Source of the DNA: Gossypium raimondii
Lineage: Eukaryota > Streptophyta > Magnoliopsida > Malvales > Malvaceae
DNA length: 64,000 nucleotides
Assembly: GCF_025698545.1 (NCBI RefSeq)
Contig: NC_068567.1
Coordinates: 59,091,371 to 59,155,370 of the forward strand
Reading direction: 5' to 3'
Positions within the stretch are counted from its first letter, which is position 1, and every line of letters starts with the position of its first letter. The position numbers were made by a program, and so were the translations under genes. This document shows positions 1-64,000 of this stretch, in pieces. The notes below the pieces were generated by a model. The model worked only from the letters and a program-made list of their open reading frames with translations. It was not told the origin of the DNA and ran no database searches.

Positions 1-1071
1 ATTACATGTCTGGTTGTGAAACAGCTGTTTCTAACATAGTGATGGCCTGCGTTGTGCTGTTGACATTAGCGCTCATCACACCGCTGTTCAAGTACACCCC
101 AAATGCAATACTTGCTTCCATTATCATATCAGCAGTGGTTGGATTAGTAGACATTGAGGCAGTGACTCTAATATGGAAGATCGATAAATTCGATTTCATT
201 GCTTGTATGGGAGCCTTCTTTGGTGTTGTTTTCTCTTCCGTTGAGGTCGGCCTTGTAATTGCAGTGAGTGATTCGTATCAATCACATATCTATATTCAAC
301 ACTCACACTTGAATCCAAATAACATGGATGTTGCTATAGGTTTCGATATCATTTGCAAAGATCCTATTACAAGTTACAAGACCTCGGACAGCAATTCTTG
401 GAAAGGTACCAAGGACTGCTACTGTTTATAGGAACATCCAGCAATATCCAGATGCAACAAAAGTGCCAGGGATTCTCATTGTTAGAGTTGATTCTGCAAT
501 TTATTTTTCCAACTCCAACTATGTAAAAGAAAGGTAACAGTCAGCGTTTCCACGTTGGGATCTCCATTTTAAATGTGTTTAAGTATAAATCCTTGCAGGA
601 TTTTGAGATGGCTGGCTGATGAAGAAGAACATGTGAAAGAAAATTCCCAACCCAGATTTCAGTATTTGATTATTGAAATGGGCCGTAAGCATTCTTCCAT
701 TTTTTTCCTTTTTCAAGTTAGCCCAATGGGAGATTTCTTTTCTTACGAAATTGCATTGTTACAGCTGTAACTGACATTGACACTAGTGGGATTCATGCCC
801 TTGAAGAGTTGTTCAGAGCTCTTCAAAAGAGGGATATTAAGGTAAATCAACAGTTAAAAGAAAAAGCTCAAAGTTTGTGGGGTAAATAAATCTGAGGTCT
901 TATTTTCTGGAATTGTAAAAATTGCAGCTGGTATTAGCAAATCCAGGGCCAGTAGTGGTTGATAAGCTCCATGCTTCAAAGTTTCAAGAGTTGATAGGTG
1001 AGGGAAGGATCTTCCTCACTGTGGCTGATGCTGTACGGACATGTTATTCAAAAATGGAATTAGAGCCCTAA
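1..1071 (+). CDS. Sulfate transporter (SULTR family), C-terminal part; 5' end outside window
   Basis: Proton-coupled sulfate transporter of the plasma membrane; only the last part of the gene is present. Five exons fit the frame: 1-263, 340-533, 599-684, 765-841 and 928-1071, all with GT-AG introns, ending in TAA. The first exon encodes the last membrane helices (GCETAVSNIV, FKYTPNAIL, IIISAV). Exons 2-5 encode the cytosolic STAS domain with RPRTAILG, YRNIQQYPDA, VDSAIYFSN, VTDIDTSGIHALE and FLTVADAV. The ITPLFKYTPNAIL and VTDIDTSGIHALE stretches resemble the high-affinity SULTR1 group (or SULTR2) more than SULTR3 as I remember them; subgroup is inference. The C-terminus is short and no damage is visible. 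Its 3' end converges on the lipid transfer protein gene about 490 bp away. Confidence 0.9.
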
Positions 1072-1561
1072 ATGAATGTATTCATGTTCATGCCTCTTAT
1101 CATTCAATATTTGGAGGGATATATTAAAGGGTTTACATGAAAGCTTAATAGAAACTTTTATTTAAGCCCAATAAACCCTGTATAAAGGACTCAGACCTAA
1201 GACAACAAAATGGGATGCCAATTACCTTTAGTTTCTGGCCTAAAAGTTTATAAAAGCGAGTCTTTTAAGTAATGGAAGAATACCCTTTGTTGACGAATGT
1301 TAAAACATGCACAGGCAAGCAAAGGCCAGTTCCATGGTGGGGACTGATCCCTTGATCAACAAACTCCCATACATCAATTTAAGCATAGAAAAATTTGACA
1401 AACATTATGGGATATTAGTATAGAATACGAGTTCCAAATATCAGACTAATATATAATCTAATATGCTCACAAGGATGGTCCAAAGCTCACAAAATCAATG
1501 CCACCTACTCCACCCTCATCATCAATACAAAAGGGGAAGTAAATCAACACGAGAGGATAGC
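1072..1561. other. Convergent intergenic spacer (two 3' ends)
   Basis: Spacer between the stop of the sulfate transporter and the stop of the opposite-strand lipid transfer protein gene. It must hold both 3' UTRs and polyadenylation signals. I see no gene in it. Confidence 0.6.
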
Positions 1562-2551
1562 TTAGTACATAGAGGTTAACATAATTATGAAGCCTAAGAT
1601 AAGAGATCCCATTGAAGCAGAAACAACTTGAGAGCCTGAGCTGCCGGGAGATGGTGCCGGTGCTGCCTCATTTGCTCCTCCTGAGAATGCTGCCGGCGCA
1701 CCTGCTATTGCTGACGGTGCCATACCTACAAGTTAAATTGTTCAGTAAAAAGGGTCATCACCAGAAAGGTTCCGAGTTATATTTCTGGTATGAACAAGCA
1801 TCAGATTTATCAGAAAATAATACCTGGTGCACCAGTAGGACTGAGAGACACTGCAAAAAAAAAAAAAAAACATCAGTGCTGCTAAGACTCAAAATCCTGT
1901 TCTTTTCTATTCTTTTTTCTTTTACTGTTTTTCCATGTTAATGAATTAATATATGAAATTCACCATTTTTTACACATGCAAAAGCAAAAGCAAAATCTTT
2001 GCAGGGGATTTTCTCCAAAAAGATGACAACTTCGGTGAAGATTTTACAATTTTTTTTCACTATTTTAAAACGCCCATGCAATTGAAGAATCCCTTCCCCA
2101 ACAACATACTGAACAAACATTGATTACATTTTCAACCACAATACAGGTTGGTAAAGCCAAAAAAAAAAAGTTACGGAAACAAAAGGCGATTTAACTCACA
2201 TGCACACCGAGTGGCAGAAGGAGCAGAGACTTTGCAAGCAGCGGGCAAAGTCATGGCCTTGGTGACATTCAAAGTGACACCCAGAGAAGCACTGCTCTTA
2301 AAAGCCTCACACAAGCATTGGGGTCCAGCTTTCAACACAGTTTTCAAGCCAGAACAACAGGTTCCTTCAGGCTTCGACGTCTTGCTCCCGCTCGACACAA
2401 AGGACAAACAATCCGCCATGTTGAGAATCAGAGAGGAGCAGTCCACGGGGGAAGAAGGAGAGGGCGCCAGAGCATGGTGTTGGGCAGCATCAACGGCCCA
2501 GATTGAAAGAATAGCAAGAGACAAAGCAAAACAGAATTTTGACGCTACCAT
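1562..2551 (-). CDS. GPI-anchored non-specific lipid transfer protein (LTPG / xylogen-like), two exons
   Basis: Secreted, membrane-anchored lipid-binding protein of the cell surface, implicated by family in cuticular wax export or cell-wall assembly. Exon 1 is complement 2200-2551 (start [10 protein letters not shown]) and ends at a GTGAGT donor. Exon 2 is complement 1562-1725 after a TTGTAG acceptor. Joined length is 171 residues, typical for the family. Signal peptide is residues 1-23. The eight-cysteine motif is complete: C38, C48, C65-C66, C79-x-C81, C106, C116; an NVT sequon lies near residue 95. Exon 2 encodes an Ala/Pro/Ser/Gly-rich linker and a final hydrophobic tail ([10 protein letters not shown]) expected to be replaced by GPI. 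Reading through the intron instead gives a stop without an anchor, so the split gene is the better model. An upstream in-frame extension to 2743 is rejected because MVASK starts a proper signal peptide. Confidence 0.85.
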
Positions 2552-5485
2552 TGTTAGATGGGTTATGGGGCGAAGCGTCTTAGGGGGAAGAAGAAAAATG
2601 GGAGATTTGTGGAAGAAATGAAAAGAAAAGGCGAGGGGAAGTGGATGGCGGAAGTGGGGGGAATTTATTAGAGGAGAGGCATGTGGGCACACTCGTCGGT
2701 ACAATGAAAAGGAGAAGGGTGTAGGTGTCAAGGTTCCCTTCATCCAAATTTCTTACCATATCGAAACCCAAAATAAAAAAATAAAAAAAACACTTTGAAT
2801 TTTGAATTTTGATTGCAAATAAAAATTTAAATTTAAATTTTATTTTATGAATAAAAGATTTAAATTTATCTAATAATTTGATAAATTTAATAAAAATAAT
2901 CGGTTTATATTTTAACTTTTATAATATTTTTTATTTTTAGGATAAATATCAAAATTATCGTGAATTATAGTTTAATGTGTAATTATATAAATGAATTTTA
3001 ATTTTGTGTAATTTTACATGAAATTTCGATTTGATCCAATTCTTGTAAATTATTAACACAATTATTCATATAACATCATTTTATGTTTATATATTGTATA
3101 CATAAAAATTATATTTATCCAATATAAGAATAAAGTTATGTATTTATTTCTTTAATATGCATATTAAATCAAAATTAAAGTTTCAAGTATAAATTTGAAC
3201 CATAATCGAGTTTCACGTGTATAATTGTACCAAATTAAAGTTCATGTATATAATTGCACATCAAATCAAAATTTATGTATAATTTTGAGATTTATCCATT
3301 TGAAGGATGCTTTACTTGTTTTTCCTTTATAAAAATAATAAACATTACATTTATTTGTTATTTTACATAATTTATCTATTTAATGTAATAAAATTTATAT
3401 ATCATGAATTGTAATTCATCTACGTTGGTGTAAAATTAATATAATTTTTAATTTTTATTATTGATATTTTAACAATTCAATCGTTAATTTTATTAATATA
3501 ACCATTAAGGTTTTGAATCGATCGATATCTCTATCTCTATTATATTGATTTAAAATATTGTCCATATTAATATATATTTAATGATTAAAAGTTTTTTTTA
3601 TATAAAATAATTAATTAAAAAGAAATTATTTACATCAAACTTAATACGTATAATTTTAGATAGATTTTAAAATTAAATTAATTTTATTGAAATTATTATA
3701 ATTTTTAAAAAGATTTTTAACTGAAAATTTTATGGTTGTAATTCTATAATTTCCATGAGAGTGAGGCGTGGGAAAAAAGGCTATGGTTGGACCACTCCTT
3801 TGCACAGCCAAAAATCATTTTTCTTTTTCAACAATTTTCGTTCACATTTACTTTTTGGTACTACAATTTTAGACAACTTTGGCCAATGTGGTTTCTTACT
3901 TTCCTTCACCTAAACAAGATTCGTACAATTTTGGAGTAAAAGAAACAACATTATTTTGCCTTTTTTATTTTTCAAATATTTTTTAATAAAGTAAACAATT
4001 TTTCCTTAAATATTAAGAACTGAAATTCTGGAATTTATTTATATGCAGATTTCACCATAAATATCGTGATATTTTATATATATAAAAATCCTTTTTCACC
4101 CATGATTTTCGTTTTATTTTCCCTTTTCATTTATTTAAACTATTTCATCATTCATCTTTTACTATCCAATTAAAAATATTAAAATCAATGAAAAAGAAAA
4201 TAAATATATCATTCTCCTATTAAGAAGGGATAGAAATGACGTGAAATCACAGTTTCATACAATCCCTTAGAGGTGTTCGTATAAATATATCTATACTTCA
4301 TAAAAATTAACATAAATAAACAGAATGAATTTTCGATCAATTAATTTAAACATATAAAATAAAATTGATATTGAAAAGGAATGAGGCAACAAGGGAATAA
4401 CCTTACCAACGTTTAATTATCCTTTGAATAGATATGTTGCTTAATATGTTAAGCATGGTTGCCCCAAATTCCAAAAGTTTGATGTAGGCCTGCCCAATGA
4501 GCTGTGCCTTGTTATAATTCACAATAACTAGCCATGTTCATTCATATATATTAGTTATATAATAAATTACGTTTTTTTTATTTTTTTTAGCTAAATTTAG
4601 TCATTATCCTTTCAAAAATATTCAAATTACATTCTTTTAATGGAAATGCTAATTAAAATAGTAATTTTTTAACGATGTTGATGTGACAACTCCCGTGTAG
4701 ACCTGATGTAAAATTTTAAGCATGTTTTCTAGGCTCAACCTAACTCAAAAAATGGATCTAAAATTTTTTCCAAGTTCGATCCGGCCCGCCCGTATTAAAT
4801 TTTTTTATATAGAAACAAATTTTAAAAATATAATACATCAAATACACTAAAAACATTAAAATAAATGTTTCCCAACAAATTAAAAATACATTAAAAATAA
4901 TACTAAGATAGATGCAACTTAACAAACAAATATCTTTAAAATAGTAACAAAATTAACAATAAAATAAAAGTTATATAATATCTAAAAAATAACAAAAAAA
5001 TAGTAGCAATATAATAGCAAAATGACATTAAAACAATAGTAAACAACATCAAAATAGGAGGGAAATTATTTTTAGTCAAATTCGGGTCAAGCCCAAGTCA
5101 AAAAACTCTTACCCAAGGAAACGGGCCTTATTTTTTGTCCTTACCCATTTTTTTGGTCTATATTTTTCTCAAAATTCTCCTACTTTTTTAGTAGACCTTC
5201 GAGGCTAGGCGGGTGATCTAGCCCATGATCAAGTCTATTAGCGTGACACTCTACATCTATTGATCTTATATGTCATGTCAACAAATAATTTAAATTTTAT
5301 AAAAATATTTAAAAATAAAAAATTCGAAATCTGAAAAAATAATAAAATAAAATAAATATGAATTGTCATGCAAATTATCATATTTAAAAATTTAATATTT
5401 TATTAAAAATGATATGATTTTTTAAAATTAATGATTAAATTCGATAATTTTAAAAGTTGAAGATCAACTTTAACTAAAAAGGAAA
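2552..5485. other. AT-rich intergenic DNA
   Basis: Upstream side of the lipid transfer protein gene, so its promoter lies within the first few hundred bases. The rest is very A+T-rich with no convincing coding sequence. Part of it (about 4690-5290) belongs to a dispersed repeat listed separately. Confidence 0.6.
4690..5290. repeat. Dispersed non-coding repeat, relative of copies near 36.65-37.2 kb and 40.14-40.29 kb
   Basis: The middle of this stretch, rich in short AATAGTAACAAAAT-like runs, matches the reverse complement of about 36650-37200 and the same strand of about 40140-40290. Its ends carry Arg/Gly-codon-like GC patches (GGCCCGCCCG near 4783; a CCCATGATCAAGTCTA motif near 5222, also found near 37197). 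This looks like a degenerate non-autonomous DNA transposon family. No target duplication was found. Confidence 0.5.
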
Positions 5486-6362
5486 TAAATTATATTAGGA
5501 TAATCGTAAAAAGTATTGTTTTAGGCACCAACAAAATAGTGACACGTCATTAAATTTTAAAGATAACAAATTATTATTATACACTCATCTATATCTAATA
5601 TCTTTTTCAACTTAATTTAACTTTAATTAAATTACTTAAAATAATTAATTTTTAAATTATAAACAAACATCTTTTCTTCTTTTACAAATTTTAATCATTT
5701 TATCTTTTTTCATAAGTTAATCTTTTTTATTTTTTGCAACTAATTTTTAAAAAAAAGTAGTCATTTTTGTGCAATTTTTCCATGTTATTGACACATAATT
5801 TTGGTAATTATTTTACCATGAACCCCAAACCTAGAATGTCGAGCCTTAAACTCAAACCCTGAACCTTAAACATTGAACATTGAGATTTAAGGCTTGGGTT
5901 CGGGATTTAAAGTTTAAGGTTCGGGTTTGGGTTCAAGGCTACGAATTTGAGGTTTGAGATTTAGGTTTAATGGTTTAAGGTTACGAGTTACGAGCTTGGA
6001 TTTAGGTTTAAGGTTTAACGATTCAGAGTTACGTGTTTGGTGTTCAAGTTTAAGATTTTGGGTTTAAGGTTTTGGGTTCATGGTTTGGAATTCTAGATTT
6101 AGGGTTCATGATTTTGAGTTTAGGGTTCAGGGTAAAATAATTACCAAAATTATGTGTTGATCACATGAAAAATATTGTTGAAATGCTATTATATAATTCG
6201 AAATGGATCATGAATAATGTAATGGTGAAAGGTTTATAAATTAATTTTTTTTATGAATGAGTGTATAATAATAATTTTATGTCTTTAAAATTTGATGATA
6301 TGATAAAATTTTATTGATATCTAAAAACCTTAATATTTAAGATGATCCTAATATAAATTATT
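5486..6362. repeat. Large imperfect inverted repeat (fold-back element) with telomere-like core
   Basis: The left arm (about 5486-5818) and right arm (about 6129-6362) are imperfect reverse complements. Matching landmarks are ATATTAGGAT with ATCCTAATAT at the outer ends, TTATTATTATACACTCA with TGAGTGTATAATAATAA, and ACATAATTTTGGTAATTATTTTACC-type sequence at the inner ends (split here by position 5798-5820 and 6129-6150). The core is a degenerate array of CCCTAAA-like words on the left (5820-5875) that switches to GGTTTAGGG-like words (5885-6128). No protein is encoded. This fits a fold-back or MITE-like element; the class is unknown. Confidence 0.7.
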
Positions 6363-9300
6363 CAAAAAAATAAACATCAAGGTAAACATTTAAAGTATGG
6401 TTGGAACTTGGAAGTAGAGGATTGTGTTAGTGTTTGTAGGATGCACGCCAACCGGTGAAATGAAAGGATTCCAGATGCTTACAAGTTACAACCCATGTTT
6501 AAAGGGGGACCGCATCCCAGTCAAATGTCGTCAAAGAAATGCCCTTCCCTTCCTCTTTCTTTTATCACCTTCCATTTGAATTTAATTTTGGATTCAATTT
6601 ACCTTATTCCATTTGTGCATTTTTTATTTACTTTTTTTCACTTGGGATACGCCACCTCTAAATGTAAAATAAAAATCCACTTCCCATAAAAATACCAAAA
6701 TGGTGGGGTTTCTTTTTTTAAAGAAAAAAAAAATGAAAGTGGTGAAAGTGGTGGGGTTGTAATAGCCTTCAATTTTGAAATTTTGTATATGCTTTTTTTT
6801 GTTGTAAAACTATCATAAAAGATTTTCTTTATTAAAAGTTAAATTATATTTTATCCGTTTTATTTAAAAATGAATAAATTGTATCTTAGATTAAATAGTA
6901 AATTATTTTTATTAGAAATTTCATCAATATTTATTATTAAAATTTAATCTATATATATTAGAATGAGGTACATATAACACGTACGTCAAATGTTAATGTC
7001 TAATTATTCTGTCAGTCACGCTAATTTTTAATTTGATGTATAAAAATTAATTCTTTTATTTTTTAATAAAAAGGAATAAAATTCAATACTCCCAATTTAT
7101 TGTTATAATTTTGGTTGGAAGACTTTTATTGGGTAGTGGTGAGCAATGGGTAAGACTTTTAGTTCAGGCATAGGGCGTTAGTTCATAATGCATTAATTTA
7201 TGTTTCCAAAATTGCTTATTCCACACTTCTATTAATAATTATTCAAAAATTCAATAATATAATTTAAGAAATCAATGAATCGATTCTAGATTGAACTAGA
7301 AGACTTGAGTTAATGGCTCAATGCCAAAATTCAATAATATAATTTAAGAAAAGGAAGAAGAAAAACTCACTAGATTATATCCCACTCACCGTGTGAGTGA
7401 GAAAGATATGTAATATATTCATAAAATAATTGATATAAAATTTTTATATGAAAATGGTAAAGTAAAATTAATGGTAGTTGGGTTTTAATCTTCAAGTCCC
7501 ATTAATTGTATATATTTTTAAGTTTTAACAAGATATCATTTTGTAAAACTTGACTTTTATTATTTTATAATTAAATTGAAATCTGATTAAAAAGTAATAT
7601 TAACTAGATCAAAAATTTCATTATAAATATATAAAAAAACTTGATAAAACTACAAAAGGTTTTGTGAACTCAATCAAATATGTGTGGAAGAAAGAAAATT
7701 AAGGAAACATATTTTGAGGAATCAATCACTTTTCTTAAGCTTTTAATTTTACCTCAAAATACAATAATAATAATAATAAAGAAAACAGAGCAGAGTAGTA
7801 AAAATAATACATTAAAATATGTGTCTCCTGGTACAAATTATGTTTCTAATATATATTGTATGTCACAAATTATTCGCACCATTTATAGGCTTATTGCTTG
7901 GTCCAAACAATTAGGTATAACATAATCAAATTCTATTGTGTTATGAGGAAAATACAGGTTCTTAAATTACTATATTCGAGCCATCTTTGTCCGAGTATTA
8001 TTTGCTATTTTCAACTCGTTATACTACACCAATTTCAAGCTGAAATATATGATATGATCGAATGATCATTAAATAAGGTTATCAAAGGATTCAGGATAAA
8101 CGGTAGGTACGAAGGTATAAATAAACTTAAATCTAAATTTTATATAGCCTCCCATCCATCCCTTGTATTATTTCTCAAAGATCTCCATGTTATTCGCAGG
8201 CCAACAAGCTCTATGTCGATAATCCAAGTCAAAATATCTGCATTTACAGATGCAATTAATCCCCCATATGCCTGCATTTCATGTATCATTCAAAAATTGA
8301 AGGTGCCAGGGTGTTAGGGAAGTTGTGCTGACCTTCCTAGGTGCAGTGCCAACTCAAGTTCAATTATTGTGTTATCAGCAGAAGGCTAGACGACATATAT
8401 CCATGGCAGCCCATGGCCCCCAAGGAATGGCTGTCTTAGCTTCTTTGACAAGAAAGCAATTAGAGGGAATGAAAGTTAGGAAACTTATTGCTAACAGTTT
8501 ATTAATAAACTACATCTGGTAATATGCAAATATATGAAAACCAATCACTTCAACCACCCGCATGCTTGGCACGCCTACATGTTATGTTTACCCACACTTC
8601 CCTTTTTCCCCCCTTTTGTCCTGAAGTAACATATTCATGCATTGACACATTTGTATTACACTCCCGAGTTAGTGTAACAAACATGCATGGATGTCTTGTG
8701 TAACAAAATACATTTGGTCAGAGGCAATGCATGTGCACAGAAGGTTGTTTTATTATCTAATTAGCTCTCTAGTTGTTAGTCAAGTTGAGCAAGTGGATCC
8801 TGTATGGTCCTCCACATCCACAGATGATATATGAAGATATGAAGAGACCAGAGGTGACGGTAGTTTATTAGAAATTCATCCAAAAGGGAATAATTAATAC
8901 CGAAGACATCTACATATGCCATTTTTTAATTCAATTCCGTCAGCATAAACTGTATCTCATCATGAAAATAACTTGAAGTATTCTATGAAAGAAAACCTTC
9001 TGGGTCACTTAAGCAAAAGAAGACATGGTGTATATCTGTCGGCCTGAAACTTTTACTTCAGGCCATGACCCAATAAGCTGCAGCAAATACGCAGCAAATT
9101 TTGTTTTTCAGTCGAGCTCAGGTTCACAAATTCAAGCATTAATCACCAAACAGTTTTAGATGCCAAACTGCTATGACGACTACATCAATATCGAAGTAAT
9201 CTAATATGGAATAAACAATCCCAACGGGTTGATAGAAATTAAGACAGCTGGTCAACTGAACTCGCTTTAACAGAAAAACTTCTACCACCTTGTCACAACG

Positions 9301-9570
9301 ACATTTACTATAAAGAGGAACCGATAAACCGGATTAGCACTGGTCCAATATGAAGACACTTTGCCTAAGAATCAGGTCAATGAATAATTTTCACTCCTGT
9401 TGATAAATTATTTAATGAACAGGAATACGATAGCATTCTAAATGGACAAATAAGGGTTCACCTTTGAAAATCTTAAGCCTGCAACAGTCAGCCATATTTT
9501 TCTATGATGATCTTATGATGAATTTCCACATGATATTAATCAATTTAAAACTAGGGCAAAGATAACAAAC
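6363..9570. other. Intergenic DNA downstream of the PP2C gene
   Basis: Mostly A+T-rich. About 8150-9570 is less A+T-rich and lies just 3' of the phosphatase stop codon, so it probably includes that gene's 3' UTR. A 65-codon open frame at 8325-8522 has no recognisable domain, and I do not call it a gene. Confidence 0.5.
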
Positions 9571-12500
9571 TTACTGTGCATGATTACTGAATCGCCTTTT
9601 CACCAATGACACAATAACAGTAACATCATCAAGCTTGCCGCCCCTATATCCCACATACCCAGCTGCCTGCACTTCATCTGAGAATGGGCTCCTCACCAAT
9701 GATAACTGACCAACCTCTTGCGCTCTAGTTGCCAAGAGTTCTGCTATTTCCTGCCCATTAAATAAATGTTGGGGTTACCATGCACATAAGACTATCTTAT
9801 CATGTCACACATGCACCTTATGCATTTTACTACTATATTTGGGAAAGGAGATGGAAATGGAAAAAACCAGTGATAAGCACCTGGGGCCTTAAACTCTCTT
9901 GCAATGATTTGGAGACAATTGAAACTATATCTCGCTCGTAAAGATTATCAAAAAGTCCATCAGTTGCAGTGATAATCACATCTTTTTCATACAAGTCAAC
10001 TTTGTAAACCTGAACCAGCAGCCATGTGTAAAAAGATTGACCCATATTATTTTACCTCTATACGAGGAGGAAATGGGAAAGGGGGAGAAAAGAACCTTTT
10101 ACCTTCACCTTCTAACATAAAGGAAACTCAATATATGTTTGAAAAAGAAGATATAGGATCATATCAGCTTTTCAAAGTGCAGGAGGCAATTACAAATATA
10201 TTTTTATCTTTTGTATGCAATAATAAGATATTTTATCTTATTAGAAATGGAATTCAAACAGTATACCTCTACAAAGTCAGAGGGTTGATCTCCTCTTGCA
10301 ATCTGTACAGGAAAAGCCAACTCATAAACCATCGGAGAAGACCTCTTAAACACAGCACCGTTTCTTATGATCATGAAGCCTGAATCACCAATATTTGCCA
10401 CATGGAGAGCCTGCAGATTTATAGAGGCATAGCCTTCCAAGTATGAGTTGTAAAAAGGAACACCAAGTTCATTATCAGCCTCTTCTTTTTTGAATTATAA
10501 TTAAATCAAGCCATTATATCATTGAGAAAAGAAATATATTCATTCCCACAAAGTAGATTGACTAGCTAATAATTAGCATCAGTCGTCAGTTCATGCATAT
10601 TTTGACAACAGTAGTTTTACTAATCATAATACACAGAAGATAAATTTCAGTGTAAGCATGAACATTATGAACTTTTGGAAATATGTTGTCTTTAGATCCA
10701 ATAGCAATATAAACTACTCTGTTTCAATCAGACTAGTGGAATATGAAGAATCTTTTTTGTATATGATTAGTAATATTCCTACGTCAAGAAAGCAATCTTT
10801 TGGAAAAATCACCATTCATGCAAATAACACTCTCAATAAAAATTTGAAAATGTTTTGTTAACTCATTAACCTTGTACTTTGCGCAGACAAAAAGTTCAGA
10901 GAAAAAAACATTCAGAAAAGTTGAGCAATTAAGTTTTCATCAAATGACAAGTCTATTTGTATATCAAGTTACCATTCCTCTAGTGAAGTTAATTAGGTTT
11001 GCTTATATTTCTCGACTCAAGGTTTGTTAGTAAAATCCTAGACTTGTTTGCAAACTGTGAGTCTTAGTTTGGTTAGGATTAGGTTGTAAGTTAATTCTAC
11101 GATATAACGACTAATTGAAATTTGCATAGGAGAAAAGCGTGTCAAGTTGAAGGACAACATACCTGATCATCAAAGTAAGCAACCAAAACCGTAGACGAAC
11201 CACAAGATTGAGTATTTGCTGCAGCTCTATTAAGGATCTCAACTGGGTCAGTTATTGGAACTCCATTTCTATCAGACACAATTCTTTCACAGTTTTCCAT
11301 AAGTTCTTTTGCATATACTCCAACACTAATCCCTGAAGGATAAGATAGGAAACAAATAATTCAGTCCAGACATTGCAACATACGATGACATTTATTATGC
11401 GTTCCAGTATGCTGCCAGGGATTCAACATATATTTAATGTAAATTTGATATATTTCCTAGCAACTCTTTCCTGGTTTGCAGTGCAAGGATAAAAATGAAA
11501 CATAAACTCATTCCATACAAAGAATTGGTCCTGGTGAAAACAAAAATGAGGATAATCAAAAAGAATAATACCTTCAAATGACCACTGACCAACTCCATCA
11601 GCAACACCTAGCCAATTCTGGCAGGCAATAAAATAAGCATCCTCTCCACCTGCGAAGGCCTGGAATTATTACTATTTGAATTACTCAAACAGAATTCTCA
11701 AACTCAAGTCAAATATACATCAAAGTGCCCAAGCAACTGATATCTTTCAAAATTAAAAATTTCTAAGGTATTAATTGTTACTTTTACATCCAAAGTTCAT
11801 TAAGCTACTCTCAATAACGAGAGATGCATTTTTTTGGCATTATATTGATCTGAAAATGTTAAAAAGTCAAGCTAGACAAAACCTAACGGTAAATTTAACA
11901 AAGAGTTTTGATTTATTTTTATCCACTTTGACCATAATTCCAAAGTTTTCATGATTCTGGCAAATTAAAACAATTAGTTGAAGAGGTAAAACTGATTATG
12001 ACTATCCCAAGTACCTTAGTCGGATTTGGCAACAGAGCAGCACCAGAATATAAGAAAAATCCTGCTGTTGAGATTTCCTCCCTGTTTGAACACATTTAGA
12101 AAAAAAAAGTTGAGGATGTAAGAGAACTTGTCAAAATGTAGAAGGGAGAAAGATCAACCAATTATTTAAAAGAGTAAATCATAGAGAACAGCAACAATCT
12201 GGCCAAAAGGCAAGCATAAGTAGAAAAATTTCAACCTGAACTCGATGCAATGATCTATAAGAAATAATTGATGCAGTGATCTATAAGATAGACAGGAACC
12301 TCTTTGTGTATTCGTTTGACAATAGAGTAGTTTACCTTTCCAAAGTTCCACCAGACTGTAACTCTACACCTTTAAGCATTGTCAGCTGTCTGACTTTGTT
12401 ATCACTTTGTGCATCAGCCTCAGTTATCTCTGCTTGGGAAATTGAGAAAGCCACACCCTCATCCAACTACAAACAACAAATATACATATTACTCCAGGCA

Positions 12501-15500
12501 ATTTGATTTGAGAGCACAAATAAATTCAGATCCTCAATGAGTGAGTTCTTTGCTTGCGATGATAATGCAATAGGCTTCAAAATAAAGTATTATATAGACA
12601 AAAACCGGTGACATGCACAAGCAGGCAGCATTTGACAATTAGGGCGGAGAAACCCTATGAAGCCCAATCAATATTTTTTAAACGTAGTTATGGGTTTCTG
12701 GAACTTAATAAAGCATAAAACTCTGAAGAAAATAAAAATATGTTACCAACTACTAGTCATACTCATGAGAATTCCACAATTTTAAAGACGTTTTTCAGAA
12801 AATTAAACCCAAAACATGCCTAAGTCTTGTATTGTAACTCTATATTAGACAGTTAAATCCTAAATCCATTTGTATTGCTTTGCTGATAATAACAGAACTT
12901 CTCTAGCAACTAGACAGCCAGAATATTAAGATAAAGCACATATTTTATATTTGAATCTTGGGTTAGTCACACAAAAACAGGATCCTCACTGTGATATTCT
13001 TTAGGCCTTAGTCTTAACAGCTTTGATGGCATAAAAAAGCAATAAGGATTACTGATGATTACTTTCTATGTAAAATTATTTGACCTAGGAGAATCGGGAA
13101 AACCATTCAATATCCCATCATCAATTTTGTTATTATTTATAGTATTGCATTTATATAATTTGACTGGGATATCCAAATTGAATATAAACACCAAGAAGGG
13201 ACAAGTTGTAGCTGCTAATATAAACAAAAATAGAGAACTAACCATATTTGAGCTCTTGACTATGTCACTATCAACAGATTGATTCATTGTTGTATGGACT
13301 GTAGCCTCATTGAGAATTGACTCAACCTCAGATAAAGTGGAGTTCAACTTAATTTCACCAACTTCACCTTCAGTCGCATCCTCTATCATCACTAACATTT
13401 TTGATGCATTTATGCTTTGTTCATTGCTATGTTCTTTGGAAGACACAGATTTTTGAGCAACTTCTTCACCAGCATCATCCTTTCCGCTTTCCTGGAACTC
13501 AAGATTATTAGGCATTTCAATATTGAAGCAGGCTCCTAAAGAAGTAGATTGAATTTCAATTTCACTTTCAATGCTATTTTCAGAATCTGCTACTTGAGCA
13601 CAAACCTCTTCCACTGCTAAGTCCATCTTAGGTTCCATATTCAAAGTAATACCTTCAATTTTACCAATTCTCTCACCATTTTCCCCGGCACCACTATTTT
13701 CTTCCTCCTCCAGCTTCACACTGTGAGGAACTTCGCTTTTGGAACTAAGCTCTAAAGAAGCTAATTCAGTTCTAGTTTCACTTCCACTAGCAGGAGCTTC
13801 CAATGGAGGAGAAGCCTTTTCTAAATCAGGAACTAAAGCCATCTTAGACTCCATATTCGAAGTAGTACACTCAAATTTACCAATCCTTTCACCTTTTTCC
13901 TCAGCACTAGTGTCTTCTTCCTCTTCCAACTTAACACTCTGGGGATCTTCACTTTTGGAACCGGACTCAAAAGGAGCTAATTCAGTTGTAATTTCACTTT
14001 CAATGGCAGAAGCTTCCAGTGGAGGAGAAGCCTTTTCTGTATCAGCAACTAAAGCTATCTTAGACTCCGTATTCAAAATAGTACACTCAATTTTGCCAAT
14101 TCCCTCACCTTCTTCCTCAGCACCAGTATTTTCTTCCTTTTCCAACTTAACACTCTGGGGAACTTTACTTTTGGAACTGGACCCTGAAGGAGCTAATTCA
14201 GTTGTAATTTCACTTTCAATAGCAAAAGCTTCCAGTGGAGGAGAAGCCTTTTCTGTATCAGGAACTAAAGCCATCTTAGACTCTGTATTCAAAATAGTAC
14301 ACTCAATTTTACCAATTCCCTCACCTTTTTCCTCAGCACCCGCATTTTCATCCTCTTCCAACTTAACACCGTGGGGAACTTCACTTTTGGAACTGGACTC
14401 TGAAGGAGCTAATTCAGTTGTAATTTCACTTTCAATAGCAGAAACTTCAAGTGGAAGCGAAGCCTTTTCTGTATCAAGAACTAAAGCAATCTTAGACTCT
14501 GTATTCAAAATAGTACACTCAATTTTACCAAACCCCTCACCATTTTCCTCAGCACCAGCGTTTTCTTCTTCTTCCAACTTAACACTGTGGGGAACTTCAC
14601 TTTCCAAACCAGACTCTGAAGGAGCCAATTCAGTTGTAATTTCACTTCCAATATCAGAAGCTCCCAGTGGGGGAGAAACCTTTTCTATATCAGGAGCTAA
14701 ATCCATCTTTGATACCATATTCAGAGCAGTATCCTCAGTTTTACCATCATTCTCACCACTTCCTTCAGAACCACCCTTATTTGTCTCCTGTAACTTAACA
14801 CCATGGGGCACTTCAACTTCGGAACCCAACTCTGGAGAACCTAATAGAGTAGTAGTTTCACTTTCAACAACAGAAGCTGTCAATGGAGTAGAAACCATTT
14901 CTACATGATGAACTAATTCCTGATCTAATGCCACATTCAATTTACTAGAACCCTCAGTTTTACTAATGCACTCACCATTTTCCTTGGGGACAACATTATT
15001 TTCTCCTTTTACAACATCCCCAAGCTCATCGGGTTGATCTTTAGTATTTATATTCTTAGAAGAATCAACTGATTTTTTCTCAACCATTCTGTCATCACTG
15101 ACAACAGAGGCAGGTTTCTCTTTAACAACTTCAGTTACTTTGGTTGCATTTCGTCTTAGTTTTCTCTTAGGTTGAGATTTAACCTGAAAATTACGGCCAA
15201 CTTTCTTCTTCATAGGTTCTACAGCTGCAGCATCTCCATCAGAAACACCAACCGCTTTAATACTGCTCTTATCTACCTTGTCCAAATCTTTGCCACCATC
15301 TTTGGCAACAACCTTAGCACTTTCATCGGTTGTTTGCGTTTGATCTTCAATTATTGCCATTTCACTCGCATTTCCAAACCGGAAGATAACGCTGCCATCA
15401 GAATGCTCTGCACATTTCACCAACGCTCACAATTATCCTAACGAACAAAATTTAATCTAAGCTTCTTTTACTTGAAATTCACCAGTTACTAAAAATGCAA

Positions 15501-15852
15501 CACACTTTCAAACATCATAACATTATGCTGTTCTTAACAATAGTTGATTCAACAAACAGTAGATTCGAATTCGATCATTCGAAAGTAAACAAAAAAAAAA
15601 AGGAATTAAAGTGATCATTTTAAACGGCGTACCGGTTGCTGAAAGGATATCTACATCAGCAGAAACGGAATCGGAACTTGAGCACTTGGAAACGACGAAC
15701 TGGTGATTGAATTTAAGTTTGGGAGGAGAGAAGCGAAGTGTGTGAAAATGCAATGGAGGGAAGCGGAAGCGCCAGAAGAGTGAGTTGTTGCAGCTGGGAA
15801 AACTCATGGAGCGAGCTTCAAGAGAGGCGAAGAAGAAAGGATCGGCAGCCAT
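9571..15852 (-). CDS. Plastid-type protein phosphatase 2C with acidic repeat N-terminus (PP2C62-like), nine exons
   Basis: Mg/Mn-dependent Ser/Thr phosphatase. Exons on the complement: 15633-15852, 13243-15407, 12336-12466, 12015-12081, 11572-11659, 11163-11332, 10267-10410, 9881-10009 and 9571-9750. Frame is continuous across all junctions, giving about 1097 residues. Residues 1-60 are Ser/Phe/Arg-rich with few acids, like a chloroplast transit peptide. Residues about 75-795 are acidic and repetitive (six 72-residue repeats). Residues about 800-1097 form a compact PP2C domain with GGED (about 865), VADGVGQW (metal Asp about 882), [25 protein letters not shown] (Asp about 1012) and DDVTVIV (about 1079-1085). 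It resembles Arabidopsis At4g33500 (PP2C62, about 724 residues as I recall) but is longer because of the repeats. The stop codon sits inside a donor-like CA/GTAAGT, so an extra 3' exon cannot be excluded. Confidence 0.88.
13680..14900 (-). repeat. Six in-frame 216-bp tandem repeats within PP2C exon 2
   Basis: A shared anchor (the codons for VKLEEE, read on the minus strand) occurs at 13711, 13927, 14143, 14359, 14575 and 14791, exactly 216 bp apart each time. Each unit encodes 72 acidic residues with [40 protein letters not shown] and [13 protein letters not shown] blocks. The exact spacing with substitution-only divergence shows selection or constraint against indels that break the frame. 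Confidence 0.9.
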
Positions 15853-16457
15853 TGCATAATTTATACTACCATTTTACAAAAGACTAAACGCAACGGTGAA
15901 AGCTTATTTAGAATGAGTTTAAGCTTTAAACCTGGGGAATTCATAGCTTATTCTACTGTTCTTAGCGTGATATTATGGATAAGGAGAATGATTGAAGGCG
16001 GGGATCGGCTGTTGATGACCAGGGATTCAAATCTACAGTTTTACACGTGTCAGAAGAAGAAAATATTAGTAGGAAAAAATTAACAAAAGAAAAAAAAATT
16101 AGAGCACATATTTTTTTTTCCCCCACATTTTCTTTCTGACGCCACAAATAGTAGTGCCTAGTTGGGGGATGTTGTTGCGATTTTGGTGATGAGGTCCCTT
16201 ATTCTCAGTAGAAATGGCAACAGTGCAGATCAAAATTTCTTTTCGAGTATAACAGTAAGAGTAAGTTAGATAATAAATTACCAGCGGTTAAAATTTTTAA
16301 GATTACTCGTGTTCATATGCTTTAATCATGAATTAGTTATAAACTATCATAATTTTTAGTCACTTATACTATTTGTTTATGGTAAAAAAGTATATTTTTG
16401 TTTATTTTGAAGAGGTTTTATTTTTTTAAGAGTTTTTACTAACTTTTTAATTTCAAG
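15853..16457. other. 5' flank of PP2C gene up to the MULE
   Basis: Promoter side of the phosphatase gene, bounded on the right by a 9-bp target duplication of a Mutator-like element only about 0.6 kb from the start codon. I see no further gene. Confidence 0.6.
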
Positions 16458-16466
16458 TTAAAATTT
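16458..16466. repeat. Left 9-bp target site duplication of the MULE
   Basis: TTAAAATTT immediately outside the left terminal inverted repeat, identical to 20265-20273. Nine base pairs is the diagnostic duplication length for Mutator-superfamily insertion. Confidence 0.9.
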
Positions 16467-16705
16467 GGGTTTTTTACAATAATATTATAAAAAAAATAAA
16501 AATTTACCAAAATATTATAACTTTTTTTTATTTATCAAAATATATAAAAAAAAATTATTTACCAAAATATATAAAAAAACATGCAAAAAAAATCAGATCG
16601 ATGTGACAATTAACTGGTCACGCCAATGGGATTGGCGGCACCAAAGGTGCCAAAACCATTGGCGGCACCAATGGTGCCAATGCCATTGGCGGCACCAGTT
16701 AATAA
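16467..16705 (+). repeat. Left terminal inverted repeat of the MULE
   Basis: Outer part is AT-rich with ACCAAAATATTATAA-like words. Inner part (16590-16705) reads ATCAGATCGATGTGACAATT and then a GC-rich minisatellite built from CCATTGGCGGCACCAA and TGGTGCCAA words. The reverse complement is found at 20020-20264 with small indels. Confidence 0.9.
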
Positions 16706-16727
16706 TAGGGGGGTCGGTGGTGGGGGG

Positions 16728-16968
16728 GGCAGAAGGAGAGGGAAAGAAAGAAAGAAAGAGAGAAAGAAAGGAAGAAATGAGAGGGAAGAAAGAAAAAGAA
16801 GGAAAGAAAGGGAAAGGGGAAGAGAAAAAAAGAAAGAAAGAAGAAGAAGAGAAGGAAAAGAGAAGGAAAAGAGAAGAAAAAAGAAAGAAAGAAGGAAAGA
16901 AAAGGAGAGGAGAAGAGAAAAAAAAGAAGAAGAAGAGGGAAGGAAGGAAAAAAAAGAAAAAAAAAGGT
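16728..16968 (+). repeat. Polypurine (GA-rich) tract
   Basis: About 240 bases of almost pure A and G (GAAAGAAAGAAAG, GGAAAAGAGAAG, AAAAGAAGAAG words) just inside the left TIR. It is open in more than one frame and would encode only Lys/Glu/Arg runs, which I regard as low-complexity artefacts rather than a gene. Confidence 0.85.
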
Positions 16969-16969
16969 A

Positions 16970-18235
16970 ATTTTATTTATAAATTTAAATTTTTTGTAAT
17001 ATTTGTTTATTTAAAATTTATGTTATTTCATTATAGTTATTTTATTATTTTATTTAGCATATATATTTTATGAAATATGTTTAGAAAGAAAAAATAATGG
17101 TATGCACATTGTATGTTGATTAGGATTTTTTATGAAATTTATTTAGGAATTTGAAATTAAAATTTTAGGAAAATAGCATTAAAAGTAAAATGACAAAGAA
17201 GTATGTTTAAGAAAACATAAAATACGAAAAGAAAAAACGGAATTGTATATTTATCGAAAATAATAAATGCGGAAAAATGCAAAAATGCACATGTAATAGA
17301 TTTCAAACATAATAAATTGAAATAATGTAAAATTATAAAATAAAAATTACGATATTTTAAAAAATAAAATACGATAAAAAATACGAAGAAATGACCAAAG
17401 TAAGAGTGTATTACTTTTTTAAAAACATCAATAATATAATTTATACAAATAATTGAAACAAAATGTACTGAAATAATATAAAATTATAAAATACGAAAAT
17501 AATATAGTTTTATTGAAAGTAATAAAAATCGGAAAAATAATAATACGACCAAAGGGCAGGGGAAAGGGTTTATTGCGGCTTTTTTAGCAAAATATTACAA
17601 AAAAAATACCAAAATTTTATAAACTTTTTCTTTATTTACCAAAATAATAGAGGGAAAAAAAAAGGGTGATGGAGGGGAAAAAAAGGCGGCACAAATATGT
17701 GGCTAATTATCTTTTAATCCCTGCTTATTTATTATTTTCTTTTATTCCCCCTTAACACACTAAATTAATAAATTTCAAACATGATGCACTGAAATAATGT
17801 AAAATTATAAAAGACTAAGTTTATGATATTTTTTAAAGTAATAAAATGCGGAGAAAAAAATACGAACAAATGGCAGAAGTAAGAGTGTATTACTAACTTT
17901 TATAAAATTCAGAAATAATTAATACAAAATATTTCAAAGAAAATGTACTGAAATAATATAAAACAATAAAATACGATAATAATATAATTTTATTTAAAGT
18001 AATAAAAATCGAGAAAATAATACGAGCAAAGGACAGGGGTAAGGGTTATTTTTTACACCAAATTAATTTAAACAACACTCTAGAGTAATAAATTTCAAAC
18101 ATTATGCATTGAAATAATGTAAAATTATAAAATTAGAAATTATGATATTTTTTAAAGTAATAAAATGCGAAGAAAAAAATACGAATAAATGGCCGAAGTA
18201 AGATTTATTTACTAACTTTTTTTTTCAACTTGCAG
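16970..18235. repeat. AT-rich internal MULE region with diverged direct repeats
   Basis: Segments about 17390-17580 and 17860-18050 are direct repeats offset by about 0.47 kb, sharing GAAGTAAGAGTGTATTACT, AAATGTACTGAAATAATATA and GGACAGGGGTAAGGG words. A further copy of the neighbouring unit occurs at about 17760-17870 and 18080-18190, and a partial copy ends just before the acceptor at 18236. This could be the 5' leader or promoter of the mobile domain fragment. Function unknown. Confidence 0.6.
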
Positions 18236-18243
18236 GCATCGCA

Positions 18244-18760
18244 ATGGCTCGATTGATACGAACCGATATTAGACACATATCTGATGCGGCTAATAACGCG
18301 GTATGATTTATTATTTGTTAATCAAGAGTTCTATTTATTTAAAAACGATATACGCAGTATATACAAATAAATTATGTTATCGTAATATTTTTCTGTAATT
18401 TTACACTATCAGGACTCGTTCCGAGTATTAAGGGGCCGTGTCAGTGCTTTAAAGATAGCTCCGGATGCACGATTTATGCCGTACCTAGAGCTAGCCGGAT
18501 TTGGGTCAGTAGCATTGATCTGGTCCTCCGACTTGCGGTTTGATTTATTATCTGCGCTGTGGAGCGGTGGCGTCCGGAGACCCATACTTTACATTTTCCG
18601 TGCGGGGAGTGCACGGTGACCTTGGAGGATGTTGCAGTGCAACTTGGGCTCCCAATTGACGGGAGTCCCGTAACAGGAGTATCTTCATTCACCGATCCGG
18701 CTGCAGTTTGCTATCAACTCCTAGGAGAGTCACCAGAGGATGGTGATAAATATTTTTCCG
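18244..18760 (+). pseudogene. Plant mobile domain (PMD / MAIN-like) gene fragment, frameshifted and truncated
   Basis: PMD proteins occur both in plant transposons and as domesticated MAIN/MAIL genes involved in silencing and development. Exon 1 is 18244-18300 (MARLIRTDIRHISDAANNA), starting just after an intron acceptor near 18237. Exon 2 starts at 18413 after a CTATCAG acceptor and encodes SFRVLRGR, LELAGFGSVALI, then VERWRPETHTLHFPCGECT, LEDVAVQLGLPIDG and LLGESPEDGDKYF. Relative to the family, one G is missing near 18558, so the ALVERWRPETHT block is out of frame with the upstream block. The coding match stops at about 18755, where antisense transposase sequence begins. Only the N-terminal third of a PMD protein is present. 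Function is therefore unlikely. Confidence 0.8.
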
Positions 18761-18761
18761 G

Positions 18762-19386
18762 CGTCAATATCATCAGTTACATCGTTGTTGACATCTTCAG
18801 CGTCAATATCATCAGGTACATCGTCCACATCGGGATCAGCGTCACTATCGACCTCTTCATCCCAATTATCGCCACCACCTTCTTCTTCGTCGGCACCTTC
18901 TTCTTCATCACCAACCATGTCAACATCGGCTGTAATATTTAGGTCGATATCGATCCCACCCATAGTTGATTCACTATCAACGTATGATATTGGAGCCACC
19001 ATCCGCGGTTCTTCAGCCGCGTCTTCTTCATCAGATGCATTTTGCTCCATACCGACTAACTCAGCAAATAAGTGAATTTGTGCATTCTTCCCACTCCCAT
19101 TCCCACAGTAGAGATCAACCATTGTCTCCACGTCTTCGTCGTCTACAAGTTCCATTTCGACGAATTTGACTGGATTTGTCGAAACTGGAAACTTGTAGAA
19201 GATTTTTGATATCCTTCTCCCACAACGTCTATGGATTTTTGCATTAATCCTTGCCTTCATTTCATCGAACGATACATTTCTATTAAATCTCATTACTATT
19301 TGTTGCCGACATTCAAATACACATCCAACACTTGTTGTCAATATGACTCCATCGAAATAAACGCATACAAGAAACTTAGCATCCAT
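18762..19386 (-). pseudogene. MuDR-type transposase, N-terminal region only
   Basis: Open from an ATG at 19386: MDAKFLVCVYFDGVIL, FNRNVSFDEMKARIN, RISKIFYKFPVST, DDEDVETMVDLY, then a long Asp/Glu-rich linker (DEEEGADEEEGGGD, DADPDVDDVPDDID). This is the PB1-like N-terminal domain and acidic linker that precedes zinc-finger and DDE domains in plant MULE transposases. The SWIM and DDE domains are missing because the frame runs straight into the mobile-domain fragment at about 18760 and stops at 18730. It has no stop within its preserved part. Confidence 0.8.
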
Positions 19387-19586
19387 CTTCAATATTTAAT
19401 CAGTCAAATAAAAAAAAACAAAATCTCATAAAAATCTCGACGATATCGAATTACTTAAAAAATTATACTCAAAATAATACACAAAATAATACACACTAAA
19501 ATTATTAATTTTATACTCAAAATAATATTAATAATTTTATACTCAAAATAATACACACTAAAATTATTAATTTTACTAAAAATAAT

Positions 19587-19610
19587 AACTAACTAACTAA
19601 CTAACTAACT
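19587..19610. repeat. AACT microsatellite, six units
   Basis: Perfect tetranucleotide run inside the MULE. Confidence 0.9.
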
Positions 19611-19748
19611 ATAATAATAATACTAATTTTTACTAACTAGTTTATTTTCAGAAAATAAAAATAATAAGTAACCATAATAATAATATTAGTTTTCGCTAAC
19701 AATAATATTACTAAGTTACGACTTAATACATTAATAACATCTTAATAC

Positions 19749-19783
19749 CAACAACAACAACAACAACAACAATAATAATAATA
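19749..19783. repeat. AAC then AAT trinucleotide microsatellite
   Basis: A run of CAA units passing into AAT units inside the MULE. Confidence 0.85.
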
Positions 19784-20019
19784 CTAACTAATACTATTAT
19801 TTTGAGTTTTATTAATCTTAATAACTAAACTAAAACAAAAATATTACAAAATATTACAAAATAATAACAACAATATAATCAATTATTTTTAAAAATAACT
19901 CCTTTTCTCCTATTTTCTCTTCTTTTCGCTACCAACTCTTCTTCTTCTTTTTTTTTCTTTTGATTTTCTCTCTTCATTTGATGAGAGGTCGATTTATAAT
20001 ACGAGTGGTGCCGCTTAAT

Positions 20020-20264
20020 TAGTATGGCACCATTGGTGCCGCCAATGGCATTGGCACCATTGGTGCCGCCAATGGTTTTGGCACCTTTGGTGCCCCCAAT
20101 CCCATTGGCGTGACCAGTTAATTGTCACATCGATCTGATTTTTTTTGCAGGCGTTTTTTTGGTTTTTGTATATTTTGGTAAATAAAAAATTTATATATTT
20201 TGGTAAATAAAAAGTTATAATATTTTGGTAAATTTTATTTTTTATAATATTATTGTAAAAACCC
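20020..20264 (-). repeat. Right terminal inverted repeat of the MULE
   Basis: Reverse complement of 16467-16705, including the GC-rich GGTGCCGCCAATGGCATTGG minisatellite and the GTCACATCGATCTGATTTTT block, ending in GTAAAAACCC. Confidence 0.9.
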
Positions 20265-20273
20265 TTAAAATTT
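20265..20273. repeat. Right 9-bp target site duplication of the MULE
   Basis: TTAAAATTT, identical to the left copy at 16458-16466. Confidence 0.9.
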
Positions 20274-21755
20274 TTACTAAGTATTCTTGTCTAATTATTT
20301 TAGAACATATGTGTCAAATAAGCTTTTTCCTCGTGTTATGCAGCACTAATATTTATATTTTTTCTCAATTTAGCTTTTATTTTTTAGCAAAATTTGGCAT
20401 TAATCTTTTAAAAATAGTCAAATTTGACTATCAATATTTTAAAAGAGTTGGAATTACTTTTTTCACTAAAACCTTAAATTTTAAACCATGACAGCTCACA
20501 TGGTAATCCACTTGTACTTCATATATTTTTTAAAATTTTATGAACTTTATATACATATTGAATTTCGTTGGATATTTTTATCATTTTTAAATTATTTGTC
20601 AACGTGACATATAAGATAAATAGTATCATGTCAACATGAAATACACATAGACTAGCACACGGGTTGCCACGTTAACATCGTTAAAAAAATAATTTTTAGT
20701 CGGTGTTTCCATAAAAAAAGGGATTTGAGTTTTTTAGAAGTTAATAGTCAAATTTAGCTAAAAAAAGGAATAAATGCTAAATTGACAAAAGACGTAAATA
20801 TTGAGGATAAATTTATCATTGTACATTTAATTAATGAAATGTAACATTCGTTAAAAGTTTAATTTATTAAACTAGTTTTTCAACCCACGCTTCACGTTGA
20901 GTTCATTATTTTTGGGCCAAATAGTTAAAATTCAAATGTTACAATATATTCTAAGTTTTTGTACTCTCTCTATATTTGACATTTAATCCCCAATTTTTAT
21001 TTTTAAGAATTTTATCTATCTATTTTTCAAATTTAAAATTCAAGTCCAATTGTTAACTCATTAAATTTATTGATGCGACATTCTAAATTTTTAGAAAAAG
21101 TACTTACTAGATAATCATGTTGCAAAAAATGGCGTTATAATGGACTTGAATTTAATCCCTTTTACTTGAATTTACGTTAGCATTTTAATTAGAATAAAAT
21201 ATTTAGATAAACTAATGGCATTATAAACATTGAGGTACCAAATTATATAAAAAAGTTAATTATAAAGATCAGATCTCAAATTTTAACATAGTATGGAGAC
21301 CAAAATTGATATTTGACTTTTTTACATAATTAAAAAGTAAAAGGGTGCCAAAATTGAAAATTTATTATTATTGTTTAAAATATAAAAATAAAAGTAAACA
21401 ATGTTTAGATGTTTTAAATAAAAATTAATACGTTTTAGTATACTTAAATCCGCATTTTCCTGAACTTAAACAAAATTTAATAGAAGGCTTTATCCAATGG
21501 CAAAAATTTAGCTGCAGTTGGTCTGTTATGCTCATTTGAGCTAATAAATGGAGGTCTAGTTATTTAGAAACTTCCAACATAGAATCTCAAATTCTATTTG
21601 CTAGGCAATTCATATGAAATCAAAGATACTTACATATGTTAGAAAAAAAAGCACTAAGTACAGAGATCGTTAATCAAATAAAAAAAAAAAGAACATAATT
21701 GGTTAAATGTAGAAGAACCGTGAGAGAGTAATTTCAGCAATGGCGAGCTAACTAG
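20274..21755. other. Intergenic DNA between MULE and bHLH gene
   Basis: AT-rich. Words such as GTCAACATGAAATACACATAGACT near 20630 (given here only in part) recur near 51330, and the CTAAATTT...AGTC phrases resemble 4590-4690 inverted, so it holds fragments of dispersed repeats. No gene seen. The 3' UTR of the bHLH gene lies at its right end. Confidence 0.5.
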
Positions 21756-23238
21756 CTAAGGTGAAGAAGACAAAAGGCGAGTGAGTTCATCAGAGAGTGG
21801 AGGCCTTGAAAGTGTTGTCAAAGACAGAACAAAATCCTTTGGAACCAAACACTTTTCTTCTATGTAAAGCTTTTCTTGTACCTTTGAAGATGTTACAATT
21901 TGCATGCTTTCCTTGTCCTTGCGATTCCCTTCCTTATTTTCCTGCATTTGTAATTAAACCCCTTAATTTGCTTATTTTACCAATCATATAATGGGCAAAA
22001 TACCTCTCCAATCCCTCTCAATTGGTCCCTTTTTAAAAAAATAGAGCAATTTAATCTCTGTCAATTTTAAACATGAACAACTAAAGACAATTTTCATCAA
22101 ATCGTACATAATTTTGATTGGTATAACAGTACATTTAGCCCTTGATGTTTACATGTTTTGTCAATTTGATCTTGGTTCTAAAAGATTCAATAAATTTAGG
22201 CTCAACATTTGCACATATATATAAATGTTGTAAGCTAAATTTGTCAAGTGAGATCACATTGACAAGATGTCTAAATTTTGAGAGCTAAATTTATTATTAT
22301 AGCAATCAAAATTGCGTACAATTGATGGAAAACATTAATGTCCGGATTAATGTTTTTAGTTACACACTTTTAAAATTAATAAAATTAAATTACTCTAATT
22401 TTTTAAAGAAACTAATTTACATCGAAATTGATAGATATGGGAAAGGTTTCTTAAGAAGAAAATCTAGGTTTCTATATACCTGGGGTAGAGGAAACTGAAT
22501 TTTTCCTTTTTCCCTTTTTTTTAATAAAAGATGACAGTAATCTAATTAAAAAAATAAAATAAAATAAAATAAAAGCAAAAAAATGTAAGAAATAGCCGAG
22601 AAAATTACTGGAAAGGAGTTCATAAGTTGAAGGATTCCAAGTTGAGCTTGTAAATACTTGACATATTTAAAAGCAGCTTGAAGCATTTCAGCAGTGTTCA
22701 TTTTAGTCCCACCAGGTACAAGCTTGCCAAGTTCTTGAGTCTTCTTAGTTATTTTCCTCCTCCGCTCTCTCGCCGCAATGCTTTGTACCGACACACACTT
22801 TTCATCGCTAATTTTCTTACAGTTTCCCACTGTGTGTGTTCCTTCCAAGCTATAAACACCATTCATGCTTTGAGGGCATGAATTTAGAGCAACCCCATCA
22901 AAGAAACCAGGCATCAAACAATGATCTTCGATGAGTTTGTGGCGTTTAGGGCATGGATAAGAGCTGAAGTTATCGTATGGGGTGATTAAAGGGTCGTAAG
23001 GGAGTAGAGGGGCACTGTAGTAGTTTTCAGGGTGAAGGAAATTGTTGTTTAGGTCAATGCAAGGATCGAGAAAAGTTAAAGGGAGCTCAAATGGTGGATC
23101 ACAGTAATATTGAAGATGCTGTTGTTGTTGTTCATGATGATCATCAGCTTGAACTGCTTTTGTAATTTGATGAGTTGGTTCCGAGTTAAGATTCTGAACA
23201 TCGGTTTCGCAGTTGGAGTAATATGAACTTAAAACCAT
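21756..23238 (-). CDS. Atypical bHLH transcription factor (bHLH52/53-like), two exons
   Basis: Exon 1 is complement 22609-23238 (start MVLSSYYSNC) ending at a GTAATT donor. Exon 2 is complement 21756-21941 after an AAATGCAG acceptor. The product is about 271 residues. Residues 35-48 are His/Gln-rich. The bHLH is about residues 152-203: QSIAARERRRKI (basic), KKTQELGKLVPGG (helix 1 and loop), MNTAEMLQAAFKYVKYLQAQ (helix 2). Exon 2 encodes the conserved tail VQEKLYIEEKCLVPKDFVLS shared with Arabidopsis bHLH52/53. The canonical H-E-R contact residues are changed (Gln152, Ala156, Arg160), which by family rules predicts loss of normal E-box binding. A longer in-frame start at 23292 is less likely since the family begins near MVLS. 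Confidence 0.85.
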
Positions 23239-24438
23239 GGTAGTTGTTGAAAAGGAAAACAAGCAAAACCAGAAATGCAAATGGGAAAACAATTACAAGG
23301 AAACTTAGAAAAGGGATTTCAAGGATGGAAAATTGTCAAAAGTTTCAGTGGTTCTTGACCTGTCTAGACTGGAGACACAAAGAGATTTTTTATTTTTTAG
23401 AAGACAGATACTTGATAAAATCACGAGAAAAAATGAAAAAAACAAAAAAAAAAACTGAATGTGAGAGAAAGAGAGTGGTAGGTTGAGATAAAATAGGAAA
23501 GATGGGTTAAGGTAGTTAACTGTCTCCTAAAAACGCTAGGGCTCTTTTTCCCCTTCCTATTAAAGAAACTGAAAAACAAACATCCTTTTCCACGCTTTGG
23601 TGGCGGCTGCCATGCATACTTGTTGGATTCATTTATTGGATTAATGGACCCTTTGATACTTGAATTTACTTGAGTTTTTTTAATTAAATTTAAATTTGGC
23701 TTCAACATTCAATTTGGTACCCAAACCAAACAGAATCATGTGATTAAAGAATATTTGACACGCGTGCTCTAGTAAAAAGACATAAGTATTAGGAAAAAAA
23801 AAATTAAGTACCAAATTAAACGTTGAAGCCAAACTTAAGTACTTAATTGAGACAAAAAATAATTTAAGTGTCAAATTGAAAAACCAAGGTATTAAACTAA
23901 ATTCAAGTATCAAATTAAAAAAAAAACTCAGGTACCAAATAATGCGTAAGTTATAGATTTAGTTCTTTTACTTTAATTTTGTAAATTTTAGTTCATGTAC
24001 TTTTGAATTGGTCAAATTTTGTTTGTGTCCTTTTCGAATTTAAAATTTCAATCTGACCCAAATAGTAGTAGTTAAATTTGTTTGGTTAAATTATGTTATC
24101 AATTATGTACTAAGCATAAAGTTGTTCAATAAGTTCATGTTTTTTATTGCATCATTTTTAGTTTATATACTTTTTGAATTTTAGCTTCATTAACTAAGTT
24201 TCTTTTTAGTAATATGTAGAAATAAGAAAAATACATTTTATTTCATATGATAAAATATTTATCGAATCATATTTTGAAAAAAAACTTAACTAATTTAATA
24301 TTTATCATTTAGTTAGTATTAAAATATCAATTTTTTTAAAAAAGCATAATTTAACTTTGATTTTATTGATCAATCTAGTCCTTTTTTATAACTATCGTAA
24401 ATACTTGGAGCCCTTTGTAGCTTCACTATAGCATTGTT
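23239..24438. other. Upstream region of the bHLH gene
   Basis: Promoter side of the bHLH gene followed by AT-rich repeats. 23690-23940 is rich in CAAATTAAA-type words (repeated GTACCAAATTAAA-like phrases) in both directions. No gene seen. Confidence 0.5.
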
Positions 24439-27438
24439 TGTAATAACCTAAAATTCACAAGTATTGAAAAAGTACATTATCGGGCCTCCGTCTTAGTAAA
24501 TTGAGTTCAAAAAATTATTAGAAATACTTATTAGACTAGTTGTGTGTTTAATTAGGTTTTAGATAGGTGAATTTAGCTTAATTAAGAGTAATTAGTAAAA
24601 TGATTAAATTATAATAGAAGTGAAAGTTTAATTATAGATTAAAATAAAGTGTAAGTTTTGAATAGTAGGGACTAAATTGAAAGAATCCCGAAATTAGGGA
24701 TTTATGGTGAAATTGAAGAGCTAAATTGAGTTTATAGTAAGAATTAAGAGAGAATATGGAGTTAGAATGGGAAAATAAAATTAGTATTGATAAGGGATTA
24801 AATTAGAATTTGGGTAAAGTTTAGGTATAAATGGAAATATTTAGATGAAATTGTGTATTAATGATTTTTAATTGTTTAATTACATAGCTAATGTCGCGCG
24901 AGAGTCATTGTCCGAGAAAGGAAAAGGAAAAAGGTGGACAAGAAGGGACTTGAGAGAAATTTCGGTTAGTATTACCATAATTCGAATTTATTTATTCATT
25001 GTTGAAATTTAAATTAATATACATGATAAGCAAATTGAGGTGAGTATCACGATTGAATTGAATGAAATATATATATATATATATATACGTATTGGTATTG
25101 AATTTATTGATAGTAATTGTTAAATTTTGAATAATATGTTTAGTAAATAAAAATAAGGTGAATATCGATATTGAATTAAATGAATTAAAAATATGAATTG
25201 AATAAAAGTGAATTAAATTCGATTATGTGTGAATATGTGAATTGAGTATAGATTGAAAAGTGGTTTGAATTGAATTGAAGTATGATTATATGTGAATATC
25301 TGAAATATGTATTGGTACTGAATTGTATATTGATTAGAAAGTGGAAAGTGAATTTGGATTGAATTGTGATTGAATCGAAAGTGAATTTGAAATAGAAAAA
25401 TGATTTGAATACCCTATTAACTAGTCGGGCTGAGTCGGATATAGTTGGCATGCCATAGGATTGGAAGCGTTCAGGGATACTTCGACCTTGAGTCGATGAG
25501 ATACTGGGTGTCATACTGTTACTTCGGATAGATTCGATGAGGTACTGGGTACCAACTTACTTCAGCTTGGCCGATGAGACACTGGGTGTCATTTTATTGC
25601 TTCGAACTATCCGATGAGGCACTGGGTGCCATTCTGGTGTGTTTGGTTGGATCCGTGTATCCGCCAAAGTCCGAGTCAAGTTAATAGGGGTAAATGAATA
25701 ATTTTGATAATATAAATTTTATTGAATGATCTTGAATATGAATTGAAATAAGATATTAAATCGAGATATGGAAATGAAATGTATGAACCATGGGTTCAAG
25801 AAATAGATAACGATATAGTTCATGAATTGGTTTTGGTAGTATGAGATGATGTAAAAATATACGTAAAGAAAAGCAAATTGAAATAGCTATTGTTGAGAAA
25901 TGATAAGTGAAAATAAAATGATTTGAAATAGTGAAATAATATGTGAATTTAATTGAATACAAGTTATTGAAATTTATTTATGGATCTAATGAATAAATTG
26001 AGTGTTAAAAGATTATAAGTGTAAATTGATTATAAATGAACGAATCAATTAAAAGATAATTATTATTATTATTATTATTGAAACATATTGGTCTAAATGT
26101 TTTAATTTGATTATTAAAAGATTTAAAGTATAAATTGGATATAAATAGAAATGATAATGAATGAGTTGATAAATTGATTGAATTTGTATGAATTTGGAAT
26201 GAGTTATTAAAATGAGATGTTGAAAAATCCAATAAAATTTAGATAGTGAAATAAGGTATGAATACAATTAAATATAAAATTGAAATATTGCTTATTGTTA
26301 TTAGTGATCAAGTTGTTTTAAAGTATGAGACAATTAATGAATAATTGTAGACATAAATTAAATGTATATAATTTATCAATTAAAGTTATAAATTTGAATT
26401 ATGGTAATACCACTGAGTATTCCCATGCTCAGCGTACGGTTGTTTCCGTGCGCAGGTTAGTAGAAAACCAATGTTCGGTCCAGCATCCAGAGTAATCCAG
26501 ATCTTAGAAAAATTTTAGTGATGTACTTTTCTTTTGATAACGTGGCATGTACCTAAATAATGTATATACCTAAGTAATGTATATACCTAAGTGATGTATA
26601 GGGATTAGTCATTTTGAATGTTTGTATCTATGATATTGCTAAAGGAAGATGTGTGAGTATGTGATAAAGTTTGGCTTTTAAAATGGTTAAGTGTGAATAT
26701 GTTTGGTACTATGTATGTTTAGGTGATAAATCATGCATGGAAATCATGAAAGAGTAAAAATTTGCAAAGAAACAGATTTCAAGCAACTACAGTGATGTGA
26801 TTTTGAAAAATCACCTAGGATAGTATATAATTAGTTAGAAGGTGAATGATATGTATATTGAAATCTTATTGAGTCTATTTTCATGGAAAATAATGGTTTA
26901 ACAAAATAAATTTTATATTTTGACATATGTGAATTTTAATGAGACAGGGTCAGATCTGTTTTGGAGTCCCCTGTTCTGAGTTTAGAAAATCATTAAAATT
27001 GTAAAAAATATTTTGAGCTGTATTTTACATGCTTAGATTCCTTAATGAGTCTATTTTCTTTAGAAACAAGTTAGAACATCATATGAAAATCCTATAATGA
27101 GAAAATTTATTTTTAGTGGTAAGAGGTCAGGACAGTCAAGTGGTGAAATAGGGGAGACTTTAACTAATAAACTATACTAATTGGATAAACATAAAATTCT
27201 AAAAATTTTATGGTAGGAAGATATATGAGTCTAGTTTCAAGGAAAATTTACGGAATTAAATTCCAAGTCCCGTAACTCGAGTTATAATTAATTTAGTAAC
27301 TACTACACGATTGGACAAAATTGCTGTAAATAGTGAAATAAATTTTCAAAACAAGTTTTTATACTCCGAATTAGTAAGATAAGCTAAGTAATGCCTCGTG
27401 CTCGACTCCGGAAACGGTCTCGGGTAAGGGGTGTTACA
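24439..27438 (+). mobile_element. Solo LTR, 3.0 kb, of a Ty3/gypsy-like retrotransposon
   Basis: Starts TGTAATAACC and ends GGGGTGTTACA, flanked by the 5-bp direct repeat TTGTT at 24434-24438 and 27439-27443. Short inverted ends (TGTAA and TTACA) and a 5-bp duplication are diagnostic for LTR elements. There is no internal coding region, so this is a solo LTR. About 25495-25645 holds several imperfect units around CGATGAGGCACTGGGTGCC. The 26410-26465 stretch and the AATGCCTCGTGCTCGACTCC end are what I associate with Tekay-type elements of Malvaceae. A TA microsatellite lies near 25067-25088. Confidence 0.85.
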
Positions 27439-27443
27439 TTGTT

Positions 27444-29420
27444 GTATTTTTTTTTGTATACTTTGGTCTTTGAACTTGATAATTAGATCTATTTTGATCT
27501 TTAAATTTGAAGTTTGTCAAGATCAAATGATGTGACCAGTGTTACTAGAACAAGATTGGATTGGATGAACTAAAAATTGATTGATATAAGGTTTGAACAA
27601 AGAGGTTGAACCAATTGATTGGAAAACAGCTTGACATTGCTAAAATCGAAAACCAAAATAAATATAAACAATTGAACAAGTTGACTCGATTTAATAATGT
27701 TTTTAGATTTTTATGAATTTTTATTATTTATTTAATTATTCTTAGTCTGGCGGTCAAACCGATTGAACTAGCTGAATTGGGAACATGTTGTTTAATTTGT
27801 TCAACAACCTGTCTTTATTAATTGAATGTGACACTATGAGATTGTATTATATCATCATTTGAAAATTTAATAAATATAGGTACCAAAGTGTACCTAGTTA
27901 CCAAGTTAAGAGGCCAAAATTATATTATCCCTTGCTAAAAGTAGTGTATGAATTTATATTATAAAACTGTTCGATATATATTTAGTAAAAATTAAGCATG
28001 AATATAATTATTTTGTTTGATAATAGTAAATCTTGGATTTTTGAAATTCATTTTTTCATTATTTTAATCTTATTAATATGATATTATTTATTTTATTTTG
28101 AATCCTTTTGGATAAAGTTAAAAGACAAAAATGAATATTTTATTTTTAGTAAAATGAGGATTTAATTTATTTCAAAAATAATATTCTTAATATTGTCCAC
28201 ATTAAATCATAAGTAGTTATCAAACACAATTAAACTAATATTCTTAAAAATTTAATATGGTTATCAAACACAAGTAAAAAAATTATTGGCGAAAATTTTA
28301 ATAGTTTATTAGACACACTCTATGTTAAAATATGCCATAGGTCCTTGTACATTTCACAATTTGAAATTTAGTCTTTGTACTTTTATTTCAAGAAAACTTT
28401 ACTTTTAGAACTTAAAATCTAGGTTTAACTGTTAATAATGTCATTTTTTGTTAAATTTATTGATGTAACATTTTAGAATAAGAAAAATACTTACTTGATA
28501 CTCATGTAATTAAACAAATGACTTAACTAAATAATTTTAGAAGAATTAACAATTTCACCTTAATTTTGAAATATAAAAATATAAAACTAAAATTTTAAAA
28601 GTAAAAATATAAAAACTAAATCCTAATTTATAAAAATGTAAAACTTGCGGCATATTTTAAACACAGAATTAGTTTGAAATTTCCCATTTTATATTTTTAT
28701 ATTTTGGGGTTTTACCATGAAAAACCAGTCATTGAGAAAGATATTTTAGAGAAATAGGGATTAAATTAAACTGACATGCAATTTTTTTTGAAAATAACTG
28801 ACTTGCAAGTTTTATTTATGACGACAATGACCAAAGACTTCATAAATTCGAAGCATCCAATAAAAGAAAAAAAAATCAAAATGATCCATATATGCGATAT
28901 TTAATATATAGAAAATGAATATCACATATTAAAAATAATTATTATGTTTATTTTCAATAATTATGAAAACAGTCGACACCCAATGGCAAGTTGATTTATG
29001 ATACTCTTACGTGTTATATTTTATATAAATTTGATAAAAATAATGTACAAACATGATAGCGTAGATCTTAAATTTTAAATTTGAGATCTTAAATTTGTGA
29101 ATTATTATTATAATTATAATTAATGAATATTAAATTATATTTAAATAAAATTATTAATATTTATTTATAAATTTTTACAATTTTATTTAATTTTATTTAA
29201 TGATGATATTTTGTGACTGCATTAAATATGCTGGTAAAATAATTATTAATAAATGATAAGAAAGTCACCTATTAAAAATAATTATATGTATTTTTAATAA
29301 ATTTAAAATTATCATTACTTTATTACCATATGTCATAACATATAATATATAAATTACAATATATTCATTATAATTATAAATTACAATATATTAAATACAT
29401 ATAAACATATATTTTTATAA
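27444..29420. other. AT-rich intergenic DNA
   Basis: No gene seen. About 27450-27560 resembles 54330-54480 (GAACTTGATAATTAGAT and GATGTGACCAGTG-like phrases), so it holds another dispersed repeat. Confidence 0.5.
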
Positions 29421-29532
29421 TTACTATTATTGTAGGGGGAAGGTTATTATCATATGGAGGAAAACAGGACCCACAAGGTGAATCATATCCCGGAATCAAA
29501 GGATCAAAAACAAGAAGAGGCCAATACAAGTT

Positions 29533-29540
29533 CCACGTGG
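29533..29540. promoter_or_regulatory. G-box upstream of LHCB6
   Basis: CCACGTGG palindrome about 190 bp before the LHCB6 start codon. G-boxes bind bZIP/bHLH (for example HY5, PIF) factors and are common in light-regulated antenna promoters. An inverted CCAAT (ATTGG) occurs at 29581. No clear TATA box is seen. Confidence 0.6.
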
Positions 29541-29730
29541 TTGGGAGCAACATAGAGATGTAGATTGACCTTAACTCCCCATTGGTCCGAAATCTATCCT
29601 CCTTACTCCCTTAGATTTCCTCTTTAGATTTCATCATCCTACTTGTCTTTCTACAAATCCTTTGATTCCCACCATTTTCCACCACAAGGGTGTCCAGAAG
29701 GTTCAGAGATTTTAGAGAGAACAAACAACA

Positions 29731-30599
29731 ATGGCTGCTACATCTGGGGCTGTACTAAATGGATTAGGCTCTTCATTTCTTTGTGGGGGAAAGAGGAGCC
29801 AAGCCCTTTTGGGTGCTAGCATTGGGGCCAAAGGCTCGCCCTCCCCTGCTGCTGGAACTAGAAAGTTGATCGTTGTGGCAGCCGCCGCACCTAAAAAGTC
29901 TTGGATCCCTGCTGTTAAAGGTGGTGGCAACTTCATTGACCCGGAGTGGCTCGATGGATCGTATGTGTTCTTTTTCCCTTTAAATCTCCCCTTCCCCTTG
30001 TTTTAGTCTTTGTGGTTTGCAGTTCTTAGTATAAAGTTTGCTTTTTCAGGCTCCCTGGAGACTACGGATTTGACCCACTAGGTCTTGGAAAAGACCCAGC
30101 ATTCCTCAAATGGTACCGAGAAGCTGAGCTGATCCATGGACGTTGGGCCATGGCTGCTGTCGTCGGCATCTTCGTCGGCCAAGCTTGGAGTGGCATTCCA
30201 TGGTTCGAGGCAGGAGCTGACCCAGGTGCGATAGCTCCATTCTCTTTCGGCTCACTTCTTGGTACTCAGCTCATCCTTATGGGTTGGGTTGAAAGCAAGC
30301 GGTGGGTTGATTTCTTCAACCCCCAATCACAATCAGTGGAATGGGCAACTCCATGGTCTAAGACCGCTGAGAACTTCGCCAACGCCACAGGTGAGCAAGG
30401 GTACCCAGGAGGCAAGTTCTTTGACCCATTGGGGCTAGCAGGAACCATCCAGAATGGGGTCTACGTCCCTGATATTGACAAGCTCGAGAGACTTAAGCTT
30501 GCTGAGATTAAGCATGCTAGAATTGCGATGTTAGCCATGTTGATTTTCTACTTTGAGGCTGGCCAAGGAAAGACACCCCTTGGTGCTCTTGGATTGTAA
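29731..30599 (+). CDS. LHCB6: Chlorophyll a/b-binding protein CP24 of photosystem II
   Basis: Minor antenna protein linking LHCII trimers to the PSII core in the thylakoid. Exons are 29731-29960 and 30050-30599, with a small 89-bp intron splitting a Ser codon ([13 protein letters not shown]). The product is 259 residues. The transit peptide is about residues 1-45 ([22 protein letters not shown]). The mature part has [34 protein letters not shown] (first chlorophyll-binding helix, ExxHxR), [31 protein letters not shown] and [16 protein letters not shown] (third helix), ending [10 protein letters not shown]. The two-helix-plus-short-linker length and [11 protein letters not shown] identify CP24 rather than another LHCB. 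It looks fully intact. Confidence 0.96.
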
Positions 30600-33500
30600 A
30601 AGAAAACTTTAAGGATCTGTTTGGATGTAGATAACTGAGTTATGTCTTGGACGTAAGGAGAGTTGAGCAAGAAAAAAAACTGGAAATGATGTTTGTTGAG
30701 CTGATGAGTTCCCTCAATAGTTCAAAATTCTAAAGTAAAATGTCTAATGTTCATTGATTAAATACAGATTCTGTCTACTGATGTAGTATACTATCATTTC
30801 CATGGAATTTCTCAGACATAATGAAAGGTGAATTTGCTAAAAATTGAAGAGAACAAATCAGGAACCATCTGGTAACAATATTCATGGCAAAAAAGAAGAC
30901 ATATTTGTTAGTTTCTCATGGAAATTACTAATTTAAGAGTTCCAATTGATCTAACATAAAAATCTTAAAATTTTGGCAAAAAAACAAAAAAAAAACTTAA
31001 AAATAAAAATGTGTGCCAACATGCCATCCGTCTAATTATAAAATGGTTCTTCTGATTGTTAGATCCAAAATTGATAACTGCAAGTAGAAACTTGGTAATG
31101 ACCAACTGCTTCAAGCTCGAATGAAGAATAAAGCAGAAAAAAAATCAACACTAGATATGTTTAAGCTTTCTTACATATGTTAGTCTTCTTAATATCTTGT
31201 TAGATTAGCAACTTCACTTTTGTGCCAAATATCTAAATATTCTAAGTTTCCCTCTGAAAACTTTAGGATATCAACCAATTGGCTCACTTGATTACTTACA
31301 CATTACACTTTAAAAAACAAATTCTAAATAACAAAATAAGTGCTAAAATTCTCCACAAGCCTTTCAATTTATGAGGTTTTAAGGCAATCAAATTCTTGTC
31401 AAAATAACAAGATAATCAGCATAAGTAATATCTTCAATATGACTAGAATAAGTCTTCAAATCTTCAGAATATGTTACTAAGTTACCCAGCTCAATCTCTT
31501 CAAAATAGAGAAGTTGGTTTGCTTGATTTAATCCAAATCAATCTTCAAGATATATTGCTATGAATAGTTTGAATACCAAATATGAGCTAAAAACATCCAA
31601 AGTAACAACTAAAACAAAAGCGCAAAGATTTTTGTTGCCAAAATTTGTTAAATTAAACATGGTAAATTTTTTGAACAAGTATAGTCTAAACTAATTGGCA
31701 CTTGCCAAGGCATTAGCTCAAAAACTACCTACACAATCTCTCTCTTTGCCAAAATTTTGAACAAAATCATCATAGGAGAACATATTAAACACCAAATCCA
31801 AATGCCCTATTAAGAAACTCCCCTTTAATCAGACAAACTTAAACAATCTGATGCACCCTGACATGCATGCACCGGGCCTGAGAATGAACACTAAAACACC
31901 CCAGACTCCCTCATCTTTTATTAGTATTTTAAAATATAAAAATCTTGGTCAAAGGTCATACTTCCTTTCTATGTGAGCCTTTATTTAATTTAATTTAATT
32001 TAGAAATATTGTTTCAAAGGCTTAAAATCATCTGATCACCACACAGTCTCTATTAAACTATAAAAAAATGTGTCAAATGACAAAAATGCTCCTGATGGGC
32101 AGAATGATAATTTTCACCCCTTGAGTCCAAAACTTGAAAAATGACTTAAAAATGTGATCACATGACCTTCCTAGGATTTAAATCCTAATAATTTCAAATA
32201 AATCAAATTTCTAATATAGCAATCAAAGAAATCTGGAATGTTAGAGGAAAAATATTAAAAGGAAAGATTTGATTAATTCCTAGCTTTGTATTGATTGAGA
32301 GTTATTAGAGTAATGTACAGATGAAAGTCGTAATGTAGCACAACTTTGCTTCTGGATAGTGAAAGAAAACATTTAGAGAGAAAAAAAAATCTTTTGCAAT
32401 GAGGAGGGAAAATATGAACATGTTTTCAACATGCATTTTGCCCCATTATTTTTAGTTATGATTTTTCTTTTTGGACAAATTTGCCTAATTAGTTAATTGG
32501 TTGGCCAAGAGAGACCACCAACTCCACTTGTAGCCATTTTTTTTTTAATTCAACAAGGCTTAATATAAATATAGATGACTATAAATATCAATCCAATTTG
32601 TAAAAATATATTATGCTATGAAATTAGGAGGATTCACTTTAAAGTATTTTTGAAAAATAAATTTTTATATAAAGCTTTTAAGTTTTTTTCACTATTTAAA
32701 ATATAAAATATTTTTACATTATAAAAATTAAAATTAATTATAAATTAAATAAACAATAGAATTCCATTCGATTTAAGTATTTTTAAATTTAAATTGGTTT
32801 TTAATTTCTCAATTTTTTTACTCAGCCTAAAAAAATATCAATTCTCAACGTCATTATTGTTTTCAACCTTACTTTCACAATCTCACATTGCCTTGTTAAA
32901 ATATGAACTTAAGCATCGAAAATCTACTTAAAGTATGAATTCCTACACTATAAAGAACCCCCACCTATCGCATCTAGGCATCAAATGCTAAAAATCATTA
33001 AATCAATGAAGGGGTAGCAGATTTTTGTTGAAGTTAGTGAGTCTTTCATCGTCGATGGCATAAATTTTTATTTTAGTTAAACTGAGATATTTTTCATATT
33101 CGTTTTTTATATGTAGGATAATTAAATTTTTAGAAATTCATATTACATTTTTTATCTTTAAAATTTGAACTTAAAATCTTTTTCTAAGAGAATAATGTAT
33201 TTTTTTATAGAAATTTTTTTGCTTTATCAAGAAATTATTGATGATTAATAAAATAACCTGAAATATTTTGCATTGGTTAAAAGTGCTTATAGGTGGAGTA
33301 GAAATATGGAGAAGATAGCAGCCAGGCAGGGAGCCATGTTGAGAATTTTCTCGACAATTACATGCGTTGCATGTTTTATGGATACCCATCGAATTAATTA
33401 ACATAGACAAAATCCATAGCTTTTCAAAACAAAAGGTCAGCAATTCCAGCTATAAACAAATTAGGCTGCTTTTAAGCAATGTCACTTAATAAATTGATAT

Positions 33501-33659
33501 AGACACACACATATTATCTGATTGTATAAATCAAGTGCTTCCCTTCGATCAGTCACTTGCGTATCTATCCATAAACACATATCTGATTGTATTATTTTGA
33601 ATGAAGAGCTTTTAGTTTTTATCCGCTTACGCTGATAAAAACATCAAATTATGTTCGGT
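30600..33659. other. Intergenic DNA between LHCB6 and POD1
   Basis: Begins with the LHCB6 3' UTR. The rest is A+T-rich without recognisable genes. Short open frames such as 33171-33443 on the minus strand show no family features. Confidence 0.5.
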
Positions 33660-34833
33660 TTAATTAACTTTAGAACAAACTTTGCGAATTTCACCCACAG
33701 TGCCTGTCTTCACTTCAATGTTACTCATCTTCACCATGGACCTTCCAAATTCAATGTTAAAGGTCAATCCAAGTAAGCCTCTAATGCCCAAGAATCGTTG
33801 GACAAAGGTCTTGGTGGAAGCATCAGTCCATAACCTTTGATCAGATTCCAGTATTCCCTTCCCATCTCTCAAGTTGGCAAAGAAAGAGTTATCAAATCTG
33901 TTAACGCTGCCTGTGTCCAATCCAATCCTCCTTGACCCATCACCGTTCTGCGGACACAGCGCTTGAAGCTGGGAAACGAATGCGGCGGTGATAGCAGGGT
34001 CGGCTCCGTTTCCGGTCGTGGTGAAGTTGTAAAGCCTGTATCTGAAGAATTGGCAGGCTGTAGTACCGATCGTGTGGCCTCCTGGAGTACATAAAGTGCA
34101 TTGAATTTCATCAGTTACAGTGTGAAAATTTTAATTAAGGGTTAAATTCGAATGAAATAGAAATCTAAATGCTTACCAACAAGGGTGACAAGATCTTGAG
34201 TATTGAGACCCTTTGCTGCAAATTTTTGCTTCTGCACATCGACTGAGTCACGGAAGCCTGGCAAATTGGCCGCATCAGATGCCTGTGAAACCGTTCCATC
34301 TCGGCGGCCTGTCGGCACTGCCCAGCTGGCTCCACGGGTCTGCATCATACATTATTAACCAATAATTAAACTACGTATAATCCTTATTAATTCTTTCATC
34401 CGAAACGAAGATCAAAGGAACATATAGTTACCAGAACTACAGAATCACGAGCAGCGAGGGCTAGAATATCAGCACACGAAACAACTCCAGGGCATGCAGC
34501 TTCAAGCTGAGTCTTGGCATCATCAATGACTTCGTAACCTCTCAACAAGAGGTTCGGTGGGGCGGTTTTCTCAGTGCCAGGTCCATCAATAAGGATGGAA
34601 GCATCGCATCCATGGACAAAGCAGTCATGGAAATGCATACGGAGCAAACCAGGAGCAATAGTGGGATCAGACCCGAAATGGGATTGAACCGTCGACCTCA
34701 CGATGGACTCAACTCGAGGACATGAAGTTGAGTAGAACCCAACCTTGGTGCCCTGGCTTTCCACCAAGCTGACAGCTATGGCAAGCAATAGGGTAACTAA
34801 AAGGACATTTTGGCTGAAACAACTGACCTCCAT
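33660..34833 (-). CDS. Class III secretory peroxidase (POD1), Peroxidase N1-like, three exons
   Basis: Heme peroxidase secreted to the apoplast, oxidising phenolics with hydrogen peroxide. Exons on the complement: 34432-34833, 34177-34339 and 33660-34081; product 328 residues. Signal peptide is about residues 1-27, mature start near [13 protein letters not shown]. Distal Arg65 and His69 are in [10 protein letters not shown], followed by the HGCDAS calcium site. The proximal His is in GGHTIGT. Cysteines of the four disulfides are in place ([27 protein letters not shown]). It is more diverged from POD2-4 than they are from each other and lies on the opposite strand. Three exons rather than the common four; POD2 and POD3 share the two intron positions. 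Confidence 0.9.
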
Positions 34834-34938
34834 TGTTGTAAGACACGATATACTTGTCTAAGAGCTTATAAAAAACCTTGATTAAAATAGTGTTTTGAGA
34901 GATGAGGCTTTTGATTCAGGATTGACAATTGAGAAGTA

Positions 34939-34946
34939 CTTATATA
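34939..34946 (-). promoter_or_regulatory. TATA box of POD1
   Basis: TATATAAG on the minus strand about 105 bp upstream of the POD1 start codon, in a sensible position for a core promoter. Confidence 0.6.
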
Positions 34947-36640
34947 GGCAAAAGAAAGTCAGCTATACTTTTACAGCTACTGTGTATACGAGAGAGAGAT
35001 TCAAAATGGATCAGCTAAGACTTTGGGTTTTGGGGTACATGCCAAATGTAAAGCCAAAAGAAGCTTACTTTCTCTCGCATTATCAACTTGCATGCATGTG
35101 AGTCCCATGTCATTATTTTTCCTACATAGTGACAAAGTCGTCGATCACGAATGGGATTATTTGAGTAGTGTTTGTCTAATTTATTTCCCTCTGACTTGGA
35201 CTGCTTCGCAGATAGGCAAGGAATCATTTAAATGGTTAATTAATAAACACAATACTTTGCAAGAGTAAGTGACCAAAGTTATATTAATTAAATGGTTAAA
35301 TGATATCATTTAAGAACTTTAAAGTGGATTCCACTATATGGTGCTTAGGTGTTGGTTTATGAATAGTTTCTTCGTCCAAGAAAGGAATAGGGCCATAATG
35401 GACCAAAATGAGCTACTCGAAAGAGAGATGAAATGACAAACTACTCTCTTGCACCTTTTATCAATTAGGGTTCGATCTTTGTCTCCTTTTTTTTTTCTTT
35501 TTATGATTTTAGCTTATTAAGTTAAAAGTGTGGTTAGAGTTGTGACCCAAATTCTTATTAAAATAAAATATATGTGGTAAGATGGAGGATCCATGAGGGC
35601 AAAGGCTGAGGGACGGAGGCTGCACAAGATGGGTGGAGAACTTGTTCGATGAGAATTCGTATCAAGATGGTACGGTACAGGCTGCACAAGAAGAATCTGT
35701 ATAGAAGTTTACTTTCTCTATTTGATATTGATTTGAATAAAGTGTTTTAACATTACTGTATTATTTTTATTATATGTTGATTAAAATAAGGTTTTCTAAA
35801 CCTATAAATAGACGTACTCTATACTCCTTCTAATTATTCGAATTCGACATAATAAATTTTATTTTTCTCTGCTCGTAATTTTTTTCCAAAAGAATTTTCA
35901 TATAAAATCTGAATATTCTATTTTTATGATACATTATCATTATCAACCTTCCATTTTGTCAAATATGCCATTGAAACATTTCAGATGTAATTCACTTGTT
36001 GTATACAATTGTTTTATAAGATATAGCGTTCAATAACGTAATTAAAATAGTCAACTTTTTTTTGTATATAAATAAATTATATATAATTTTAGTTGTCTTC
36101 GGCTTTTCGCTAATCATATGTTAAAGTGGGATTAAGTAGAGTTGGTGAGATATGATAAAATCCAAGCGGCAAAACGCGTGACCGAATGATGATGACGAAG
36201 TTTAATTTGTCTTGGCCTTCTGATTTACTGACTAATTAGGGTGGCGTTGACGTTGACGTTCCTCTTTTCGGCTGCCTCAAAGCTGTCTTTTTCCTTTTTT
36301 CCTTAGACTATTTTCTATTTTTTTATATCTTGAAATGGTTTCTCTTGCTCGAACGCGTTTCATGCACTACATGGAATCAACATGTTCATACTATTAAGTG
36401 TTTTTTTTTTTCCTTTTAATTATTATCAAAGAAACTATGAAGGTGGATTTCAACCTAAAATATATTTACGTGAATCAAATATTAATTTAATTAAAAATAA
36501 TTAAAATCGTTTGAGATAAATAAATATTATTATGAGGTGATTTTCATTCTTTATATAAAATTTATAGAAAAAATATTTTAAATTTAAAATAAATGAGACT
36601 TAAACTTATAGATAGAGGCGTATTCACCCGTTATAGATAC
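34947..36640. other. Intergenic DNA upstream of POD1
   Basis: Promoter side of POD1. About 35570-35900 has the look of a short LTR or its remnant (CCTATAAATAGACG near 35800 followed by AATAAATTTTATTTT), but I could not find both ends. No gene seen. Confidence 0.4.
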
Positions 36641-37200
36641 AGGCGAAGTAGACTTGATTATGGCCATTCACTCATGCCCAAAGGTTCGTCTAGAAAGTGG
36701 GAATGTTTGGACAAAAAATAATGCTCGTTTTCTAAATTGGTCGGGTCTCAAGTAAGATTTTTTTTGTCCTACCCCACCTGAATTTGCCTAAAGTTTTTTT
36801 CTTGCTATTATTTGGTATTATTTTGTTGCTGTTTTGCTATTATGTTACTACTATTTTGTTATTTTTTGGATATTGTATAACTCTTGTTTTATTATTAATT
36901 TTCTACTAATTTAGAGGCATTTGCTTTGCTAAGTTACAACTATTATTTAAGTATAAAGACTTTTTTAATGTATTTACAATTTATTGAGAAACATTTATTT
37001 TAATATTTTTTTGTATATTTGATATATTATATTAATTAAATTTTTTTATATAAAAAATAATATAAAAAATTTAAAACGACTGAGTCGGGTTTAACATTTT
37101 TATCTGGGTCGGGCTTGGATAAAAATTTAGACCCTTTTTTTTGGCTCGAGCCCAAAAACAAACCTAAATTTTTGCATTGACTTGGCATCGTCTAGTCCAT
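36640..37200 (-). repeat. Dispersed non-coding repeat, inverted relative of 4690-5290
   Basis: The stretch TATTATGTTACTACTATTTT near 36839 and its neighbours match 4940-5010 as reverse complement. Ends with the CCATGATCAAGTCTAGG motif near 37198. Confidence 0.5.
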
Positions 37201-37204
37201 GATC

Positions 37205-37470
37205 AAGTCTAGGTCGAAGCCAGAAAATTATTTTTGGAGGGGCCGGAATTAAACTTTATATTCTTACGATAGTAAAAAATCAATTTAACCATTTTAATAG
37301 CCTATATCTTTATAATTTTTAAAGGATTAAGTCAAATTTTTATCATTTTACAAGGCCAAACTGCAATTTTATCATTATTAATTTAAAATTTTATAAATTA
37401 TAAATAGGCCTAAATGCAAAAAAAAAAATCATTTTAGGGGGCCCTACTAGCCCCTAGCACTACCACTGGT
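37205..37470. repeat. Degenerate inverted-repeat element, relative of 60651-60880
   Basis: Shares GTCGAAGCCAGAAAA at the left, CCTATATCTTTATAATTTTT and AAACTGCAATTTTATCATTA internally, and GGGGGCCCTACTAGCCCCTAG at the right with the better preserved copy near 60.65 kb (the last block read with one mismatch or more). The right terminal repeat is poorly preserved. Confidence 0.55.
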
Positions 37471-38686
37471 TATAGATATTGGGGACGGGTTAAACTATTT
37501 GATAAGTCCTACCGTAATAGACTTGTTTAAGGGTTGCGTTACTCGTCCAAACTCAAAGAGTTTGGTTCAATATTTGAAAAAGTTTGGATAAAAATATTTG
37601 GCCCACAAAATGAGCTTCGACAAGAAAACTAGGCATGTTGCAAATATAGATCGGGTTTGGACTCTAACATCCATAGCTCGAACTTTTCCCAACCCGTTTT
37701 TAATATTGTCATATGTTGTTTTATTTTTATATATTATGTAATATATATCACATAAATTAAATCTATAATATCATAAAAATTTTAATAAAAGAAAAACATA
37801 TAAAAATATTACATATTAAATTAAAAATAATATAAATTATTTTTATATATCGACCTAAAACAGACTTAGATTAATTATTTATTAATATGGATGACTTTAA
37901 TCAAAATCTAAGATCCATATTTTAAGTTAAGTTAGGCTTGGACAATCATATTAATTAAATACATATAACTTATAATATTGAAATTGTTAAATTAATTTTA
38001 TTTTTAGAAATTATCTTTTTTTTAAATGAAATATTCAAATTATCATATTTTACTTTTATCAAATAATATAATTATATTTGTAATTAATCTTTACTATTTT
38101 ATAAAATTGAAAAAAAAGCTTTTTATATGAAAAAAAGTTTACAAAAGAAATAACACGTATGCTTTTCTATATAGTGTTTTCCTTTTGACCTGAAAATGTG
38201 AGTTTCTTGAGAAAAAGTGGTTCATTGAAAAAAATGATTTTTTTGACAACTTAGGCTAATGTAATCTATATTAACAATGCTATCAAGAAATTTTAACTCG
38301 AGTTAGTGACCACTTTTAGTTAATTTATTATTAACTGCAGGCATAAAATCTAATATAAAATTTAATAATGGATCGGTGAAAATTCATGCAATGTGTCGAG
38401 AGTTGTCTAAGGTAATTTTGGAGGTGTAAGAGGAGTATAGAAAGTTTTTTTTTTTTGGTCTAAATAGCATACAGAATTTATATGCTCTGATATGGTTAGC
38501 TTAAAATAGGTGTATTGCTAAGAAGAATAGGTACTTTATTCATGGTGGTCTTCCAAACATATATTTAGATGTGATAGGGAGATTCGTTCCTATATAAAGG
38601 TCATCAAATGAAAATGATATGATTGGGTGAGTACACACATGCTAAGCTTACAGGGAACATGTGTTGATGAAAAGCGTGGCTTAGAC
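37471..38686. other. AT-rich intergenic DNA
   Basis: Likely transposon debris (GGCCCACAAAATGAGC, AACCCGTTTTTAATATT). No coding sequence recognised. Confidence 0.4.
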
Positions 38687-39880
38687 TAGGAGTGAGTATT
38701 CGATCGAGTCGAGTCGAATTCTATTTTAGCAACCGAACTCAATTTGAATTTTTTTTAATCGAGCCGAATCGAGTCAAAAAATTTCAAGTCGAGTCGAGTT
38801 AACAAATCTTATTATTTATACTTAATGTTGCATTTACATGGACCAATTATTTAATTAATAGACGAAGTACAAGCTTTTAGATTAATTTTGAGTAAAGAGA
38901 AAGGGAAAGTGGGGCGATTCGGGAAGGTAAGTAAGACTACCGAGTAAACGTTTATCAAAACAACGTAGTTTTGCCTTTTAACTTGATAGTTTTGACTTTT
39001 AACTTTAAATAAGGTAAACATTTATCAAAAAGACGTAGTTTTGTTTTTTCTTTTTTGGATTTTCGAATAACTTGAACTAAGTGTGAGCGTTTGGTCGAAT
39101 TGAGTAAAATTTTTTACTTTTAACTTTAAATAAGGTAAACATTTATCAAAACAACGTAGTTTTGTCTTTTCTTTTTTGGATTTTCGAATAACTCGAACTA
39201 AGTGTGAGTGTTTGGTCGAATTGAGTGAAATTTTTGACTTTTAACTTTAAATAAGGTAAACATTTATCAAAACAACGTAGTTTTGTCTTTTCTTTTTTGG
39301 ATTTTCGAATAACTCGAACTAAGTGTGAGCATTTGGTCGAATTGAGTGAAATTGTTCGAGTTAAATTAGAAAAATTAATAATATCAAATTAAAATCTTGT
39401 TACAATATAACTATTTTCATGTTAGAATACATAAATTTGAAACCATATATATTTGAAAACTTTTTAAAGCATAATAATAAGATATTTTAGTATGATAAAC
39501 TTAAATCATTAATCACTTATTTAGATTCCAAAATTATTATTTTATAAAATTTTAAAATTTTAAAATTTTAAAAATTCAACTTTTTTATATATATTTTAGA
39601 TTTAAAAAATATAATTTTTTTAAAAATACAAATTTTAAATTTTATAAATATTTAAATTTTTGAAAATTATTTAAATTTTTGTAATTTTTATTAAGAGAGA
39701 GACTAGTTTGCTCATTTTCAAAATTGGTAAGGACCAAAAGGGTATTTATACTAATCTATTATTCGAGTTATTCAAATTGTAAAAATTCAACTCGACTCGA
39801 ACTCGAAATCCGAAATTTCTTATCCGAGTTGACTCGAATAATTCGAATAACTCGATTCGTTTAACTCAAAATTTAATCGA
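38687..39880. mobile_element. hAT-like non-autonomous element with TCGAG-rich ends
   Basis: The left end reads TAGGAGTGAGTATTCGATCG followed by GAGTCGAGTCGAATTC. The right part (39785-39880) carries the inverted theme (CAACTCGACTCGAACTCG, TAACTCGATTCGTTTAACTC). Ends of the form yAGGGGTGAGCATTCGGTCG are common to plant hAT elements as I remember them. The extreme right terminus and an 8-bp target duplication are not identifiable, so the right limit is approximate. No transposase is encoded. Confidence 0.55.
38995..39365 (+). repeat. Three 121-bp tandem repeats
   Basis: Anchor AAGGTAAACATTTATCAAAA occurs at 39011, 39132 and 39253, spaced 121 bp. Each unit includes CAACGTAGTTTTG, GGATTTTCGAATAACTCGAA and GTGTGAGYGTTTGGTCGAAT. 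A diverged partial copy precedes at about 38940-38995. Confidence 0.9.
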
Positions 39881-40434
39881 AAGGTATGGTGAAGTGATTC
39901 ATTTGTACAAGGTAACCTCTTGACTATAAGTAGGGCGAGCTTATCCTTATCCTCTTCTATCATAACATACCAAAATTACGATTGTTAAAACTGAAACAAT
40001 ATAGCTAAAAAAATAAAATCATTCTAATTTTTTTATACATTATAAAAATTACTCATAACCTTTCTTCAATCTTTTAAAATACAATACTATAATTTAATTT
40101 TTAACAGTGAAGACAGCATATATAATTCGTGAATTTTTTTGGCCCACTCATATTAATTTTTTATAAAAAATAATAATACATCAAAAGCACTAAAAGAATA
40201 AAACAAGAGTTATACAATATTCAAATAATAACAATAAAATAGTAAGAAAATAATAAAACAGTGACAAAACATGGGCAAAAACAATAACTAAACAATATAT
40301 ATATATATATATATTTGCAACTTGAATCAAACCAAATCTAGACTAAAAAACTTTAATTGAGACCCGGTCTATTTTTTAAATGAGCTTTAATATTTTTACC
40401 TAAAATCATTCTTTGAATTTATGTTTATATTTTT
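39881..40434. other. AT-rich spacer with a repeat fragment
   Basis: 40140-40290 is a same-strand relative of 4840-5040 (CAAGAGTTATACAATATTCA, AATAGTAAGAAAATAATAAA). No gene. Confidence 0.5.
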
Positions 40435-41656
40435 GTAAGAATAAAGTGGTATTTACATCTGTTGATGCTACAAGGAAATGAAGCTAAGGAGTAGAAAAGT
40501 AAAGCAGGTTTTTTCATGTCTTTCAACAAAGGGATTTGCATGGAATCCAATGCACGCGTTAACGAAATTTGACTATGTTCTAAATTCGGAAAACACTGTA
40601 TATATTAAACAGAGAATCACGAACAGTTTTAATCATTATTTACTACAAAAATTACTTACTTTATTTATCCCATTCGAACAAACACTTGCAATTTAATAAT
40701 ATCACAATCATTCCTTTTCATAGATTACCAAGACTTTTAGATATAGTGGCTTTTAGGGTCCTCATTTTTTTATTTTTTATTGAATCATACAATAAATAGA
40801 TGAGATCTACATGAATATATATAATTAATATTTGATGTTATTTGATATAGTGATGATGTATAAAATTTTATATTATTCATAAAGTCATTTAGATTTAATT
40901 TTAAAAACATCTGATGAGATGTAGAATTTATGCTGATCAACGCAACAAACAAATTTAGGGTAAAAGAAAAAAAATTAAGGCATCCCAATATATTTCCCTT
41001 TAAATTAATAGAGTTACAGTTTGCTTGGAGTAGATGAGTTGTTAATTATTTGATAAGATTTCTTGAAAATATATAAAAATTAGTTGGTAAGATAATGCCT
41101 TGTTTTATTCGTTGGATTTAAGAATTATATAAAATTAACGAGTCGTAATCAAGTGAAAAATCTTACGACGAGTCTCAATATGTATGATACAAGATCATGA
41201 TTATAACAAAAAAAGAATGAAAATGAGAGACTCTTTGGAGATTTGACTAAGTTCTGTCTAAAATCTTAATACATTGCAAGCCTGCAGCAGTTAGCTGTCA
41301 CCTTCAAATTTGCCAGTTGGCAAGTTCAATTGAGTCGTACATATCTAATTATATATACATTTTTTTAATATACATAAAATAAAATAATGTTTTTATATCA
41401 GTGTAAATAAATAGATGATGTTTGAAAAAAATACTAGGTCTTCACGTGAAGCTGAAAGACAGCTCGCCATTGCAATTTGCTTTTCGTTTCCACTATGCTT
41501 AACCAGAAGCAGGCAAGCAGCTACATGCTAATTGTCTACCAACTCATCATTGCTCCATTATTGTTATTTCGAATTAGCCCATTTTTCCCTTTTCAATGGC
41601 GGTTCCTTATAGCCGGCTTTCTTTACTTTTTCTCTATGTTGACTAAATTTTTGGCC

Positions 41657-41664
41657 TATAAATA
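41657..41664 (+). promoter_or_regulatory. TATA box of POD2
   Basis: TATAAATA about 130 bp upstream of the start codon, identical to the one before POD3. Confidence 0.7.
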
Positions 41665-41792
41665 AACCCCCACCTCTGCTCTGCTCTCCCATCCCACAAA
41701 CTCACAATCAATTACATCCACTGTACACACACAACATATCTTTCTCTTTGCTCTTCATCCTTGGTTATAATCCCAGTCTACTAACTACGATA

Positions 41793-42957
<1,165 letters not shown>

Positions 42958-43004
42958 TTTAACTGCAGTTTTATGCAGTTAATCAGGGGGGGTGATGGTT
43001 ATTT

Positions 43005-44035
43005 TCTCAATTAGCGTAAGCTGATGAAAAAAGCTAAAAAACGTTTTAAGCAAATTTTAAAAAAAATAGTACACATGATTTTTTCCCTACGTATTTATGC
43101 AATGTTAGTATTCTTGTTAATTGTATCATTATATTTTTCAATGGATTTAATATTTGAATTTTTTGTAATATCTTACTTACACTTTAAGATTTTAGCTTTT
43201 AGTTATAATAGTTGCTCCATTAGTTATCCATTTGTGGTTTGACTTATTTCACAATAATTGCTTAATAATCATTTCCCCCTTCATTATTGATAGAGTCGTG
43301 ATAACATATTTCTACATATGATTATTACGAGAAAATAACACAATTTCTAACATAAGCATTGCTGAAGAAAACAAGGCTTTATTAACCATATATACTAGTT
43401 TCAAAATCTATTTTGTAAATTAGTTGGGTATAGAAATTATTTAGAGCACCCTGAGGGGCCGACTTTAGTATTCATATTAGGGTAAGGCAACCAATCAATG
43501 TTAGGGTTAGACTATGGCAAACTATCAAATGTTAGGGCTTACATGTAATATAGTTTTGTTGTACATGCATGCATAGTTGGGATGATGGGAGCCTAGCATG
43601 ATGGAACTAGAGGCTTCTGATTGAGCAGATCATGGAAGACTGAGATGATAAAACAAGTCTCTAGATGAGTTGATGGAAGCCTAATGATAGAATAAGGTAC
43701 TGAACGCTTTTGGTTGAGTAGATGGAAGATTGAGACAATACAACAAGTTTCTGGATGAGTTGATGGAAACTTGATGATGGAACAAGGGTTGCAGTTTAGT
43801 AAAGAGTTAATTGAAATAATAATGACAAAGGTGTGGAGGCTGAAGATTATATATAAACACCGTCATAGCAGTTCAAGGGGAGAAGTAAGTTTTTTCAGCT
43901 TCTTTCCTTGAGCATTGTTATCTTATTCTTGGTATTATCTTTTAAATAATTTGCAATATTTATCTACCTTCTATAATCTACAAATTGAGCAACATTTTTT
44001 ATGATGTGGTCAACTAAAATGGTCGAATTCGAGAT
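43005..44035. other. Downstream region of POD2
   Basis: To about 43390 it is the diverged 3' part of the duplicated segment. Beyond that lies a 90-bp tandem repeat (listed) and AT-rich sequence. No gene seen. Confidence 0.5.
43575..43800 (+). repeat. 90-bp tandem repeat, about 2.5 copies
   Basis: GATGAGTTGATGGAA occurs at 43664 and 43754, with a diverged GATGATGGGAGCC at about 43580. Units include ATGATRGAAYAAGG and GGTTGAGTAGATGGAAGA. Non-coding. Confidence 0.75.
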
Positions 44036-44344
44036 ATGAATATTGATGTAATATTTGAGCGTGAAAGCCCGATTAACATGATGTTTAGAAAGGACATCAA
44101 GTTAGTGGATATGAGATGCAAAATTGGTCAAAAAATTGGAGCTCCAATAAGCTTGTTGAGGTATAAATTTATTACTTGTGACAATCTAGTGAGATATTTT
44201 GCAATTAATCATGTAGCAGATGATGATGATCTAAAAACAAATATTGCACTTCCTGAGTCTAATGGTATTGGAAGAGTGGAGTTGTATGTTGAGCTTGGCA
44301 ACATTGAAAAAGAATATGGGGGTCGATATTTGAAGCTCGCCTAG
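44036..44344 (+). pseudogene. MuDR-type transposase N-terminal fragment
   Basis: A 102-codon frame (FRKDIKLVDMRCKIGQKIG, ISLLRYKFITC, ADDDDLKTNIAL, GRVELYVELGNIE) matches, block for block, the N-terminal domain of the transposase fragment at 18762-19386 (FNRNVSFDEMKARINAKI, DDEDVETMV, IHLFAEL). It lacks everything downstream and no TIRs were found here. A decayed MULE relic. Confidence 0.65.
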
Positions 44345-44819
44345 GAGCCCTTTAATGGATTCGCAAATTGGAACACCGAACTCGACATGCAGGTTGATTA
44401 ATAGTTCCATATCGTTGTTGGAAACTCCTTATATCTTTGATGAATACACTTAGATGGGAATGCAACCATGATATTTTGCGTCATAGTGTCCACATAAAAC
44501 CAGGCTTTACAAGTTAGTCCTTTTTAAAACTAAGCTTAATTTCTATCAATTTAAAACTTTCAATTTTCAACAATGGCATCTCATCAAAACTTTAATAATT
44601 GCTCAAATTAATCATTGGGTTAGCTTAATCAAATTTTCAAGATAAAAAAATCTATAAAAAAGGCTAGGGACTTACTTGAATAACGGACCAAAAGAGTCAA
44701 AAAACCCAAAAATGGCGTAAAGCCCTTTCTTTTGTTCTTGTGGCCTGTTGGAAGAGATGAAGTTATCTCTGTTTCCACCAAATTTTTTCTTTTATGCGTA
44801 GGTTAAGTTGTAATTAAAA

Positions 44820-45171
44820 AATAAATCGTGTTTTATGTTAATTAAATCAAATTTACTTAGTTAACCAATTATTAACACTACCATCCATGACTTTATATTT
44901 AAACATGGTTTAATTGTTGTTTTGAATCTTTGGTTAATTGAAATTTAAGTCCCCAAGCAATTTTCTAATTAAAAATCTATAGTGATTGGAATTTACAATT
45001 TAGTCCCTAAATCATAATTAATCACAATTTTGGCTAAATTGACTACCCAAATTTCAATTCACCTATATAATAATTTTGTAAATATCTCTATTTAATATTT
45101 ACAAACTCAGTTTACGGTAATAGAGTTCTAAAATCGTCATTTTCGACACCACTAAAAATCAGGTCGTTACA
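44820..45171 (-). mobile_element. LTR-end remnant (minus orientation)
   Basis: Read on the minus strand it starts TGTAACGACCTGATTTTTAG followed by GTGGTGTCGAAAATGACG, a typical LTR 5' end. It abuts the copia relic on its right. The other end is not clear. Confidence 0.4.
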
Positions 45172-46355
45172 AAATGTCAACTAATTGCTCATTTGTATTA
45201 CAATATTGCAACTTGATCACCCATTTGCTACAACTTCACGAATAAAGTGAACTTGAATGTCAATATGCTATGTTCTTCCATGATATGCTAGATTTTTGGA
45301 CATACAATTTACGCTTTGTTGTCGCAATAAATATCAATTGCTTCATTTTGTTATTGACCAAGATCAACTAAATTCTTCTCAGCCATATTCCTTGACATGT
45401 TGATGTTGTTGCTACTGCATACTCAGCTTATAATGAAGGCAAGGCTATTGTAGCTTGTTTAAACTCCAGAAAATAGTAGTCAATCTAAGATTGGATATGT
45501 AACCTGAAGTGTTTCTTCTATTTTCCAAACAGCTAGTCAAATCACTGTTCTGAACCCACCTAGCTTGAAATCTGGAACTTTTTCATACCATAACCCAAAA
45601 TCAATTGTTTCAGCCCCATAGAGCAAAACTCGTTTTGCTGCCCCCAAGATGATGCTTTGAAGGCTCGTGTATAAATCTTGAAATTACCCTAACTAGAAAG
45701 GCTATGTCAGGCCTTGTTTGAGTCGAATAGATCAAGCCATCAACCATGGTTCTAAAGTGACTTATATTAGCTTTTTTAGTCCCATCATCTATCTACAACT
45801 TATTGTTCAAGTTCATTGAGGTCATTGCAATTTAGCATGTTGAATATTTTAAGTAAATCAGTTGTATATTTCCCTTGTTACACAAAAATTTCGTCTTTAA
45901 CTTGCTTCACTTCTAACCCAAGAAAATAATGCAACAGACCCAAGTCTGACATCTTAAACTTTCTTTCCATATACAATTTAAACTCATTAATGAGAGAAAC
46001 TTGTGTAAAGAGTAGGTTCATTCTTATTTTTCTCGAAGCCATTAAAAAGAAAGTATAAGTTAATTTTGTTGTACTAAGCCCGTGGAGCTTTCTTTAGGCC
46101 ATAAAAAGAAGGTATGAGTAGGTTCGTTCTTACTTGTTCTTTTTTCCCACGAACAACAAAACTTTCAACTGAGAAATATACACTTCCTTTTCGAGTTCTC
46201 CATTTAAAAATGCTGACTTCACATGAAATTAGTAAATGGGCCAATTTAATTGAGCGGGTAAGGCAATTAGAAATTCTCATTGTTTCAAACCGAGCAACAG
46301 GAGGAAATGTGTCATCATAATCTAAACATTGTTGTTGTGAATAACCTTTCACCAC
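45172..46355 (-). pseudogene. Degenerate Ty1/copia polymerase (reverse transcriptase to RNase H)
   Basis: On the minus strand, starting near 46355, it encodes VKGYSQQQCLDYDDTFPPVARFE and YGLKKAPRA (RVT_2 reverse transcriptase). After frame changes follow MVDGLIYSTQTR, PDIAFLVRVISRF, then the RNase H-type RRNTSGYI, and NLAYHGRT*HIDIQVHFIREVVANG. Multiple stops and frameshifts are present, including between VARFE and the later blocks. It is an old dead retrotransposon piece. Confidence 0.8.
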
Positions 46356-46501
46356 TGATCTGTCGTAATTTAATATGTCAAATTAGGCTCCTAGTACAGT
46401 TAACGAGCTTGCTTTTGAGAAATTTATATGTTTTTCTGATGTTTTTACTTAATTTTTGTTCTTAGCTTTAATAAGTGAATTAGTATGTTTTTGATTACTT
46501 T

Positions 46502-48010
46502 TGAGACCCGAAATGGCCAAATACGCCATAGAGGACCTAATAATTGATTGAGTGCTGTAGGCAGTCATTGGAGGCCCGAACGTGAGTGAAAACATCACCT
46601 AGAAGGGGGTATCACGATATTGAAGCTTGAAAGTCGTGATACCCCTAACACCGCTGAATTGAAGAGGATCGAGGCCAGTCCTAGTGGTATCACGATACTA
46701 GCTATGGGTATCATGATATCGAACTCCTAAGGAATCCCCCAAGTGAAGACTGATGTGGTTATCGTGATACCAGACCATGGGTATCGCGATAACCCTGACG
46801 AGAATAGACAAAAATGACTGCAGGGGTAAACTTGTCCAACTCCAACACCAATCAAAAACACACATTAAGGGACATTTTGGGCATAAGAAGTAGGGTAAAA
46901 ACACTGCTAAAAGAAGCCAAAATTGGCTGAGACACACACATTAGATATAAGCTATAGTTTAGTTTAGTTTTCTTATGTTTTCTCTTTATCTTTTAGGGTT
47001 TTAGTTTTATCTTCTCTTATCCATAACTTAGGTTTTATTTTTCTTTCACATTTTCTTTTCTTTTCTTAGTTTCATAGTTGGTAGGTAAGTTAGTTATCAT
47101 TGTAGCTAGAGTTTATTTTCTTAGTTAAACATTCAACCTCTTTTGTTTACATTTTTATCGCATGTTAATTTTATTCAGTTTTCTTTAATTTCCTTGGTTA
47201 AAAACCATTTCTCTGGTGTTTTTGCTTACTGTTCTTGCCTTCATTATTATGCTAGTCAAGTTTTTGCAAGAAAGCTTAGGTTTTTATTGATTTACTTAGG
47301 GTTTAAGTTAATGATACTTTCATTTAATTTCTTGTTATTATTGGGTTTGAATATGAACATGAGTAGCTAAATCATAGGTGGTTGGTTGATGGAAATGTGA
47401 GGAAGGTGATTTTTGGGTTAAGGGACTAAATCAAATAGACTTCAAAAATTAAGATTGATGCCCTAAAGGAAAATTAAGATAAGTGAGACCGAGAAGAGAT
47501 CTTATAGGGCACCAATTTGATAGTCTCGGGTTAGTTCAGTGAGGTCAAGAGATAAATCAAACTAATTTGTCTAAATCGATAAAATTGAGATCGAGAGGTA
47601 AAATTGAACCAATTTAGGAGAATTAGCGATTTAGATCCCTAATTCAAAGGTTAACCAACTACATGGAAATCAACCAATCGCTGCCTATTATCGTATTTGT
47701 TTGAATTTGCTAGTTTCATATTTTGTTTCATTTACAATTTAGTCATTTGTTGTTTTTAGGTAATTAGTTAGAGTAATTAAACTTGTGAATGACCTGTTGT
47801 CACATAGTACTTAGTGAGTAGCTAGCTAGACTCCTTTAATTGCATGTTTATAGTTTAATAATTACTTAATCACCGGCTCCTTTGGGCCGACCCCTTGGAA
47901 TACCCTAGTGTTCCGTTGAACACTATAAATATTACAACTAACACTGTCCGCTTACAATCAAAACTGCACTTTTAAAATTGTTTTTTTTTTTGTGTATGTA
48001 ATCAAGTTGT
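46502..48010 (+). mobile_element. Probable 5' LTR of a Ty3/gypsy (Athila-like) element
   Basis: Precedes a tRNA-Asp-like primer binding site and gag, so by position it is the LTR. It begins near TGAGACCCGAAATGGCC (46502) and ends near GTATGTAATCA (48004). 46590-46800 contains several GGTATCACGATAY inverted motifs. CACTATAAATATTAC near 47920 could be its TATA box. Exact limits are inference. Confidence 0.45.
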
Positions 48011-48030
48011 TGGTGTTATTGTCGGGGAGC
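48011..48030 (+). promoter_or_regulatory. Primer binding site-like sequence (tRNA-Asp type, decayed)
   Basis: TGGTGTTATTGTCGGGGAGC resembles the tRNA-Asp-complementary site (TGGCGCCGTTGCCGGGGA, from memory) with five differences, all C-to-T or G-to-A. Confidence 0.55.
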
Positions 48031-48194
48031 CGGTGTTAGATTGAGTGATTTTTAGCATTATTGCACACCGTTTAAGGAGATAATTGGCAAAAGATAGGGT
48101 AATAGATACAACTTTTCTTAGTGTTTATTTCTTATTTTTTTTGGAAAATATTTGTTGATTTGTTTGAATTTCCTTTGCTTACAGGAGGTAGTGT

Positions 48195-48904
48195 ATGACT
48201 CGAACCAGTAACGAGGTTGTACCATTCGAACCGGAGCCGAAACAAATCTTGACACACACTAGAAGGGACCAACTTCCGAGAGGAGCCCAACCCCCATTGA
48301 TAGACCCACTGATTGTCAGGTAGGCGATCGACGATCAGAGAGTCGAAGAACATCCACCCCCATTTCACCAAAGACCGATGGTAGAATGAACGTTGAGAGA
48401 CTATGCCATGCCCGATTTGCAGGCGATCCATGGAAGCATTAATCGTCCCGCGATTAATGCTAAAAACTTCAAGATCGAATCGACGATGATCCAGATGATA
48501 CAAGGGAATCTTCAATGCTGATGCTTAATGAACGAAGACCCGAATCAACACCTTAAGTGGTTTCTAACCCTTTGTGATACTTTTAAATATAATGGGGTAA
48601 TCGGTGACGCCATATGTCTTCAGTTATTCCCTTTCTCTTTAACTGATGATGCTTTCATACTGTTAGATTCGCAGCCCGTTGAATCAATCAATATATGGGA
48701 TGAGCTGACCAGCAGATTCCTCGCCAAATATTTCCCCCCGAGAAAGACTATGAAGCTTCAGATGGATATCATAAATTTCTGTCAGCTCGAGGGAGAGTCT
48801 CTTTACAAAGCCTGGGAACGTTTCAAATTAATGCTACGTAAGTGCCCTTATCTACCACCAGCCGTACCTTTCACCACCAAGCATGCCTTGTGGCTACAAC
48901 AACA
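48195..48904 (+). pseudogene. Ty3/gypsy gag fragment
   Basis: Begins MTRTSNEVVPFEPEPKQ, has several in-frame stops, then TLRDYAMPDLQAIHGSIN and after a further stop an open stretch 48528-48850 with EDPNQHLKWFLTLCDTFKYNG, LQLFPFSLTDDA, WDELTSRFLAKYFPPRKT and ESLYKAWERFKLMLRKCP. This is the retrotransposon gag (capsid) domain of Athila-type elements. Similarity fades after RKCPYL. The relic is cut by a solo LTR at 48905. No protease or polymerase is present downstream. Confidence 0.75.
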
Positions 48905-50130
48905 TGATGTGCCACGAAACTAACTAAAAATACGACGAAGGCGAGTGCACCTATCGATAAATAGTATAGCTATAGTGAGTAGAGATATCGTATCCACAGG
49001 GACTAAAAGTATTTGTAATTACTGTTTTCCTATTATTTAGCCGATAAATTGGAGTTATTGGTTTTAAACTAAATTTACTAAATTAATCTAACTAAGAACT
49101 CAATAGAAAATAAATTATGAAAATAACCGAATAATAACCAATGAGAGAGACAATACCCAGGAAAGAATCCATCTAGACTTCACCTACTATTATGAATCTG
49201 AATTAAACAATTTATTCACTTGGTATTTTGATCTGTAGAATCCCTAAATTATGCTAATATCTCTTTCAAGAGTAAGAGCAACTGACTCTAGGTTAATTAA
49301 TTGAAATATCTTTCTAATTAAAACCCCTATTGTTGCATTAACTCGATCTATGGATTTCCCTATTAGATTTGGCTCTAATCTGGTAGATTTATGTATCCTA
49401 TTTCTAAGATTGCATGCAACTCCACTCAATTATGCTAGATCTACTCTTAAATAGTGACTTTTCCTCCTTTGATTTAAGCACATTAAACATGAGTTAATAT
49501 CCTAGAAATATTAAAACAAGAAATAAGCACACATAACTAAGAACAAAAATCAAGTATTATCGCATAAAACAAAAATTAACTAATAGAATTCATCATAGGT
49601 TTCATCTTCCCTAGGTATCTAGGGAATTAGTTCATAATTCTAAATAAAAACATCTCAAAGTTAGAATAACCACAAGAAATAAAGAAACTCATAAAAACTT
49701 CAAAAGAAATTAAAAGGAGGTCTTCAATCTTGATGGAAATCTGCTTCAGAGTTGGCTCTAATGGTGTTCTTCGAGTTGTTTTCTTCAATATTCTCTGATG
49801 ACTCCCTTCTCTCTTATTCTATTTGGTATTTATAGACTTTAGAATACTCGGAAAGCCTAAAAAAATGTTTTCCCTTCGTGTTTGGGAAGCAAGTTGCGAA
49901 ATCAATACAGTCTGGCACATGGTCGTGTGTCCAGCCTGTGTGGCTCTTAAAATCTACTCTTTTTGTCTGATTTTCGGTTGTTTCTCGCTTCTTTTTCTCC
50001 CATATGCTCACCTAAGTATAAAAACATAAATTCAAATGATTAGGAGCATAAAATTCACTAATTTGCATGAATAATCATCCAAAAACGCATTAAAAATGGG
50101 ATTAGAATATGTTACTTTTATCGTTTATCA
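48905..50130. mobile_element. Solo LTR, 1226 bp (family L2)
   Basis: Starts TGATGTGCC and ends GTTTATCA, flanked by the 5-bp direct repeat CAACA at 48900-48904 and 50131-50135. It is homologous over its length to 58922-60184 (shared AGTGCACCTATCGA-like start, ATTTAGCCGATAAATTGGAG, AGATTTATATCATCC, GGTATTTATAGACTTTAGAAT). No coding region, so a solo LTR or a short non-autonomous LTR element. Confidence 0.8.
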
Positions 50131-50135
50131 CAACA

Positions 50136-50759
50136 TTTACCTGATTCATGTTAAACCGTTAAATTAAAAAAAACTTATTGAAAAATAAAACTATTTTAAT
50201 CCCCTATCTTATTTTTCTTAAATACAATACAATAAGTTTAATATTTAATACCCAACGCATCATATACATATTGGGTGAAATCTAAAGTTGAGTCGTCCAT
50301 GGCATATTTGGACTAAACATAATATGACGGCGGATACAATGGCTAAGGATGCCAAGCTGTAGCCGATTAGTCTTTACATTTTTTATCGACCTCCTCAGTC
50401 TGCTGACCTCGCTTCATGCAAGTTGATTAAACCATAGACAAACAATTAAGCCAACCTTAAAAAACACAGGAAGGATAAAGGAAAGTAGAAAATAAATAAA
50501 TAAAAAAGGTTGAATATATTAAAAAAAATGATATCAGATTTTAAAAATAAAACCAATAATTTAATAAGATGGTATGATTTGATTTATTAATATTCAACTG
50601 TATTAAAAATGAACTCATTAAGATAGGCATGCAAAAGGAGACTTTTGTCGTCGGATGACTTTGTCACAGTTATCAAAATTTCAACGATATTTTATTTTCC
50701 TTGAAGAAAAGAAGCACAATTAACAAATTATCTGCTTTTCCTTGATGATCACCGTCACA
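50136..50759. other. AT-rich spacer
   Basis: No gene or clear repeat recognised. Confidence 0.4.
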
Positions 50760-52356
50760 ATTAAGAATAAAGTGACATTTATTTCTGTTGACTCGGAAAT
50801 AGAAAAAGTAAACCACGCTTTTTCAGGTCTTTACCAAAGGGCTTTGCTTCGGAAAACACTGTATATATTAAACCGAGAATCACGAACAGTTTTAATCATT
50901 ATTTACTACAAAAACTAATTTCTTATAACTTTATTTATCCCATTAAAACTAACACTTGCACCCCTTTTTCATAGATTACAAAGACTTTTGGATATAGTGG
51001 CTTTTCAAGGTCCTCAATATTTCTTTACTTTCACTTTTATTGAATCAAACAATAATTAGATGAGATGGACATAAATATATAATTTATATTTGATGTAGTG
51101 ATGTAAGAATGGAATATGATGAGAGATTATTAAACATAAAGCCATTTTAATTTAATTTTAAAATTTTGATGAGATAATGGCATAATGATTTATTTAATCC
51201 TTTAATTTTAAAAATATTTTAATCTTTTAATTAATTTTTTTATTTTATTTTTGCTTTTAAACTTGTATTTTTTGTCAAATAACTCCAAAATGGATGAAAA
51301 ATTTATTTTTCTTTTATCTTTGTTGATATGAAATACACATGGACTGCCATGTGAATGAAAAATTTTAAAAAATTTATAAAATTTAAAATCATTAAAATTA
51401 TTATAAAATTATAAAAAGTAATTTTAATATTTTTAAATTTTAAAAATTAATTAAATCTTGGCTGGCATATCGGTCACGTGTATCTCACGTTAAAAAGTTA
51501 ACAAATGCTACCTTTTCTATATCCATTTTGGAAGTGATTTGATAAAAAGAAGAAAAATTAAATGAGGTGCTAAAATAATTTTTTAAATAAAATTAAAGGA
51601 CAAAAAATTATTATACCAATGATAATAGATACAGAATTTATGCGTTATCAATGCATCAAACATAAATCAAGTTTAAATTAAAAAAATAATGCATCCCAAT
51701 TATATTCCCTTAAATTAATAGAGATATAGTTTGCTTTGTCCACAAATTTGGTATAAATGAGATTTTAAATATTTGATAAGATTTCTTGAAAACAAATATA
51801 AATTAGTTGGTAAAATCATGTTTTGTGTTATTGGTTGAATTATATAAAGCTAACGATAGACTTAATTAATGAAATTAAAATCTTACAAAGCATACACCCA
51901 TTCATTATAACGTTATCATGTATGATACAAAATTATGATTATTATACAGAAAAGAATGAAGATGAGAGCCTTGAAGATTTGACTAAGTTTAGTAAACTAA
52001 ATTCGGTCTAAAATCTTAATACATTGCTAGCGGTAAGCTGCTACTTTCAAATTAGCCGGCCGGTGGCCAAGTTAAATTGATAATAAATGTTTTTATATCA
52101 GTGTAAATAAATAGATGATGTTTGAAAAAAATACTAGGTCTTCACGTGAAGCTGAAAGACAGCTCGCCATTGCAATTTGCTTTTCGTTTCCACTATGCTT
52201 AACCAGAAGCAGGCAAGCAGCTACATGCTAATTGTCTACCAACTCATCATTGCTCCATTATTGTTATTTCGAATTAGCCCATTTTTCCCTTTTCAATGGC
52301 GGTTCCTTATAGCCGGCTTTCTTTACTTTTTCTCTATGTTGACTAAATTTTTGGCC

Positions 52357-52364
52357 TATAAATA
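52357..52364 (+). promoter_or_regulatory. TATA box of POD3
   Basis: TATAAATA followed by a run of C, about 130 bp upstream of the start codon. Confidence 0.7.
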
Positions 52365-52492
52365 AACCCCCACCTCTGCTCTGCTCTCCCATCCCACAAA
52401 CTCACAATCAATTACATCCACTGTACACACACAACATATCTTTCTCTTTGCTCTTCATCCTTGGTTATAATCCCAGTCTACTAACTACGATA

Positions 52493-53660
52493 ATGAAGGG
52501 TGCTTACACCAACCCACGTTTCTCCCTTGCAATGACTGTCATGCTTGCCATGGCTGCTGCATTGGTGCAAGCTCAGGGAACTCGAGTTGGGTTCTATGCA
52601 AGAACATGCCCTCGAGCTGAATACATTGTTAGGTCAGCAGTTCAGTCCCATTTCCGTTCTAATCCTAACATTGCACCTGGCTTGCTGAGGATGCACTTCC
52701 ATGACTGCTTTGTTCAGGGATGTGACGCCTCCATCCTCATTGATGGCCCTAATACGGAGAAAACCGCCCCTCCAAACCGATTGTTGAGAGGGTATGAAGT
52801 TATTGACGATGCAAAAACTCAGCTCGAAGCTGCATGTCCTGGTGTCGTCTCATGCGCTGATATTCTAACTCTTGCAGCTCGTGACTCCGTCTTTCTGGTA
52901 AACATTACTACGTTTTCTTAATCATATACTACTAAAAGCTCTGTCAATGAATGGCTGATTATGTTTATCTTGCATATATGAAATGCAGACGAGAGGAATA
53001 AACTGGGCGGTCCCTACTGGACGCAGAGATGGGAGGGTTTCATTGGCATCGGATACCACCATTTTGCCTGGATTTAGAGAGTCCATTGATTCTCAAAAGC
53101 AAAAGTTCGCCGCCTTTGGTCTCAACACTCAAGACCTTGTTGCTCTCGTTGGTAAGTAATTTTACTTCTATAACGTTCTAAAGTTTCTATCTGATTAACA
53201 TCGAGTCTGGTTGACTTAACATTTGTTCCTGCTTGTTGTTGCAGGAGGACACACCATAGGGACTTCAGCTTGCCAGCTTTTTAGCTACAGATTATACAAC
53301 TTCACCAACGGTGGTCCAGACCCCACAATGAACCCAGCATTCGTGCCTCAACTGCAAGCACTTTGCCCACAAAACGGTGACGGTTCAAGTCGCATTGATT
53401 TGGACACCGGTAGTGGAAACAGGTTCGACACCTCCTTCTTCGCCAACTTGAGGAATGGTCGGGGAATACTAGAGTCCGATCAAAAATTGTGGACTGATCC
53501 CTCCACCAGGACTTTTGTGCAGCGCTTCTTGGGTGAGAGAGGCTCGCGGCCTTTGAACTTTAACGTGGAATTTGCAAGGTCCATGGTGAAGATGAGCAAC
53601 ATTGGTGTGAAGACGGGCACTAATGGCGAAATTCGAAGAATTTGCTCTGCCATTAACTAA
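52493..53660 (+). CDS. Class III secretory peroxidase (POD3), Peroxidase N1-like
   Basis: Exons 52493-52897, 52989-53151 and 53245-53660; product 327 residues, normal for the family. Signal peptide is residues 1-28 ([10 protein letters not shown] through ALVQAQ), mature protein from [13 protein letters not shown]. Distal Arg66 and His70 lie in [17 protein letters not shown], with the first calcium site. [18 protein letters not shown] and [11 protein letters not shown] follow. Proximal His192 is in [10 protein letters not shown]. An NFTNG glycosylation sequon, [15 protein letters not shown] (second calcium site) and the final RRICSAIN complete it. Very similar to tobacco Peroxidase N1 as I recall it. 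Residue 44 is Tyr (RAEYIV), where POD2, POD4 and POD1 encode Ser. The start at 52493 is chosen because it opens a proper signal peptide; a longer in-frame start at 52448 lies in the leader. Confidence 0.92.
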
Positions 53661-53707
53661 TTTAACTGCAGTTTTATGCAGTTAATCAGGGGGGGTGATG
53701 GTTCTTT

Positions 53708-54777
53708 TATAAATTAGCGTAAGCTGATGAAAAAAATCTAAAAAATGTTTTTTTTTTAAATATTACACATGATTTTTTCCCTATGTTAATAATTTTGTTT
53801 AATTGTATCCTTATATTTTTCAATGGAATTATATTTGAATTTTGTTTTATATCTTCCTTACACTTTAAGATTTCAGCTTTTAGTTATAATAGTTGCTCCA
53901 TTATATCCATTTTGTAGTTTGACTTATTTCACAACAATTGCTCAATAATTGTTTCTCTCCATTATTTATTGATAGGGTCCTGTTAACATATTTCTACAAA
54001 CGTTGATTATTAGGAGAAATTAACACAAATATTTAACATAAACGTTGTTGAAGAAAACATTTCAAAGTAATAAAATCATTTCACTAATTTTATTTTATTG
54101 TCTATTTGTCTCCTGATGCGCCACCAAACTTCTGTTTTAGAGGATGAAAAGCTCAACTATACGAGTACTATGATCCAATCAAATTAAACAAAATCCAAGA
54201 CGACAGATAAAAGGGATATTACATCGAGAATATTTAATGTATAGTTAGTGTAAGTTTTATGTACCATTAATAAATAATAATATGATACATCATTATTAAA
54301 AATTGGGATAATATAAATTGTGGTTCTTGAACTTGGGAATGAGGTCCATTTTAGTATTTGTACTTTTTATATTCACTTTGGTACTTGAACTTGACAATTA
54401 GATTTATTTTGTTCTCTAAACTTAGATTTTTCAAGATTTGATGATATGATTAGTGTTTTAGAACATAATTGGATTGGTTAGTAAAGAAGACAACTTGTCA
54501 AGTCCTTACTAATAAAAGTTGAGATTAAATCTCTTACATTTCTAAAGGAAATATTGACCGTTTATACAACAAGTGGATATTTCGAAGAATCATGATATAA
54601 ATGTTGTAAAATATTCATCTCCCTGTCTTTTTCATACATAAGGATGGAGAATTATCATTTTCATATATGATGATGTTATATAAATATATACTTTGAAAAA
54701 CATTATAAATATTCTTAATTAATTAATAAAATACATCATTCTCATTCTTCTCCTTTTTTTTTTTTTTTGTTCTTTTT
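53708..54777. other. Spacer between POD3 and POD4
   Basis: To about 54070 the diverged 3' part of the duplicated segment. 54330-54480 resembles 27450-27560. A T-rich tract (54753-54768) directly precedes the point where POD4 homology begins. No gene. Confidence 0.5.
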
Positions 54778-55646
54778 AACTCGAGTTGGGTTCTATGCAA
54801 AAACATGCCCTCGAGCTGAATCCATTGTTAGGTTAACAATTTAGTCTCATTTCCGTTCTAATCCTATTATTGCACCCGGCTTGCTGAGGATGCACTTCCA
54901 TGACTGCTTTGTTCAGGGATGTGACGCCTCCATCCTCATTGGCGGCCCTAATACGGAGAAAACCCCCCTCCCAACATCATGTTGAGAGGGTATGAAGTTA
55001 TTGCGATGCCAAAACTCAGCTCGAAGCTGCAGGTCCTGGTGTCGTCTCATGCGCTGATATTCTAACGCTTGCAGCTCGAGACTCCGTCTTTCTGGTAAAC
55101 ATATTACTGTATTTTCTTAATCATATACTACTAAAAGCCCTGTCAATTAATGCAACGGCTGATTATGTCTTTCATACGTATATGAAATGCAGAAGAGAGG
55201 AATAAACTGGGCCAATTTGCCTGGATTTAAAGAGTCAATTGATTCTCAAAAGCAAAAGTTCGCCGCCTTTGGTCTCAACACTCAAGACCTTGTTGCCCTC
55301 GTTGGTAAGTAATTTTACTTCAACAATGTTCCAAAGCTTTTATCTGATTAATATTGCTTCTGGTTGTGGTTGGCTTAACATATGTTTGCTGTTGTTGCAG
55401 GGGGACACACCATAAGGACTTCAGCTCGCCTGCTCTCTAACTACAGATTATACAACTTCACCAACGGTGGTCCAGATCCCGCAATCAACCCAGCATTCGT
55501 GCCTCAACTGCAAGCACTTTGCCCACAAAACGGTGACGACACAAGGCGCATTGATTTGGACACCGGTAGTGGAAACAGGTTTGACACCTCCTTCTTCGTT
55601 AACTTGAGGAATGGTAGGGAAATAGAGTACAATAAAAAATTATAGA

Positions 55647-58600
55647 TGTAACACCCGTTACCCGTATTCAACATCGGAATAGGGTACGAGGCATTACTAG
55701 AACACATACAATTGTAAACGTATTTAACCGAATTATAAAACTTCATTTAAATTAAAACTTTCAAATTATTAACATGCTTTTATAAATTTTTATAATATAT
55801 TCTCAAAATATTATATTCATAATAAATAGGACCTACGAGACCGATACATATTCATGCAATTCACAAGTCTTAATAATTCAATGCTTTATTTCCATTTCAT
55901 TCAATACACAAATTTCTCATGTTCACAATTCAAATCATTAAGTTCAATACTAATATATATTTACCATTTAACTCAACGCTTATCGATTATACCATTCATT
56001 AACACATTTATGAAATTCTCAATTTTGCAATGAAAATATCACTTTAGCTTAAATAACAACATCAATTCAACTCATCATCATGGTATAAATTCACTACCAC
56101 TTATCCATTTACTATAATTCTTTTGGTCTCATTTGTCACTTACCATCCTTAATCAAATTAGGGAACGGTTACGGAAAATTGAGTACTTCACTTCCACTTT
56201 GCCATAGTATAACTATGATATTGTGTATGATCACTTAGCACTTTCCGAAGCCATAGCCTTGCCATGGTCTTACACAGATCACATTTATCACTTGTCACTT
56301 GTCACTTGTCACTGATCAGATAAGTGTAGCTAAAACTACCACTTATCACTTGTCACTTGTCACCGATCAGATAAGTGTAGCTAAAGCTACCACTTATCAC
56401 TTGTCACTTGTCGCCGATCAGATAAGTGTAGCTAAGCTACCACTTATCACTTGTCACTGATAAGAAGTACTCAAATCCGATGTTCCGCTCAATTTGATCA
56501 TTTATTCGATTTTCGCATTGTTATTTTATTCTCAATTCATCAACAAATATATCTCATCATACATTATATAATTCATGAAATTAACATGTAATCATTAAAT
56601 TTCAGCCATATAAACTTACTATTTCATTACCTTTCCACACTCGTTTCCTATGCACATCACACAAGATATAAACATATCATTCAACCATAGTCGCAAGCTA
56701 GTGTATTTAAACATAACTCTTTTTGGAACTAACCATATGATAAACCATTTCACTAGAGATTACATAATTTAAACCTTACCACCCTTTTTATGATCACAAG
56801 CATATTTCCAATTAGGCACTTACCATTTCAATGCATAACTTATAAATTTAACGTGGCATAATCCAGCCACTACTTGGCCAAAGCCTAAGCATGTACACCA
56901 AATATGTTAGCCAAATACACATATAGCATAAGCATTATAAGCATGGATGAGCACAACATTTATTCATGTATCATGCTTACCAACATGTGTTAATTCATAA
57001 ACCATTCATGACATTACTTCATGCCAAATCATATACCGAATATACCATACACACATACTATGAACATTATTTTTCACACATGAGCTTAAACCATGACCAA
57101 TAATGCACAAATATAAGCATCATTTATATTTCATCGTTTATCAATTATAATCAAGCATATGACCAATTATACACAAATCATTCATATATTTCCCAATTTT
57201 TCTTCCTCCTCCTCTCCATTCCACATCCTTAATGTGTATAACACATTTAAACAACATTATCCATACTATCACTATTTTCGTGTATGTAAATTCAAGCTGT
57301 CTGTCTGAGTCAAAGTCACTAATTTATTTTCTCTGAAACTAGACTCACATATCTTCTTACAATAAAATTTTCAGAATTTTTGGTCTAGCCAATAAGTATA
57401 GTTTATTCTTTAAAGTTTCCCTGTTTCACTGTTCGACAGTTCTGACCCCTCTTCACTAAAAATTAATTATCTCATTGTACAGAATTCTAATGATGTCTTC
57501 GTTTATTTCTATTGAAAATAGACTCATTGAGGATTTTAAATATATAAATTATAACCTATAATTATTTTTGTACAATTTTTAATGATTTTTTCAATTCAGA
57601 ATAGGGGATTCCAAAATCATTCTAACCCTGTCTCACCCAAGATCAAATATCTCATAATATAAAATTCTTTTGTGTACACCATTTCTTTTATGTGAAAATA
57701 GACTCATTCAGCTTTAATTTCATATATCATTCAGCCTTTAATTCAATTTCCACCATTTTGGGTGATTTTTTAAAGTCACACAACTGTTGTTGTCTAAACC
57801 GTTTTATTGCTGAATGTACTCTTTCATAATTTTTCACTTTTTCTCACTTTTCTTTTTATCGATCAAGGTCAATTTCTCGTCTTTCTTGATTTATAACAAC
57901 ACATTTAACTTATTTAACACTCACATTATTCAATTTAATTCAAAAATCACTCTTTGGAAAAAATACATTTTCGCCCCTAAACTTTTCATTTATTCCTATT
58001 TCATCCCTAGGCTCGAAAAATGAAATTCATGCAATTCAATCCCATTTTCAAGCCTAAACGAAATTCATATGTATCTATAACAGTTCATAGATTTCACAAA
58101 AATCAAAATTTTTCCTTTGAATTTCACAAGTTTACCATTTAGTCCCTAAATCCAATTTCACCCAAAATCACTTTGTAAATGTTGTTTATTTACTAACAAC
58201 CTTTCATTTTGTACCAAAAATTTTCAATTTTCAGCATGTTCATCCATGGCACAATTTCCATACATTGATAACTTTTCAAATAAATCCTCAAATTAAAGAG
58301 AACATGTTATCTCGATCTCAAAAATTTAAAAATTATTAAAAACGGGACATGATTACTTACCAATTTATGCCAAGAAACTCTCTTTTCTCTCTCCTAGGGT
58401 TTCCATGTAAATTTTGGGGAAGAAAATGATAGAAAAAGATGATATGTTCATGTAATTAATTATCATCTTTTAATTTCCCCAAATTCCAATTTAGTCCTTT
58501 TCATTTTCTCAAATTCCATGGATGATTCATCCATAAAAATCTACCATCTTTTGATTGATAGTCTATTTACCATATAAAGACCTCTAGTTTTGAATTTCAT

Positions 58601-58826
58601 AGCTATTTAACCTTTCTAGCTTCTAGAATTCAATTTCTACATTTGATACAAATAGGTTCTTTCCTTAATTAATCACTAAATCGATAAAATTTTCATATCA
58701 ATATTTTCATGCAACCTTCCTATCATAATGTAACACATGTCATAATTTTAAAATAAATTTTTTTCCTCGTCGGATTTGTGGTCCCGAAACCACTGTTTTG
58801 ACTAGACCCAAAATCGAGCTGTTACA
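55647..58826 (-). mobile_element. Solo LTR, 3180 bp, inserted in POD4 exon 3
   Basis: Starts TGTAACACCCGTTACCCG and ends GAGCTGTTACA (7-bp inverted ends TGTAACA/TGTTACA). The target duplication is ATAGA at 55642-55646 and ATGGA at 58827-58831, with one substitution. Orientation is minus by comparison with the U5-like end of the LTR at 24439-27438 (AATGCCTCGTACCCTATTCC when read in reverse). There is no internal coding region. Peroxidase sequence continues on both sides exactly at the duplication. Confidence 0.9.
56317..56470. repeat. 51-bp tandem repeat inside the LTR, three units
   Basis: CAGATAAGTGTAGCTAA occurs at 56317, 56368 and 56419. Units also contain iterated CACTTGTCACTTGTCAC. A likely LTR-internal minisatellite. 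Confidence 0.85.
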
Positions 58827-58921
58827 ATGGACCAATTCCTCCACCAGGACCTTTGTGCAGCGTTTCTTGGGTGAGAGAGGCTCACTGTCGTTGAATTGTA
58901 ACGTGAAATTCACAAGGTCCA

Positions 58922-60184
58922 TGATGGTCACTAAACTAACTATAATTAAGATAAAAGCAAGCGCACCTATCGAACAATAGTATAGTTATGGTGAGTAGGG
59001 AATATCGTATCCACGAGAACTAAAAGTACTAGTAATTATCGTTTTTCTATTATTTAGCCGATAAATTGGAGTTATTGTTTTTAATCTAAATTTACTAATC
59101 TAATTTAACTAAGAACACAACAGAGAATGAAATAGGATAATAATCGAAGATAACCAATGAGAAAGACAATACCTAGGAAAGAATCCACCTAGACTTCACC
59201 AATTATTCTGAATCTGAATTAAACGATTTATCCACTTGTGTCTTGATCCATAGAAAGCCCTAAATTATGCTAATATCTCTTTCGAGAGTAAGAACAGTTG
59301 ACTCTAGGTTGATTAATTGAAATCTCTTTCTAGTTAAAACCCCTATCGTCGCATTAACTCGATCTATGGATTCCTCTATTCGATTTGACTCTAATCCGAT
59401 AGATTTATATCATCCTATTTCTAGGATTGCATGCAACTCCAGTCAATTATGCTAGATCTACTCTTAAACAGGGACTTTTGCTCCATTGAAATAAGCACAT
59501 TAAACTTGAATTAGTATTCCAGAAATATTAAAATAAATAATTGAGAATAAGAATCAAGTATTTATCGCGTAAATCAGAAATCAAATAATAAGATTCATCA
59601 TAGGTTTCATCTTCCCTAGGTATCTAAGGAATTTAGTTCATAATTCTGAATAGAAACATCTCAAAGTTAGGATAACCACAAGACATAAAGAAACTCAATA
59701 AAACTTTAAAAGAAATTAAAAAGAGATCTTCGATCTTGATGGAGATCCGCTTCCGAGTTGATTCCGATGGCGTTCATTGAGTGTTTTCTTCAATCTTCTC
59801 TGATAGTTCCCTTAGGTCTTCTTCTAATTGGTATTTATAGACTTTAGAATGTTCAAAAAGTCTAAAAATTGAGTTTTTCCACGTATCTAGGAAGCAGGTT
59901 GTAAAATAGACACAGGCTGGCACATGGGCGTGTGGCCAGCTCGTGTGGCTCACACTGGCGTTTGCCTAGCCCATGTGAAAATCTCAGACCATGTAGATCC
60001 TAAAAATAGCTCTTTTTGTTCGATTTTGGCTTATTTTTCGCTCCTTTCACTCCCCAATGCTCACCTAAGTATAGAAATGTGAATTTAACGGATTACGAGC
60101 ATCTAATTCACTAATTTAGATAATAAATCATCTAAAAATGTATCAATAATAAGATTAAAAATATGTTACTTTTATGACTTATCA
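58922..60184. mobile_element. Solo LTR, 1263 bp (family L2), inserted in POD4 exon 3
   Basis: Starts TGATGGTCACTAAAC and ends GACTTATCA (TGAT/ATCA inverted ends). The target duplication is GTCCA at 58917-58921 and GTACA at 60185-60189, one substitution. Removing it rejoins the AGGTCC / ATGGT codons of the SMVKMSN block. Same family as 48905-50130. Confidence 0.9.
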
Positions 60185-60266
60185 GTACATGGTTAAGATG
60201 AGTAACATTGGTGTGAAGACAAGCACAAATAGTGATATTAAAAGAATTTGCTCTGCCATTAACTAA

Positions 60267-60650
60267 TTTAACCGCAACTTTATGAAGTTAATCAGGGTGA
60301 TAGTTCTTTTCTTAATTAGCATAAGCTGATGGAAAAAATCTAAAAATTGCCTTATGCAAAAAAAAAAAATTAGAAAATATTACACATGATAATTTTTTAT
60401 ATCTATTTATGTGATGTTAATATTTTGTATAATTGTATATTATATTTTTCAAAGGAATTAATATTTGGATTTTGTCTTATAATCTTCCTTTACTATAATA
60501 GGGTCCTCTTAACATACTTCTATAAACATTGGTTTATTAGGAAAAATTAACACAAAATTATACCACTAAATTTATTATATATTTTGTGTCTTTGTCTCAA
60601 TTATATAAGCATTAATACCCATCCTTCCACTTTTCCACCCAACCAAAACA
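60267..60650. other. 3' flank of POD4
   Basis: Homologous to the 3' flanks of POD2 and POD3 (TTAGCATAAGCTGATGGAAA; AATAGGGTCCTCTTAACATA near 60497 against 53975), so the duplicated unit extended well past the gene. No other gene. Confidence 0.65.
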
Positions 60651-60880
60651 AGGGCGAAGCCAGAATAATTTTTTAAAGGGGCCGGATGAAATTTTAATTT
60701 TTTATAGTGTATATCTTTATAATTTGTAAATGATTAAATCAAATTTTTATAATTTTAGGGAGGGCCAAAGTGCAATTTTATCTTTACTAATTTAAATTTT
60801 AAGAAATTTTAAGGTCCTAATAGTAATTTTACATTTTAGAGGGGCTAGGTCCCCTGCCAACCCCCTAGCTTCGCCTCTAC
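60651..60880. mobile_element. Short inverted-repeat element (MITE-like), 230 bp
   Basis: Left end AGGGCGAAGCCAG and right end CTAGCTTCGCCTCTAC are imperfect inverted repeats. Flanks AACCAAAACA (60641-60650) and AACCAAACAC (60881-60890) look like a 9-10-bp target duplication with one indel. Relative of 37205-37470. Non-coding. Confidence 0.65.
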
Positions 60881-62339
60881 AACCAAACACACATTTTTAT
60901 TCTACAAGTAGGTTTAGGGTGTGGCAAGTGTCTTATAGAGTTTAGTAAAAAAAATTAAAATTTTAAAATATAAATATAGGTGACACTTGTTTCACCCAAT
61001 TATATGTGTCAATTATTATTTATTTATGGTACATGAACCTCATGCGATGAGGGTGCATTAAATATTATTTCTTATAATAAATTTATGTTATCTCATTTTT
61101 TTAAGTATATAAACTTCTATATATTACAAGACTTTGGATGAGAATATATTGAGAGCATTTTATTTGTTCATTAAGGAACTGATTGTGTGAGTGTAATTGA
61201 AGTGTAAAGCTTTAGTGTTTATAGTCTAAATTCTCAGGAGAGGATTTAAAGATGAGTGTTCTAGTTTTTAAGTACAAAGTTGAGATCCCTATACTTAGAG
61301 AGTGATAGAGTATGATTCACTTGTTGTATTTTGAACTAAAAATAGTGGAATTACTCATTGAGCTAGACTCAACAGACGTAGGAAAATCGAACTACGTAAC
61401 AAATTTTGGTGTTTTTTTGTTATTTTGTTTATACAATTTTCACAGTGCCAAGTTATACTAGCCATTACTGTCAAGCATTTTTATTCAACTTAGGCAGTTC
61501 AAGCCATTAACAACTTTAGGTCCCAATAACCTGCACAAGTCATACAACTCAATTGTATAATGAAAGCTGTGAAAAAGAGAGATCAATCAATGCGAGGATA
61601 CTTAGTTAAGGTGCAGTTGATTTTGTGATAATTTGGTGAGTTACAGGCATACCGTATCAAAGATCATACCTATTTCTACTATATTGTTTGGCCTTCAAAT
61701 GAATATGTATAACACCCAAAATTTTTGATGTCGTAAATCATGTCGTACTAAAACTCAACTAGTTGAACTTCCAAGAATGAGTATTGTATTTATTATCTTT
61801 TAATTTTTAATTAAATGTGACACTAAAGAAAGCATCAGAATTGAACTGTAAAAGGAATAATAGAAGTGACTTATGGACTAAATCATAGAGGATAGAGAAT
61901 TATATTACGCTTAATGTAAGGGGGATATGGGTATCGGTACCCAACAGCCAAGTATCGATACCTTATAGCAGCCAAGTCTCGGTACCTCACTTAGAGGTAT
62001 CAATATTTCATAGACCTTTCTTAAAGCATAGCTAGATCGTATAATAGGTCAGAGTCACCATTTAATAACATAGATTATCCATATGGAGACACTAGAATAG
62101 AGTCACCACTAGAAAGACACCGATAATCAACTGTATCACTAGAGGTTCCTTTAGGCATCGAATGTGACGACATCTATCAGACTGTCGTCAACTTGAGTTA
62201 AGGGTGTCATAATATGAGTTTGTTATACGATGATAATTTCAAGTCAACATCCTTATGGATTATGTAAACACTGTGTTTTACTTAACCCTTAGGCACGCCA
62301 AAAGGACTTATTTTCTCAATTATCTATGACTACTAACAT
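60881..62339. other. Transposon-derived spacer, including a probable copia LTR 3' part
   Basis: 61330-61440 (TTGAGCTAGACTCAACAGACG, ATCGAACTACGTAACAAATTTT in two adjacent blocks) has the look of a copia-type LTR R-U5 end, consistent with the copia gag relic downstream. 61709 starts another TATAACACCC LTR-like sequence. 61925-62015 contains repeated GGTATCGATACC-like motifs. No intact gene. Confidence 0.45.
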
Positions 62340-63240
62340 TGTTGTACAACAAACTAATGCAACTTCTTCATACCAACAATTAGGCTATGCTTCAAAACCA
62401 CCATTTAGGCCTCCTTATCAAATTTTCTAGGGCAGAGGTCCAGCACCTTCCGGGGGTTGGAGACAAAAAGGTCAAATGTGCGATCACATTGTTATCATCG
62501 ATTTGACCAATCAAATGTTGGAATTTCAAGTACTCCTTTAGTTCCAAGGACCGCCAATCATTGTACCTTTGAGTTTGGGTTCTCACACAACTATAGCTAC
62601 AATAGACTTGCATCAGATCCCTTTCATACAACTGAATTTCCTTTTGTAACTTTGGGTTCTCTAGTTCCAATGGTCTCATACTCACAACTCGAGCCTACTC
62701 CTCAAATCCACTCTATTGTTGCAACTCCAAAAATGATCCATGATAGCGCCTAGTATCCCGATTCTAGAGCCACGAATCATTTCACCAATAATGTTTATTT
62801 GACCAACTCCTCTCTATATCATAGTTCAAGTAAAATTTTGTTAGGGAATGGATGTAGTTTGCCTATTGCTAATGTTGGTCAATCATCTTTACTTATAAGA
62901 ACTAGACTTTTATCTCTAAAACATTCATTTCATTTCCCTAACATTGCAAACAACTTGTTGTCAATATCTAAGTTCGTGTGGTTCATCAACTATATCTACT
63001 AGTATACTCATTAAGACTCAAGACAATGAAAATCTTTGTTACCTATCATCTTAACAAGATTCCCTTATAACATGGCACCGAAAAATGGGTCATTCTTCTC
63101 TTGAAGCTTTGTTATATATTTTAAGAGATTGTAATGAGTCTTTTTCTAGCAATAAAAAGTTGAACTTTTGTGTAGCTTGTAGACTTGAAATTCATAAATA
63201 TTGTTTGTTTTAAATGAAAAATCTTACAAAAAGTGTTCAT
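62340..63240 (+). pseudogene. Degenerate Ty1/copia gag-protease-preintegrase
   Basis: From about 62370 a gag tail (PPFRPPYQIF, a stop, GGWRQKGQMCDH-like zinc-knuckle region) leads to YPDSRATNHFTNNVYL (62750-62800), GNGCSLPIANVGQSS and FPNIANNLLSISKFV. The GAG-pre-integrase block follows in other frames: TWHRKMGHSSLEALLYIL and CVACRLEIHKY (63065-63215). The protease Asp-Ser-Gly triad is DSR. Several stops and frameshifts. Dead element. Confidence 0.8.
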
Positions 63241-63308
63241 AAATATAAATTGAAGGCTTTAAGGCAAATATCAAAAAATAGATAAAATGAATATAGCTAT
63301 GAAGTTTA

Positions 63309-63564
63309 TGTAACACCCCTCAAATTTTGAGTATTTACTCTTGGGCAACAATAATTTTCTCACTTTTGCGATTTAATCATTCCTTGCATTAATATGTCAT
63401 AATATACTTCTCAATGTTGGCATAACTCAAAATTTCCCTTTTTGTTACTTTATTTCCTTATTTTACTATACCAAGGATAATATCTTACTGTAGGAATTTT
63501 CAAAATATTACATTTGTGGTCCCGAAACCACTATTTCGACTAGGCCCAAATTCGGGCTATTACA
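63309..63564 (-). mobile_element. Short 3' LTR of an LTR element that continues beyond the window
   Basis: TGTAACACCCC at 63309 and GGGCTATTACA ending at 63564 form TGTAA/TTACA ends. The right part (GTGGTCCCGAAACCACTATTT) matches the end of the LTR at 58780-58826. Just outside lies a C-rich run and CCTTTA (63570-63581), which on the minus strand is a polypurine tract, as expected immediately before a 3' LTR. So the element is on the minus strand and its body lies to the right. Confidence 0.5.
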
Positions 63565-64000
63565 ACTCTCCCCCCCTTTAGGGATTTTCGTCCCCGAAAA
63601 TCTTTCCAAGAGTAGTTACTTCCAGCTCTCATGAAACACTTTCACTAACATTTCAGAATCACTAATCGATTTAATCTCATATATCTCTTTCCAATAAATA
63701 TATCACTATATCATACTTTCTGAAATATATATTTTTCATTTCGACTATCCGTCTTCATACTCGTGAATACGCATGCTTAAATACATACAACTCAAATCAT
63801 ATCTCGATAAATCAGTTCACTCCAAGAAAACAATTGAGTTGATTTTAACTATCAAATATTAACATATCAAAGTACTCTGTTTTCTTCATGCTGAAAATAC
63901 AGCTCACACACACAATATTTCAAAATTCTTTTAGCATGCAAATCACCAGAATCACCACATTTTAGCTCTGGAATTTCATCGTAGCAAAACAATTCACTTT
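63565..64000 (-). mobile_element. Internal region of the same LTR element, 3' end only
   Basis: Follows the polypurine tract. No coding match found in the visible 436 bases, which are AT-rich. Confidence 0.35.

Follow-up and report, generated by a model that had tools for sequence, protein, structure and literature searches.

In the 64-kb window (i.e., the whole stretch of DNA that was analysed, 64,000 nucleotides), we found a Mutator-like element (MULE) of 3798 bp, located at positions 16467-20264. It is confirmed as a real element, with complete ends and a clean insertion. We interpret it as a non-autonomous, internally deleted derivative of a MULE of the MUDR/MUDRAVI2 type, whose autonomous parent would have carried two convergent genes, one for a plant mobile domain (PMD) protein and the other for a MURA-type transposase, and we estimate the probability of this interpretation at about 0.8. 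A convergent arrangement with the PMD in antisense has already been tabulated for the MUDR group (PMC6446971, which is cited here, like the other papers below, from extracts of its text), and the element is ordinary in kind. A literature search over titles and abstract openings found no description of this particular element.

The limits of the element were set by its terminal inverted repeats (TIRs) and its target-site duplication (TSD), read directly from the sequence and checked by script. The same nine letters, TTAAAATTT, occupy positions 16458-16466 on the left and 20265-20273 on the right, and these two copies directly abut the element start, GGGTTTTTTAC..., and the element end, ...GTAAAAACCC. 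The TSD is thus perfect at both ends, and its 9 bp lie within the range of 8-11 bp by which MULEs are defined (Dupeyron et al. 2019, PMC6446971). The TTAAAATTT sequence is frequent in the window (16 plus-strand places, both TSD copies counted), and one could argue that the direct repeat arose by coincidence in an AT-rich region and that no genuine transposon ends are present here. We regard this as practically negligible. Indeed, the two copies abut both TIR ends exactly, whereas identical 9-mers at two random flank positions were obtained in only 46 of 2,000,000 draws; when each end was allowed to shift by as many as 3 bases, the count was 441 of 300,000 draws. The similarity of the two TIRs is itself far beyond chance (blastn E 2.17e-83).

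The left TIR (16467-16697, plus strand) and the right TIR (20034-20264, minus strand) were aligned with each other. The initial annotation had proposed TIRs of about 240 bp; the repeats are indeed present, with a length of 231 nt each by alignment. They show 88.7% identity over 239 columns in blastn (213 of 222 aligned bases identical, 9 mismatches, 17 gap positions), and their inner 135 nt are 94% complementary in an ungapped alignment. At the right end the sequence is GGGTTTTTAC, with one T less than on the left. With up to 3 mismatches allowed, the terminal 20-mer occurs in the 64-kb window at the two ends of the element and nowhere else, and two such matches were found in none of 100 shuffles; neither blastn nor this 20-mer scan revealed a further copy of the element in the window. 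With a 9-bp TSD, 231-nt TIRs and complete ends, the assignment to Mutator-like elements holds, as do the perfect duplication at both ends and the size of 3798 bp that had been noted initially.

Inside the left TIR lies a polypurine tract (16731-16966, plus strand; A+G of 0.99-1.00 over 16767-16966), which may be a transcribed leader of the PMD gene. It is mirrored at the other side of the element by a pyrimidine-rich tract (19900-19985, minus strand, on which it is rich in purines; A+G of 0.25 over 19867-19966), the mirror arms 16812-16865 and 19922-19975 being 72% complementary. In the six-frame Pfam scan, plus-frame matches to AAA_11 (E 0.35), DDHD (0.02) and RR_TM4-6 (0.0002) all fell within about residues 90-195, i.e., the end of the left TIR and the polypurine stretch; they were below the curated cut-offs and were rejected as low-complexity matches. 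The long minus-strand ORF at 13069-15426 gave a Sublancin match below cut-off, which was rejected in the same way.

The next part of the left interior is occupied by five AT-rich repeat units, in which two types alternate (17293-18222, plus strand; family D3, also seen by blastn). They start at 17293, 17444, 17765, 17924 and 18085 and probably sit inside a leader intron. About 160 extra bp separate two of these units, and within them a patch (17577-17662) aligns to the TIR from its base 1 with a score of 101, for a maximum of 76 in 500 shuffles and of 80 under a stricter shuffle (0/500 reaching 101). This patch could be taken for an older MULE end at about 17577, in which case the element would be a composite joining parts of two MULEs. 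Such an origin seems very improbable to us, since unrelated AT-rich windows reach scores of up to 91 against the TIR elsewhere in the 64 kb, and up to 95 elsewhere in the element (in both cases among the best 40 matches listed). Moreover, neither a partner end nor a TSD of its own was identified for the patch, and the spacers next to it show no similarity to the TIR (95/500 and 299/500 shuffles being as good).

The PMD gene itself is predicted to begin its coding part at 18244, where an ATG directly follows an acceptor-like TTACTAAC...CAG. The predicted first coding exon (18244-18300, plus strand, 57 nt, MARLIRTDIRHISDAANNA) is followed by GTATG and a short predicted intron; it gave no profile match. 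The second predicted exon (18413-18765, plus strand) is truncated at its end and contains, from about 18547, the plant mobile domain piece that the initial annotation had recognised. This fragment matches PF10536 with an E-value of 1.2e-21 over profile positions 20-104 of 347 (1.9e-20 and profile positions 19-92 in the six-frame Pfam scan), and its reading stops near 18765, well before the end of the full domain. The predicted upstream part of the exon occupies a different frame from the PMD match and gave no Pfam match, which suggests a frame break near 18550. By its length of 132 aa, reached by 65 of 500 shuffles, the PMD-side ORF is unremarkable, so that the case for it rests on the profile match. 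A protein search with the PMD piece in viral contigs, a set that is uninformative on plants, returned 13 pattern matches, and none of them was confirmed by tblastn.

The right interior carries, on the minus strand, an ORF of 218 aa starting with MDAKFLVC... (18733-19386; 221 aa from stop to stop), and none of 500 shuffles of 18244-19395 reached 221 aa. We take the start of this ORF to resemble the N-terminal region of MURA-type transposases from plants, and the ORF is probably the N-terminus of such a protein. No Pfam family and no PDB chain matched it at E<=1, and a protein search gave 12 pattern matches in viral contigs and 24 in genome contigs (viral and prokaryote sequence, uninformative on plants), with none confirmed by tblastn. 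Of the N-terminal transposase piece described initially, the long ORF is present, and its transposase identity is likely. The other statement made about the coding capacity, namely that the element has no DDE domain, agrees with the six-frame Pfam scan, in which no MULE or other transposase family was found at E<=1.

The PMD fragment is antisense to this putative transposase ORF, and the two remnants are convergent and meet near 18760. The region 18763-18840, where both frames end, would correspond to a deletion junction between them. A 39-bp imperfect tandem duplication (28/39 identical) is present in this region, and the last codons of the minus-strand ORF probably read PMD-side DNA.

We propose the following origin for this organization. 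In the autonomous parent, two convergent genes would each have started just inside one TIR, the PMD gene from the left and the MURA-type transposase gene from the right. Both genes would then have lost their 3' parts, and with them the DDE domain, in an internal deletion that left the 5' parts fused tail to tail near 18760. In Mutator systems, the TIRs are the substrate of the transposase, and each new insertion site acquires a 9-bp duplication. The element itself now makes no working transposase. Because both of its TIRs remain, it could nevertheless be mobilised in trans, i.e., the transposase of an intact relative could bind the TIRs and move the element, and the repair of a staggered cut in the target would produce the 9-bp duplication.

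Some points go against a deletion derivative: no relative, whether autonomous or not, turned up in the window or in the scanned viral and prokaryote contigs, so that the deletion is deduced from a single copy; the minus-strand ORF has neither a Pfam nor a PDB match at E<=1; and Pfam did not recognise the ORF of the PMD frame upstream either. In addition, non-autonomous Mu elements often have internal sequences that bear no relation to those of MuDR, some of them being gene captures (PMC3276141). Alternatively, the element could be a Pack-MULE, the PMD fragment having been captured from a host gene and not left from a PMD gene encoded by the element. MULEs do capture gene fragments; the capture of genic PMD-C by MULEs is argued to have occurred twice (PMC5418596), and eudicots contain mainly genic PMD-C (PMC7156037). 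We consider a capture unlikely here, since antisense PMD genes are listed as a regular trait in the majority of MUDR-group elements (PMC6446971) and the PMD fragment converges with the putative transposase start, each of the two adjoining its own TIR.

A derivative of a MUDR/MUDRAVI2-type element can be compared with several known systems. In Table 1 of Dupeyron et al. 2019 (PMC6446971), the MUDR group is described by a TSD of 9-10 bp where indicated, TIRs of 30-320 bp and 'PMD in antisense for most of them', and the MUDRAVI2 group by a TSD of 9 bp where indicated, TIRs of 80-290 bp and 'PMD in most, often antisense'. Gossypium raimondii, from which the present DNA comes, is named in this paper among the hosts of the MUDR group. 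The element resembles these groups by its 9-bp TSD, by a TIR length in the listed range and by a PMD on the strand opposite to the putative transposase. It differs from them in that the DDE domain is absent, as is the larger part of the two genes, so that it cannot be placed in a DDE phylogeny.

The maize MuDR/Mu system, as described in extracts of PMC3276141, is another close parallel. The likeness lies in the length of the TIRs (about 220 bp), a 9-bp TSD, TIR promoters that can give convergent transcripts, and the existence of Mu5, a published deletion derivative of MuDR. In contrast, the second gene of MuDR is mudrB, which these extracts report only from Zea, whereas the second gene here is the PMD gene. 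In rice, OsMULE-JSS1 (2684 bp), located 0.4 kb upstream of OsPsbS1, is also a MULE with a 9-bp TSD near a gene; unlike the present element, it has 80-bp TIRs, and its presence or absence among rice cultivars has been studied together with PsbS1 mRNA (PMC4178011). A PMD carried by a MULE is also found in the MULE-transposase/PMD-C fusions of several grasses and Amborella (PMC5418596), but the PMD is fused to the transposase there and forms a separate, convergent unit here. For this MULE-associated PMD, host gene capture was proposed, and an anti-silencing use speculated, in the same paper.

The inner TIR may form a stable secondary structure. An imperfect palindrome of 95 nt, ATTAACTGGT...ACCAGTTAAT (16609-16703, plus strand; repeats D8, D14 and I17), is made of 27-nt near-palindromic units and lies mostly inside the left TIR, ending just past it. 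Folded as RNA, the region 16605-16707 reaches -63 kcal/mol (z -10.09) and its right counterpart, 20005-20126, reaches -62.1 (z -6.50), none of 200 shuffles being as good in either case. Palindromic repeats fold well by construction, so that this stability indicates a potential and not a function. It is a speculative and rather improbable idea that the inner TIR constitutes a structured module, in which the 27-nt units nested in the 95-nt palindrome give a very stable branched hairpin. Provided that the family conserves it, this module could be a cruciform recognised by the transposase; or else both transcripts could carry it near their start as an RNA hairpin feeding small-RNA silencing, which an element-encoded PMD protein might counter. 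Rfam returned no match at gathering score over the whole window, and an exact scan with a 23-mer of the inner TIR gave 0 occurrences in viral contigs and 0 in genome contigs (viral and prokaryote sequence, uninformative on plants).

As regards the age of the insertion, the initial annotation had taken the perfect duplication as a sign of a recent event. The duplication is perfect, and the survival of such a TSD was computed at five assumed substitution rates, from 2.6e-9 to 1.3e-8. From the lowest to the highest of these rates, the probability that 9 bp stay perfect goes from 0.95 to 0.79 after 1 My, and from 0.79 to 0.29 after 5 My. At the assumed rates, 9 bp can thus stay perfect for millions of years, so that a perfect TSD says little on age and points weakly to a recent insertion. 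Dating by the divergence of the TIRs was rejected: Mu13, an active maize element, has TIRs 92% alike (PMC3276141), which makes TIR differences unusable for this purpose.

The element is located upstream of the predicted ATG of a PP2C gene carried by the minus strand. This ATG (15852) and the TSD are 606 bp apart, in keeping with the distance of about 0.6 kb to the PP2C start codon given initially, and the exon that contains it would be part of the PP2C gene according to the predicted gene model. When the translations of the five PP2C exons were scanned one by one, no Pfam family was found at E<=0.01; once joined, they matched PF00481 at 4.2e-11 and the PDB chain 6ae9_A, 'Probable protein phosphatase 2C 1', at 4.1e-27. 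MULE insertions upstream of genes can be polymorphic, as exemplified by the OsPsbS1 MULE, which varies among rice cultivars: japonica rice carries it, a few exceptions aside, and most indica cultivars lack it (PMC4178011).

The clean borders of the element make its empty site predictable to the base, i.e., a single TTAAAATTT between ...TTTCAAG and TTACTAAG, and usable as a marker. The element hence represents a natural test of whether a MULE located 0.6 kb upstream alters the PP2C gene, as studied for rice PsbS1. It also adds one more case to the association between MULEs and PMD, and a role of this association against silencing has been proposed (PMC5418596).

The inner parts of the terminal inverted repeats (TIRs) of the Mutator-like element (MULE) each carry an imperfect palindrome of 95 nt, built of 27-nt units (16609-16703 and 20026-20124), and both palindromes are predicted, by fold prediction, to form very stable secondary structures. 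Inside the element, a patch at 17577-17662, located in the roughly 160 extra bp that separate two of its AT-rich repeat units, shows similarity to the outer TIR, starting at TIR base 1; this likeness is just modestly above that of the AT-rich background.

Tandem repeats of about 216 bp are found at 13558-15015, within a long minus-strand ORF (13069-15426) that adjoins the PP2C exons, where they correspond to an internally repeated acidic protein stretch. Another tandem array, at 38984-39356, repeats about every 121 bp, and its copies are 93-96% alike.

The window also contains a cluster of peroxidase genes, in which 40917-43373 and 51627-54059 form a duplication of about 2.4 kb (89%); as for the other copies (54778-55641 and 33672-34787), one is about 85% alike and one, on the opposite strand, is more distant (about 72%). 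Adjoining this duplication, we observed a second direct-repeat pair (48903-50136 and 58920-60190; 80% over about 1.29 kb). Dispersed repeats occur in inverted orientation as well, i.e., 26741-27247 with 57326-57832 (75% over 512 alignment columns) and 4795-5052 with 36802-37065 (78% over 268 alignment columns), and both pairs are perhaps older transposon copies.
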